DNA of 64,000 nt. Origin: Magnolia sinica. Its lineage: Eukaryota; Streptophyta; Magnoliopsida; Magnoliales; Magnoliaceae. The stretch covers positions 7,106,501 to 7,170,500 of the forward strand of contig NC_080577.1 of NCBI RefSeq assembly GCF_029962835.1. Reading direction: 5' to 3'. Position 1 is the first letter of the stretch. Every line of letters begins with the position of its first letter. The notes beneath the pieces were generated by a model. The model ran no database searches, was not told the DNA's origin, and saw only the letters and a list, made by a program, of their open reading frames with translations. Positions 1-64,000 of the stretch are shown here, piece by piece. Made by a program: the position numbers and the translations under genes.

Positions 1-285
1 TCTTACATGAATTTATCATCATCAGGGATTCAGATTAGTAGTTGCTATGAATTAGAGATTATTAATGCATTAGATTTTCATTATATGGATATTTAATTTG
101 TTGTTGAGAGATGCTGTTGCAAGCAATCACAACCATACTGGCCTCATTGACGGTGAAATAATCCCTACAGGTGGTGGTGTTATTTGTACTTAAGATGTTT
201 TAGTGGCAATTATCGAAGTATAGATATTCAAAAAAAATAAATAAATAAATAAAAATCATCTGAAGCAGTAGCTAGATCCGATAGC

Positions 286-532
286 TCAAAACAGTACCAA
301 ATCCGTGGGGGCAACTGCTAGTTCGTCTACAGAGGAGCCGTTGATAGTTGGACCTCAAGCTTCTTCTAAGAAAGCCAATGGGAAGGTACCAGACAAAAAT
401 CCTTCCCAGTAGCAGCAGACAGCTTTGCGGGTCAAAACAGTACCAAATCCTTAGGGGCAACTGCTAGTTTGCCTACGGAGGAGCCATTGACAGCTGGGTC
501 TCAAGCTTCCTATAAGAAAGCCAATGGGAAGG
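286..532 (+). repeat. Direct 101-bp repeat with coding-like reading frame, likely pseudo-exon fragment
   Basis: Two copies (286-386 and 432-532, 146 bp apart start to start) share most bases, beginning TCAAAACAGTACCAAATCC and ending GCCAATGGGAAGG. Both translate on the plus strand in an equivalent frame to a Ser/Thr/Lys-rich peptide with the shared words QNSTKS, GATAS, TEEPL and KKANGK. The first copy is open from 272 and runs to a stop shortly after the repeat; the second runs on to a TGA near 580. Differences between copies include several conservative changes. There is no start codon, splice context or continuing frame, so this looks like a duplicated fragment of an exon rather than a gene. 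The parent protein was not recognised. Confidence 0.45.
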
Positions 533-1546
533 CTGAGCTGGGTCTTCTCATCATGCTCCTTTATCTGCATGCCTGAAAATGAAACCACATCTAATGTACT
601 TTGCGATAACAACATGCTGAATTTTCCTCATTTTTAGTTGCTTCTCAGCCTTCAAAGAACTCACTAATAGCGTTTTGGACCTTGTCATTCCACCACTAAG
701 TTTCCTTATATGAGAGGTGTTTCCTTTCAGATACTCCTAGAACTTTTGTTGCCACTTTCCTAATGCACTCAGCTAATCTCATTCCACATGATAGGAACCT
801 CATCCTCAAAATTCCACTTTGCATGACTACTCGTTGTAGGGCAGGAGCATGCCTACAACCTCTGTGGGGCAAGTGACTTAATGTGCATAAGATCCACATC
901 GTTCATCAGGCATGCCACCTAATGTTTGGCCTTGATCCTGAACATCACGCTGATCCAAAACTCAGGTGGGTTTCACCATAGGAAATAACGTAAAATCACA
1001 CCAAAACCTCTGATTTACGTGCTGTGGTCCACCTATGTTTCGGAACATCCTGATTTTTGGAAAGACCCTTCATCCTGATGATTTGCATCAAATAAACAAA
1101 TTGGGTGGCATTTATATACCATGGTGGGCCCCACACTCAACTAATGGTGGGTGTCCCATCTCAACTTCCCTGCGGTGTTTCCTACATGATTTTTAAAATG
1201 TACATTTTTTTTTCTAACACAAATAAAAAATATCACTATAACTAGATCACATATGGTTAGATCGTCGCTCCGTTTCTCCCTTAACTAGTATCTAAGTTGT
1301 GGAATACTGTTAATGTGGGTGTGAGCATAACAGCTCGTGGGATCGTATCTAATCCAAATTTGAAATTTGTATAATTATACAAAATGTACAAATAATGAAA
1401 ATACTTTGTTTAAATTTTAAAATACAATATAAAGTACTGAATCTTAAAAGATGAGATGAATGCAATACTGAAAGTGTATAGATGCTCCGAATTTCAAACT
1501 TTTCATGAATTATATAAATAACAATTATCTTTTACAACACTGTATC
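533..1546. other. No gene; decayed TIR-element fragment at about 900-1195
   Basis: No supported coding region. From about 900 to 1195 the sequence has the words of the GGGCCCACC TIR elements found across the window (a 'ggtgggccccac' end near 1123, 'gtggtccacct' near 1023), but no matching second terminus or TSD was found. The rest is featureless AT-rich DNA. Confidence 0.4.
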
Positions 1547-2129
1547 TAGGGATGTACGCGAGCAGAGTTAGCTCTGTAGCTCGCTCGATTCGACTCGGTT
1601 CGAAATTGAGTTCGAGCCAAGTCGGGCTGATTTTTTGAGCTCAAAAAAATTTCAAACCGAGTTCGAGCTTGCCCGAGCTCGACTTGACTCAGATTGAACC
1701 TGACTCAAACGAACTCGGATCGATTCAGTTTGGTGACTCGGTTACTTTGATATTGCTGTTGCTCACCAAGTGTTTGATGAAATGACTTAATGAAGTATGA
1801 CTGGTGGCAAGGAAGGTACGCATATGAAACGAATACCCTTTTTTTTTCTTGATTTTTATGTTGCTTACAAGGTGTTTAATAAAATACTTGTAAAACTACT
1901 ATTGTTGTTTTATATACAATGAGATTTTGAAGGTGCAGACCATGTGTTTGTGAAAATGCCGCACAGGTGAACTCGGCTCGAACTGGCCCGAGCTATTGAT
2001 TGAACCGAGCTGAGCTGGCTAGTCAGGCTCGAGGACCGAGCTGAGCCGAGTTCGAGTTGGGGTCAGCAAGTGGTCGAGCCGAGTCGAGCTTGGCACAACT
2101 CGACTTGGTTCGACTCGTTTACACATCTA
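1547..2129. mobile_element. Non-autonomous hAT-type element (583 bp)
   Basis: An 8-bp target-site duplication ACTGTATC flanks it exactly (1539-1546 and 2130-2137). The ends are TAGGGATGTA and the inverted TAGATGTGTA. Both subterminal regions are packed with CGAG/CTCG words ('gttcgagc', 'cgactcg'). An 8-bp TSD with TAGRG-type TIRs is the hAT signature. There is no transposase frame, so it must have been mobilised in trans. Related elements occur at 9509, 17887, 37874, 42319, 46755 and 63126. Confidence 0.85.
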
Positions 2130-2310
2130 ACTGTATCCAAGTGGATGACCACGTTACATTAACGCCCACACACTAGTACCTCGAGGTGAGAGACCTATTT
2201 ATATGTTAGCTGATCAGACTACTGCTCCAATTGTACATCTGGCGTATATCCACGCACACAATTGTACTCATACGTCGTACATAAAGGAGACTTTAAAGGA
2301 TCCAATGGGT

Positions 2311-2436
2311 TTTAGGGTCTTTCACCCTAGGGACACAATCACCCTACTTGTTGGCTTCCACTTAAGGGACACAATTGTCCTACTTACTGGCTTTAGGGAC
2401 TTTCACTCAAGGGACACAATCGCTCTACCTGCTTAT
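2311..2436 (+). repeat. Degenerate tandem repeat, three units of about 43 bp
   Basis: The phrase 'agggacacaat' recurs three times (near 2328, 2363 and 2412), each followed by 'c(c/t)ctac(t/c)tg'. The units have diverged and no TSD was seen. A frame is open across it (2203-2445), but its content follows from the repeat and resembles no protein family. Confidence 0.5.
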
Positions 2437-2445
2437 GCCTTTTAG

Positions 2446-4125
2446 GACATCCCCGGAATAGTGCACCCGCATTTCAACTTTCATTCTTAATTCAAAATAA
2501 ATATTTACACGATATGAGTGGCCACCATCTATCCAAATCAGAATGATTAAATATACAGTTTACTGCACGTTAGTTACAAACTACATAGTTATATCTCATA
2601 TTCTTCATTATTCTCAAATTATGAATAGAAGTTGTTATAAGGTTTGATAGCTATTGACTCAGTAATTATTTTAATTAGATAATTAAAATTCTCATTTATA
2701 AATTTATAATTAAATTTTTTATATAATTTAATAATGAATTTATTAAATTTTTTAATAATTCGAATTAAAATTCCTTTATAAAATTATAAATCAATAAAGC
2801 ATAGAAACTCATAAAAGTAACTCATGTTAAATCCTAATTTCAAATAGATTAATGCATGATTTAGATTTAACAATTCTACATTAATTAATTTAGTAGTACA
2901 TGAATAAAATTTGACTATTTTATAATAATTCTTTACTTTATTTAATAAATGAAGGTAAAATATATACTAAACAAATTAATTAGATTCTCTCTACATATTT
3001 CAACTCCTAATAGTTGAATTAAGAGATGTATTAATAAATCTTAATTCAATATCCTATATCAATACACTTCTATCTATTATGCTTAGGTAATTACATAAAT
3101 TGAAAATCTATACCAATTACTAATTTTCAAAATTTCAAATCTGATTGATTAAATCTTAATAAAAAAATTAGAATAAGTTATTATCTATTTTGTTTATTTA
3201 GAATTAATTTAAATTTACTTAATCAAAATTAATTCTATAATTCCTAAAATTTATAATCAAACCCTAAGTTTATAATCTAATTAAATTACTATTAATGAAA
3301 CTAAGTTAAACACTATTAAAGTAAATCTAAGTTTAACTTAGTTAATCATACTTCAATATTACTAAACTGAAATTTTACCTAATTTATTTTTTAGCTAAAT
3401 AAGCTATATAAAATTATTAAGTTTGGACTTTAATTATTATTCAAGTTTACCTAATATTATAAATATAATTATTTTTAATTAGTATAAATTATTTTGATAT
3501 ATTATTTCTAATTAGTCTTTAAAAAAATCTAAAATTTATAACTTAAGTCACTTTACAAATTTACGTCAGTAGAATTAATTTAAAATATAACTTAAATAGG
3601 ATTCAGAATAAATTCTAATTTATTTCCTACATATTTAAAATTTTTAAACAAAAAATTATATTAAATTCACTAATTTAGAAATTCAATTTAGATTTTTCTT
3701 TAATCTTATTGAGCAAATTAGTTATTTGTCTACATATGTCAGCAATAAAAAAATATAAATGATAAAAAATTATTTCCTACAAAATTTAAATTTCAAATCA
3801 ATTAATTATAATAATAAAATTAATTTTAAATAAAAACAATTATAAAAATTTCAGATCAGGGATGAATCACCCACCTTGACAAAATTTTCACGAAGCTTTT
3901 TTTTTTCCTCATTATTATTATTATTATTATTATTTCTTATACTTTTCCTTCTTGTGCCTACACCACCTTATTTATAATATGGAGGTATCACCATACGCAA
4001 TACACACATGTGAAAATAAAATAAAACGGTTATCTTTAAATTGCATATTTTAGTTTCATCTATTATAAAAAAAATGCATCACGTGTGTATATGCATGTGG
4101 TGCATGGTTATGCATGTGAATGTGC
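2446..4125. other. Extremely AT-rich gene-free stretch with an (ATT)n microsatellite
   Basis: About 1.7 kb with long runs of 'aatta', 'taaat' and 'aattt' words, clearly more AT-rich than the rest of the window. An (ATT)8 run lies at 3911-3934. No frame of useful length, no TIRs and no LTR ends were recognised. It may be old intergenic DNA or the remains of an AT-rich transposon. Confidence 0.5.
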
Positions 4126-4133
4126 ATGGTGCT

Positions 4134-4989
<856 letters not shown>

Positions 4990-4997
4990 ATGGTGCT

Positions 4998-5612
4998 CAT
5001 GTGTGAGTAGTGAATGTATGGGCATACATGTATAATCATTAATGTACAATAGATGGTTGATTAGGTAGGTGGGTTGATGGATCAAATTGATCGATAAATT
5101 TGGGTGATGGATGGCAAGTCGAGGAGTTCTATGGACGATGCTGATATTGTGTACGAATTTAACGGTTTCATTCTGTTGGTTTGAGTTAACGAACAGATGA
5201 TTAGCTGATCTTGTAATAAAACTTGGATGACTTAAAATGGTTGGTTGGTCATGGTGATGAGTGGTCTAGATTAGTGATCCCTAATGATAGTCACATGCAT
5301 TTTATTTCTTAAATTCAACACTAACTTTATTACTAATTAATATATATTTATATTTCACTAAAAATTAATAGTATTTAGTATATGCTATTAACTCTTTAAA
5401 ATGTTAAAATTTAAATGGGCATGCTACACACGTTTAAGACAGACTACATTAAAGAGTTATATCAAACATGGATGAATGGTTGAAATGTATTGAAAATAAG
5501 ATTTAAGTGGACCATGTGGTACCTTAATGAGTAGAGAGGTCTACGTACTGTTAATATTATGAATGGGTTACCCGGTCGCAAGATATAGGGCGTCAGATTT
5601 ACAATTCTACGT
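4998..5612. other. No gene recognised; left flank of the tandem duplication
   Basis: AT-rich single-copy-looking DNA. No open frame, TIR or TSD was recognised. It ends where the duplicated block starts, at ATGAATACATAGATG (5613). Confidence 0.5.
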
Positions 5613-5613
5613 A

Positions 5614-6282
5614 TGAATACATAGATGATTTTCTCATTTTTTAAAATTATAAGTTTACCACCAAAATATGTATATGGCTTGTGAACCTTTAAAACTTGCT
5701 AAATTATGTTTCGATATAAGAAGTACTCTAGTAAATTTATCCGAAGAAATGTGAGAATCATCACAATGATTTTTGAGTGTCCCAGTTAGCGGATCCAGGT
5801 ATGATGTATAGTTAAATGATAAAATATAGGTAAAATAATTAAACAATTAAGATTCTAATCCCATATACATGTTAATGTACAATTACTTACATACTTAGAT
5901 ATGTGCAAAAGGGGTTTTTAGTTGATCAGATAGGTGGATCATCGGATAAATGGCTTAAATGATTAAACTACAATCCTAAAAAATAGATGGATGAGTGGGT
6001 GACTGCATACCCTATATGGCGTATGAATGGTTGGATTTAGTGTATATTTTATGGTTAGATTTAAGCTACTTAATAAATGAACAGTTGATTTTATGTATAT
6101 AATTAAAGAGTGTCCACGTGTACATATACTAAAACCATACAATTATCAATTAACGATACATTCTAAATAAATCAATCACACATATCACAACTTGCATACT
6201 CTATGCATGCATGCATGCATGAATAAATGGAAGGAGAATGCATGAATGTTTAGATGGATATAAGTATGCATATATGCACACT
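5614..6282. other. No gene recognised in this part of unit 1
   Basis: AT-rich DNA, repeated at 33901-34582. It includes a short 'atgc' run at 6204-6220. The small open frames here have no recognisable content. Confidence 0.45.
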
Positions 6283-6430
6283 ACGGCGTGGGGTTTCAGT
6301 CCTTGCCTTAGTGATAGACTTTGAGGAGTTTCAACATGAGGTCTTGGGTTCGAAACCCATAGGTGGTGAAATCCCACTACGACGTGCATGGGTGTGTGTG
6401 TCGGGTGCGTGTGTAAATTTTTTTTTTAAA
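6283..6430 (+). mobile_element. tRNA-derived SINE (Au-like), unit 1 copy
   Basis: It carries a perfect Pol III B box, GGTTCGAAACC, at 6347-6357. A degenerate A-box-like 'tgccttagtgataga' lies about 40 bp upstream (near 6304), the spacing of a tRNA-like promoter. The 3' part is 'gtgtgtgtg...gtgtgtaaat' followed by a T run, as in plant Au-type SINEs. It has no coding capacity and would rely on LINE machinery. The unit 2 copy has lost the B-box CpG (C to T). Confidence 0.7.
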
Positions 6431-6874
6431 AAGTGTGTATGTATGCAAATACATGCATGTGCACCAAAATCTCAGGTCATCACATTTTATCCCCTTATAA
6501 ATAATTTGTCCTCAAAATTTAAACACACTCAGCGTGTGGATGGGAGAGGATACTCCTCCTAATTAACGGTGTGTTTAAGTGTCTGCTAAGTTCTATATGT
6601 TGTAGGGTTTAAGTGGGCACAAGAGTGTGTAAATCCCTACAGGAATTAGGGTTATTACAACTATCATATTGAGAAAAAATCCTTTTATATGAAAGGTAAA
6701 AAGAAATCATTAGAAGGTCTAATTTTATCCTTCACAAATCATTTAAATTTTTTATAGGTGGCTGAATAGATGGCCGAACTACCTCATTTCTCGATCATAA
6801 ACGACTGTTCACGGTCATTCTATCTATCTCGACGCTTAGGGTTATATGTGTTTGGTTCGAATCGAGCTGTAAAA

Positions 6875-7015
6875 GGTTCTGGCACACCTGACACTAAGGC
6901 TGAAAGTTGGGCGGGTTGGTGCTCAACCCTAGCCTAACCCAAGGTTCTTATAGCTCAACCCTAACCCAACCCAACTTAACGTCGGGTTGGAACCCAAGGT
7001 TCCTAGTCGTTGGAC
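6875..7015. repeat. AACCC-rich degenerate repeat, probably an hAT-type remnant
   Basis: Both ends are rich in 'gggttgg' or 'ccaaccc' words ('tcaaccctaacccaacccaac' type). The arrangement resembles the subterminal repeats of the hAT elements elsewhere in the window. No clear TSD was found. The copy in unit 2 lies near 35185-35290. Confidence 0.4.
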
Positions 7016-7183
7016 GGCCATGATTGTGGCTGATGTCCAATGTGCCCGGCTAAGCAGTACTCTTGAGAGATGGAATTTGCGAAGTAAAACCAATGGTTAC
7101 ATGGGTGGGCTTGAGCTTACAATAGCCCATGGATTTCCTCACGTCAGATAAGCTCCACCACTAACTCAAGGGCCCGATTGGTT

Positions 7184-7724
7184 ACTACCCCACCAAGACC
7201 TAGCTAGAGACGGACGGTCCCTTGTCAGGGGATCTGTGGGGCCCACCATGATATATATGTTTTATCCATGCAGTCCATTTATTATGAAAGATCATTTTAG
7301 GAGCATGAGCCTAAAAAGAAGGAAGATTAAAGGTTCAAGTAGACCACACAACAGGAATCAGTGGGGATTGAAGTCTTACTGTTGAAAACTTCTTTGGGGC
7401 ACAGAAGTCAAAGAAGTTTTGGATCAAGTTGATATTTATGCTTGCCCTTAGTACAGGTCTATGCGATTGCGACCTTATAAAAAGGTTGAATGGCAAATAA
7501 ACATCATGGTGGGCCCTAGGAAGTTTTCAACCGTAGGAATTCAATTCCCACTGCTTCCTGTCGTGTGGCGCACCTGAGCCTTTAATCTGCCTTCTTTTTG
7601 GGCTTATGCCTTAAAATGATCTGTCAAAATGGATAGACTGCATGGATAAAACATATACAACACGGTGGGCCCCACAGATCCACTAGCAGGACCGTCCGTC
7701 TCTAGCAGGTCCTGGTGGAGTAGT
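7184..7724. mobile_element. 541-bp TIR element with GGGCCCACC subterminal motif
   Basis: The terminal inverted repeats extend some 90 bp with few mismatches. The left end reads ACTACCCCACCAAGACCT and the right end, inverted, ACTACTCCACCAGGACCT. Both continue into 'ctagagacggacggtcc' and '(t)ctgtggggcccacc'. The copy at 35473-36013 has the same length. No transposase frame is present. The TSD is unclear. A related family member at 56123 has a clean 9-bp TSD, which suggests a Mutator-like source. Confidence 0.75.
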
Positions 7725-7849
7725 ACACTTGTACCCAGTCCGCTTCCCTAACCACATACATTATACATATAGTCGCCCGCGCGCACACTTTACATCAGAT
7801 AGCTAATCCTACCCGATAGGTGCAGCAACAGGTTGGACGCCACTTCGGT

Positions 7850-8290
7850 GGATCACCGGATCCACCTAAACTGTGAGGCCACTTTGATGTATATGCCTTA
7901 TATCCGTTCCGTCCATCCATTTCGACAGCTCATTTTATGCTATGATACCAAAAAATGTAGCAGATTCAAATCTCATGTAGACCACACAACAGGAAAAGGT
8001 GGTGATTGAACTTTGTGGAGACCATAAAAGTTTTGGATCAAGCTGATATTTATGTGGTCTTTCATTCAGGTGTATGTGAACTGTATCAACAGGTTGGATG
8101 GAAAATAAATATTATCACGGTGCGCTGCACAATCAGGGATCCATCATATGTGGATGTTTCCCAGTGTACTTTGCTGCTCTCTGGAATTGAAAACAAGACT
8201 TTCCACTTTGATATTATGTTAAACAGCCACTTTCTAAAGGCTCAGCCATTAGATGATGGCATATCAATGTTTATCGAGGGACTTTAACAA
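7850..8290. mobile_element. Truncated relative of the GGGCCCACC TIR elements
   Basis: The order of words (…ggatccacctaaactgtgaggccac…, 'ccgtccatccattt', 'gtagaccacacaacagg', 'ttttggatcaagctgatatttatg') matches the body of the 541-bp element just upstream. The right half is missing or diverged. The 93-residue open frame at 8006-8287 lies inside this element and resembles no protein family. It is repeated at 36139-36579. Confidence 0.5.
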
Positions 8291-8862
8291 TAAATGAGGC
8301 ATATTTTGTAAAGCAATATTGCTATTTCAACTAAGTTAAAAGTATGTGCTCTCAGTACTTGAAAATAATAAAAAGCTTTTGATAAAATTAAGGAATATTT
8401 TATCATTTTTAATAAAATATTGAAGTTGATGTTTAAGATTAAAAGTTATGAAAGATAGTAGAGAATTTAGATTAATCAATGTTAGCATTTACTATAAATA
8501 TGTTAGGATTTACTTTAAATATTGTAACTGAATATGATGCTAACATAAGCCACATGTTGTAACCTTTGATTGGAAGCATCATTATTAGCAACGCCCAACA
8601 ATTTCACAGTAATCTGAACTGTTCATCCAGTGTGCCTCACCATGCATCGGCCACTGCCAAAAAGAGAAAAACATAAACAAAAACGAATCTCCCAACAATT
8701 CCAACCACAAATTCCATTACGGATGAAACACGTACACAAACATAGAGGCCCATTTCATAAGCCCAGTACATAGACACCATTTAATAAATCCATGCATAGG
8801 TGTTCTTAATTCTAGAATTAGCTGTACTAGCAACAAAATAAACACTGCAAACCATCAAATAA

Positions 8863-9709
8863 TTATGGATAGACCTCAATAATGGACCGCACACCAAGGA
8901 TGGGTGTAATCGTGTAGTGAGTGAAACCAGCTTCGATGAAGATCTTTCTCCATTCATGTTCATTCCTCTCCTTCCCGCTTGCGAGAACCATCATCATTAG
9001 ATCGAAGAAGAGCTGTGTCTCCGTCAACTTGTAATCGCCATTGTTCATGTTCACGACCATGTCCAGTATAATCACCTTCCCTCCCTCTTCTTTTGAAGGG
9101 ATTGCTTCCTTGCATCGTCTCAGTATCTTCACGCACTCTTCGTCACTCCAATCGTGTAGAATCCACTGCAGTCCATTGTCGTGATTGTTAATTACCCTTT
9201 GTTGGCCACAATTTAGGATATGGAGGGATGTGATGATTTGAAGAAAGAGGGTACAGTGCTATCGGTGTTAGCTTCGTCATTAGGCATTCAAAGTTTTGGT
9301 ACGTGTGGTCTGTGGTTATGAAATCTGTACTTCCATCTGGTGAGGTTTATCATGGATAGGGTGTAGACCAAAATCAGAAGCTGTTGGTTGAACATAACTT
9401 CTGATTGGATGGCCAAGAGATTAGCAATTGGGAAAGAGTCCAGACAATGGTTGACATTCATTAGGCAAAAACAATGGTTGACATTCATTAAGCAAAAACT
9501 CCTACAATGCTAAGCATTGAGTCGAGTCGAGTTAGACCAAGTTAGGGAGCCCGACTCGATCTAGTTTTGAAATAGGCCTGACCCAAACTCGACTCGACTC
9601 GTTATTGAGTCCAGCATGCCTGACCTGATCTAAGTCCAGGTCTCGCCTGGACTAATCCGGACCGAGTCTGACCTGGTCAAAAGTACCGAGTCAAGTCGAG
9701 TTGGCACCA

Positions 9710-9770
<61 letters not shown>

Positions 9771-9874
9771 TAGGGTGCTGATGGTGGTGGGTGGCTGTCA
9801 GGCTTGGAAGAGGAGAGAGAGAGAGAGAGGACTAGGGTGCTGATGGTGGTGGGTGGCTGTCGGGCTTGGAAGAG

Positions 9875-9937
<63 letters not shown>

Positions 9938-12399
9938 GGGTGTTGATGGTGGTGGGTGGTTGCCGAGCTTGGAAGAGGAGAAGGATGGGGAAGAGAGAGA
10001 GTTTGGGATCAAGTTAGGGTCGAATTCGGGTGTGGCGGATAGGGTTAGATACACTTAGAAATTATAATTTTTTATTATATATACTCGAATTCGAGTCGAG
10101 ATGGGTTTCAGATCGAGTTGAGTCTGACCGGATCAAGTTTCGGGTCAAGTTAGGTCGGGTTACTGGATAACTCAGACTCGACTCGATTTGAGTTCGAATT
10201 AGGCAAAGCCTACTCAGTTCAGACTGATTCACCCATTCGGTTCGGATCGAGTCAGGTCTGAACGAGTCGGACAAGTCGAGTCAAGCGAGTCAAGTCATCA
10301 CTCGCCCAACTCTAACCATAAGCTCATCATGCTGCACAATGTCTTATGTAGGAAATTAGGTCTATGGAGAAGGTTGTCCTCATCATTACATCACTTGTAA
10401 ATAAAATCTGGCCAATCAAAGCAGTAGGTGGGCCACACCACCATAAATAGACCAGACTAATCAGTGGGTCAACCTTTAGCACGGATTGGATTTTCTGAAA
10501 CATGTGACTTATTAGTGGAAAATCATGTGCAGTACGGTAAGCTTAATAGTCCCTAATGCTATTGTCAAGAATTGGTTGGTGGGTGACATATATGGGGTGA
10601 CGAGTGATTGAGGTGACACCGCAAAGCCAATCATATCTCTTCCTCGTGTTTTGACCACTTGTAATAGAAATTCCTCAAATCCAAATATATAAATGCATTG
10701 AAATTTTATTGTATATTTTCAAGAATTTAAATTTAATTATTAAATTAAATTTAATATCCTTAATTAATGTACATATGTGATCTTTAACAAAATAATTATA
10801 GTAAACTCCATTGAAATATATGTTTGGTTAAAATTGATAAAATCCATCCTCAAATGGGAAAGAGTCATAAGATTACAAACGGGTGACTTGCTAATGTTTT
10901 TTTAACCATTGTTAGTATTTGACTATTTAGATCATTCTGTTAACATAATTTTAGTGACATGGTTGATAATTATTTTGTTTTAAAGTATCATTAGTATGTT
11001 ACATGTACAATAAATTAATAGCCTATTAACACTTTTGTTACTCATGCGACTCTTATGCCATTAAAGGAAAAAACCATTTAATTTAGAATTATGTTAAGGA
11101 CGTGGAAACAGTGTATTTCAAATGCCTTCCTACACAATCAAATTCCTTTTGAATTCTGAATTCATTCAAATTCCTGTTGCCTGACAACCCCTTGCATCAA
11201 AGAGGCCAATTGACAAATCTGAACAGATCATTAGGTGGGCCACCATGTGAAAATCACACTAATCAGACAATTCGAAACACTCAACCAATGCCTTATGAAT
11301 TGGTCAGACAGGATGACTTATAAAAATAGGCCAAATCTATAATTTAAACCCACCATTGTTGGAACATGGGAGACTGAATCTTCCAAAATCTCATCCTTTT
11401 TTTTTTTGTCCACTCTTTCCTGAGAAGGTGGGTGGGAATCTCATCCGGCATGTGCATATGTATTCTCGCCGTGGGTAACACCAACTAAAAATGGTTAGAT
11501 ACAAGGCCCACCAACATATGTGATGGTGACAGTCGTCATTCAAGCTCAGACGACCATTTAGATTGCTTATTGTAGTGGAATATTCCACTCTGAAATGGTA
11601 AACTGTAAGGAATATGAAATACCTTGAGGAAAACTGCATCTGCAGAAGGGATGGACTCAAACATGTTCCCTCCAACTATATCTATGTTCTGACTCTTTGG
11701 CACGCTTGCAACCACATGTGGTAGATCAAACACGGTGCACTTCACGTGTGGGAACGACTCGGCGATGGTCCCGGCAGCAGTTCCCGTGCCACCCCCAACA
11801 TCAACCAATGACCGCAACCCTTGGAAGACTGGACTGCACTCTTTAATAATGATGCTCATGGCTAGCCGAGCATCACAAGCCATGGCCTCATTAAAGAAGT
11901 TGTTAAGATCAGGGTCCTGGGCCATGCGGTCCCACACGCCCGTCCTGTGCACAACATGAAAGGGCGTTGGATCGTCCCCTAGGAACCAAGTGTTCAAGAA
12001 GTGCCATGGCTTTACTAGAACTGGGTCTAGCATCATCATCAAAAATGGCGAAATGCACGTAGCTGTGTCCCTCAAGAGGAGCCTAGAAGAAGGTGTGAGC
12101 ACATAACCTTCTTTGTCTCCTCCTTGATCGTGGTTGATTTCTTGTACAGCGAAGAAACCCGAGTGGACCAACAAACGCATGAGGCGGCCCACATGAGCCG
12201 CTCTAGCGGGAGCGATCGAAAGTGCAGCCACCAGCTGGGGGAGAGTCATGGGACAGCCATGGCTGTGAACGATGTCTGGTATGCCAAGTTGAACGGCACA
12301 CTTGAGGGACATGGAATTAATGAAGTTAAACAAATGGTTCCATACATGAGCTTGGGCATTCAACAGATCATGGGTCTCATCTCCTTGCATAAGCACCAT
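8863..12399 (-). CDS. O-methyltransferase gene A (two exons, 359 aa), plant class II phenolic OMT
   Basis: Join of 12399-11623 (259 codons) and 9165-8863 (100 codons plus TAA), phase 0, with a GT donor after CTCAAG and an acceptor ending CTGCAG. It starts MVLMQGDE. Residues 1-110 are the dimerisation domain ('AQAHVWNHLFNFINSMSLK'). The SAM-binding LVDVGGGTGT lies at 198-207 and FDLPH at 224-228 (Asp225 for the ribose). Catalytic His263 is in WILHDW; Asp294 and Glu325 (GKER) sit where the family's acidic partners lie. The C-terminus SIIEVYP is shared with eugenol/chavicol and resveratrol OMTs, cytosolic enzymes methylating phenolic hydroxyls. Length is normal for the family. Asn245 (GGNMF) stands where many OMTs, and gene C, have Asp. 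The intron is 2.46 kb with a hAT element. The substrate is unknown. Confidence 0.94.
9166..11622 (-). other. Intron of OMT gene A
   Basis: 2457 bp between the donor (rc of AC at 11621-11622) and the acceptor (rc of CT at 9166-9167). It holds the hAT element at 9509-10314. The rest is non-coding, AT-rich near 10680-11100. Gene B has the same intron at the same phase. Confidence 0.9.
9509..10314. mobile_element. hAT-type element in the intron of OMT A, left end deleted
   Basis: The right end ...CAACTCTA is followed by ACCATAAG (10315-10322), the TSD seen whole in the unit 2 copy (37874-38672). In unit 1 the first bases of the element and about 80 bp of flank, with the left TSD, are deleted. 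The ends carry CGAG/CTCG words. The core has several (GA)n tracts (9716-9767, 9813-9828, 9877-9934) separated by repeats of a ~40-bp 'ctgatggtggtgggtggctgtc' phrase. The long Ser-Leu and Arg-Glu frames here are microsatellite artefacts. Confidence 0.82.
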
Positions 12400-12929
12400 C
12401 GCTCACTCACTTCTCAAACTACTGATTTTTATTTTATTTTTTTCTTTTAACTTTCCTCTTCCTTTGAGAACTCACGTTTCAAGCTCTGCCAGGGAACGTA
12501 CCCACGCACACCATATATATAGAGGGAGCATCGAATACTCCGGCAGAGGGTTTGTACAGCATGATTTTGGTTTCAGCTAGTACAAGCAAGGCAGGTGATT
12601 CAGAAATCCAAACCGTTGATATCTTGGATAGCATCTCCACTATGATTGGAAGATCCTAGCTCTAGAATATTTGGCCTTTTTTGGTTGAATACGAAGCTTT
12701 CTTGTATTTTCTTTCTTAACCATCTATTTTATAGACACCTGTCGAATTGTTTGCAAACTACAATCTTAGAGATATTTCGTGCATGCTAACTACTTGATGG
12801 GGTCTACAATATCAACGGCATAGATCAATGAACTAGCTGCACCAGTTGTACCAGTACAAACTGTGCACGAGCATTGTATTACACATGTTGTATGCGAGAG
12901 GCATGTTATTGATGACATGTTATTCACGT
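12400..12929 (-). promoter_or_regulatory. 5' UTR and promoter region of OMT A
   Basis: About 490 bp upstream of the start codon align with the upstream regions of gene B (40756-41250) and gene C (58429-58915), with the same order of words ('cagctagtacaagcaag', 'gatagcatc', 'gagatatttcgtgca'). Conservation across the older A/C split, while everything further upstream differs, suggests the core promoter was duplicated with the gene and retained. Confidence 0.6.
12513..12522 (-). promoter_or_regulatory. TATA box of OMT A
   Basis: Minus strand CTATATATAT, about 115 bp upstream of the start codon. It is conserved at the same place in genes B (40871-40879) and C (58531-58539), with 'gtgtgcgt' on its downstream side in all three. 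Confidence 0.65.
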
Positions 12930-13419
12930 GTTACATCCAAACAGGCAAAAGCGTATTATGGGATGTGATGATCACCAAATCACCCCAAATTATTACTTAA
13001 AGCGTGGTGCTAATCACGTGTTTTTTTTTGGACGGAATCGTCTACAACATCTGCTTTTAATTAAGCAGCGGGTAATTAAAACACCCACGCTGTGTGGGTC
13101 CCACCAAGTTGCATGTGTGAAATCAACCTCCAACATGTGAGCTAGAACCCTTACGCTAACTGTACGTACAAACGATCAGCCTCAAAAGTCTTCATATAAA
13201 CCGAATGATAGAAACAATGTAAAATTACACCTAAAACCTCAAAGTTGAAGCAGTGTTAGAGCAATTGGATCTGGATGTATTCTGGCAAGCCTATTGAAGA
13301 AAAGTGCAATACAAATCCGTTTTGCCAGTGTGGTCCCTTCGCCAACTCAGGATGCCCGTATGGCATAATCTACAGCATGGATGATGCTAATCATGTAGGC
13401 CTCAACTCATGCAGTGTTA

Positions 13420-13454
<35 letters not shown>

Positions 13455-13501
13455 CGTTTGTCACATCGTAGCTGGTCATATCCCCGGTAGGAAAACAAAT
13501 T

Positions 13502-13620
13502 AAAAAAACGCACACCCACACTCATGCTAGTGAGATTTCACCACCTAAGGGTACTTAAAACCCTTGACCAGGTGTTGAAACTCCTTGGAATCTACCACCC
13601 GAGCAAGAGTAAGGACCCGA
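13502..13620 (-). mobile_element. tRNA-derived SINE, second locus, unit 1
   Basis: Read on the minus strand it shares with the SINE at 6283 the words 'aaggagtttcaaca', 'ggtggtgaaatc(t/c)cact' and the 'gtgtgggtgtgcg' tail followed by a T run. The B box is decayed. The unit 2 copy is at 42116-42240. Confidence 0.6.
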
Positions 13621-13678
13621 TATTGGAGTAAACTTGAAAATAATTCGGTAGATCATCTAAATGATGTTTTTAGTGTTT

Positions 13679-13683
<5 letters not shown>

Positions 13684-13748
<65 letters not shown>
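13684..13748. repeat. (TA)n microsatellite
   Basis: About 32 TA dinucleotides ending directly at the left TIR of the nested element at 13749. Confidence 0.95.
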
Positions 13749-13750
<2 letters not shown>

Positions 13751-14283
13751 GAAAAGGTTCTATGCAGTCAAGCTCATGGGAACTTCCTATGAGGTTGAGC
13801 TATGTGGGCCCCACCGTGATGCATGTCGAACATGTACCCCATCAGTCAGATGCACCATTCCATGGTGGGCCTAGGGCTTAAAAATCAATGTCAATCTGTG
13901 ACTTGTCTGGGCCACACAACATACAAAAGTTGAGATGGGTTACCCTCCATTAAAACATTCATAATCATTTGTTAGGCCCACAGAGATGTGGTTCACAAAT
14001 CCAGCTCATCCATTATGTGTGTCCCACTTGGATGAGGGGTCAGACCAAGTTTCAAATGCATCCAAATTTCAGGTGAGCCCCACCAAGTGCTTTTATATGT
14101 TTTAGGTACGTCTTCACATGATTTTAGATGGTATGGCCCACCTGAGTTCAGTATACAGCTGATTTTTGGGATGTCCCATAATTTAAAGGGGACCCATCAA
14201 ATGCACGGTTTTGATGTTCAACATACATCACGGTGGGGCCCACGCAGCTCAACCTCATGGGAAGTGCATAGAACCTTTTTCCC
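13749..14283. mobile_element. 535-bp TIR element nested in a hAT element
   Basis: Ends are GGGAAAAGGTTCTATGCA and its near-exact inverse TGCATAGAACCTTTTTCCC. Further in, both ends carry 'cc(t)catga/gaggttgagc' and 'gggccccac(c)'. There is no transposase. It sits in the AT microsatellite of the CGAG-word hAT element, whose right part resumes at 14284 and ends at 14383 before GGGATGGG. The unit 2 copy is 42578-43111. Confidence 0.8.
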
Positions 14284-15285
14284 TTTATTTAAATATATAA
14301 ACATTTACGAAATGTTTATATTAAGTGAACTCCAGTCGAGTCAAGCGAGTTAACCGAGCTAACTCAGTTCGTGTACAGCTCTAGGGATGGGCCGGCCTTT
14401 ATATATAGGGCCATATACATAAATGGAGCAGGTGTAGGTTTCTGTCTCTGGACGCCTACAGCCATGTCCAGACATATTTGTTGACACCCAGCATTTTATA
14501 CACGTGGGGCTTACTGCTTGGTGATCAAATTTGTTCACATGACGGATCTCTTTGGATGAAAGATGCCATAGAATTCTACGATTGGATAGCCCACAAGAAT
14601 GAATGGCTAATATTAAAATATAACATTAATGACCTGCACTAAGTAGAAAAAAGGGCAAATTATCAGAGGGTTAGGATATTTCATTCTAAGAAATTTGTGG
14701 ACATCTCCCATTCATTCATGGTAGTACTAGCGGGACCCATAGCTCAACAGCTTGGACTGGGACCCATGCATACTTCACCAACACTGTGTACATAAGACGT
14801 TTGCTGATCAGCAGAAACCTATAATTCCTTCCCTTGGGCCAGAGGCTCCAACCCAAGTCCAGGGGATGAGTTCTAGAGAGGGTAGCCATGGTTCATACAT
14901 TGGGTGGAGAAAAAGTTGAGTTTTAATGCAATCACTATCTCCAGAGAAAAATGGATAAATATCTCGACAACCCAATAAGCAAAGATCTATGAGCTAGAAC
15001 TTTTATATTAGTATTTTATTATTTATATCTTATTGTATCTTTATGAATTGGACAGATCTTTGATATTTTATTTAAAAATTGAATATAATACGATAGCACC
15101 TTAATTGATAAAATAATAAAGCATTATTTACATAATGACTTGGTATTGCATATTTGCTTTGTCATTGTCATGATACTGAAAAAGGCATCAACAAGGCCCC
15201 TACAAGACAAGCCGTGGAGCATGTGGTTTAATTTAATCTAAAGCTAAAAACCTTTAGGCAGTCTTCAAATGCTGCCAAGCTGCTT

Positions 15286-17031
15286 AGAAGAAAAGAGTGC
15301 CTTCAAACCCATCCCACTTTGAACTTGTCCCCACCGGAAGATAATGATCTAACCATCTGATTTTAGAAATATGATCTGTCCACTAGATACATGCCAGTGT
15401 CACATATATGGGTTAACATCCATTCTATTTTCCATTGGACAATTAGGCGATGTGATAGGTGAGGCCCAACGTTCTTGTGCAGCCCACGTGAAAGTACAGT
15501 TTGCACATCCTTGTCTTTATTTTAACAAAGATACAGGGGTCGTGTCCCCACTTAAAAAATAAAAAATGAATCGCTAGTGACCTGCCGCCAGCCAATGGTT
15601 AGTGGTCGGTGCGCTGTGGGACCCACCATGATGTATGTGTTTCATCTATGCCATTCATTTTCACGTGTTGGATCATTGAAGATGACCCTAAATCCAAAGG
15701 TTGAAGTACCTACGTCTCGCAACACCTGCCGGATGCGTTCCAGCCAACCACCTGTGTGAATCACGCCTTACAATGTTACAATCATTTTATTCTAGCTGTG
15801 TGAATCACACCTTACAATCATTTCGTTGTCTACGTAGATATGACCCATATTTTCATTTATTATTTACTTTTACGAGGCCGAGTTCTCTATTCACTCAAGA
15901 ACTTAGTTTCTAAATGTTGGGCCCATGATTCCTCCATGCAAGCTGGCTATCATCCTATGGACTATTCCCCAAAATATTCCAGATTAAAATATCCTAAATA
16001 TATATAGCTGGACACTCCATTTTCGTCCAACTAGTTAGCATATAATGAGAAAAAATTCCTCTTCCATACATCACACGCAATTATATTGAAGGTAATTACT
16101 TATTCATTAATGTAAATAAATGCATTAGTAAATGATTTGTTAAAAACTTATTTCACATATGGAAAAGGGGTTATGGCTCGGGTGGGCCGCACCGTAGTAT
16201 TAATGTGAAATCCAGCCCAACCACCAAGTGTGTCACCTCGTGCTAGACCTAGGGCTCAAAAATTATCACCATCCCAAATTAGGTGGACCATACGATTGCA
16301 AATAGTGTATGGGAAAGATTCTGGCTCCAAACTCTTTCCCTTGCTGTGTCCCACTTGAAGTACATATAGGCCTGATTTTTGTGATCAAAGCCTAACCTTG
16401 GGTGTGGAATCTAATGGATGGAGTGGATTTTACATACTCATCACGACGGGCCTTACAAAAATCAATGGTAGATGTCTCTCTCAAATATTCAATTAGTGTG
16501 GCCCAAAATCAAAAGTCACTCTTATTTTTAGGCTCTAGGCGTATAACGAGATTACACATCTAATGGTCGTACTGGATCTCACATAGGCATCATGGTGGAC
16601 CCCATCAAAATAAGGTCAGGTCGTACCGTAAATTTTGTTTTACTGAAGGTTCCCGGTACAGTGAGCTGGACTATAGGTTAAAGTCCAGCCAGCTTACAAC
16701 TCCCAATCTTTCTTGTACATATGACATCAAACTCGTCTAATAAATTGGCCATCATGATCATCCTATGTTGGAAAATACGTATGTAAAAGATACTTATTAG
16801 TGGACCACACTTTTGTTTGGTTATTTACCCATGTCTGGAGGATGTTTTATAGTGTGGCCCAATTAATTTTCAGGTAAGACTGACCTTTTTATTACATGAT
16901 CCTTATAGTGGAGCTAACCTTTTGGAAGGCCTGGATGTAAATTTCACACAATACCTCGGATGTTATGGTATAGTTGGACGGTCCAACTAGTTGATTCATT
17001 TAAATCAATTAATGATAATTGATTCATTTAA
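15286..17031. other. Spacer (loop) between the inverted-repeat arms, unit 1
   Basis: About 1.75 kb without a gene. It includes a decayed GGGCCCACC-type element end near 15575-15690. 16020-16280 resembles the complement of 25620-25950 (shared 'gtccaactagtt', 'aatgagaaaaa', 'tgttagacctag' type words). 16900-16995 resembles the direct strand near 25580. The spacer was therefore built from the same pool of repeats as the arms. Confidence 0.5.
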
Positions 17032-17886
17032 GCGGCTTGGCAGCATATGAAGACTGCCTAAAGGTTTTTAGCTTTAGATTAAATTAAACCATATGCTCCA
17101 CCGCGGGGCTTTGTTGATGCCTTTGAGTATCATGCCAATGCAAATATGCAATGACAAGTCGTTAATTAATTAAAGCTTTATTATTTTATCAATTAAGGTA
17201 CTACGTACTATATTCAATTTTTAAATAACGTATCAAAGGTCTGTCTAATTCATAAAGATTCAATAGGATATAAATAATAAATTACTAAAATAAAAGTCTT
17301 AACTGGTATATCTTTGCTTATTGGGTAGTTGAGATATTTATCCATTAATCTCTGGATATGGTGATTGCGTTAAACCTCAACTTTTTCCCCACCTAATGTA
17401 TGAACCATGGCCACCCTCTCTAGAACTCATCCCCTGGACCGAGGTTGGAGCCTCTGCCCCAAGGGGAGGAATTATAGGTTCCTGCTGATCAGCAAACGTA
17501 TTACATAACACGGTGTTGTAGTATGCATGGGTCCCGGTCCAAGCTGTTGAGCTATGGATCCCACTAGTACTACCATGGATGAATGGGAGATGTTTCTTAG
17601 AATGAAATATCCTAACCCTATGATGATTTGCCCTTTTTTCTACTTAGTGCATGTCATTAATGTTATATTTTAATATTAGCCATTCATTCTTGTGGGGTAT
17701 CCAATCGTAGAATTCGATGGCATCTTTCATCCAAAGAGATCCGTCATGTGAACAAATTTGATCACCAAGCAGTAGGCCCGACGTGTATAAATTGTTTGGA
17801 CACGGCTGTAGGCGTCCAGAGACAGAAACCTACACCTGCTGCTCCATTTATCTATATGGCCCTATATTTAAAGTTGGCCCCATCCC

Positions 17887-18239
17887 TAGAGCTGTACATG
17901 AACCGAGTTAGCTCGGTTGACTCAAAAAAACATTACTCAACTCGACTTGAAACTGAGTTCAAGCCGAGTCAAGCTGATTTTTTGAGCCTAGTTCAAGCTA
18001 GACCGAGCTCGACTTGACTCGGCTCGGAACTTGACTCAGTTCGAATCCATTCGACTTGGATCGAGTTCACTTAATATAAATATAACGTAAATGTTTATAT
18101 ATTTAAATAAATTATATATATATATATATATATAAAACTCTAAAACCAAGCCGAGCCGAGTTCGAGCTGAGGTAGCTTACTGTTCAAGCCGAGCTGAGCT
18201 GGGCCAAGCTCGACTCAGTTCTACTCGTGTACAGCTCTA
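17887..18239. mobile_element. Non-autonomous hAT-type element (353 bp)
   Basis: The 8-bp TSD CCCATCCC flanks it (17879-17886 and 18240-18247). The TIRs are perfect TAGAGCTGTACA. The body has CGAG/CTCG words and a short (TA)n. The unit 2 copy at 46755-47112 has the same TSD. The inverted counterpart in the left arm has the complementary TSD GGGATGGG. Confidence 0.88.
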
Positions 18240-18321
18240 CCCATCCCTATAGGTTAACAATGCAGCCTGAGCCTGGTGGGCCTTTGTACAAACCCGCTCC
18301 ATTGAGAAATAGAGTTCCAAT

Positions 18322-19166
18322 TGTTGGAATATTTAGTTGAATTAAATAGACTATTAAAAATCGAGAACCAAAAAAGGAAAATAAATTTTGAGAAAGAAGA
18401 ACTTATTGAATGAGTCGAGGCGTGACTGAGTCACTCGGCTTGAAATCGAATTTGCTCCCCTTGGACAGCGTCCCAAGTGCAACAGGTTCCCAAAGCAATC
18501 GACCTCCAGGATTCAACGACTATGACCCTGTCCCAGCGGTGCACTCACTGTACACGGGCTCGAACCACTTGCAGTTTAATCCGAAAGTGCTGAGTTGACT
18601 CAGCGATGAACTCAGTAGAAAATTGCTTAAAACCGAATATCAGAGAGCGTTTTATAAGAGAAGAATTTTTCGTGTATTAAAACTGGAATCGGTAGTCTTT
18701 ATATAGACTCCGAAGTGGTGCATAAGCACCCTTTACAAAAGGTTAGGTCCGTTGGGTTTAAACCCAACAGGTGCGACCAACCGGAAGGGACGCATCTCTC
18801 TGGTTTAAAACGAAAGGGCGCAAGTGCGAGTACACTCCCGCACATACAGTCCTGCGAGTACCCATACACACACCCACGCGAGTATACACACACCGCACGC
18901 GCGCACGCACACGGACTCGGACTCGGACTTGGCTGGCACAGATTAGAGCTATTGGCATAGCCCCCCACAGAACCAAATTCACACCCCTGAAAGGGGCTCA
19001 AGCCCTAAGCAAAAATACTATCTTATATACAAGATAGTTTACCTTTTCAAATCCGATGTGGGACAAAACCCACAAAAAAAAATACTACAACTTTTCAAAA
19101 TTGGAGGAAAATTACCGAAAATTTGAAAATTCAAATTTTAATGCTATTTTAAAACAAAATACAACA
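18322..19166 (-). repeat. 3' LTR of the copia element (845 bp)
   Basis: On the plus strand it starts TGTTGGAATATTTAG and ends TACAACA. The minus-strand TATA box CTATATAAAG is at 18696-18705. The GC-rich tract (about 18890-18940) is short here compared with the partner LTR. Confidence 0.94.
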
Positions 19167-19771
19167 ATCCCCCACATGTTTTAAAATAAACCTTTTCGGA
19201 TTAAAGCGTAATAGTTGTGCAATGGTGCCGGTGTCACCATAGACTTGAACCGACATTAGAGTAAGTAAGACAGGTCTACAGGAATCAGGTGACACCATAG
19301 TCTTGAACCTGAATCCTTTTAATGTAGATCGCAAGTACATGCCACTCACACAACTCTTCCTCTGCAAGTGATTCTGTAGTTCGGTGCGTTTCGGCCATAC
19401 ACCATTACCTGGATTTCATAAGTGCTCTAGAGAATTCGCCTAGATTCTCGTAGGAAGCGGCCTCCACCTCCACACCCATATAGGTGAATTCCATCAAGTG
19501 TATGCAGCAACTGTATACACCACCAAATATATGGATATGGATTCATTAAGAGTTCTAACAACTCATCCTTCTGCGTTGCTGCTCGCACTGTACACCATAG
19601 AAGGGGCTCATACAACTCAGTGCAATCGTCTACCTCGTGTCTTGTTGTTTACCCATTGAACCTATCTCATGGGATCTCCACTTGTATAGGTTGGGTTGCC
19701 GACACTGGCAGCTCATATATTAGGCTCAGCCCCATTCCCTTCGATGTATCATTGACTAACCTTTTAAATAG

Positions 19772-22700
19772 TCATTTAGTCAGAGGATCTGCTAGATTCT
19801 TTTCTGACCTCACAAAATCAATAGATATGACTCCATCACGCAACATATGTTTCACTATGTTGTGTCTGAGTCTAATATGCCTGCTCTTTCCATTATATAT
19901 TTTACTCTTTGCTTTCGCTATAGCTGCTTGACAATCACAATGAATAGATACGGCCGATACAGGCTTTGCCACAATGGTATATCAGCTAAGAGATTTCTAA
20001 GCCACTCGGCTTCTAATCCAGCCTTTTCTAAGGCAATAAACTCGGATTCCATAGTAAATCGAGCGATACATGTCTGCTTGGTAGACTTCCAAGAGACTGC
20101 TCCTCCACCTAAAGTGAAGACATATCCACTCGTGGATTTTGTCTCATCTGAATCACTAATCCAGTTAGCATCACTGTATCCTTCTAATACAGCAGGAAAA
20201 CCATTATAATGTAAACCATAGGCTATACTGCCTTTTAGGTATCTTAAAATCCTAGACAAAGCATTCCAATGCTCTTTTCCAGGGTTATGTGTATATCTAC
20301 TTAGCCTTCCTACTGCAAAAGCTATGTCTGGTCTAGTACAGTTTGTTAGATACATAAGGCTACCAATTATTCTGGAATACTCCAATTGAGACACACTATT
20401 TTATGTATTCTTCATGAGAGTCACACTATAATCATAAGGAGTATTGACAGGTAAACAGTCAAAATGGTTAAACTTTCTCAATATCTTCTCAATGTAATGA
20501 AATTGAGATAATATAATAACACCATTTTTTCTGGTTACTTCAATACCCAAGATTACACTAGCCTCTCCTAAGTCTTTCATGTCAAACTTAGATGACAAGA
20601 ATTTCTTAGTTGTATTAACTAATTTAATATTAGTTCCAAAAATAAGCATGTCATCAACATAAAGGCATATAATAACATAATCATTTTCAGAAATTTTACT
20701 ATATACACATCTATCTACATCATTTATATGATAACCATTTGATTTTAAAACACCATCAAATTTTTCATGCCATTGTTTAGGAGCCTGTTTTAAACCATAT
20801 AATGATTTAATTAGTCTACATACTTTATTTTCTTTTCCTGATATCTTATAACCCTCAGGTTGTTCCATATATATTTCTTCTTCTAAGTCTCCATTTAGGA
20901 AAGCTGTCTTTACGTCCATCTGGTGTACCACCAGTTTATATATGGAAGCTATCGCTATTAAGACCCTGATTGTTGTAATTCTAGTTACAGGAGAGTATGT
21001 ATCAAAGTAATCTATTCCTTCTTTTTGTTTAAAGCCTTTCGCTACCAACCTAGCCTTAAACTTATCAATAGTCCCATCTGGTTTTAGTTTCTTTCTAAAC
21101 ACCCATTTACAACCTATTGGTTTATTTCCAGGTGGTAGGTCTACAATTTCCCAAGTGTTATTAGATATAATAGATTCTAATTCATCATTTATTGCTTCCT
21201 TCCAAAAGGTTGCATCTGGAGAGTTAATTGCTTCTATATAGGTTGTAGGATCATCTTCTACTAAGAAAGTGAAAAAACCATCTCCTAGGTTAGTTTCTCT
21301 TCTAACCCTAGTACTTTTTCTTGGTTGTATCTCTTCTACTACTTTCTCGTATGCATTTTTACTAGTAGATGCAATATCTGATTCATTGACTTCCTCTATT
21401 CCTATAGATTTAGATTTCATAGGAAATATGTTCTCAAAGAACTCGCATCCCTAGCTTCTATAATTGTATTAGGATCAGAATATTATCCTTAGTTTTTAAA
21501 ACTAGAAACCTATGGCCGCACTATTTTGTGCGTAACCTATAAATACACAGTCGGTCGTTTTAGGACCTAACTTTCTTTTCTTAGTTTCAGGTAATCCTAC
21601 TTTAGCAAGACACCCCCACACTTTAATATATTTGTAACTAGGAACATGATTCTTCCATAGTTCATATGGTGTTTGTTTAGAAGATTTAGAAGGAATCCTA
21701 TTTAGAATATAACAAGCAGATAGAATTGCTTCTCCCCACATATTTGAGGGTAAGCCTGAACTATTTAACATAGCATTCATCATCTCTTTTAGAGTTCTAT
21801 TCTTACGTTCTGCTATTCCATTCTGTTCTGGTGTATAAGGAGCTGTAGTTTCGTGAACTATTCCATTCTTTTCACATAATTCTCTAAATTGAGAAGATTC
21901 ATATTCACCTCCTCTATCTGTTCTAAGTCTTTTAATTTTTTATATTTAACTGATTTTCAACTTCAATTTTGTATTTAGAAAAAGTATTTAAAACTTCATC
22001 TTTGTTTCTTAACAGATAGACTCTAGTAAACCTAGAGTAATCATCTACAAAATTTATGTAATATCTTTTTCCACCTCTAGACATGTGATTTCTAAAATCA
22101 CCTAAGTCACTGTGTATTAACTCTAATAGAACAGATGATCTTTCTATTTGTTTAAAGAATTTTCTAATGAATTTTGATTCGACACATGTTTCACATTTGT
22201 CAAATTCTTCATTAGATATATTAGGTAATAAACCTAATCTTTTCATTTTCTTCAAAGATGTTATATTCACATGACCTAATCTACTATGCCATAGATAAAA
22301 AGGTTCAACGATATAAATAGAACTGAGTGTCTTCTTATTATTATCATTGGATACATTTATAATGAATAAGCCATCGCTACAGTACCCCTTACCAACAAAG
22401 GTTCCATTCTTAGTCATTACAAGCTTATCTGAATCAAATACTAACTTAATACCAGCCTTATTGAGGAGTGAACCAGAGACCAAGTTTCTTCTAATGTCGG
22501 GCACATGTAGGACATCATTCAACATCAGAGTCTTTCCAGAAGTGAGTTTCAGAAGTACTTTCCCTTTCCCTACAACTGGAGACGTTCTAGCATTACCCAT
22601 GAACACCTGTTCATCATCTCCTGATACTTGGTAGGAAGAAAACATGCTACGATCCTTGCACACGTACCTAGTTGCACCAGTGTCTACTACCCACTCCAAG

Positions 22701-23600
22701 TTGTTTACAAGGAAGATTCTGACACCACAGCTACTATCATGTCAGACTCATTGCTTGTTTCTGTAAGATTAGCCTGCGGCTTATCTTTGTTTTTCTTAAG
22801 CCTGCAGGTTTTGACATGATGCCCAGGCTTTCCACAGTTGTAGCAGTTTCCCTTTTTCTTGAATTGATTGTTTGCATTCTTCTTTTTGAGCCTGCATTCA
22901 TTTGCATAATGTCCAGGTTTGCCACAGTTATGACAGTTGCCATTTTTCTTATTATTTGCCCGACTTGATTCCACAAGATTCGCCTTTGAATCTATCTCAT
23001 TTTTATTTTCTTTTTGGTCCCTGATTCTATTGGCCTCCTCTATTCGTATGTGTACGATAGTGGTTTCCAAAGAAACACCGTTCTTTTTATGTTTCATTCT
23101 ATTCTTATATTCTTTCCAGGAGGGCGGTAACTTTTCTATTAGTGCTCCTGACAGAAATACTTCATCCAACTTAATTCCTTCTGTTGATAGTTCATGAACT
23201 AGACTTTGAAAATCATGAATCTGATTTGTAAATCGTCTGTCATTTCATAATGAAGGAAATTAGCAATTGCATGTTTCTTAGCGCCTGCATCTTCTAATAT
23301 GTATTTCTTTTCCAAAGCAGTCCATATGTCTTTAGCAGACACGTAAGAAGCATACACGTCATATAGTTCGTTGGATAAAGAGTTTAGAATATAATTTTTA
23401 CAATTATTTTCATCTGTTACTTCAGTTTGATTTGCTGGATCTATAGTAAATGATTCGGTATTATGTATGAAACTTTAAGGGTGGTCAGTGCGAACATCAG
23501 TTTCTGTTTCCACCGTTTAAAGTATTGTCCAGCGAACGGTTCGATTTTGACTAACTCAGCAGAAGCATTTACTGTTACTGTAGCTATAGTCTATGTAATT
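19772..23600 (-). pseudogene. Degenerate copia gag-pol
   Basis: Read from high to low coordinates. Gag has an N-terminal part at about 23590-23170, disrupted, and two CCHC zinc knuckles (CHNCGKPGHYANEC, CYNCGKPGHHVKTC) in the frame 23169-22705. Next, after a frame change at about 22700, comes aspartic protease with DTGA, the GAG-pre-integrase HSRLGHVN and the integrase zinc-binding CETC (22699-21932). A broken gap (21931-21784) is followed by the integrase C-terminal part (21783-21502). Reverse transcriptase has AFLNGDLEEE and the YVDD active site (21420-20401). RNase H is split across 20394-19918 and 19972-19772, ending NLADPLTK. Stops or frameshifts separate nearly every block, so no full polyprotein can be made from this copy. 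Confidence 0.93.
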
Positions 23601-23620
23601 CAACAATTCGATTTCAAGAT

Positions 23621-24593
23621 TGTTGGAATATTTAGTTGAATTAAATAGACTATTAAAAATCGAGAACCAAAAAAGGAAAATAAATTTTGAGAAAGAAGAA
23701 CTTATTGAATGAGTCGAGGCGTGACTGAGTCACTCGACTTGAAATCGAATTTGCTCCCCTTGGACAGCGTCCCAAGTGCAACAGGTTCCCAGAGCAATCG
23801 ACCTCCAGGATACAACGACTATGACCCGGTCCCAGCGGTGCACTCACTGTACACGGGCTCGAACCACTTGCAGTTTAATCCGAAAGTGTTGAGTTGACTC
23901 AGCGATGAACTCAGTAGAAAATTGCTTAAAACCGAATATCAGAGAGCGTTTTATAAGAGAAGAATTTTTCGTGTATTAAAACTGGAATCGGTAGTCTTTA
24001 TATAGACTCCGAAGTGGTGCATAAGCACCCTTTACAAAAGGTTAGGTCCGTTGGGTTTAAACCCAACAGGTGCGACCAACCGGAAGGGACGCATCTCTCT
24101 GGTTTAAAACGAAAAGGCGCAAGTGCGAGTACACTCCCGCACATACAGTCCTGCGAGTACCCATACACACACCCACGCGAGTATACACACACCGCACCCG
24201 CACCCGCGCCCACGCCCAGCCCAGCCCAGCCCGTCCCGTCCCGTCGCGTCGCGCACGAGCACGCGCACGCGTACACGCACACGGACTCGGACTCGGACTC
24301 GGCTCGGCTCGGCACGGCTCGGCTCGGCTCGGCGCGCGCGCGCGTGTGTGGTCAATGGCATAGATTAGAGCTATTGGCATAGCCCCCCCACAGGACCAAA
24401 TTCACATGCCCCCTGAAAGGGGCTCAAGCCCTAAGCAAAAATACTATCTTATATACAAGATAGTTTACCTTTTCAAATCCGATGTGGGACAAAACCCACA
24501 AAAAAAAATACTACAACTTTTCAAAATTGGAGGGAAATTACCGAAAATTTGAAAATTCAAATTTTAATGATATTTTTAAAACAAAATACAACA
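23621..24593 (-). repeat. 5' LTR of the copia element (973 bp)
   Basis: Same ends as the other LTR, with the minus-strand TATA box at 23996-24005. It is 128 bp longer, almost entirely because of a GC-rich simple-sequence tract at about 24195-24352 (runs of 'cacgc', 'cccag', 'cccgt', 'gcgtc', 'ggctc', then 'gcgcgc'). Confidence 0.94.
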
Positions 24594-24936
24594 CCAATAC
24601 CGCTAGGGCCATGCAAGTCATTATTTTTATTTTTTGGCAGCCTTGAAGATCTCCAAGGGGCAAAAAGTAAGGCAAGATGGCTGGAAGTCCGGTCATTTCC
24701 CTACTGGAGATATGACCAACTACGGTCTGACAAACCTTCTCTTTTTGGGTTTCACTGATACTACATGAGTTGAGGCCTACGGGATTGACATCGTCGAAAG
24801 AAAATTTTCAAATGCTCGGATTCATTTCTAAGCATAATGGTAGAAATGAGAAGATGGATGGTTCAATTCATTGGACCATCTCAGCATGCAGGCCTCAATG
24901 ACCGGCAATTCGCACTAGATCCTGAGTTGGTGAAGG

Positions 24937-25166
24937 GAGCGGAGGTACTTACCATGAGACCCACCTTGATTTATGTATTCTATATCTATGCTGTCCATCT
25001 GTTTTTCCACATCACTTCAAGGCTTGAACCCAAAAATTAATGAAACATATCCAAATCTTAGGTGGACCATATCATACGAAACTTTCCTAAGGAATAGTTC
25101 AACTGAGACTTGGATCAGTTTCATTTTTGGAATCATTTTCTAATATGATCTTAAAAAGGATAGTGT

Positions 25167-25234
<68 letters not shown>

Positions 25235-25272
25235 AGGTGGGCCCCACGGTAAGGGACGCACCCAATCCGCTC
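24937..25272. mobile_element. GGGCCCACC-type TIR element with (AT)n core, right arm of unit 1
   Basis: Ends are GAGCGGAGGTACTTACC and, inverted, GAGCGGATTGGGTGCGTCC followed by 'ttaccgtggggcccacc'. A pure AT tract fills 25168-25232. It has copies at 47533-47874 (unit 2 right arm) and, inverted, 41682-41966 (unit 2 left arm). The unit 1 left arm lacks it. Confidence 0.7.
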
Positions 25273-25831
25273 ATGTTACCACAATGGCAAAACGGATTTG
25301 TATTGCACTTTTCTTCAATAGGCTTGCCAGAATACATCCAGATCCAATTGCTATAACACTGCTTCAACTTAGAGGTTTTAGGTGCAATTTTACATTGTTT
25401 CCATCATTTGTTTTATATGAAGATTTTTGAGGGCTGATCATTTGTGCGTACAATTAGCGTAAGGGTTCTTACATGATGGAGGTTGATTTCACACATGTAA
25501 CTTGGTGGGTCCCACACAGTGGGTGTTTTATACCCGCTACTTAAAAGCAGACACCCCCCTTACCGTCACGTGTTCTTATTGAGGCCAACCTTCTAGACGG
25601 GTTGGATGTAATACCTGAACCATGGATGGAGTAGATATTCAGTTTCTAGGTCTAACATGGGGTGACAGGCGTGATGGTTGTGGATTTTACATTAACACTA
25701 TAGTGGGGCCCATGCAAGCCAGGGATCATTTTCAAGAGACCTCTTAAAAAGCTAACGTGAAGCAAACACCCCTCTCTGTCAACATTAATTAGCATTAATT
25801 AATCTGAACAAGTGTGTAAATTGTATTTAAG

Positions 25832-25931
25832 AGGAAGTTTTTCTCATTAAATGCCTACCTAGTTGGACCAAAATGCATTGTAGGAAGTTTTTCTCATTAA
25901 ATGCCTACCTAGTTGGACCAAAATGCATTGT
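25832..25931 (+). repeat. Tandem duplication of 50 bp, unit 1 only
   Basis: Two identical 50-bp copies beginning AGGAAGTTTTTCTCATTAAA. Unit 2 has a single copy at 48492-48541, so this arose after the large duplication. Confidence 0.9.
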
Positions 25932-25950
25932 CCAACTAGTTGTGTGTGAG

Positions 25951-26654
25951 TGATGCAGGGATGAACGTGATGAGGATAACTACTCCGAATCCACGGAGCT
26001 TCTCTGGACTCCTCACAGAGACTTCTCGAATCCATGAGGAAAGAAAGCAGAAAATAGAAATAAATTCTAATAAATTCAAAATTGATTAATTCATGAATAA
26101 AAACGAGTTCACAACCCTTTAAATAGGGGTACCAAGCAATGGGAAAGAAATCAGAATCAAACTACAACTCAAACTCCTAGAATCCGAGACTTACTATAAA
26201 TAGTAAACTTACTATTTATAGACGGTCGTGATGTCTACTAGTGCGCGAGGTTTTTGGCTAAAAATAGTAAGTGTCCTATTTGGCTTCACCAAACCGTTCT
26301 CCTAATTATTCTAAGCTCTTTTCACGTTGGGCGCAACTCCTAAAGCCCGACGGATGAAGAGTTATAATCAAACTAAAACTTACTATTTATAGTAAAAATG
26401 AAATTAAAACAGGGAAACGACCATCGATCCAGGGGTTTTTTTGCAATTCCAGGCTGCGTAACCTAGAATAGTAGGGTTGGTTGGCTTCAGTAGCTCGTTC
26501 TACCCCAAAATCATATATTTTACGTCAGGTAACTCATTCCGGATTGCAAGATACGCCCGATTTAAGGTTCGAAGGTCTAGACCACTTCTGTCGTCGACCG
26601 GGCCTTTTCTGATCCATCTTGGCCATGTAACTGTCTGCGACCCGCTCTACATCA
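25951..26654 (-). mobile_element. Solo LTR (704 bp), private to unit 1
   Basis: Starts TGATGCAGGG, ends CTCTACATCA (TGATG...CATCA inverted ends) and is flanked by the 5-bp TSD GTGAG (25946-25950, 26655-26659). Unit 2 has the empty site GTGTGTGAGCATCTC near 48552. No internal domain or second LTR is present, so it is the product of LTR-LTR recombination. A minus-strand TATA-like CTATTTAAAGG lies near 26118-26128. It does not resemble the two copia LTR families here; superfamily unknown. Confidence 0.88.
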
Positions 26655-26659
26655 GTGAG

Positions 26660-26661
26660 CA

Positions 26662-26692
<31 letters not shown>
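26660..26692. repeat. Short (CT)n(TA)n microsatellite, unit 1 allele
   Basis: About 8 CT and 7-8 TA units. The homologous tract in unit 2 (48562-48684) is roughly four times longer. Confidence 0.9.
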
Positions 26693-27679
26693 CTGATGAA
26701 TTTCCATGTGAATAACATAATGATTACAGTTGACCAGCTGAGAGGATACCCTGAGAATGGTCCATCCATGATAGAGGCCATCAGATGAATGGATTAGATA
26801 GACCAACCATGGCCCTAGAGCTAGAAACTAAGTTACTCCAAAAGCAGGGAACTCAACCTCATTAATATTTAATTAGTTCCTCACTGAACTCCATCTGTTT
26901 TTCATTTCTCATCTTTTCCTATTTTTCTTAATTAAATATTGTTGAATATTAAGCTGTCCACAATAAGTTGTGCAATTTTTTAGAATTATTTGATATTATG
27001 GCAGAGTATGACAATTAATACACAGGCGCATTGTAGTTACACACAAGTAGCAAGCAATACCTCAATTTTTTTTTATATCCATGCCGATTGCAATGAATGG
27101 TTATGAACCTAATCCATAAGCCTTCCTTGATGCAGGCAGCATTTGGGTCAATCTCCTACTGCTTTCATACTACCTGCAATCAAACAATTCAACAACCCAG
27201 ATTTGCAGGGAATCATGTATTTGTCGGTTTTGATGCTAGATGACCATGATCGAGATCGTGTGAAGAGTGGCCCACCTTCTTAGACCCCACATGAGGAGTC
27301 TTGTGGTTGGCTGATAGTAAACTCATATAGTTTCTTTTGGTTAAATTTTCTTCTACTCCTTTGTTATTTATGCTGAGTTAATGTTTTAATTACCATTTTG
27401 GTTTACTCACTTTTAGGATATGATCAATGGTGCGCAAAACGATGGGAAACTAGTTCTTTTGAAAGCTTGTTAAATTAATTTTCCAATGAGCCAATGACCA
27501 TGTAATTCAAACATCATTTGATTCAGTGATCATGGTCGGTATCTGAAGATGTACATGCTTTCAATAAAATTTAAGGGTATTTTGTCATTTTCAATATTTG
27601 GTTGAAATTGATAGTTAAGATTAGAAGTTATGAAAGATAGTGATGAATTTAGATTAATTAGTATGAGGATTTACTATAA
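26693..27679. other. No gene; 3' flank shared with the OMT A lineage at 27560-27680
   Basis: No coding frame. 27560-27680 ('aagattagaagttatgaaagatag', 'gaatttagattaat') aligns with 8370-8520 downstream of OMT A. It is the old 3' flank of the C-type OMT gene, now separated from it by the LINE nest. Confidence 0.6.
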
Positions 27680-27747
27680 TTACTCTTATTGCATTGTTCT
27701 CTCTTATGAGAGGGTTGATTCAATTCTTCCTGCTTTGGGGTCTTTTG

Positions 27748-28436
27748 TGTTGGGATTTTGGCCAGCGGAATCACATAAATCTAGATCTAGGATAGTAATT
27801 CAATGACACCAAGCAAACACAAAGAGCACACAATGATTTAACGTGGAAAACCCTTGCGGGGAAAAACCAAGGCACAAAGAGATAAAAAATTCCACTATGA
27901 AAGCATAGATTACAAAGATAGAGGACGTACCCAGCTTAAGCAATCCTCAAGCCTCACTTTCTCTACTCCTTAAAACCCTATAACCCATTTAGAAACCCTA
28001 GCACCCTTTTAGAAACCTTAGAACCTCTTAGAATACCTCCTAGTCCCGTATCCACCTATATTTGTAGACTTAGAAACAAGTGAAAATGAAACAGGAAATT
28101 TTTTTTGCAGAATCTGCATTTCCACAAACAAATTTGCGTAAACCTTCAATGTCATCAAAGAGACTAAAAGAGACCAGCGACTAGACATGAATTTTGTGAA
28201 AAATCTTGATTCCTCGTCCTGGCTTCGATGGCATCGAACATGTCTTCGATGTCATGGAACGCCCCTCAATGTCATCGAAAAACGACACCAATATGTCCAG
28301 TGACCAACTGAAGAAATTCGAAATAAAGTCAATGTCATAGGGCTCTGTTCGATGTCATCGAAGGTGACATCAAACAGTCAATCGATAACATTGACAGACT
28401 TTGTATCAGACAAGATTTAAGATATCTAATACAATA
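27748..28436 (-). repeat. 3' LTR of the shared copia element, unit 1
   Basis: 689 bp. It contains a cluster of the imperfect palindrome TTCGATGTCATCGAA at 28222-28400. The terminal CA is mutated (element-strand start TATTG instead of TGTTG), as in all four LTRs of this family here. Confidence 0.9.
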
Positions 28437-28703
28437 ATCTCCACTATATCTTCAATCTTCAAACGTATAGCTTCTTGTCCCCTTCTCTTATCTCTGCCTC
28501 GCATCATACCTTTTAATTAATGTACCAACTCCGTCTGTCTTTTACGTCATTGCCAAGCCAAGAGAAGTTACACAAAACTTGAACTTTTATGAAAGAACGA
28601 TCTTGGTGAGCATGTCTACCAGATCTGAATCCACGTGCCCAACCACCTTTGCTCATCATGTCTTTCCAAAAGTTAAGATGTAGTTATCCGTACCTCGAAT
28701 GTA

Positions 28704-30916
28704 TCAAAGTAACCATCTCACTGCTCTCCAATGTTGCTTGTCGGGGTATTTTCTCATAACATCAATTGCCTGTGAAATAACTAGTCTAATATAGACCATG
28801 ACATGCACTGTCAACCGTATTCGAATAAGGCCCAAGAGACATGTCCTACTTTTCATCTGGTTTTGGGACATGTCCTGAGGAAAACTTGAAGTGAACCGCA
28901 CAGGGAATGCTCACCAGCTTTGCCTGGTCCATCGCATACCTACTCAAGGTATTCTACTTGTGATTACCCAAAGCTTACACCTCTTCTAGTCTCTATGAAT
29001 ATCAATGCCAAGAACCATCTTTACAGCCCCCGATCCTTCATCTTGAATGTCCCACTTAACCGAGTGTATAGTACGTTGATTCCAGACATGACATGATTGA
29101 CGATCTATATGTCATCAGCATACAATTCCTAACTCACCATGAAAGAATCTAATTTTATACCACTGCCTAGGCAACAGGTCATACCACGACCTCCTACAAA
29201 CTTTTTTTCTCAGCCCCTTTAACTTCGAACCACTCTGGTTGCTTCATGAAAAAATAACACTTTCAATTTTTCATGCAGAAGTGTTATCTCTACATCCATC
29301 CGTTCTAGCTCAAGATCACATTGGGCAACCAGCGCCAATACATATCTAATAAACACCTGCTATACCGCTGGCACGAATATCTCTGAGAAGTCGATCTGTT
29401 CTCTCTGAGGATAACCATTCACTACCAACATTGCTCTGTATATATGTTGTATCCTCTTGAAGATCCACCTGCGTCCAACTGCTTTTTGGCCCACTGGAAG
29501 CTTCACCTACTCCCATATGTCGATCTGGTACAAAGAGTCCATCACATCGTTTATAGTCACCTTCTAATTCTCAGTACCAGTCTCACCTAGAGTCATCTGA
29601 ATAGTAGACGAATCCCCCTCGTCTGTATCGACAGCATATGCAATGTTAGAGTCGTCCATGTATCTCACCGATATCCTGTGATTATGTAATGTGATTCTTC
29701 TCACAGATGGTTGCTTCTCCTGCTCTGTATCTCTGTCCGTGCATCTTAGCTATCATGCCCTACCCGCTCATGTGGCCATGCCTAACATGCCACCCACGTG
29801 CAGAGGTGGAATCCGCTGCAGCCACTGCAGCTCTACCAGTTAAAGTGCTCCCGATCAACCTGTAAAGATTATCGAGTCGTTGCGCTTTCATGTTACCCGT
29901 GCCCCCTTAGATACTTTAAAAGCACCATCAATACCTGTAAACTTGTAGCCCATTGCCTCAAGTACACCAAGAGAAATCATATTCTTCTTCATGTCGGGAA
30001 CGTGCCTCACATTAGTCAAGATATGCTCTGTCCCATCAAATATCTTGATGCTCACCGTACCAACAGCCACAACATTACATGCATTGTCATTGCTTATAAA
30101 CACCTGTCCACCATCGCACTCCCTGTAGCTGACGAATTAACTTCGATGAGGACTCATGTGAAAAGATGCTCATGTGTCTAGAATCTATTTGCCCTTATGA
30201 TGATCGTATGGGCGTCTAATTGTTGACACAGACAAGACATTACTATCACATCCACTCAATCCATCTGACGTAGTAGCATTGGCCTCCCTATACAAAGCCT
30301 CAGATTCTTCTCTCTTAGATCTAAGATTTGTACAATCCTTTTTCATGTGTCCTTCCATCTCACAGTTCCAGCACTTTAACTTACCTTTGTCATTAACCTT
30401 GGATTTGGATTTAGAACTTGAAGATCATGTACCTTGTTCAGAATTCTTGCCCCTTGTAAACAATGTATCAGAAGATGTTCCCATATCGTCATTTAACCTT
30501 CTCATGTCCTTCCCTTTAAGGGCTGAGATAACGATGTCGACACTCAGAGTTTTATTCGTTGTGCACATTATATCCTTGAATGACTCATACAATGCCGAAA
30601 GAGAATTCAGCAACATACATTCTTGTTCCTCATCTTTCATCACTTCCTCCATATTCAACAATTTATAAACTAATTTATTAAAGTTGCTGATGTGAGCCTC
30701 CAGATCTCCACCCTCTGCTATCTTAAAGTTATACCATTGACGCTTCAAGTGTAGGGAATTTTCAGAGAATTTTTTCGCATGGATATCCTCTAACTTCGCC
30801 CATAACTTAGCCGCAGTTTTCTCCCTCATGACATTATAGAGAACCTTATCCGTAAGAAATAAACGGATCGAGGATAAGACTTTCTTATTAAGGGTGTCCC
30901 AATCATTATCAGTCAT
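28704..30916 (-). pseudogene. Copia gag-pol remnant lacking the integrase core, unit 1
   Basis: From high to low coordinates. A gag-like frame at 30916-30425 has the words WDTLNKKV, LWAKLEDIHA and LLNSLSALYESF. A CCHC knuckle (CWNCEMEGHMKKDC) lies at about 30332-30373. Protease-region words (HILTNVRHVPDMKKNMISLG) follow at 30103-29888. Reverse-transcriptase pieces (GRRWIFKR, a degenerate YADD box) lie at about 29560-29050. The last piece is RNase H-side (28901-28704). No integrase catalytic core is present between protease and RT, so the element has an internal deletion as well as many stops. Confidence 0.85.
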
Positions 30917-31086
30917 AGTAGACTTTTACTCCTCAAGAGCACCATCTTCACCTTGCTTGATTAAGGAACTGATCATCTTTATTTTCTATAACTCAAAGTT
31001 ATTTTTTCCTGATTACTTCTCAATATCATACCTAGTGCTTTCCATTATTGTTAATCCTTTAGATTCAGATCTGTGCCCCAACGATT

Positions 31087-31098
31087 GCTCTGATACCA
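31087..31098 (-). other. Primer-binding site of the shared copia element, unit 1
   Basis: Minus strand TGGTATCAGAGC, two bases inside the 5' LTR, complementary to the 3' end of plant initiator Met tRNA. Confidence 0.85.
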
Positions 31099-31100
31099 CT

Positions 31101-31791
31101 TGTTGGGATTTTGGCTTGTGGAATCACGCAGATCTACATCTAGGATAACAATTCAATGGCACCAAGCAAACAAAAATAGTACACAACGATTTAACGTGAA
31201 AAACCCTTGCGGGGAAAAATCACGGCACAAAACGATAGAAATTTTAACAATAAAAGCATAGATTACAAAGATAGAGGACTTACCCAGCTTGAGCAATCCT
31301 CAAATCTCACTTTTTCTACCCCTTGAAACCCTAGAGCCCTTTTAGAAACCCTAGCACCCTTTTAGAAATCTTAGAAACTCTTAGAATACCTCCTAGTCCT
31401 GTATTCACCCCTATTTATAGACTTAGAAACAAGTGGAAACAAAACGAAAAACAAAATTCGCAGAATTTGCGTTTCCACAAACGAATCTGCGTAAATCTTT
31501 GATGTCATCGAAGAGACACTAAAAGAGACCAGCGACTAGACATGGATTTTGTAGAAAATCTCGATTCCTCGTTCTGGCTTCGATGGCATCGAACATGTCT
31601 TCGATGTCATCGAACGCCCCTCGATGTCATCGAAAAACGACACCAATATGTCCAGTGACCAATTGAGGAAATTCGGAATAAGTTCGATGTCATAGAGCTC
31701 TATTCGATGTCATCGAAGGTGACATCAAATAGTCAATCAATGGCATCGACAGACTCTGTTTCAGACAAGATTTAAGACATCTAATACAATA
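31101..31791 (-). repeat. 5' LTR of the shared copia element, unit 1
   Basis: 691 bp. It differs from its partner LTR at many more positions than the two LTRs of the private copia element do, consistent with greater age. It carries the TTCGATGTCATCGAA cluster at about 31576-31755. Confidence 0.9.
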
Positions 31792-32496
31792 TTTTGCCGT
31801 TGCTCATCCTATGGGATGGGTGGGCTGAACACAACATGGCTCAGTTTGCAGACAAGCTTGAACCCCGTCTGGAGTCATCCTTAATTTTAACCAAAGGTAG
31901 GTTAAGAGCTATTGGAGGCTCAATGTTGATGGCTCGAGATTGCTCCCTCCCTCTCCATTCAAATTTTGGGTGTTCCTGTGGCCCATGTGGCCCATCGGAG
32001 AAAGAAAGAGGCAGTTTGTGTGAAGTGGATTCTGACCATGAGAGATGGTTTAAACTCAATGTTGATGGCTTGTATAAGCAAGAGCGGTTTTTAAGGGATT
32101 TCTAAATCCCTTAAATTCTATAAAACAACCATAACTTTTTATTCAAGTATCATCACAAAGCACATGACCTATCGATCTTTACGTAACGCTGCATTCACGG
32201 TCTACCAACCTGCTATGTTAGTCGAAAAAGTCCATTTCGCAAGAAAATGCATGTCTTCGAAGTTAAAATCAAGATTTTATTTTTAAAAAAAATATACTAT
32301 TTTTTTATTTGCAATTTTTATATTCATCGCATCTCCCTTTTTTTAGTTTTAAGATTTTCATCTTTTTTTTTAAAAAAAAAAAGTTGCTTGCGATAATATC
32401 AGGAATGCTTGGTAAGATCTTATTGTCGTTTCTATTTTTGACAAATTTAGTCAATTAGGAAGATTTTACTATTTCAAGTAATTTCTACTCGACTTA

Positions 32497-32799
32497 GGGC
32501 CCATTTGGATACCGCCAAATAAGTTACTTTTTCTACTTACAGCAGTATAAGTAACATATTTTAGATAAGTAAGTTTGGTTTGTGATTAGTTATAAGTAAT
32601 TTTTTTTACTTAAAAGTACTTAATCACTTCAATTAAATTGTGTGTATCCTTAGGGAATATTAATCTCACATAAAAAAGGGTGGGTACATCTGTATTTTCA
32701 AAAAAAATAAAAAAATTGTTGTAGAAAAGAAGCACAGGAGAAATGAAATAGAGGTGGCACAAGTAACTTATCTTAAGCAACTTACAATCTAAATGCCCC
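32497..32799. mobile_element. Tourist-like (PIF/Harbinger) MITE, 303 bp, unit 1
   Basis: TSD TTA (32494-32496 and 32800-32802). Ends are GGGCCCATTTGGAT and, inverted, GGGGCATTTAGATT. Subterminal 'aagttac' and 'agtaactt' words are characteristic of GGGCCCRTTTGG-type plant MITEs. Confidence 0.75.
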
Positions 32800-33628
32800 T
32801 TACGGTTTTGGTCATTAATATAAGTGATCTAATCGAATAATCTTATATTATTATGTAATAAAATATTTGAATTTGTCTCTCTTATTTCTCGATCATAGAT
32901 TAAAAAACTTGTATATTTAAGGTCTTAATTACTTGAGGAAGACAGTGATCTTCTTTTTGTCACTTCGTACTCTTCCATATGTCAGGGGCATGCATTAGCT
33001 AGTGCTCCTAAGCAAGGCAGTGTCTTCTCTTGTGGTTGGGTTTTTGTTGGTGGATTTTTTTTATTTTTGTTTCCTTTTTTCTGCCTATTGTGTAGGTAGT
33101 AGTTTTTTTTTCTATGGGTTGATGTGTGCCCTTTAGATGTTATGTATTGTATTGGTTTTAGGTCTTTTGGTCCATATGATAGGTGTGGCCGTTTATTTCT
33201 GTTAGGCCCACCAGAAGTTTCTTTTGTAAATTTTCTACCCTTCAATAAATTTCTGGTGGTGTGTTACCACCTTCCTTTAAATAAAATAAAATGAACAGTG
33301 TTAACATAGGCCACCCTTGTAACCTTTAACTGGAAGCATACTAACACCTAACAATATCACGATAATCTGAACCGTTCATCCACTGTGCCTAATCATACAT
33401 TGGCGATTTCAAAAAAGAGAGAAAAAAATAAAATAAAAATCACCCTACAATCCTAACCACAAATTCTATTTCATAGAATAACACTAGGATTAAACACGTC
33501 CACAAACATAGATGACCATCACTCGCAAGCCCAATACATAGACACCATTTGATAAATCCAAAGGTGTTCTTATTCTAGAATTAATACTTAAACTAGCAAC
33601 AAGCTAAACATTGCAAACCACCAAATAA

Positions 33629-33900
33629 TTACGGATAGACCTCGATAATGGACTGCGTACCAAGGACGGGTGTAATCTTGTAGTGAGTGAAACCAGCATC
33701 AATGAACATCTTTTGCCATTCGTGCTCCTCCCTCTCCTTCCCGCAAAGGAGAACCAGCACCGCCAGATCAAATAAGAGCTGCATCTCCGTCATCTTGTAA
33801 TCGTCCCTGTTCATGTTCACAACCATGTCCAGTATAATCACCTTCCCACCCTCTTCTTTAGAAGATATCGCTTCCTTGCATCTTCTAAGTATTTTCACGC
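33629..33900 (-). pseudogene. Truncated O-methyltransferase exon 2 (copy D) at the duplication junction
   Basis: 90 codons plus stop, equal to residues 11-100 of exon 2 of gene C with five substitutions (Ala for Ser in KEAISS, Arg, Met, Phe and Gln at later sites). The acidic and GKER residues remain. The catalytic-His segment WVLHDW, the splice acceptor, exon 1 and the promoter are missing. At 33900/33901 the exon changes abruptly into the sequence that starts the duplicated block (ATGAATACAT). With no upstream exon on the minus strand it cannot make an enzyme. It is the scar of the large tandem duplication. Confidence 0.93.
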
Positions 33901-34582
33901 ATGAATACATAGATGGTTTTCTCATCTTTTAAAATTATAAGTTTACCACCAAAATATGTATATGGCTTGTGAACCTTTAAAACTTACTAAATTATGTTTC
34001 AATCTAAGAAGTACTCTAGTAAATTTATTCAAAGAAATGTGAGAATCATCACAATGATTTTTGAGTGTCCCAATTAGCGGATCCAGGTATGATGTATAGT
34101 TAAATGATAAAATATAGGTAAAATAATCAAACAATTAAGATTCTAATCCCATATACATGTTAATGTACAATTACTTACATACTTAGATATGTGCAAAAAG
34201 GGTTTTTAGTTGATCAGATAGCTGGATCATCGGATAAATGGCTTAAATGATTAAACCACAATCCTAAAAAATAGATGGATGAGTGGGTGACTGCATACCC
34301 TATATGGCGTATGAATGGTTGGATTTAGTGTATATTTTATGATTAGATTTAAGCTACTTAATAAATGAACAATTGATTTTATGTATATAATTAAAGAGAG
34401 TGCACGTATACATATATCTATACATATACTAAAACCATACAATTATCAATTAACGATACATTCTAAATAAATCAATCACACATATCACAACTTGCATACT
34501 CTATGCATGTATGCATGCATGAATAAATGGAAGGAGAATGCATGAATGTTTAGATGGATGTAAGTGTGCATATATGCACACT

Positions 34583-34716
34583 ATGGCATGGGGTTTCAGT
34601 CCTTGCCTTAGTGATAGACTCTGAGGAGTTTCAACATGAGGTCTTGGGTTTGAAACCCATAGGTGGTGAAATCCCACTACGACGTGCGTGGGTGTGTGTG
34701 TAAATTAAAAAAAAAA
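34583..34716 (+). mobile_element. tRNA-derived SINE, unit 2 copy
   Basis: Same element as at 6283, with B box GGTTTGAAACC (CpG lost) and an A-rich rather than T-rich end after 'gtgtgtgtaaat'. Confidence 0.65.
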
Positions 34717-35472
34717 AAGTGTGTATGTATGCAGATACATGCATGTGCACCAAAATCTCAGGTCATCACATTTTATCCCCTTATAAATAATTTGTCCTCA
34801 AAATTTAAACACACTCAGCTTGTGGATGGGAGAGGATACTCCTCCTGATTAACGGTGTGTTTGAGTGTCTGCTAAGTTCTATATGTTGTAGGGTTTAAGC
34901 GGGCGCAAGAGTGTGCAAATCCCTACAGGAATTGGGGTTATTACAACTATCATATTGAGAAAAAATCCTTTTATATGAAAGGTAAAAAGAAATCATTAGA
35001 AGGTCTAATTTTATCCTTCACAAATCATTTAATTTTTTTATAGGTGGCTGAATAGATGGCCAAACTACCTCATTTCTCGATCATAAACGACCGTTTACGG
35101 TCATTCTATCTATCTCGACGCTTAGGGTTATATGTGTTCGGTTCGAATTGAGCTGTAAAAGGTTCTAGCACACCTGACACTAAGGGTGAAAGTCGGGCGG
35201 GTTGGTGCTCAACCGTAGCCTAACCCAAGGTTCCTATAGCTCAACCCTAACCCAACCCAACCTAACCTCAGGTTGGAACCCAAAGTTCCTAGTCGTTGGA
35301 CGGCCATGATTGTGGATGATGTCCAATGTGCCCGGCTAAGCAGTACTCTTGAGAGATGGAATTTGCGAAGTAAAACCAATGGTTACATGGGTGGGCTTGA
35401 GCTTACAATAGCCCATGGATTTCCTCACATTAGATAATTAAGCTCCACCACTAACTCAAGGGCCCATTCGTT

Positions 35473-36013
35473 ACTACCCCACCAAGACCTAGCTAGAGAT
35501 GGACGGTCCCCTGTCAGGGGTTCTGTGGGGCCCACCATGATATATATGTTTTATCCATGTAGTCCATTTATTATGAAAGATCATTTTAGGGGCATGAGCC
35601 TAAAAAGAAGGAAGATTAAAGGTTCAAGTGGACCACACAACAGGAATCAGTGGGGATTGAAGTCTTACTGTTGAAAACTTCTTTGGGGCACAGAAGTCAA
35701 AGAAGTTTTGGATCAAGTTGATATTTATGCTTGCCTTTAATACAGGTCTATGCGATTGCGACCTTATAAAAAGGTTGAATGGCAAATAAACATCATGGTG
35801 GGCCCTAGGAAGTTTTCAACCGTAGGAATTCAATTCCCACCGCTTCCTGTCGTGTGGCATACATGAGCCTTTAATCTGCCTTCTTTTTGGACTTATGCCT
35901 TAAAATGATCTGTCAAAATGGATAGACTGCATGGATAAACCATATACACCACGGTGGGCCCCACAGATCCACTAGCAGGACCGTCCGTCTCTAGCAGGTC
36001 CTGGTGGAGTAGT
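35473..36013. mobile_element. 541-bp GGGCCCACC TIR element, unit 2 copy
   Basis: Same length and ends as 7184-7724, with few substitutions. Confidence 0.75.
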
Positions 36014-36138
36014 ACACTTGTACCCAGTCCGCTCCCCTAACCACATACATCATACATATAGTCACCCGCGCGCACGCTTTACATCAGATAGCTAATCCTA
36101 CCCGATAGGTGCAGCAACAGGTTGGACGCCACTTCGGT

Positions 36139-36579
36139 GGATCACCGGATCCACCTAAACTGTGAGGCCACTTTGATGTATATGCCTTATATCCGTTCCG
36201 TCCATCCATTTCGACAGCTCATTTTATGCTATGATACCAAAAAATGTAGCAGATTCAAATCTCATGTGGACCACGCAACAGGAAAAGGTGGTGATTGAAC
36301 TTTGTGGAGACCATAAAAGTTTTGGATCAAGCTGATATTTATGTGGTCTTTCATTCAGGTGTATGTGAACTGTATCAACAGGTTGGATGGAAAATAAATA
36401 TTATCACGGTGGGCTGCACAATCAGGGATCCATCGTATGTGGATGTTTCCCAGTGTACTTTGCTGCTCTCCGGAATTGAAAACAAGACTTTCCAATTTGA
36501 TATTATGTTAAACGGCCACTTTCTAAAGGCTCAGCCATTAGATGATGGCATATCAATGTTTACCGAGGGACTTTAACAA
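36139..36579. mobile_element. Truncated TIR-element relative, unit 2 copy
   Basis: Copy of 7850-8290. The 93-residue frame at 36295-36576 is conserved only because the DNA is nearly identical; no family resemblance was seen. Confidence 0.5.
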
Positions 36580-37151
36580 TAAATGAGGCATATTTTGTAC
36601 AGAAATATTGCTATTTCAACGAAGTTAAAAGTATGTGCTCTCAGTACTTGAAAATAATAAAAAGCTTTTGATAAAATTAAGGAATATTTTATCATTTTTA
36701 ATAAAATATTGAAGTTGATGTTTAAGATTAAAAGTTATGAAAGATAGTAGAGAATTTAGATTAATCAATGTTAGCATTTACTATAAATATGTTAGGATTT
36801 ACTTTAAATATTGTAACTGAATATGATGCTAACATAAGCCACCTTTTGTAACCTTTGATTGGAAGCATCATTATTAGCAACGCCCAACAATTTCACAGTA
36901 ATCTGAACTGTTCATCCAGTGTGCTTCACCATGCATCGGCCACTTCCAAAAAGAGAAAAACATAAACCAAAACGAATCTCCCAACAATTCCAACCACAAA
37001 TTCCATTACGGATGAAACACGTACACAAACATAGAGGCCCATTTCATAAGCCCAGTACATAGACACCATTTAATAAATCCATGCATAGGTGTTCTTAATT
37101 CTAGAATTAGCTGAACTAGCAACAAAATAAACACTGCAAACCATCAAATAA

Positions 37152-38080
37152 TTATGGATAGACCTCGATAATGGACCGCACACCAAGGATGGGTGTAATC
37201 GTGTAGTGAGTGAAACCAGCTTCGATGAAGATCTTTCTCCATTCATGTTCATTCCTCTCCTTCCCGCTAGCGAGAACCATCATCATTAGATCGAAGAAGA
37301 GCTGTGTCTCCGTCAACTTGTAATCGCCATTGTTCATGTTCACGACCATGTCCAGTATAATCACCTTCCCTCCCTCTTCTTTTGAAGGGATTGCTTCCTT
37401 GCATCGTCTCAGTATCTTCACGCACTCTTCGTCACTCCAATCGTGTAGAATCCACTGCAGTCCATTGTCATGATTGTTAATTACCCTTTGTTGGCCACAA
37501 TTTAGGATATGGAGGGATGTGATGATTTGAAGAAAGAGGGTACAGCGCTATTAGTGTTAGCTTCGTCATTAGGCATTCAGAGTTTTGGTATGTGTGGTCT
37601 GTGGTTATGAAATCTGTACCTTCCATCTGGTGAGGTTTATCATGGATAGGGTGTAGACCAAAATCAGAAGCTGTTGGTTGAACATAACTTCTGATTGGAT
37701 GGCCAAGAGATTAGCAATTGGGAAAGAGTCCAGACGATGGTTGACATTCATTAGGCAAAAACAATGGTTGACATTCATTAAGCAAAAACTCCTCCAATCA
37801 ATGGCTAATATCATCCAATTGGGAATTTTGACACAAAAATAGAAATAATAAGGTATTGCCCCAGTACCATAAGTAGAGCTAAGCATTGAGTCGAGTCGAG
37901 TTAGACCAAGTTAGGGAGCCGACTCGATCTAGTTTTGAAATAGGCCTGACTCAAACTCAACTCGACTCGTTACTAAGTCCAGCATGCCTGATCTGATCTA
38001 AGTCCAGGTCTCGCTTGGACTAATCCGGACCGAGTCCGACCTGGTCAAAAGTACCAAGTCTAGTCGAGTTGGCACCAAGT

Positions 38081-38137
<57 letters not shown>

Positions 38138-38227
38138 CTGATGGTGGTGGGTGGCTGTCAGGCTTGGAAGAGGAGAGAGAGAGAGAGGACTAGGGTGCTG
38201 ATGGTGGTGGGTGGCTGTCGAGCTTGG

Positions 38228-38295
<68 letters not shown>

Positions 38296-40755
38296 GGGTG
38301 TTGATGGTGGTGGGTGGTTGCCGAGCTTGGAAGAGGAGAAGGATGGGGAAGAGAGAGAGTTTGGGATCAAGTCAGGGTTGAATTCGGGTGTGGCGAATAG
38401 GGTTAGATACACTTAGAAATTATGACTTTTTATTATATATACTCGAATTCGAGTCGAGATGGGTTTCAGATCGAGTTGAGTTTGACCGGATCAAGTTTTA
38501 GGTCAAGTTAGGTCGGGTTACTGGATAACTCGGACTTGACTCGATTTGAGTTCGAATTAGGCAAAGCCTACTCGGTTCAGACCGATTCACCCATTCGGTT
38601 CGGATCAAGTCAGGTCTGAACGAGTCGGATAAGTCGAGTCAAGCGAGTCAAGTCATCGCTCGCCCAACTCTAACCATAAGCTCATCATGCTGCACAATGT
38701 CTTATGTAGGAAATTAGGTCTATGGAGAAGGTTGTCCTCATTATTACATCACTTGTAAATAAAATCTGGCCAATCAAAGCAGTAGGTGGGCCACACCACC
38801 ATAAATAGACCAGACTAATCAGTGGGTCAACCTTTAGCACGGATTGGATTTTCTGAAACATGTGACTTATTAGTGGAAAATCATGTGCAGTGCGATAAGC
38901 TTAATAGTCTCTAATGCTATTGTCAAGAATTGGTTGGTGGGTGACATATATGGGGTGACGAGTGATTGAGGTGACACCGCAAAGCCAATCATATCTCTTC
39001 CTTGTGTTTTGACCACTTGTAATAGAAATTCCTCAAATCCAAATATATAAATGCATTGAAATTTTGTTGTATATTTTCAAGAATTTAAATTTAATTATTA
39101 AATTAAATTTAATATCCTTAATTAATGTATATATGTGATCTTTAACAAAATAATTATAGTAAACTCCATTGAAATATATATTTGGTTAAAATTGATAAAA
39201 TCCAACCTCAAATGGGAAAGAGTCATAAGATTACAAACGGGTGACTTGCTAATGTTTTTTTAACCATTGTTAGTATTTGACTATTTAGATCATTCTGTTA
39301 ACATAATTTTAGTGACAGGGTTGATAATTATTTTGTTTTAAAGCATCATTAGTATGTTACATGTACAATCAATTAATAGCCTATTAACACTTTTGTTACT
39401 CATGCGACTCTAATGCCATTAAAGGAAAAAACCATTTAATTTAGAATTATGTAAGGACGTGGAAGCAGTGTATTTCAAATGCCTTCCTACACAATCAAAA
39501 ACCTTTTGAATTCTGAATTCATTCAAATTCACGTTGCCTGACAACCCCTCGCATCAAAGAGGCCAATTGACAAATCTGAACAGATCATTAGGTGGGCCAC
39601 CATGTGAAAATCACACTAATTAGACAGTTCGAAACACTCAACCAATGTCTTATGAATTGGTCAGACAGGATGACTTATAAAAATAGGCCAAATCTATAAT
39701 TTAAACCCACCATTGTTGGAACATGGGAGACTGAATCTTCCAAAATCTCCTTCTTTTTTTTTTGTCCACTCTTTCCTGTGAAGGTGGGCCGGAATCTCAT
39801 CCGGCATGTGCATAAGTATTCTCGCTGTGGGTAACACCAACTAAAAATGGTTAGATACAAGGCCCACCAACATATGTGATGGTGACAGTCGTGATACAAG
39901 CTCAGACGACCATTTAGATTGCTTATTGTAGTGGAATATTCTACTCTGAAATGGTAAACTGTAAGGAATATGAAATACCTTGAGGAAAACTGCATCTGCA
40001 GAAGGGATGGACGCAAACATGTTCCCTCCAACTATATCTATGTTCTGACTCTTTGGCACGCTTGCAACCACGTGTGGTAGATCAAACAAGGTGCACTTCA
40101 CGTGTGGGAACGACTCGGCGATGGTCCCGGCAGCAGTTCCCGTGCCACCCCCAACATCAACCAATGACCGCAACCCTTGGAAGACCGGACTGCACTCTTT
40201 AATAATGATGCTCATGGCTAGCCGAGCGTCACAAGCCATGGCCTCATTAAAGAAGTTGTTAAGATCAGGGTTCTGGGCCATGCGTTCCCACACGCCCGTC
40301 CTGTGCACAACATGAAAGGGCGTTGGATCGTCCCCTAAGAACCAAGTGTTCAAGAAGTGCCATGGCTTTACTAGAACTGGGTCTAGCATCATCATCAAAA
40401 ATGGCGAAATGCACGTAGCTGTGTCCTTCAAGAGGAGCCTAGAAGAAGGTGTGAGCACATAACCTTCTTTGTCTCCTCCTTGATCGTCGTTGATTTCTTG
40501 TACAGCGAAGAAACCCGAGTGGACCAGCAAACGCATGAGGCGGCCCACATGGGCCGCTCTACTGGGAGCGATCGAAAGCGCGGCCACCAGCTGGGGGAGA
40601 GTCATGGGACAGCCATGGCTGTGAACGATGTCTGGTATGCCGAGTTGAACGGCACACTTGAGGGACATGGAATTAATGAAGTTAAACAAATGGTTCCATA
40701 CATGGGCTTGGGCTTTCAACACCCCATTGGCCTCATCTCCTTGCATAAGCACCAT
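37152..40755 (-). CDS. O-methyltransferase gene B (two exons, 359 aa), duplicate of gene A
   Basis: Join of 40755-39979 and 37454-37152, with the same splice sites and phase as gene A. Exon 2 appears identical to gene A in protein sequence. Exon 1 differs at about 12 of 259 residues, five of them clustered at residues 9-14 (A: THDLLN; B: ANGVLK). The SAM motif LVDVGGGTGT (198-207), Asp225, catalytic His263, Asp294, Glu325 and C-terminal SIIEVYP are all present. It has Asn245, like A. The upstream TATA box and promoter are conserved, so it is probably an expressed functional paralogue. The 2.5-kb intron holds a complete hAT element. It likely methylates the same or a closely related phenolic substrate as A; the identity cannot be read from sequence. 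Confidence 0.94.
37455..39978 (-). other. Intron of OMT gene B
   Basis: 2524 bp. Donor and acceptor are as in gene A. It contains the intact hAT element 37874-38672 and about 80 bp of flank (37795-37873) that gene A has lost. Confidence 0.9.
37874..38672. mobile_element. Complete hAT-type element (799 bp) in the intron of OMT B
   Basis: 8-bp TSD ACCATAAG (37866-37873, 38673-38680). Ends are TAGAGCTAAGCA and, inverted, TAGAGTTGGGCG. The core has GA tracts at 38082-38135 and 38233-38293. It is the same family as 63126-63920, with the shared 'gatggtggtgggtgg' and 'gggttagatacacttag' type words. Confidence 0.9.
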
Positions 40756-41260
40756 CGTTCACTCACTTCTCAAACTACTGATTTTTATTTTATTTTTTTT
40801 CTTTTAACTTTCCTCTTCCTTTGAGAACTCACGTTTCAAGCTCTTCCAGGGAACGTACCCACGCACACCGTATATATAGAGGGAGCATCGAATACTCCGG
40901 CAGAGAGTTTGTACAGCATGATTTTGGTTTCAGCTAGTACAAGCAAGGCAGGTGATTCAGAAATCCAAACCGTTGATATCTTGGATAGCATCTCCACTAT
41001 GATTGGAAGATCCTAGCTCTAGAATATTTGACCTTTTTTGGTTGAATATGAAGCTTTCTTGTATTTTCATTCTTAACCATCTATTTTATAGACACCTGTC
41101 GAATTGTTTGCAAACTACAATCTTAGAGATATTTCGTGCATGCTAACTCCTTGATGGGGTCTACAATATCAAGGGCATAGATCAATGAACTAGCTGCACC
41201 AGTTGTACCAGTACAAACTGTGCACGAGCATTGTATTACACATGTTGTATGCAAGAGGCA
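40756..41260 (-). promoter_or_regulatory. 5' UTR and promoter of OMT B, with TATA box at 40871-40879
   Basis: Nearly identical to the region upstream of gene A. The minus-strand TATA CTATATATA lies about 115 bp upstream of the start codon. Confidence 0.6.
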
Positions 41261-41681
41261 TGTTATTCACGTGTTACATCCAAACACGCAAAAGCGTATT
41301 ATGGGATATGATGATCACCAAATCACCCCAAATTATTACTTAAAGCGTGGTGCTAATCACGTGTTTTTTTTGGACGGAATCGTCTACAACATCTGCTTTT
41401 GATTAAGCAGCGGGTAATTAAAACACCCACGCTGTGTGGGTCCCACCAAGTTGCATGTGTGAAATCAACCTCCAACATGTGAGCTAGAACCCTAACGCTA
41501 ACTGTACGTACAAACGATCAGCCTCAAAAGTCTTCATATAAACCGAATGATAGAAACAATATAAAATTACACCTAAAACCTCAAAGTTGAAGCAGTGTTA
41601 TAGCAATTGGATCTGGATGTATTCTGGCAAGCCTATTGAAGAAAAGTGCAATACAAATCCGTTTTGCCAGTGTGGCAACTT

Positions 41682-41966
41682 GAGCGGATTAGGTGCGTCC
41701 CGTACCGTGGGTCCCACCTTGATATATATATTTTATATCCACGCTATCCTTTTTATGATCATATCAGGAAATTATTCCAAAAATGAAACTGATCCCACTC
41801 TTAGTTGGACCATGCCTTAGGAAAGTTTCCTATGATATGGTCCACCCGAGATTTGGATCTATTTCATTTTTGGGTTCAAGCCATGAAGTGATGTGGAAAA
41901 ATGGATGGATGGCATAGATATAGAATATATAAATCAAGATGGGTCCCATGGTAAGGACCTCTACTC
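41682..41966. mobile_element. GGGCCCACC-type TIR element, left arm of unit 2
   Basis: Inverted relative of 47533-47874 at the matching place in the opposite arm. Ends are GAGCGGATTAGGTGCGTCC and, inverted, GAGTAGAGGTCCTTACC. It is missing from unit 1, where 'tgtgg' joins directly to 'tcccttcgcc' near 13336. Confidence 0.65.
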
Positions 41967-42115
41967 CCTTCGCCAACTCAGGATGCCCGTATGGCATAAT
42001 CTACAGCATGGATGATGCTAATCATGTAGGCCTCAACTCATGCAGTATTAGTGAAAGAGAGAGAGAGAGACCGTTTGTCAGATCGTAGCTGGTCATATCC
42101 CCGGTAGGAAAACAA

Positions 42116-42240
42116 ATTTAAAAACGCACACCCACACTCACGCTAGTGAGATTTCACCACCTAAGGGTACTTAAACCCTTGACCAGGTGTTGAAACTCCT
42201 TGGAATCTACCACCCGAGCAAGAGTAAGGACCCGATATTG
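42116..42240 (-). mobile_element. tRNA-derived SINE, second locus, unit 2
   Basis: Copy of 13502-13620. The right inverted-repeat arm lacks it, so it inserted after the arms formed. Confidence 0.6.
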
Positions 42241-42318
42241 GAACTCTAGTTCTCAATGGAGTCGGTTTGTACAAAGGCCCATCAGGGTCGGGCTGCACTG
42301 TTAACCTAAAGGGATGGA

Positions 42319-42516
42319 TAGAGATGTACACAAGTTGAACTGAGTTGAGCTTGGCCCAGCTCAGCTCGGCTCAGCCAGCGAGCTACCTTAGCTCAAACTC
42401 AGCTCCGCTTGGTTTTCGAGCTTGAACGGTCAGCTCAGCTCAGCTAGGACAGCAGCTTAGGCTAGCTTGAACCGAGTTCGAGTTCCAGCGAGTTGAGTCC
42501 GAGTTTAGGTTTTAGA

Positions 42517-42579
<63 letters not shown>

Positions 42580-43234
42580 GAAAAGGTTCTATGCAGTCAA
42601 GCTCATGGGAACTTCCTATGAGGTTGAGCAATGTGGGCCCCACTGTGATGCATGTCGAACATCTACCCCATCAGTCAGATGCACTATTCCATGGTGGGCC
42701 TAGGGCTTAAAAATCAATGTCAATCTGTGACTTGTCTGGGCCACACAACATACAAAAGTTGAGATGGGTTACCCTCCATTAAAACATTCATAATCATTTG
42801 TTAGGCCCACAGAGATGTGGTTCACAAATCCAGCTCATCCATTATGTGTATCCCACTTGGATGAGGGGTCAGACCAAGTTTCAAATGCATCCAAATTTCA
42901 GGTGAGCCCCACCAAGTGCTTTTATATGTTTTAGGTACGTCTTCACATGATTTTAGATGGTATGGCCCACCTGAGTTCAGTATACAGCTGATTTTTTGGA
43001 TGTCCCATAATTTAAAGGGGACCCATCAAATACACGGTTTTGATGTTCGACATACATCACGGTGGGGCCCACGCAGCTCGACCTCATGGGAAGTGCATAG
43101 AACCTTTTCCCTTTATTTAAATATATAAACATTTACGAAATGTTTATATTAAGTGAACTCCAGTCGATATATTAAGTGAACTCCGGTCGAGTCAAGCGAG
43201 TTAACCGAGCTAACTCAGTTCGTGTACAGCTCTA
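42319..43234. mobile_element. hAT-type element interrupted by a nested TIR element, unit 2 left arm
   Basis: Near-perfect 8-bp TSD (GGGATGGA 42311-42318, GGGATGGG 43235-43242). Ends are TAGAGATGTACA and, inverted, TAGAGCTGTACA. A (TA)n tract (about 42525-42577) and the nested element 42578-43111 lie inside. A 22-bp local duplication ('attaagtgaactcc') is at about 43150-43190. Confidence 0.82.
42578..43111. mobile_element. 534-bp TIR element nested in the hAT element, unit 2
   Basis: Ends GGGAAAAGGTTCTATGCA and exact inverse. Copy of 13749-14283. Confidence 0.8.
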
Positions 43235-44138
43235 GGGATGGGCCGGCCTTTATATATAGGGCCATATACATAAATGGAACAGCAGGTGTAGGTTTCTGTC
43301 TCTGGAGGCCTACAGCCATGTCCAGACCCATTTGTTGACACCCAGCATTTTATACACGTGGGGCTTACTGCTTGGTGATCAAATTTGTTCACATGACGGA
43401 TCTCTTTGGATGAAAGATGCCATAGAATTCTACGATTGGAGAGCCCACAAGAATGAATGGCTAATATTAAAATATAACATTAATGACCCGCACTAAGTAG
43501 AAAAAAGGGCAAATTATCAGAGGGTTAGGATATTTCATTCTAAGAAATTTGTGGACATCTCCCATTCATTCATGGTAGTACTAGCGGGACCCATAGCTCA
43601 ACAGCTTGGACTAGGACCCATGCATACTACACCAACACTGTGTACATAAGACGTTTGCTGATCAGCAGAAACCTATAATTCCTTCCCTTGGGCCAGAGGC
43701 TCCAACCCAAGTCCAGGGGATGAGTTCTAGAGAGGGTAGCCATGGTTCATACATTGGGTGGAGAAAAAGTTGAGTTTTAATGCAATCACTATCTCCAGAG
43801 AAAAATGGATAAATATCTCGACAACCCAATAAGCAAAGATCTATGAGCTAGAACTTTTATTTTAGTATTTTATTATTTATATCTTATTGTCTCTTTATGA
43901 ATTGGACAGATCTTTGATATTTTATTTAAAAATTGAATATAATAGATAGCACCTTAATTGATAAAATAATAAAGCATTATTTACAAAATGACTTGGTATT
44001 GCATATTTGCATTGTCATTGTCATGATACTCAAAAAGGCATCAACAAGGCCCCTACAAGACAAGCCGTGGAGCATGTGGTTTAATTTAATCTAAAGCTAA
44101 AAACCTTTAGGCAGTCTTCAAATGCTGCCAAGCTGCTT

Positions 44139-45887
44139 AGAAGAAAAGAGTGCCTTCAAACCCATCCCACTTTGAACTTGTCCCCACCGGAAGATAATGA
44201 TCTAACCATCTGATTTTAGAAATATGATCTGTCCACTAGATACATGCCAATGTCACATATATGGGTTAACATCCATTCTATTTTCCATTGGACAATTAGG
44301 CGATGTGATAGGTGAGGCCCAACGTTCTTGTGCAGCCCACGTGAAAGTACAGTTTGCACATCCTTGTCTTTATTTTAACAAAGATACAGGGGTCGTGTCC
44401 CCACTTTAAAAATAAAAAATGAATCGCTAGTGACCTGCCGCCAGCCAATGGCTAGTGGTCGGTACTCTGTGGGACCCACCATGATGTATGTGTTTCATCT
44501 ATGCCATTCATTTTCACGTGTTGGATCATTGAAGATGACCCTAAATCCAAAGGTTAAAGTACCTAACTCTCGCAACACCTGCCGGATGCGTTCCAGCCAA
44601 CCACCTGTGTGAATCACGCCTTACAATGTTACCATCATTTTATTCTAGCTGTGTGAATCACACCTTATAATCATTTCGTTGTCTACATAGATATGACCCA
44701 TATTTTCATTTATTATTTATTTTAAGAGGCCGAGTTCTCTATTCACTCAAGAACTTAGTTTCTAGATGTTGGGCCCATGATTCCTTCATGCAAGCTAGCT
44801 ATCATCCTATGGACGATTCCCCAAAATATTCCAGATTAAAATATCCTAAATATATATAGCTGGACACTCCATTTTCGTCCAACTAGTTAGCATATAATGA
44901 GAAAAAATTCCCCTTCCATACATCACACGCAATTATATTGAAGGTAATTACTTATTCATTAATGTAAATAAATGCATTAGTAAATGCTTTGTTAAAAACT
45001 TATTTGACTTATGGAAAAGGGGTTATGGCTCGGGTGGGCCGCACCATAGTATTAATGTGAAATCCAGCCCAACCACTAAGTGTGTCACCTCGTGCTAGAC
45101 CTAGGGCTCAAAAATTATCACCATCCCAGTTTAGGTGGTCCATACGATTTTAAATAGTGTATGGGAAAGATTCTGGCTCCAAACTCTTTCCCTTGCTGTG
45201 TCCCACTTGAAGTACATATAGGCCTGATTTTTGTGATCAAAGCCTAACCTTGGGTGTGGAATCTAATGGATGGAGTGGATTTCTCATACTCATCACGATG
45301 GGCCTTATAAAAACCAATGGTAGATGTCTCTCTCAAATATTCTATTAGTGTGGCCCAACCAAAATCAAAAGTCAACCTTATTTATAGGCTCTAGACGTAT
45401 AACGAGATTATACGTCTAATGGTCGTACTGGATCTCACATAGGCATCATGGTGGACCCCATAAAAATAAGGTCAGGTCGTACCGTAAATTTTGTTTTACT
45501 GAAGGTTCCCGGTACAGTGAGCTGGACTATAGGTTAAAGTCCAGCCAGCTTACAATTCCCAATCTTTCTTGTACATATGACATCAAACTCGTCTAATAAA
45601 TTGGCCATCATGATCATCCTATTTTGGAAAATACGTATGTAAAAGACACTTATTAGTGGACCACACTTTTGTTTGGTTATTTACCCATGTCTGGTGGATG
45701 TTTTATAGTGTGGCCCACTTAATTTTCAGGTAAGACTGACCTTTCTATTACATGATCCTTATAGTGGAGCTAACCTGTTGGAAGGCCTGGATGTAAATTT
45801 CACACAATACCTCGGATGTTATGGTATAGTTGGACGGTCCAACTAGTTGATTCATTTAAATCAATTAATGATAATTGATTCATTTAA
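44139..45887. other. Spacer between inverted-repeat arms, unit 2
   Basis: Copy of 15286-17031. No gene. Confidence 0.5.
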
Positions 45888-46754
45888 GCGGCTTGGCAGC
45901 ATATGAAGACTGCCTAAAGGTTTTTAGCTTTAGATTAAATTAAACTATATGCTCCACCGCGGGGCTTTGTTGATGCCTTTGAGTATCATGCCAATGCAAA
46001 TATGCAACGACAAGTCGTTAATTAATTAAAGCTTTATTATTTTATCAATTAAGGTACTACGTACTATATTCAATTTTTAAATAACGTATCAAAGATCTGT
46101 CTAATTCATAAAGATTCAATAAGATATAATTAATAAATTACTAAAATAAAAGTCTTAACTGGTATATCTTTGCTTATTGGGTAGTTGAGATATTTATCCA
46201 TTAATCTCTGGATATGGTGATTGCGTTAAAACTCAACTTTTTCCCCACCTAATGTATGAACCATGGCCACCCTCTCTAGAACTCATCCCCTGGACCAAGG
46301 TTAGAGCCTCTGCCCCAAGGGAGGAATTATAGGTTCCTGCTGATCAGCAAACGTATTACATAACACGGTGTTGTGGTGTAGTATGCATGGGTCCTGGTCC
46401 AAGCTGTTGAGCTATGGATCCCACTAGTACTACCATGGATGAATGGGAGATGTCCACAAATTTCTTAGAATGAAATATCCTAACCCTATGATGATTTGCC
46501 CTTTTTTCTACTTAGTGCATGTCATTAATGTTATATTTTAATATTAGCCATTCATTCTTGTGGGGTATCCAATCGTAGAATTCTATGGCATCTTTCATCC
46601 AAAGAGGTCCGTCATGTGAACAAACTTGATCACCAAGCAGTAGGCCCCACGTGTATAAAATGTTTGGACACGGCTGTAGGCTTCCAGAGACAGAAACCTA
46701 CACCTGCTGCTCCATTTATCTATATGGCCCTATATTTAAAGGTGGCCCCATCCC

Positions 46755-47112
46755 TAGAGAGCTGTACATGAGCCGAGTTAGCTCGGTTAACTCGGTTGAC
46801 TCCAAAAAACATTACTCAACTCGACTTAAAACTGAGTTCAAGCCGAGTCAAGCTGATTTTTTGAGCCTAGTTCAAGCTAGACCGAGCTCAACTTGACTCG
46901 AAGTTGACTCAGTTCGAATCCATTCGACTCGGATCGAGTTCACTTAATATAAATATTATGTAAATGTTTATATATTTAAATAAATTATAAATTATAATAT
47001 ATATATAAAACTCTAAAACCAAGCCGAGCTGAGTTCGAGCTGAGGTAGCTTACTGTTCAAGCCGAGCCGAGCTGGGCCAAGCTTGACTCAGTTCAACTCG
47101 TGTACAGCTCTA
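46755..47112. mobile_element. Non-autonomous hAT-type element (358 bp), unit 2 right arm
   Basis: TSD CCCATCCC at 46747-46754 and 47113-47120. Same element as 17887-18239. Confidence 0.87.
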
Positions 47113-47532
47113 CCCATCCCTATAGGTTAACAATGTAGCCTGAGCCTGGTGGGCCTTTGTACAAACCCGCTCCATTGAGAAATAGAGTTCCAATACCGCT
47201 GGGGCCATGCAAGTCATTATTTTTATTTTTTGGCAGCCTTGAAGATCTCCAAGGGGCAAAAAGGAAGGCACGATGGCTGGAAGTCCGGTCATTTCCCTAC
47301 TGGAGATATGAGCAACTACGATCTGACAAACGTTCTCTTTTTTGGTTTCACTGATACTACATGAGTTGAGGCCTACGTGATTGACATCATCAAAAGAAAA
47401 TTTTCAAATGCTCGAATTCATTTCTAAGCATAATGGTAGTAATGAGAAGATGGATGGTTCAATTCATTGGACCATCTCAGCATGCAGGCCTCAATGACCG
47501 GCAATTCGCACTAGATCCTGAGTTGGTGAAGG

Positions 47533-47762
47533 GAGCAGAGGCACTTACCATGAGACCCACCTTGATTTATGTATTCTATATCTATGCCGTCCATCTGTTT
47601 TTCCACATCACTTCAAGGCTTGAACCCAAAAATTAATGAAACATATCCAAATCTTAGGTGGACCATATCATACTAAACTTTCCTAAGGAGTAGTCCAACT
47701 GAGACTTGGATCAGTTTCATTTTTGGAATCATTTTCTAATATGATCTTAAAAAGGATAGTGT

Positions 47763-47836
<74 letters not shown>

Positions 47837-47874
47837 AGGTGGGCCCCACGGTAAGGGACGCACCCAATCCGCTC
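47533..47874. mobile_element. GGGCCCACC-type TIR element with (AT)n core, unit 2 right arm
   Basis: Copy of 24937-25272. The AT tract spans 47764-47834. The Ile-Tyr frames here are artefacts of the dinucleotide run. Confidence 0.7.
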
Positions 47875-48171
47875 ATGTTGCCACAATGGCAAAACGGATT
47901 TGTATTGCACTTTTCTTCAATAGGCTTGCCAGAATACATCCAGATCCAATTGCTATAACACTGCTTCAACTTTGAGGTTTTAGGTGCAATTTTACATTGT
48001 TTCCATCATTTGTTTTATATCAAGATTTTTGAGGGCTGATCATTTGTGCGTACAGTTAGCGTAAGGGTTCTCACATGACGGAGGTTGATTTCACACATGT
48101 AACTTGGTGGGTCCCACACAGTGGGTGTTTTATACCCGCTACTTAAAAGCAGATGTTGTAGATAATTTCGG

Positions 48172-48186
48172 CCCCCCCCCCCCCCC
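48172..48186 (+). repeat. Homopolymer of 15 C
   Basis: It lies within a segment of the right arm that is deleted in unit 1 (near 25553). The left arm has no matching G run, so it is a late expansion or a sequencing-sensitive tract. Confidence 0.9.
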
Positions 48187-48558
48187 ACGCTTTTGTTTGT
48201 TTGTTTGGGCGCATGATTTTACCATCACGTGTTCTTATTGGGGCCAACCTTCTAGACGGGTTGGATGTAATACTTGAACCATGGATGGAGTAGATATTCA
48301 GCTCCTAGGTCTAACATGGGGTGACAGGCGTGATGGTTGTGGATTTTACATTAACACTATAGTGGGGCCCATGCAAGCCAGGGATCATTTTCAGGAGACC
48401 TCTTAAAAAGCTAACGTGAAGCAAACACGCCTCTCTGTCAACATTAATTAGCATTAATTAATCTGAACAAGTGTGTAAATTGTATTTAAGAGGAAGTTTT
48501 TCTCATTAAATGCCTACCTAGTTGGACCAAAATGCATTGTCCAACTAGTTGTGTGTGA

Positions 48559-49674
<1,116 letters not shown>

Positions 49675-49742
49675 TTACTCTTATTGCATTGTTCTCTCTT
49701 GTGAGAGGGTTGATTCAATTCTTCCTGCTTTAGGGTCTTTTG

Positions 49743-52700
49743 TGTTGGGATTTTGGCCAGTGGAATCACATAAATCTAGATCTAGGATAGCAATTCAATG
49801 ACACCAAGCAAACACAAAGAGCACACAACGATTTAACGTGGAAAATCCTTGCGGGGAAAAACCATGGCACAAAGAGATAAAAAATTTCACTATGAAAGCA
49901 TAGATTACAAAGATAGAGGACTTACCCAGCTTAAGCAATCCTCAAGCCTCACTTTTTCTACTCCTTAAAACCCTATAGCCCATTTAGAAACCCTAACACG
50001 CTTTTAGAAACCTTAGAACCTCTTAAAATACCTCCTAGTCCCGTATTCACCTATATTTGTAGACTTAGAAACAAGCGAAAATTAAATAGGAAAAAAAATT
50101 TGCAGAATCTGCGTTTCCACAAACGAATTTGCGTAAACCTTTAATGTCATCAAAGAGACACTAAAAGAGACCAGCGACTAGACATGAATTTTGTGAAAAA
50201 TCTTGATTCCTCGTCCTGGCTTCGATGGCATCGAACATGTCTTCGATGTCATCGAACACTCCTCGATGTCATCGAAAAACGACACCAATATGTCCAGTGA
50301 CCAACTGAAAAAATTCAAAATAAATTCAATGTCATAGGGCTCTATTCGATGTCATCGAAGGTGACATCAAACAGTCAGTCGATAGCATCGACAAACTTTG
50401 TATCAGACAAGATTTAAGATATCTAATACAATAATCCCCACTATATCTTCAATCTTCAAACGTATAGCTTCTTGTCCCCTTCTCTTATCTCTGCCTCACA
50501 TCATACCTTTTAATTAATGTACCCACTCCGTCTTTCTTTTACGTCATTGTCAAGCCCAGAGAAGTTACACAAAACTTGAACTTCTATGAAAGAATGATCT
50601 TGGTGAGCATGTCTACAAAATCTGAATCCACGTGCCCAACCATCTTTGCTCATTATGTCTTCCCAAAAGTTAAGATGTCATTCGTACCTCGAATGTATCA
50701 AAGTAACCATCTCACTGCTCTCCAATGTTGCTTGCTAGGGTATTTGCTTACAACATCAATTGCCTGTGAAATAACTAGTCTAATATAGACCATGACATGC
50801 ACTGTCAACCACATTCGAATAAGGCCCAAGAGATATGTCCTGCTTTTCTTCATCTGGTTTTGGAACATGTCCTGAGGAAAACTTGAAGTGAACTGCAAAG
50901 GGAATGCTCACCAGCTTTGTCTGGTCCCGCATACCTACTCAAGGTATTCTACTTGTGATTACCCAAAGCCTGCATCTCTTTCAGTCTCTATGAATATCAA
51001 TGCCAAGAACCATCTTTACAGCCCCCGATCCTTCATCTTGAATGTCCCACTTAACCGAGTGTATAATACGTTGATTCCAGACATAACATGATTGACGATC
51101 TACATATCATCAGCATACAATTCCTAACTCACCATGAAAGAATCAAATTTTATACCACTGCCTAGGCAACAGGTCATACCACGACCTCCTACAAACTTTT
51201 TTTCTCAGCCTCTTTAACTTCGAACCACTCTGGTTGTTTCATAAAAAAATAACACTTTCAATTTTTCATGCAGAAGTGTTATCTTTACATCCATCCGTTC
51301 TAGCTTAAGATCACATTGGGCAACCAGCGCTAATACATATCTAATAAACACCTGCTATACCGCTGGCACGAATATCTCTGAGAAGTCGATCCCTTCTCTC
51401 TGAGCATAACCATTCACTAACAACTTTGCTCTGTATCTATGTTGTATCCTCTTGAAGATCCACCTGCGTCCAACTGCTTTTTGGCCCACTGGAAGCTTCA
51501 CCCACTCCCATATGTCGATCTGGTACAAAGAGTCCATCACATCGTTTATAGTCACCTTCTAATTCTCAGTGCCAGGCTCACCTAGAGCCATTTGAATAGT
51601 AGATGAATCCCCCTCGTCTGTAACGAGAGCATATGCGATGTTAGAGTCGTCCATATACCTCACCGATATCCTGTGATTATGTAATGTGATTCTTCTCACA
51701 GATGGTTGCTTCGCCTGCTATGTATCTCTGTCCGTGCATCTCAGCCGTCATGCCCTACCTGCTCATGTGGCCATGCCCAACATGCCACCCACGTGCAGAG
51801 GTGGAATCCGCTACAGCCACTGTAGCTCCACCAGTTGAAGTGCTCCCGATCAACCTGTAAAGATTATCGAGTCGTTGCACTTTCATATTACCCGTGCCCC
51901 TTTAGATACTTTAAGAGCACCATCAATACCTGTAATTAAACTTGTAGCCCATTGCCTCAAGTACACCAAGAGAAATCATATTCTTCTTCATGGCGGGAAC
52001 GTGCCTCACATTAGTCAAGATACGCTCTGTCCCATCAAACATCTTGATGCTCATCGTACCAAGAGTCATAACATTACATTCATTGTCATTGCTTATAAAC
52101 ACCTGTCCACCATCGCACTCCCTATAGCTGGCGAATTAACTTCGATGAGGACTCATGTGAAAGGATGCCCATGTGTCTAGAATCTAGTTGCCATTATGAT
52201 GATCGTATGGGCATCTGATTGTTGACACAGACAAGACATTACTATCACATCTACTCAATCCATCTGACGTAGTAGCATTGGCCTCCCTATATGAAGCCTC
52301 AGATTCTTCTCTCTTAAATTTAAGATTTGTACAATCATTTTTCATGTGTCCTTCCATCTCACAGTTCCAGCACTTTAACTTACCTTTGTCATTACCCTTG
52401 GATTTGGATCTAGAATTTGAAGATCTTGTACCTTATTCAGAATTCTTGCCCCTTGTAAACAATGCATCAGAAGATGTCCCCATATCGCCATTTAGCCTTC
52501 TCATGTCCTTCCCTTTAAGGGCTGAGATAACGGTGTCGACACTCAGGATTTTTTTCTTTGTGCACATTGTATCCTTGAATGACTCATACAATGCCGAAAG
52601 AGAATTCAGCAACATACATTCTTGTTCCTCATCTTTCATCACTTCCTCCATATCCACCAATTTATAAACCAATTTATTAAAGTTGCTGGTGTGAGCCTCT

Positions 52701-53790
52701 AGATCTCCACCCTCTGTTATCTTGAAGTTATATCATTGACGCTTCAAGTGTAGGCAATTTTCAGAGAATTTTTTCGCATGGATATCCTCTAACTTCGCCC
52801 ATAACTTAGCCGCAGTTTTCTCTCTCATGACATTATAGAGAACCTCATCTGTAAGATATAAACGGATCGAGGATAAGACCTTCTTATCAAGGGTGTCCCA
52901 ATCATTATCAGTCATAGTAGACTTTTGCTCCTCAAGAACACCATCTTCACTTTGCTTGATTAAGGAACTGATCATCTTTATCTTCTATAACTCAAAGTTA
53001 TTTTTTCCTGAGTACTTCTCAATATCATACCTAGTGCTTTCCATTATTGCTAATCTTTTAGATTCAGATCTGTACCCCAATGATTGCTCTGATACCACTT
53101 GTTGGGATTTTGGCTTGCGGAATCACACAGATCTACATCTAGGATAACAATTCAATGGCACCAAGCAAACACAAATAGTACACAACGATTTAACATGGAA
53201 AACCCTTTCGGGGAAAAATCACGGCACAAAACGATAGAAAATTCAACTATAAAAGCATAAATTATAAAGATAGAGGACTTACCCAGCTTGAGCAATCCTC
53301 AAATCTCACTTTTTCTACCCCTTGAAACCCTAGAGCCCTTTTAGAAATCCTAGCACCCTTTTAGAAATCTTAGAAACTCTTAGAATACCTCCTAGTCCTG
53401 TATTCACTCCTATATATAGACTTAGAAACAAGTGGAAACAAAACGGAAAACAAAATTCACAGAATCTGCGTTTCCACAAACGAATCTGCGTAAATCTTCG
53501 ATGTCATCAAAGAGACACTAAAAGAGACCAGCGACTAGACATGGATTTTGTAGAAAATCTCGATTCCTCGTTCTGGCTTCGATGGCATCGAACATGTCTT
53601 CGATTTCATCGAACGCCCCTTGATGTCATCGAAAAACGACACCAATATGTCCAGTGACCAATTGAGGAAATTCGGAATAAGTTCGATGTCATAGAGCTCT
53701 ATTTGATGTCATCGAAGGTGACATCGAATAGTCAATCGATGGCATCGACAAACTCTATTTCAGACAAGATTTAAGACATCTAATACAATA
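49743..53790 (-). mobile_element. Degenerate Ty1-copia element (4048 bp), unit 2 copy
   Basis: TSD TTTTG (49738-49742, 53791-53795). LTRs are 49743-50433 and 53100-53790. The primer-binding site, minus strand TGGTATCAGAGC, is at 53086-53097. Same insertion event as 27748-31791. Confidence 0.93.
50698..52975 (-). pseudogene. Copia gag-pol remnant, unit 2
   Basis: Gag-like frames lie at 52975-52733 (WDTLDKKV) and 52672-52433 (LLNSLSALYESF), split by a stop or frame change that unit 1 lacks. An RT piece at 51555-51355 has GRRWIFKR. An RNase H-side piece is at 50898-50698. The integrase core is missing, as in unit 1. Confidence 0.85.
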
Positions 53791-54498
53791 TTTTGCCGTT
53801 GCTCATCCTATAGGATGGGTGGGCTGAACACAACATGGCTCAGTTTGAAGACAAAAGCTTGAACCCCGTCTGGAGTCATCCTTAATTATAACCAAAGGTA
53901 GGTTAAGAGCTATTGGAGGCTCAATGTTGATGGCTCGAGATTGCTCCCTCCCTCTCCATTCAAATTTTGGGTGTTCCTGTGGCCCATGTGGCCCATCAGA
54001 GAAAGAAAGAGGCAGTCTGTGTGAAGTGGATTCTGACCATGAGAGATGGTTTAAACTAAATTTTGATGGTTTGTATAGGCAAGAGCGGTTTTTAAGGGAT
54101 TTCTAAATCCCTTAAATTCTGTAAAACAACCATAACTTTTTATTCAAGTATCATCACAAAGCAAATGACCTATCGATCTTTATGTAACGCTGCATTCATG
54201 GTCAACCAACCTGCTATGTTAGTCGAAAAAGTCCATTTCGCAAGAAAATGCATGTCTTCGAAGTTAAAATCAAGATTTTATTTTTTAAAAAAAATACTAT
54301 TTTTTTTAATTTGCAATTTTTATATTCATCGCACTCCCTTTTTTAAGTTTTAAGATTTTCGTCTTCTTTTTTTTATATTTTAAAGTTGCTTGCGATAATA
54401 TCCGGAATGCTTGGTAAGATCTTGTTGTCGTTTCTATTTTTGACAAATTTAGTCAATTAGGAAGATTTTACTATTTCAAGTAATTTCTACTCGACTTA

Positions 54499-54799
54499 GG
54501 GCCCATTTGGATACCACCAAATAAGTTACTTTTTCTACTTACAGCAGTATAAGTAACATATTTTAGATAAGTAAGTTTGGTTTATGATTAGTTATAAGTA
54601 ATTTTTTTTACTTAAAAGTACTTAATCACTTAAATTAAATTGTGTGTATCCTTAGGGAATATTAATCTCACATAAAAAAGGGTGGGTACACCTGTATTTT
54701 CAAAAAAAAAAAAAAATGTTGTAGAAAAGAAGCACAGGAGAAATGAAATAGAGGTGGCACAGGTAACTTATCTTAAGCAACTTACAATCTAAATGCCCC
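54499..54799. mobile_element. Tourist-like (PIF/Harbinger) MITE, unit 2
   Basis: TSD TTA (54496-54498, 54800-54802). Copy of 32497-32799. Confidence 0.75.
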
Positions 54800-55624
54800 T
54801 TACGGTTTTGGTCATTTATATAAGTGATGTAATCGAATAATCTTAGATTATTGTACAATAAAATATTTGAATTTGTCTCTCTTATTTCTTGATCATAGAT
54901 TAAAAAACTTGTATATTTAAGGTCTTAACTACTTGAGGAAGACAGTGATCTTCTTTTTGTCACTTCGTACTCTTCCATATGTCAGGGGCGTGCGTTAGCT
55001 AGTGCTCCTAAGCAAGGCGGTGTCTTCTCTTGTGGTTGGGTTTTCGTTGGTGGATTTTTTTATTTTTGTTTCCTTTTTTCTGCCCATTGAGCAGGTAGTA
55101 GTTTTTTCTAGGGGTTGATGTGTGCCCTTTAGATGTTATGTATTGTATTGGTTTTAGGTCTTTTGGTCCATATGATAGGTGCGGCCATTTATTTCTGTTA
55201 GGCCCACCAGAAGTTTCTTTTGTAATTTTTCTACCCTTCAATAAATTTCTGGTGGTGTGTTACCACCTTCCTTCAAATAAAATAAAATGAACAGTGTTAA
55301 CATAGGCCACCCTTGTAACCTTTAACTGGAAGCATACTAACACCCAACAATATCACGATAATCTGAACCGTTCATCCACTGTGCCTAATCATACATTGGC
55401 GATTTCAAAAAAGAGAGAGAAAAATAAAATAAAAATCACCCCACAATCCTAACCACAAATTCTATTTCATAGAATAACACTAGGATTAAACACGTCCACA
55501 AACATAGATGACCATCACTCGCAGGCCCAATACATAGACACCATTGGATAAATCCAAAGGTGTTCTTATTCTAGAATTAATACTCAAACTAGCAACAAGC
55601 TACACATTGCAAACCACCAAATAA

Positions 55625-58428
55625 TTACGGATAGACCTCGATAATGGACCGCGTACCAAGGACGGGTGTAATCTTATAGTGAGTGAAACCAGCATCAATG
55701 AACATCTTTTGCCATTCGTGCTCCTCCCTCTCCTTCCCGCAAAGGAGAACCAGCACCGCCAGATCAACTAAGAGCTGCATCTCCGTCGTCTTGTAATCGT
55801 CCTTGTTCATGTTCACAACCATGTCCAGTATAATCACCTTCCCACCCTCTTCTTTAGAAGAGATCGATTCCTTGCACCTTCTCAGTATTTTCACGCAGTC
55901 TTCGTCACCCCAGTCGTGTAAAACCCACTGCAGTCCATTGTCGTGATTGTTAATTACCCCTTGTTGGCCACAATTTAAGATTTGGATATATGGGATGATT
56001 TGAAGAGAGAGAGGTTCCAGTTGTATAAGTATTAGCTTGGTCATTAGGCATTCAAAGTTGGTATGTGCGGTCTTCGCTTATGAAACATGTACCTTCCATC
56101 TGGCGAACTTTATCATGGATAGGGAAACGGATTGGATCCCACCTGCCAATGGCTGGTGATCGGTGCTTTGTGGGCCCCACTATGATACATGTGTTTCATC
56201 CATGCCGTTCATATATTTTTCTAGATCATTTTATTGTATGAACACAAAAATTAATTATATCCCGATCTCAAGTGGACCACATTACAGGAAACAGTGTTGA
56301 ATGAACGTTGACCATTAAAAAGTTTTTGGGGGCCATAAAAGTTTTGGATCAAGCTGACCTTTTTTTTTCCCCTTAACCTGGGTCTGTATGACCTAATCAA
56401 CAGATTGGATGTCCAATAAGCAGTACAGTGGGCCTTGGGAGTATTTTAATGGTGGATATCCAATTACTATTGCTTTCCTGTGGTGTGGTCCACCTGAGAT
56501 TTATATCCCTCTAATCTTTGGGATCAAACCCTAAAATGATATGTAAAAATGGATGAACGTAATGGATGAAACATATACATCATGGTGGGGGCCCACATAG
56601 CACCGACCATCAGCCACCGTTCTGGTGGCAGGAGGAGTAGCCAATCCGTTTCCCATGGATAGGGTGTAGTCCAAAATCAGCCGTTGGATGACCATAGCTT
56701 CTGATTGGATGACAGAGAGATGAGGAGGTGGGAAAAGGGTCCAGACAAGCCATGAACGAAGGGGATTGCCCGGTGACCCCAACACCACCGATGTCCCTAG
56801 TGACGGGACTCCACATGCACATAATGATGTATGTGTTTTATCCACGCCGTCTATCCATTTAGTCAAATCATTATAGAGCATGAATCCAAAATTGAAGCAT
56901 ATCCAAAGCTCAATTGGGCCACACCATTAAAATAAATGAACATCCGACAATCTGCCCCATCATAAAGAGCTTAGCCTGCACCATAAATGGATCAGCCTTA
57001 TTTTGACATTATATGTTCTTCCACAGTTCATCTGAAGGCCAATGATCAGATTACTAGGATCATGTGATGGATGTGTATTTTGAACCATTTACCATACATA
57101 ACTTGGGAAAGGAGATGGATCGTCCCGATTTATCTGTCATCTGGCCAGGGCTGCTGTGGAAAGAAGACTCCACCATAATCCGGTGACACGGGAGAGCCAC
57201 CATCATCTACCCCACCGGTATATAGATTATATATAGAGTAAGCAATATATATTAGTTATATATGGAGCTTTTTGTTGCATCAGAGAATCCAATTGACTGA
57301 TCTAAACTGTTCATTAGGTGGGACATACGTTTCTTAAGCCCCCACGTAAAAAAGCAAACCAATCAGATTATTGTAAACACTCAATCAAAGGAGACTGAAT
57401 ATTCCAAAATCTCCTTTTCTCCAATCCTTCCTCAGAAAGCGAGCTAGAATCTCATCCTGCATGTGCATATAGGGTTTGTAATCGTAGGTAATAACCACTA
57501 AAAATGGTTAGATATAAGGCCCACCAATATATATGGTCGCGGTCCCACTACTAACAGTCGTCAGTCAAGATCAGACGGCCATTCAGATTGCTTATTGCAT
57601 GTAGTGGAATATTCCACCCTGAAATAGTAGACTGTAAGGAATACTAAATACCTTGAGGAAAACTGCATCCGCAGAAGGGATGGACTCGAACATGTCTCCT
57701 CCAACCATATCAATGTCATTACTCATTGGCACGCTTGCAATCACGTGTGGTTGATCAAACACGGTGCACTTCACGTGTGGGAATGAGTTGGCGATGGCCC
57801 TGGCAGAAGCTCCTGTGCCACCCCCAACATCGACCAACGACCGCAACCCTTGGAAGACCGGACTGCACTCTTTAACAATAATGCTCATGGCTAGCCGAGC
57901 ATCGCTAGCCATGGCTTCGTTAAAGAAGTCGTTAAGCTCAGGGCTCTGGGCCATAAAATCCCACATGCCCGCCTTGTGTGCAATATGGAAGGGCGATGGA
58001 TCGTCCCCTACGAACCAAGTGCTCAAGAAATGCCATGGGGTTACTAGAACTGGGTCTAGCATCATCATCAGAAACGGCGAAATGCACGTTGTTGTATCCT
58101 TCAATAGGAGCCTAGAAGATGGTGTTAGCACATACCCTTCTTCATCTCCTCCTTGATCATCGTTGATTTTTTGTATGGCGAAGAACCCTGAGTGGACCAT
58201 CAAACGCATGAGGCGGCCCACATGAGCCGTTCTAGTAGGAGCGATCGAAAGTGCGGCCACCAGCTCGGAGAGCGTCATGGGATGGCCATGGTTGTGGACT
58301 ATGTCCGGTATGCCAAGTTGAACGGTACACTTGAGGGACATGGAATTAACAAAGTTAAACACATGGTTCCATACATGGGCTTGAGCTTTCAACACCTCAT
58401 GGGTCTCATCTCCTTGCAAGAGCGCCAT
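55625..58428 (-). CDS. O-methyltransferase gene C (two exons, 359 aa)
   Basis: Join of 58428-57652 (259 codons) and 55927-55625 (100 codons plus stop). Exon lengths, splice sites and phase match genes A and B. The start MALLQGDE was chosen over an in-frame ATG 33 codons upstream because it aligns with A and B and the upstream part is Lys-rich 5' UTR. The SAM motif LVDVGGGTGA is at 198-207; Asp225 is followed by Gln (DQPH) where A and B have DLPH. Asp245 (GGDMF) is the usual residue, unlike Asn in A and B. Catalytic His263 is in WVLHDWGDED. It is clearly more diverged from A and B than they are from each other. The 1.7-kb intron holds a Mutator-like MITE. Probable phenolic O-methyltransferase, with a substrate possibly different from A and B. 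Confidence 0.94.
55928..57651 (-). other. Intron of OMT gene C
   Basis: 1724 bp between CTCAAG|GT and CTGCAG|TGG (minus strand). No hAT element; instead it holds the 531-bp TIR element at 56123-56653. The first part still aligns with the introns of A and B ('ccttccatctggcgaactttatcatggatag'). Confidence 0.9.
56123..56653. mobile_element. Mutator-like MITE (531 bp) with perfect 9-bp TSD, in the intron of OMT C
   Basis: TSD CATGGATAG (56114-56122, 56654-56662). TIRs are GGAAACGGATTGG and exact inverse CCAATCCGTTTCC, continuing into GGGCCCAC-containing subterminal repeats. The introns of A and B have the uninterrupted sequence 'catggatagggtgtag' (9350-9365), the empty site. A 9-bp TSD points to Mutator-like transposase. 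This copy anchors the classification of the many decayed GGGCCCACC elements in the window. Confidence 0.9.
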
Positions 58429-58915
58429 GGCTAACTCACGTTTCAAACTACTGATTTTCTTTTTCTTTTTTTCTCTTCCCTTTCGTAACTCACGTTTTAA
58501 GCTCTGCTTGTGAACGTAATTACGCACACCTATATATAGAGGTAAGATACAATGCTGCGGCAGGGAGTTTCTACAGCATGCTTTGGCTTTCAGCTAGTAC
58601 AAGCAAGACCGGTGATTCAGCAATCTAAACCGTTGATACAAATGGACCTCACCCTGGATAGCATCCACCCTATGATTGGAACATCCTAGCTCTAGCGTAT
58701 TTGGCTTTTTTTGGTTGAATGTGAACCTTTCTTGTATTATCTTTCTTAACCATTTATTTTTTGGGCATATATCAAATGGTTAGGATGGTAAAATCTTTGA
58801 GATATTTCGTGCATAATAACTCCACGATAGGGTGTACAATATCAACGGCTTAGATCAACGAACTAGCTTTCTCAGTTGTACCAGTACAAACTTTGTGCAC
58901 GACCATTGTACCGTA
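58429..58915 (-). promoter_or_regulatory. 5' UTR and promoter of OMT C, with TATA box at 58531-58539
   Basis: Aligns with the upstream regions of A and B. The minus-strand TATA CTATATATA lies about 105 bp upstream of the start codon. Homology ends near 58915, where a TIR-element remnant begins. Confidence 0.6.
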
Positions 58916-59550
58916 CTTGGAAGCGGATTGGCTGGTGTACCTCACATCAGCTATATAGCTGATGTAGGTACGTTTCGTGCGAATACGAGCACCGGCGCTC
59001 CTCGAGCTCTGAGTTGTACGAACGGTTCAAAATAAATCAAAGTTACATGGGCCCACAATGATGTATTTATTATATCCACACCGTTCATCCATTTTTAGAG
59101 TACTATTTATTTAAAAAATGAATAATATCCAAATATCAACTGGACCACACCACATATAGCAGCGGAGATAATGATTTTAACCGTTAAAATTTTCGTAGGG
59201 CCCGCCATAAGGTTTATTTTCCATCCAATATGTTCACAAGCTCACAAAGACCTGGATGGAGAGGAAAAACAAATTATATTGATCCAAAACTTCTGTGAAC
59301 CCAAAAGGGTTTCGATGGTAAAAGTTCAATCCCCCACTGGTTTTTTCATTGTGATCCATTTGATCGTTATATCTGCCTTATTTTTCGACTAAAGATTTAA
59401 TACGAGCTCTCAAAATGGATGGACAGTTTGGATATAACACATACCTCATGATGGGACCCACAGAACTTGCTGACGTCAATACACTAGCTATATAGCTGTG
59501 TGTGGTACGTCAGCCATTCCGGCACCGTCGTACTTCGCCAATCCGTGAGG
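58916..59550. mobile_element. Decayed GGGCCCACC-type TIR element upstream of OMT C
   Basis: Ends show 'gcggattggc' near 58924 and the inverse 'gccaatccg' near 59538, like the GGAAACGGATTGG family. The inside has the typical 'gggcccacaatgatgtat' and 'catgatgggacccacag' words. The TSD was not resolved. 'agctatatagct' palindromes sit near both ends. Confidence 0.55.
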
Positions 59551-59689
59551 CATATTTGGGAACAGCTAACGCCGACGTCTGATGCACTTATCACGTGTAA
59601 TCGGTCTAGAAGATTCGCCCAGGACGATTATGTATGTGACGACAAAATCATGCACATGAGCACAGCAGCGTAGCAATGGATTTCGGACG

Positions 59690-60195
59690 CGGATTTCCTG
59701 CTAAAGACTTCCTCGGCAAGGATGCAAGGTGGGGTCCACCGTTATATTTACGAGAAATCCAACACGTTGAATCATTTTTTTAAAGTTCAATTTAGGACAC
59801 GAGACTAAAAATGAAGAGCATCCAAAACTCAAGTGGGCCACACGAGATGAAATACTGAGAAAGGAATGACTACCGTTGAAACCCTCCTAGGCTCCATCTT
59901 GATATTTATATTCCATCTAAATCGTTCATAAGGTCATTTTCACTGAGATGAAGTGAAAACACCAAAACTTCAGACTGATACAAAACTTCTGTGTCCATAT
60001 AAATGTTTTAATGGTTGTCACCAAATCCTCACTTTTTACTCTCGTGTGGCCTTTTTGAATTTTTTATCCAACTTACTTTTGGTCAAATGTATTAAAATAT
60101 GCTCTAAAAAACGGGTGAACAAGTTGGATTTCTTAAAAACATCTAAGTAGGCCCCACCTAGAATCCTTGCGCATTAACTCACTGCGAAAGGCTTT
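59690..60195. mobile_element. Decayed TIR element
   Basis: The left end 'aggatgcaaggtggggtccacc' is matched by the inverted right end 'aaggattctaggtggggcctac'. The body has 'aactcaagtgggccacac' and 'gtgtggcc' words. Boundaries are approximate. Confidence 0.5.
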
Positions 60196-60204
60196 ATTCC
60201 ATTA

Positions 60205-60730
60205 TCACGGTAACCAGTTGGCGGATGGAGTACTTACAGCGTGCTATGTGGGCCCAACATTACATTTGTATCCCATCCAAGCCATTCATCCATTTTTCAG
60301 ATTATTATATATTATGTGCCAGAAAATGAGGCAAATCCAAATATCATATCGACCACACCACTGGAAAGAGTAGTGATTGAACACTCACCATTAAAATTTT
60401 CCCAGGGCCACAAAAGTTTTGGATTAAGCCATATTTGTTTTTTCTCTTCATTCAGGTGTTCGTGACCTAATCAACAGACTAGATGACAAATAAACATTAC
60501 AGTGAGCACTAAAAATATTTTAATGATGGCATTGAATCTACACTATTTTCTCACGGCGTGGTCTACTCAAGATTTGGTTCTTCGTCATTTCTGGGTTCAT
60601 CTCTATAATGATCTTGAAAAATATATGGATAGCTCGGATAAGACGCATATGTATCGTTAAGGGCCACGTAGCATTGTCAGTAACCAACTGTCTACTGAGT
60701 ATGTCGGTACCCAATCCACGTCCCCGTCCA
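60205..60730. mobile_element. Decayed GGGCCCACC-type TIR element
   Basis: The left 'gtgctatgtgggcccaac' is matched by the inverted right 'aatgctacgtggccc'. 'ggtaaccagttgg' near 60209 is matched by inverse 'ccaactg' near 60685. Small open frames inside are not genes. Confidence 0.5.
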
Positions 60731-61248
60731 GAAGATCTGCGCTTGTGAAATTAACCGTCTAGAAGATTTAGATGTGTGAACTACCGTATGCTTACTGTGC
60801 ATAAGAAGGATCAGCCCACAAAAATCTTCAAATAGACTACGTCAATGACAATAACAATGTAAAATTGTCCCTAAAACCTTCAAGCGATGTGGTCTTTATG
60901 ACCAGTGTGGAATTTGGACAGATTAAACCAAGACATATTCATCTGCCCTGTGTGTGTGTATAAAAGTTAGGTCGATCGAACTTGAAGGATCCATCAACGA
61001 GATAATTTGAAAAAAAAAAAAAAAGTAAGTCACTTCTTTGAACAATTTTGAGCATTTTCGATTGCTCAAACATGTGGTTAACAATTCCAAGTGCAGGATT
61101 GCAATGTAGTTTTAACTTGGTGAGATAGACATTGAATCATTAAGAATTCATATTGGTATGTTCTCAAAATACTTTAGAACTAGAATTAACTATGAAATTT
61201 AAATTAAAATAAATAATAATAGAAATTATTATGGGTAAAAATGGTCTG
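60731..61248. other. No gene recognised
   Basis: AT-rich intergenic sequence with an A run at about 61011-61024. Confidence 0.5.
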
Positions 61249-62043
61249 ATAACTCATGGGGTCCGCTCGGACTCGCAAACATGCGCTTCCAAGTCCAAGA
61301 TTGGGAGAAAGGACCAGGATTGATCATGACCAATGAGCTCTTAAACGACTGTCTGTCTCAGATCGATCTAAAGAGAGCAGGCGCCGAACTCCTGAGCCTA
61401 GGCCTCAGTACCATACATATCTGAGCTTCTATCTTTGAGGAATGTCCGAATTCTCGCATGGCCAAAAGACGATCAAGAGAATCAGTTCGACGAGATTAAG
61501 GGAATGGTCGTCTAGAACGATAAATCTCGTCGAGGAGATGAGCCTGCTCCATGTGCCCTAGCATGGACAAACCAAGGAATTGGTCAGTCAACCAATGACG
61601 GTCAATACAAAAGTCCACCTTGAGCCGACTATGGAGATCAACCTGATTGATCAAGGTTTCGGCTCCACTAAGCCTCAACCTGATTGAGAGAGGGCTCGGC
61701 AGCATCGACCATCCATTACATGATTCTAGGGCCGACTACTTCAACACTTATCACCTCCGCAAATCTCGCGTAACGGTTAAGAAACATACACAGAGATTGC
61801 GCCTGTGAACAAGAATCGTCTTTAGCACCAACAATGACCCATCTACACTATAAATAGAGGACCCATCTACACTGAAAGGTACGCAGGATCTCTCACCTAA
61901 AACCCCTTGATACTACTAGACCCAAATTCTTAGCCTGACTTTTGCATCGGAGGGTCCCCTGCTTTAGCCAGGGTCTCCTTAATTTGTGTTCTTCCTGTGC
62001 AGATACCTAAAGGTTTATAGAGGGTGGACCAGATTTCTACATC
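61249..62043 (+). mobile_element. LTR-like fragment (possible solo LTR), plus strand
   Basis: A plus-strand TATA box CTATAAATAGAGG (61848-61860) is followed by 'cttttgcatcggagggtccc', a phrase typical of the 3' half of plant LTRs. The end is TTTCTACATCA. A possible start is TGATAACTC near 61249. No matching TSD or partner LTR was found, so completeness is doubtful. Confidence 0.5.
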
Positions 62044-63117
62044 AACGGAAATCTAAGTAATGTAGAGAGAAAATCATTAAAAATAAAATACTAAAGCGTC
62101 AATGATCCACTTTTAGCAGTTTTCAATGCCTAATTCACTTAATTCAATTAGATAATATAATTGGAATCAAAGTCATATCTATCCAGCCAAATAATAGAGT
62201 GATTAATTCAATATTCACAAACCAACATAGATTTGAACTTCAACTGATTCAATTCCTACATGAAGCACCGAGTTATTGATCGCAGAAAATATAAAGTATT
62301 TATAGTGCCTGTAGTCTACGATAAATCTGTGAATTTTATAGATCAATCCCTTGCAAAATAAATAAGCAATCAATCTTAACCTTCACAAACATCCAAAGTT
62401 TCCGGAGTAAATAAAAGATCAATGTAAACTAAAAATAAACATTTATTCAAACTAAAACTAATGAATTGTCCATCACTCAAACCATCAAACTTTAATCAAA
62501 GTAAGCTAGAACACTAAAAATAACTACGAGCTTCACCTCTTAGTACTAGCTAAGAGTTTTAACCAACCATTGTCATAGTTGAATTAAACTCAAAAAAAAA
62601 AAAAAAAAAAAACATAAAAAAATAACTTAGAACAGAAAAAGAATGGCTCCATAAAAGCTCTGCAATGTCTTGCTCTTTCTCTCCCAAACCCTAATTCGTA
62701 TTTGGAATAGCTTCTATCAATCCTTCAATATTCAACTTTGAAGCTTTAATGTGTAAGCTAGATGTGACATATGAATTACATGACTCAATCAATGTTTAAA
62801 CTTTTCAATTAAAATTAATAACTTCGAACTCAACTTTAAAATCTATCAAATAATTAAAATTCAGGCTTTAAAAATCCTCAACATTGGTATTTTGTCATTC
62901 TAATATCTTAATTATCTTAAAAATCACTTAAATTTATGGAAAATTTTCAAAATATTTGGAAAAAAAATATCATTAAAATTTTAAAAATCCAACACAAATT
63001 GAAGAATTTTCAAAGAAAACCCTACCCCCAACCTAATTTCTACATTATCCTCAATGTAAAAATATATGCAATAAGAGCACAATGAAAATAACGAAAATAA
63101 AGAAGAGTACCACCCTA
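62044..63117. other. AT-rich gene-free stretch
   Basis: No frame or TIR was recognised. A 21-A run is at 62592-62612. Confidence 0.5.
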
Positions 63118-63125
63118 TCCATGGG

Positions 63126-63479
63126 TAGAGCTGGGCATCAAGTTGAGTCGGACCGAGTTAGGGCTGACCCGACTCGATCTGGTTTTGAAATAGGCCTGAC
63201 CCAAACTCAACTCGACTCAGTACCGAGTCCAGCATGCATGAACCGATCCGAGTTCGGGTCTGACCTGGACTAATTCGAACCGAGTCTGATCCAGTCAAAA
63301 GTACCAAGCTGGTTCGAGTTGGCACCGATTCAAATCGAGAGATGAGGGAGTGAAGAGGAGAAAGAGAGAGGAAGAGAGTGGTGATGGTGGTGGGTGGTTG
63401 TCGGGTTTTAAAGAGGGAGTGGAGAGGAGAGAGAGGAGGAGGAGGGTGGTGATGGTGGTGGGTGGTTGTCGGGTTTGGA

Positions 63480-63539
<60 letters not shown>

Positions 63540-63920
63540 GGTGGTAGTGGTGGTGGTGGGTGGTTGTCGGGCTGGGAAGAGGAGGATAAAGGAGGGAGAG
63601 AGAGAGAGAGAGTTTGGGATTGGTTCAGGGTCAGGTTGAGTGCGGCGTATAGTGTTAGAGATACTTAAAAATTAGGATTTTTTATTTTTTTTTATATATA
63701 CCTGAATCTGAGTCAAATCAGTTTCGGATAGAGTCGAATCTGACTGGATCAAGTTTCGAGTCGAGTTATTGGGTACCTCGAACTCGATTCGTTTTGAATT
63801 CAGATTGGGCGAAGCCTACTTGGTTTGGACTGACTCACCCATTCGGTTTGGGTTGAATCGGGTTGGAATGAGTCGGACAAGTCGACTCAAGTGAGTCGAG
63901 TTGTCCATTGCCCATCTCCA
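63126..63920. mobile_element. Complete hAT-type element (795 bp) with GA core
   Basis: 8-bp TSD TCCATGGG (63118-63125, 63921-63928). Ends are TAGAGCTGGGCAT and, inverted, TGGAGATGGGCAA. CGAG/CTCG-word arms surround a (GA)n tract at 63486-63535 and repeated 'gatggtggtgggtggttgtcgggtt' phrases. It is the same family as the intron elements of OMT A and B, at an independent insertion site. Confidence 0.9.
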
Positions 63921-63928
63921 TCCATGGG

Positions 63929-64000
63929 CATGGCTTGGGTGGATCCTGATTGTGGTGCCCATGTGATATATCTTACTTACATTCACACTGTCCATCCCTT
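63929..64000. mobile_element. Start of another GGGCCCACC-type element, cut by the window edge
   Basis: 'gattgtggtgcccatgtgatatatctta...ctgtccatccctt' has the word order of these elements. The rest lies outside the window. Confidence 0.35.

Follow-up and report, generated by a model that had tools for sequence, protein, structure and literature searches.

Within a 64,000-bp stretch of Magnolia sinica DNA, here called the window (C5:7106501-7170500), an exon of an O-methyltransferase (OMT) gene passes abruptly into the inside of a dispersed repeat. The question raised by this locus is how the two came to be joined: by recombination between repeats, at a transposon end, by non-homologous joining of DNA ends, or only in the assembly. 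We addressed it by comparing the window with itself, and by searching the whole genome (1,838,573,281 bases in 127 contigs) for other copies of the sequences on either side of the join.

Two tandem units and the junction between them

Self-BLAST of the window revealed direct-orientation matches of 5609-13333 with 33897-41675 at 95.5% and of 26676-33901 with 48668-55897 at 95.6%, together with intermediate direct blocks between the same two units at 13695-18321 and 24594-25551. These matches describe direct head-to-tail copies with a single novel junction, to which the following features belong:

5613-33900, no strand assigned: first copy of the duplication unit (U1), 28,288 bp including a later Copia insertion
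33901-55896, no strand assigned: second copy of the duplication unit (U2), 21,996 bp
33900/33901, no strand assigned: novel junction of exon 2 of OMT gene C (left) with the inside of a dispersed repeat (right), from a three-way comparison
5612/5613, no strand assigned: left parental breakpoint, about 611-623 bp inside the dispersed repeat
4990-6660, no strand assigned: dispersed repeat with the left breakpoint, right end approximate; its part from 5613 recurs in U2 from 33901
55896/55897, no strand assigned: right parental breakpoint, 30 nt into the second exon of OMT gene C

Viewed base by base, the 41 bases up to 33901 show four mismatches with the 41 bases up to 55897, and the 41 bases from 33901 show two with the 41 bases from 5613. 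No base is inserted at the join, and because A33901 belongs to both parent sequences, the switch is placed at 33900/33901 to within 1 bp. A preliminary description of this DNA had proposed a tandem duplication of about 22 kb with a breakpoint inside an OMT exon, a switch at 33900/33901 to the sequence that begins at 5613, and a continuation of the same exon in gene C at 55896. The self-BLAST copies, the 41-base comparisons and the position of the right break within exon 2 of gene C (55625-55927) bear out all of these. The proposed size is right for U2 but not for U1, which is longer mainly because of the Copia insertion at 18322-24588.

Among the 40 scored matches (of 104 candidates) that a 401-bp query across the join gave in the whole genome, only the window itself covered the query in full, and both parental sites are present and unbroken. 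The right site is uninterrupted in gene C and in its paralogues C' (C5:6456094-6456294) and C'' (C14:81987745-81987945). For the left site, 20 repeat copies were fetched, the best-scoring of the 30 other right-half matches listed for the junction query; 18 of them align in one piece over 5560-5680 (three from 5562, and a few with small indels), and the remaining two, L021 and L027, do not. The 33900/33901 junction is the derived state.

The repeat that holds the left breakpoint was characterized further with the query 4700-5612, for which 40 of 1,542 candidates were scored. Among the 40 other matches, 36 start at query positions 291-303, corresponding approximately to 4990-5002 of the window, and 36 extend at least as far as query position 902, at or just short of the breakpoint. 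Terminal inverted repeats were not evident in this repeat.

The O-methyltransferase genes and the truncated copy

The coding features of the locus, all on the minus strand, are:

8863-9165, minus strand: OMT gene A, exon 2, from exon-structure comparison
11623-12399, minus strand: OMT gene A, exon 1, from exon structure and Pfam
37152-37454, minus strand: OMT gene B (duplicate of A), exon 2, from exon-structure comparison
39979-40755, minus strand: OMT gene B, exon 1, from exon structure and Pfam
55625-55927, minus strand: OMT gene C, exon 2, from exon-structure comparison
57652-58428, minus strand: OMT gene C, exon 1, with a GT donor; 359-aa protein together with exon 2; Pfam PF00891 and PF08100
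33629-33901, minus strand: D, a 3' stump of exon 2, 91 codons including the stop, open frame

The exons of A, B and C are open and joined by GT/AG splice sites. The exon-1 reading frames of all three carry the Pfam methyltransferase and dimerisation domains (PF00891 and PF08100), and the three genes are accordingly predicted to encode plant O-methyltransferases, of the type known as plant class II O-methyltransferases. The C protein aligns over residues 3-359 with its closest solved chain, PoOMT1 (PDB 9waz), at 461.9 bits, a full-length likeness; the matches found are relatives and not the magnolia proteins themselves. In keeping with the proposal that the event created one new full gene (the A/B pair) and one truncated scar, A and B are both intact at 359 aa each, and D is left with its 91 codons.

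Comparison of A with B gave a dN/dS of 0.30, based on 12.5 synonymous and 13.5 nonsynonymous changes. Exon 2 accounts for 2 synonymous and 0 nonsynonymous changes, and exon 1 for 10.5 and 13.5, respectively. Six of the 26 coding differences fall within 18 bp in codons 9-14 (12358-12375 and 40714-40731), three changes on each branch, a concentration with a probability of 0.0004 under random placement; conversion from other OMT copies or selection on the N-terminus could be responsible.

The OMT cluster extends beyond the window, with matches to gene C spread over about 0.8 Mb of C5 (6.41-7.19 Mb) on both strands, and a 92% copy of gene C lies at C14:81.98 Mb. The intron of gene C contains a high-copy palindromic element (56139-56655) with many genome sites at 86-90% and distant relatives at 7233-7676 and 60241-60622. 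No tRNA gene was predicted by ARAGORN.

D corresponds in frame to the last 91 codons of C and is found 3.25 kb downstream of gene B, in the orientation of that gene. Missing from D are the first ten codons of exon 2 and its splice acceptor, the whole of exon 1, and the promoter region of C. D begins 3' of the HDW motif, the histidine of which has a catalytic role, and so has no full catalytic domain with HDW. D and C are separated by 4 synonymous and 5 nonsynonymous changes. When C' and C'' serve as outgroups and the changes are polarised by eye, the D branch receives 3 nonsynonymous and 2 synonymous changes and the C branch 2 and 2; with A/B as outgroup instead, some of them move to the other branch. 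So small a number of codon changes does not demonstrate that D evolves without constraint. Nor does it suffice to decide between alleles and duplicates, and selection on D versus C was set aside as a test of allelism.

The intact frame of D was considered as a sign of function and rejected, because, given five neutral substitutions and indels at the observed rate, a neutral frame as long as D would remain without stop or indel with a probability of about 0.62. Cut off from exon 1 and from the promoter, D very probably does nothing. We think it scarcely probable that D serves as a cryptic alternative last exon of read-through transcripts from B, or as a source of small RNAs against C-type OMT genes; if it did, the edge of the duplication would have made a regulator of its own gene family.

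The duplication falls between a block copy and a Copia insertion

The age of the duplication relative to other events was assessed from two retrotransposons and from a paralogous block on C5. The retrotransposons are:

18322-24588, minus strand: Copia LTR retrotransposon, in U1 only, 6,267 bp, target-site duplication CCAAT, LTR K2P 0.016
27748-31791, minus strand: older Copia element, in both units, with its U2 counterpart at about 49740-53790

The element found only in U1 carries a reverse transcriptase domain (PF07727), its LTRs differ at 13 of 840 sites, and its empty site is preserved in U2 at 47190-47194. Because the K2P of its LTRs is lower than the divergence between U1 and U2, it postdates the duplication. 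The older element, which contains a copia-type gag, shows the opposite relationship: K2P is 0.055 between the two left LTRs and 0.039 between the two right LTRs, compared with 0.12-0.14 between left and right, and since the four LTRs pair by position, the element predates the duplication.

Outside the older element, U1 and U2 differ at 445 of 16,774 columns (K2P 0.027), and inside it at 200 of 4,039 (K2P 0.052). These values set aside 454 ill-aligned columns in two stretches with 104 differences; over all aligned columns, 749 of 21,267 differ. Divergence along the part without transposable elements is uneven (chi2 63.4, 33 df, p 0.001), as measured in 34 of 46 intervals after omission of eight in the older Copia, three ill-aligned and one short adjoining interval (239 columns, 4 differences). 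Simple neutral divergence would not give such unevenness, to which constraint or conversion, among other causes, may contribute. At 14483-15483 the two units differ by only about 1% (10 of 999 columns). The arms of an inverted repeat, about 0.95 kb in length and 86-87% similar, occur at 14338-15292 and 17023-17923 in U1 and at 43189-44145 and 45879-46802 in U2.

A search of C5:6415000-6474999 located an unduplicated counterpart of the locus at C5:6432406-6460378, which holds one A' and one C' in the order and orientation seen in the window and no tandem duplication. K2P is 0.057 for A/A' and 0.058 for B/A', compared with 0.027 for A/B; it is 0.063 for C/C' and 0.068 for D/C', compared with 0.031 for D/C. 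The block copies are thus older than the tandem duplication. Distances to the C14 copy are 0.076 for C and 0.078 for D. Changes since the duplication are evenly distributed, with 31 in A and 34 in B, and 14 in D and 12 in C with 2 unassigned. The block is silent on the left parental site because its alignment starts only at 7006. The order of events is therefore a copying of the paralogous block, then the tandem duplication, and then the Copia insertion in U1.

The older Copia is absent from both paralogous blocks, even though its LTR difference (0.13-0.14) exceeds the difference between block paralogues (0.06). To account for this excess, the element would have to evolve at about twice the rate of the sequence around it, and the comparison of U1 with U2 suggests that it does.

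How the junction may have formed

The exact sequence shared at the junction is 1 bp, and at least that much was found in 46% of 200,000 random joins. A window of five bases touching the join matches at four positions, ACGTA in the left parent against ACGCA in the right parent and the junction, for which random joins give a probability of 0.057. The base at 5612 is T in 18 of the 19 repeat copies that have a base there, and both C paralogues carry ACGCA at the right site, so the mismatch very probably predates the event. A perfect ancestral microhomology of 5 bp that was mutated later was considered, and the T at 5612 in those 18 copies argues against it. Extended homology between the breakpoints was not found: the best match between 3-kb stretches centred on each was 12 bp (E 0.44), and 1-5612 gave no match to 55897-64000 at E 0.01.

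The preliminary description had suggested 1-3 bp of microhomology and, on that ground, end joining or microhomology repair without crossing over between repeats. That sharing is minimal was correct, and its extent can now be given as exactly 1 bp, or as 4 of 5 with an internal mismatch. The preference for joining over crossing over is upheld by the lack of alignable homology around the breakpoints beyond short, chance-level matches. One exactly shared base gives a microhomology pathway no advantage over plain end joining. Polymerase-theta joining with mismatched microhomology, as described in PMC13015775, is allowed by the data, but a single event close to the 5% level is no demonstration of it.

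These observations lead us to regard a single tandem duplication, head to tail and about 22 kb long, produced by non-homologous joining, as the highly probable origin of the locus. A DNA end within exon 2 of gene C would have been joined to one within the dispersed repeat 22 kb to the left, probably on the sister chromatid or the homologue. The join may have been made by end joining, of the classical or the polymerase-theta type, or by a replication template switch, pathways that the sequence does not separate. Its outcome would be the intact duplicates A and B, an untouched gene C and the stump D.

Unequal crossing over between repeats (NAHR), for instance between the OMT paralogues A and C, had its substrate at hand, since direct A/C paralogous segments lie about 18 kb apart within one unit (36827-37651 with 55295-56124 at 81%, and 39726-41235 with 57390-58910 at 82%). 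Such an exchange, however, would yield a hybrid of A and C, with the crossover falling within homologous sequence. Next to D there is instead a copy of 5613-8510, a stretch outside the paralogous segment, and after it a complete copy of A (gene B); the breakpoints share 1 bp, and their flanks share nothing above chance. Because the flanks lack shared homology, recombination between repeats in the window, including the OMT paralogues, does not explain the junction. We hold NAHR to be very improbable as its origin: it is refuted for the repeats examined, and repeats farther away would be relevant only together with a second deletion. Such a two-step history, in which a larger duplication, perhaps by homology, was followed by a deletion that joined exon 2 of C to the repeat, would leave the same junction, but two events and a pair of homologous sequences would be required for it. 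Such a pair is absent from the comparison of the window's outer parts given above, and the query 5000-6700 found no match in C5:7170400-7200100 and a single inverted match of 93 bp in C5:7096600-7106599, so that we judge this course improbable. A mechanism acting at transposon ends, such as reversed-ends or other alternative transposition, was proposed from the position of the left breakpoint inside a dispersed repeat and from the repeat matches of the junction query, whose starts all fall at query 192-206, right at the junction. This alignment of starts is an effect of the query edge: matches to 4700-5612 span to the breakpoint, and repeat copies cross 5613, which rules the model out as proposed. 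Since some 620 bp of the repeat lie between its terminus and the break, transposon-end models fail, and their probability is in our view very small.

An artefact of assembly, either through diverged haplotypes strung head to tail or through a chimeric read that spans the junction, was weighed in addition. The sequenced tree is heterozygous at 1.21%, and the divergence of 2.7% between U1 and U2 is only about twice this value and uneven. The genome report (PMC10999834) describes about 100x ONT data, Hi-C correction of misjoins, gap filling, and scaffold gaps set to 100 bp, while the window contains no N. A misjoin induced by repeats is not expected because the joined sequences share nothing, and the assembly would presumably have needed a read that crosses the join. 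Furthermore, the K2P of 0.027-0.031, about half of the distance to the paralogous block (0.057-0.068), is large for alleles. A haplotype misjoin at the junction thus appears unlikely, and an artefact of either kind improbable.

Non-homologous tandem duplication, as the preferred reading, makes the locus a clean case of a known type, ordinary in kind. It offers a single-event snapshot, at base resolution, of an OMT cluster gaining a gene in a tree, in which homologous substrates adjoining the breakpoint were not used. The ancestral sequence of the joint can be inferred because both parental sites and the unduplicated paralogous block survive. It is an ordinary example of plant gene family growth and changes no general view. 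The junction is not treated in the literature found, as judged by titles and the beginnings of abstracts, which is no proof that it is unpublished; in the main text of the M. sinica genome paper (PMC10999834), the word 'tandem' does not occur.

Comparable events have been catalogued in rice (PMC4812662), where 4,872 of 9,196 CNVs (52.98%) were attributed to non-homologous recombination and 44 (0.48%) to NAHR, and 27 non-co-linear CNV genes to NHEJ (14), transposable elements (12) and NAHR (1). The magnolia junction, with minimal homology, resembles the commonest class there. The rice catalogue was built from deletions relative to a reference, whereas here one tandem duplication, older and larger, interrupts a gene at its edge. 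Reversed-ends transposition of maize Ac yields direct duplications in tandem whose junction is formed by a transposon end (PMC3744419). The magnolia duplication is likewise head-to-tail and likewise has a transposon or repeat copy at one breakpoint, but the Ac junctions lie at a transposon terminus with an 8-bp target-site duplication, while the magnolia break lies 611-623 bp inside its repeat. Tandem duplications in Drosophila yakuba make partial or chimeric genes (PMC5460883), and in them, as here, altered gene structures arise at the duplication edge. What sets D apart is that only the 3' part of its gene survives, exon 1 and the splice acceptor being absent.
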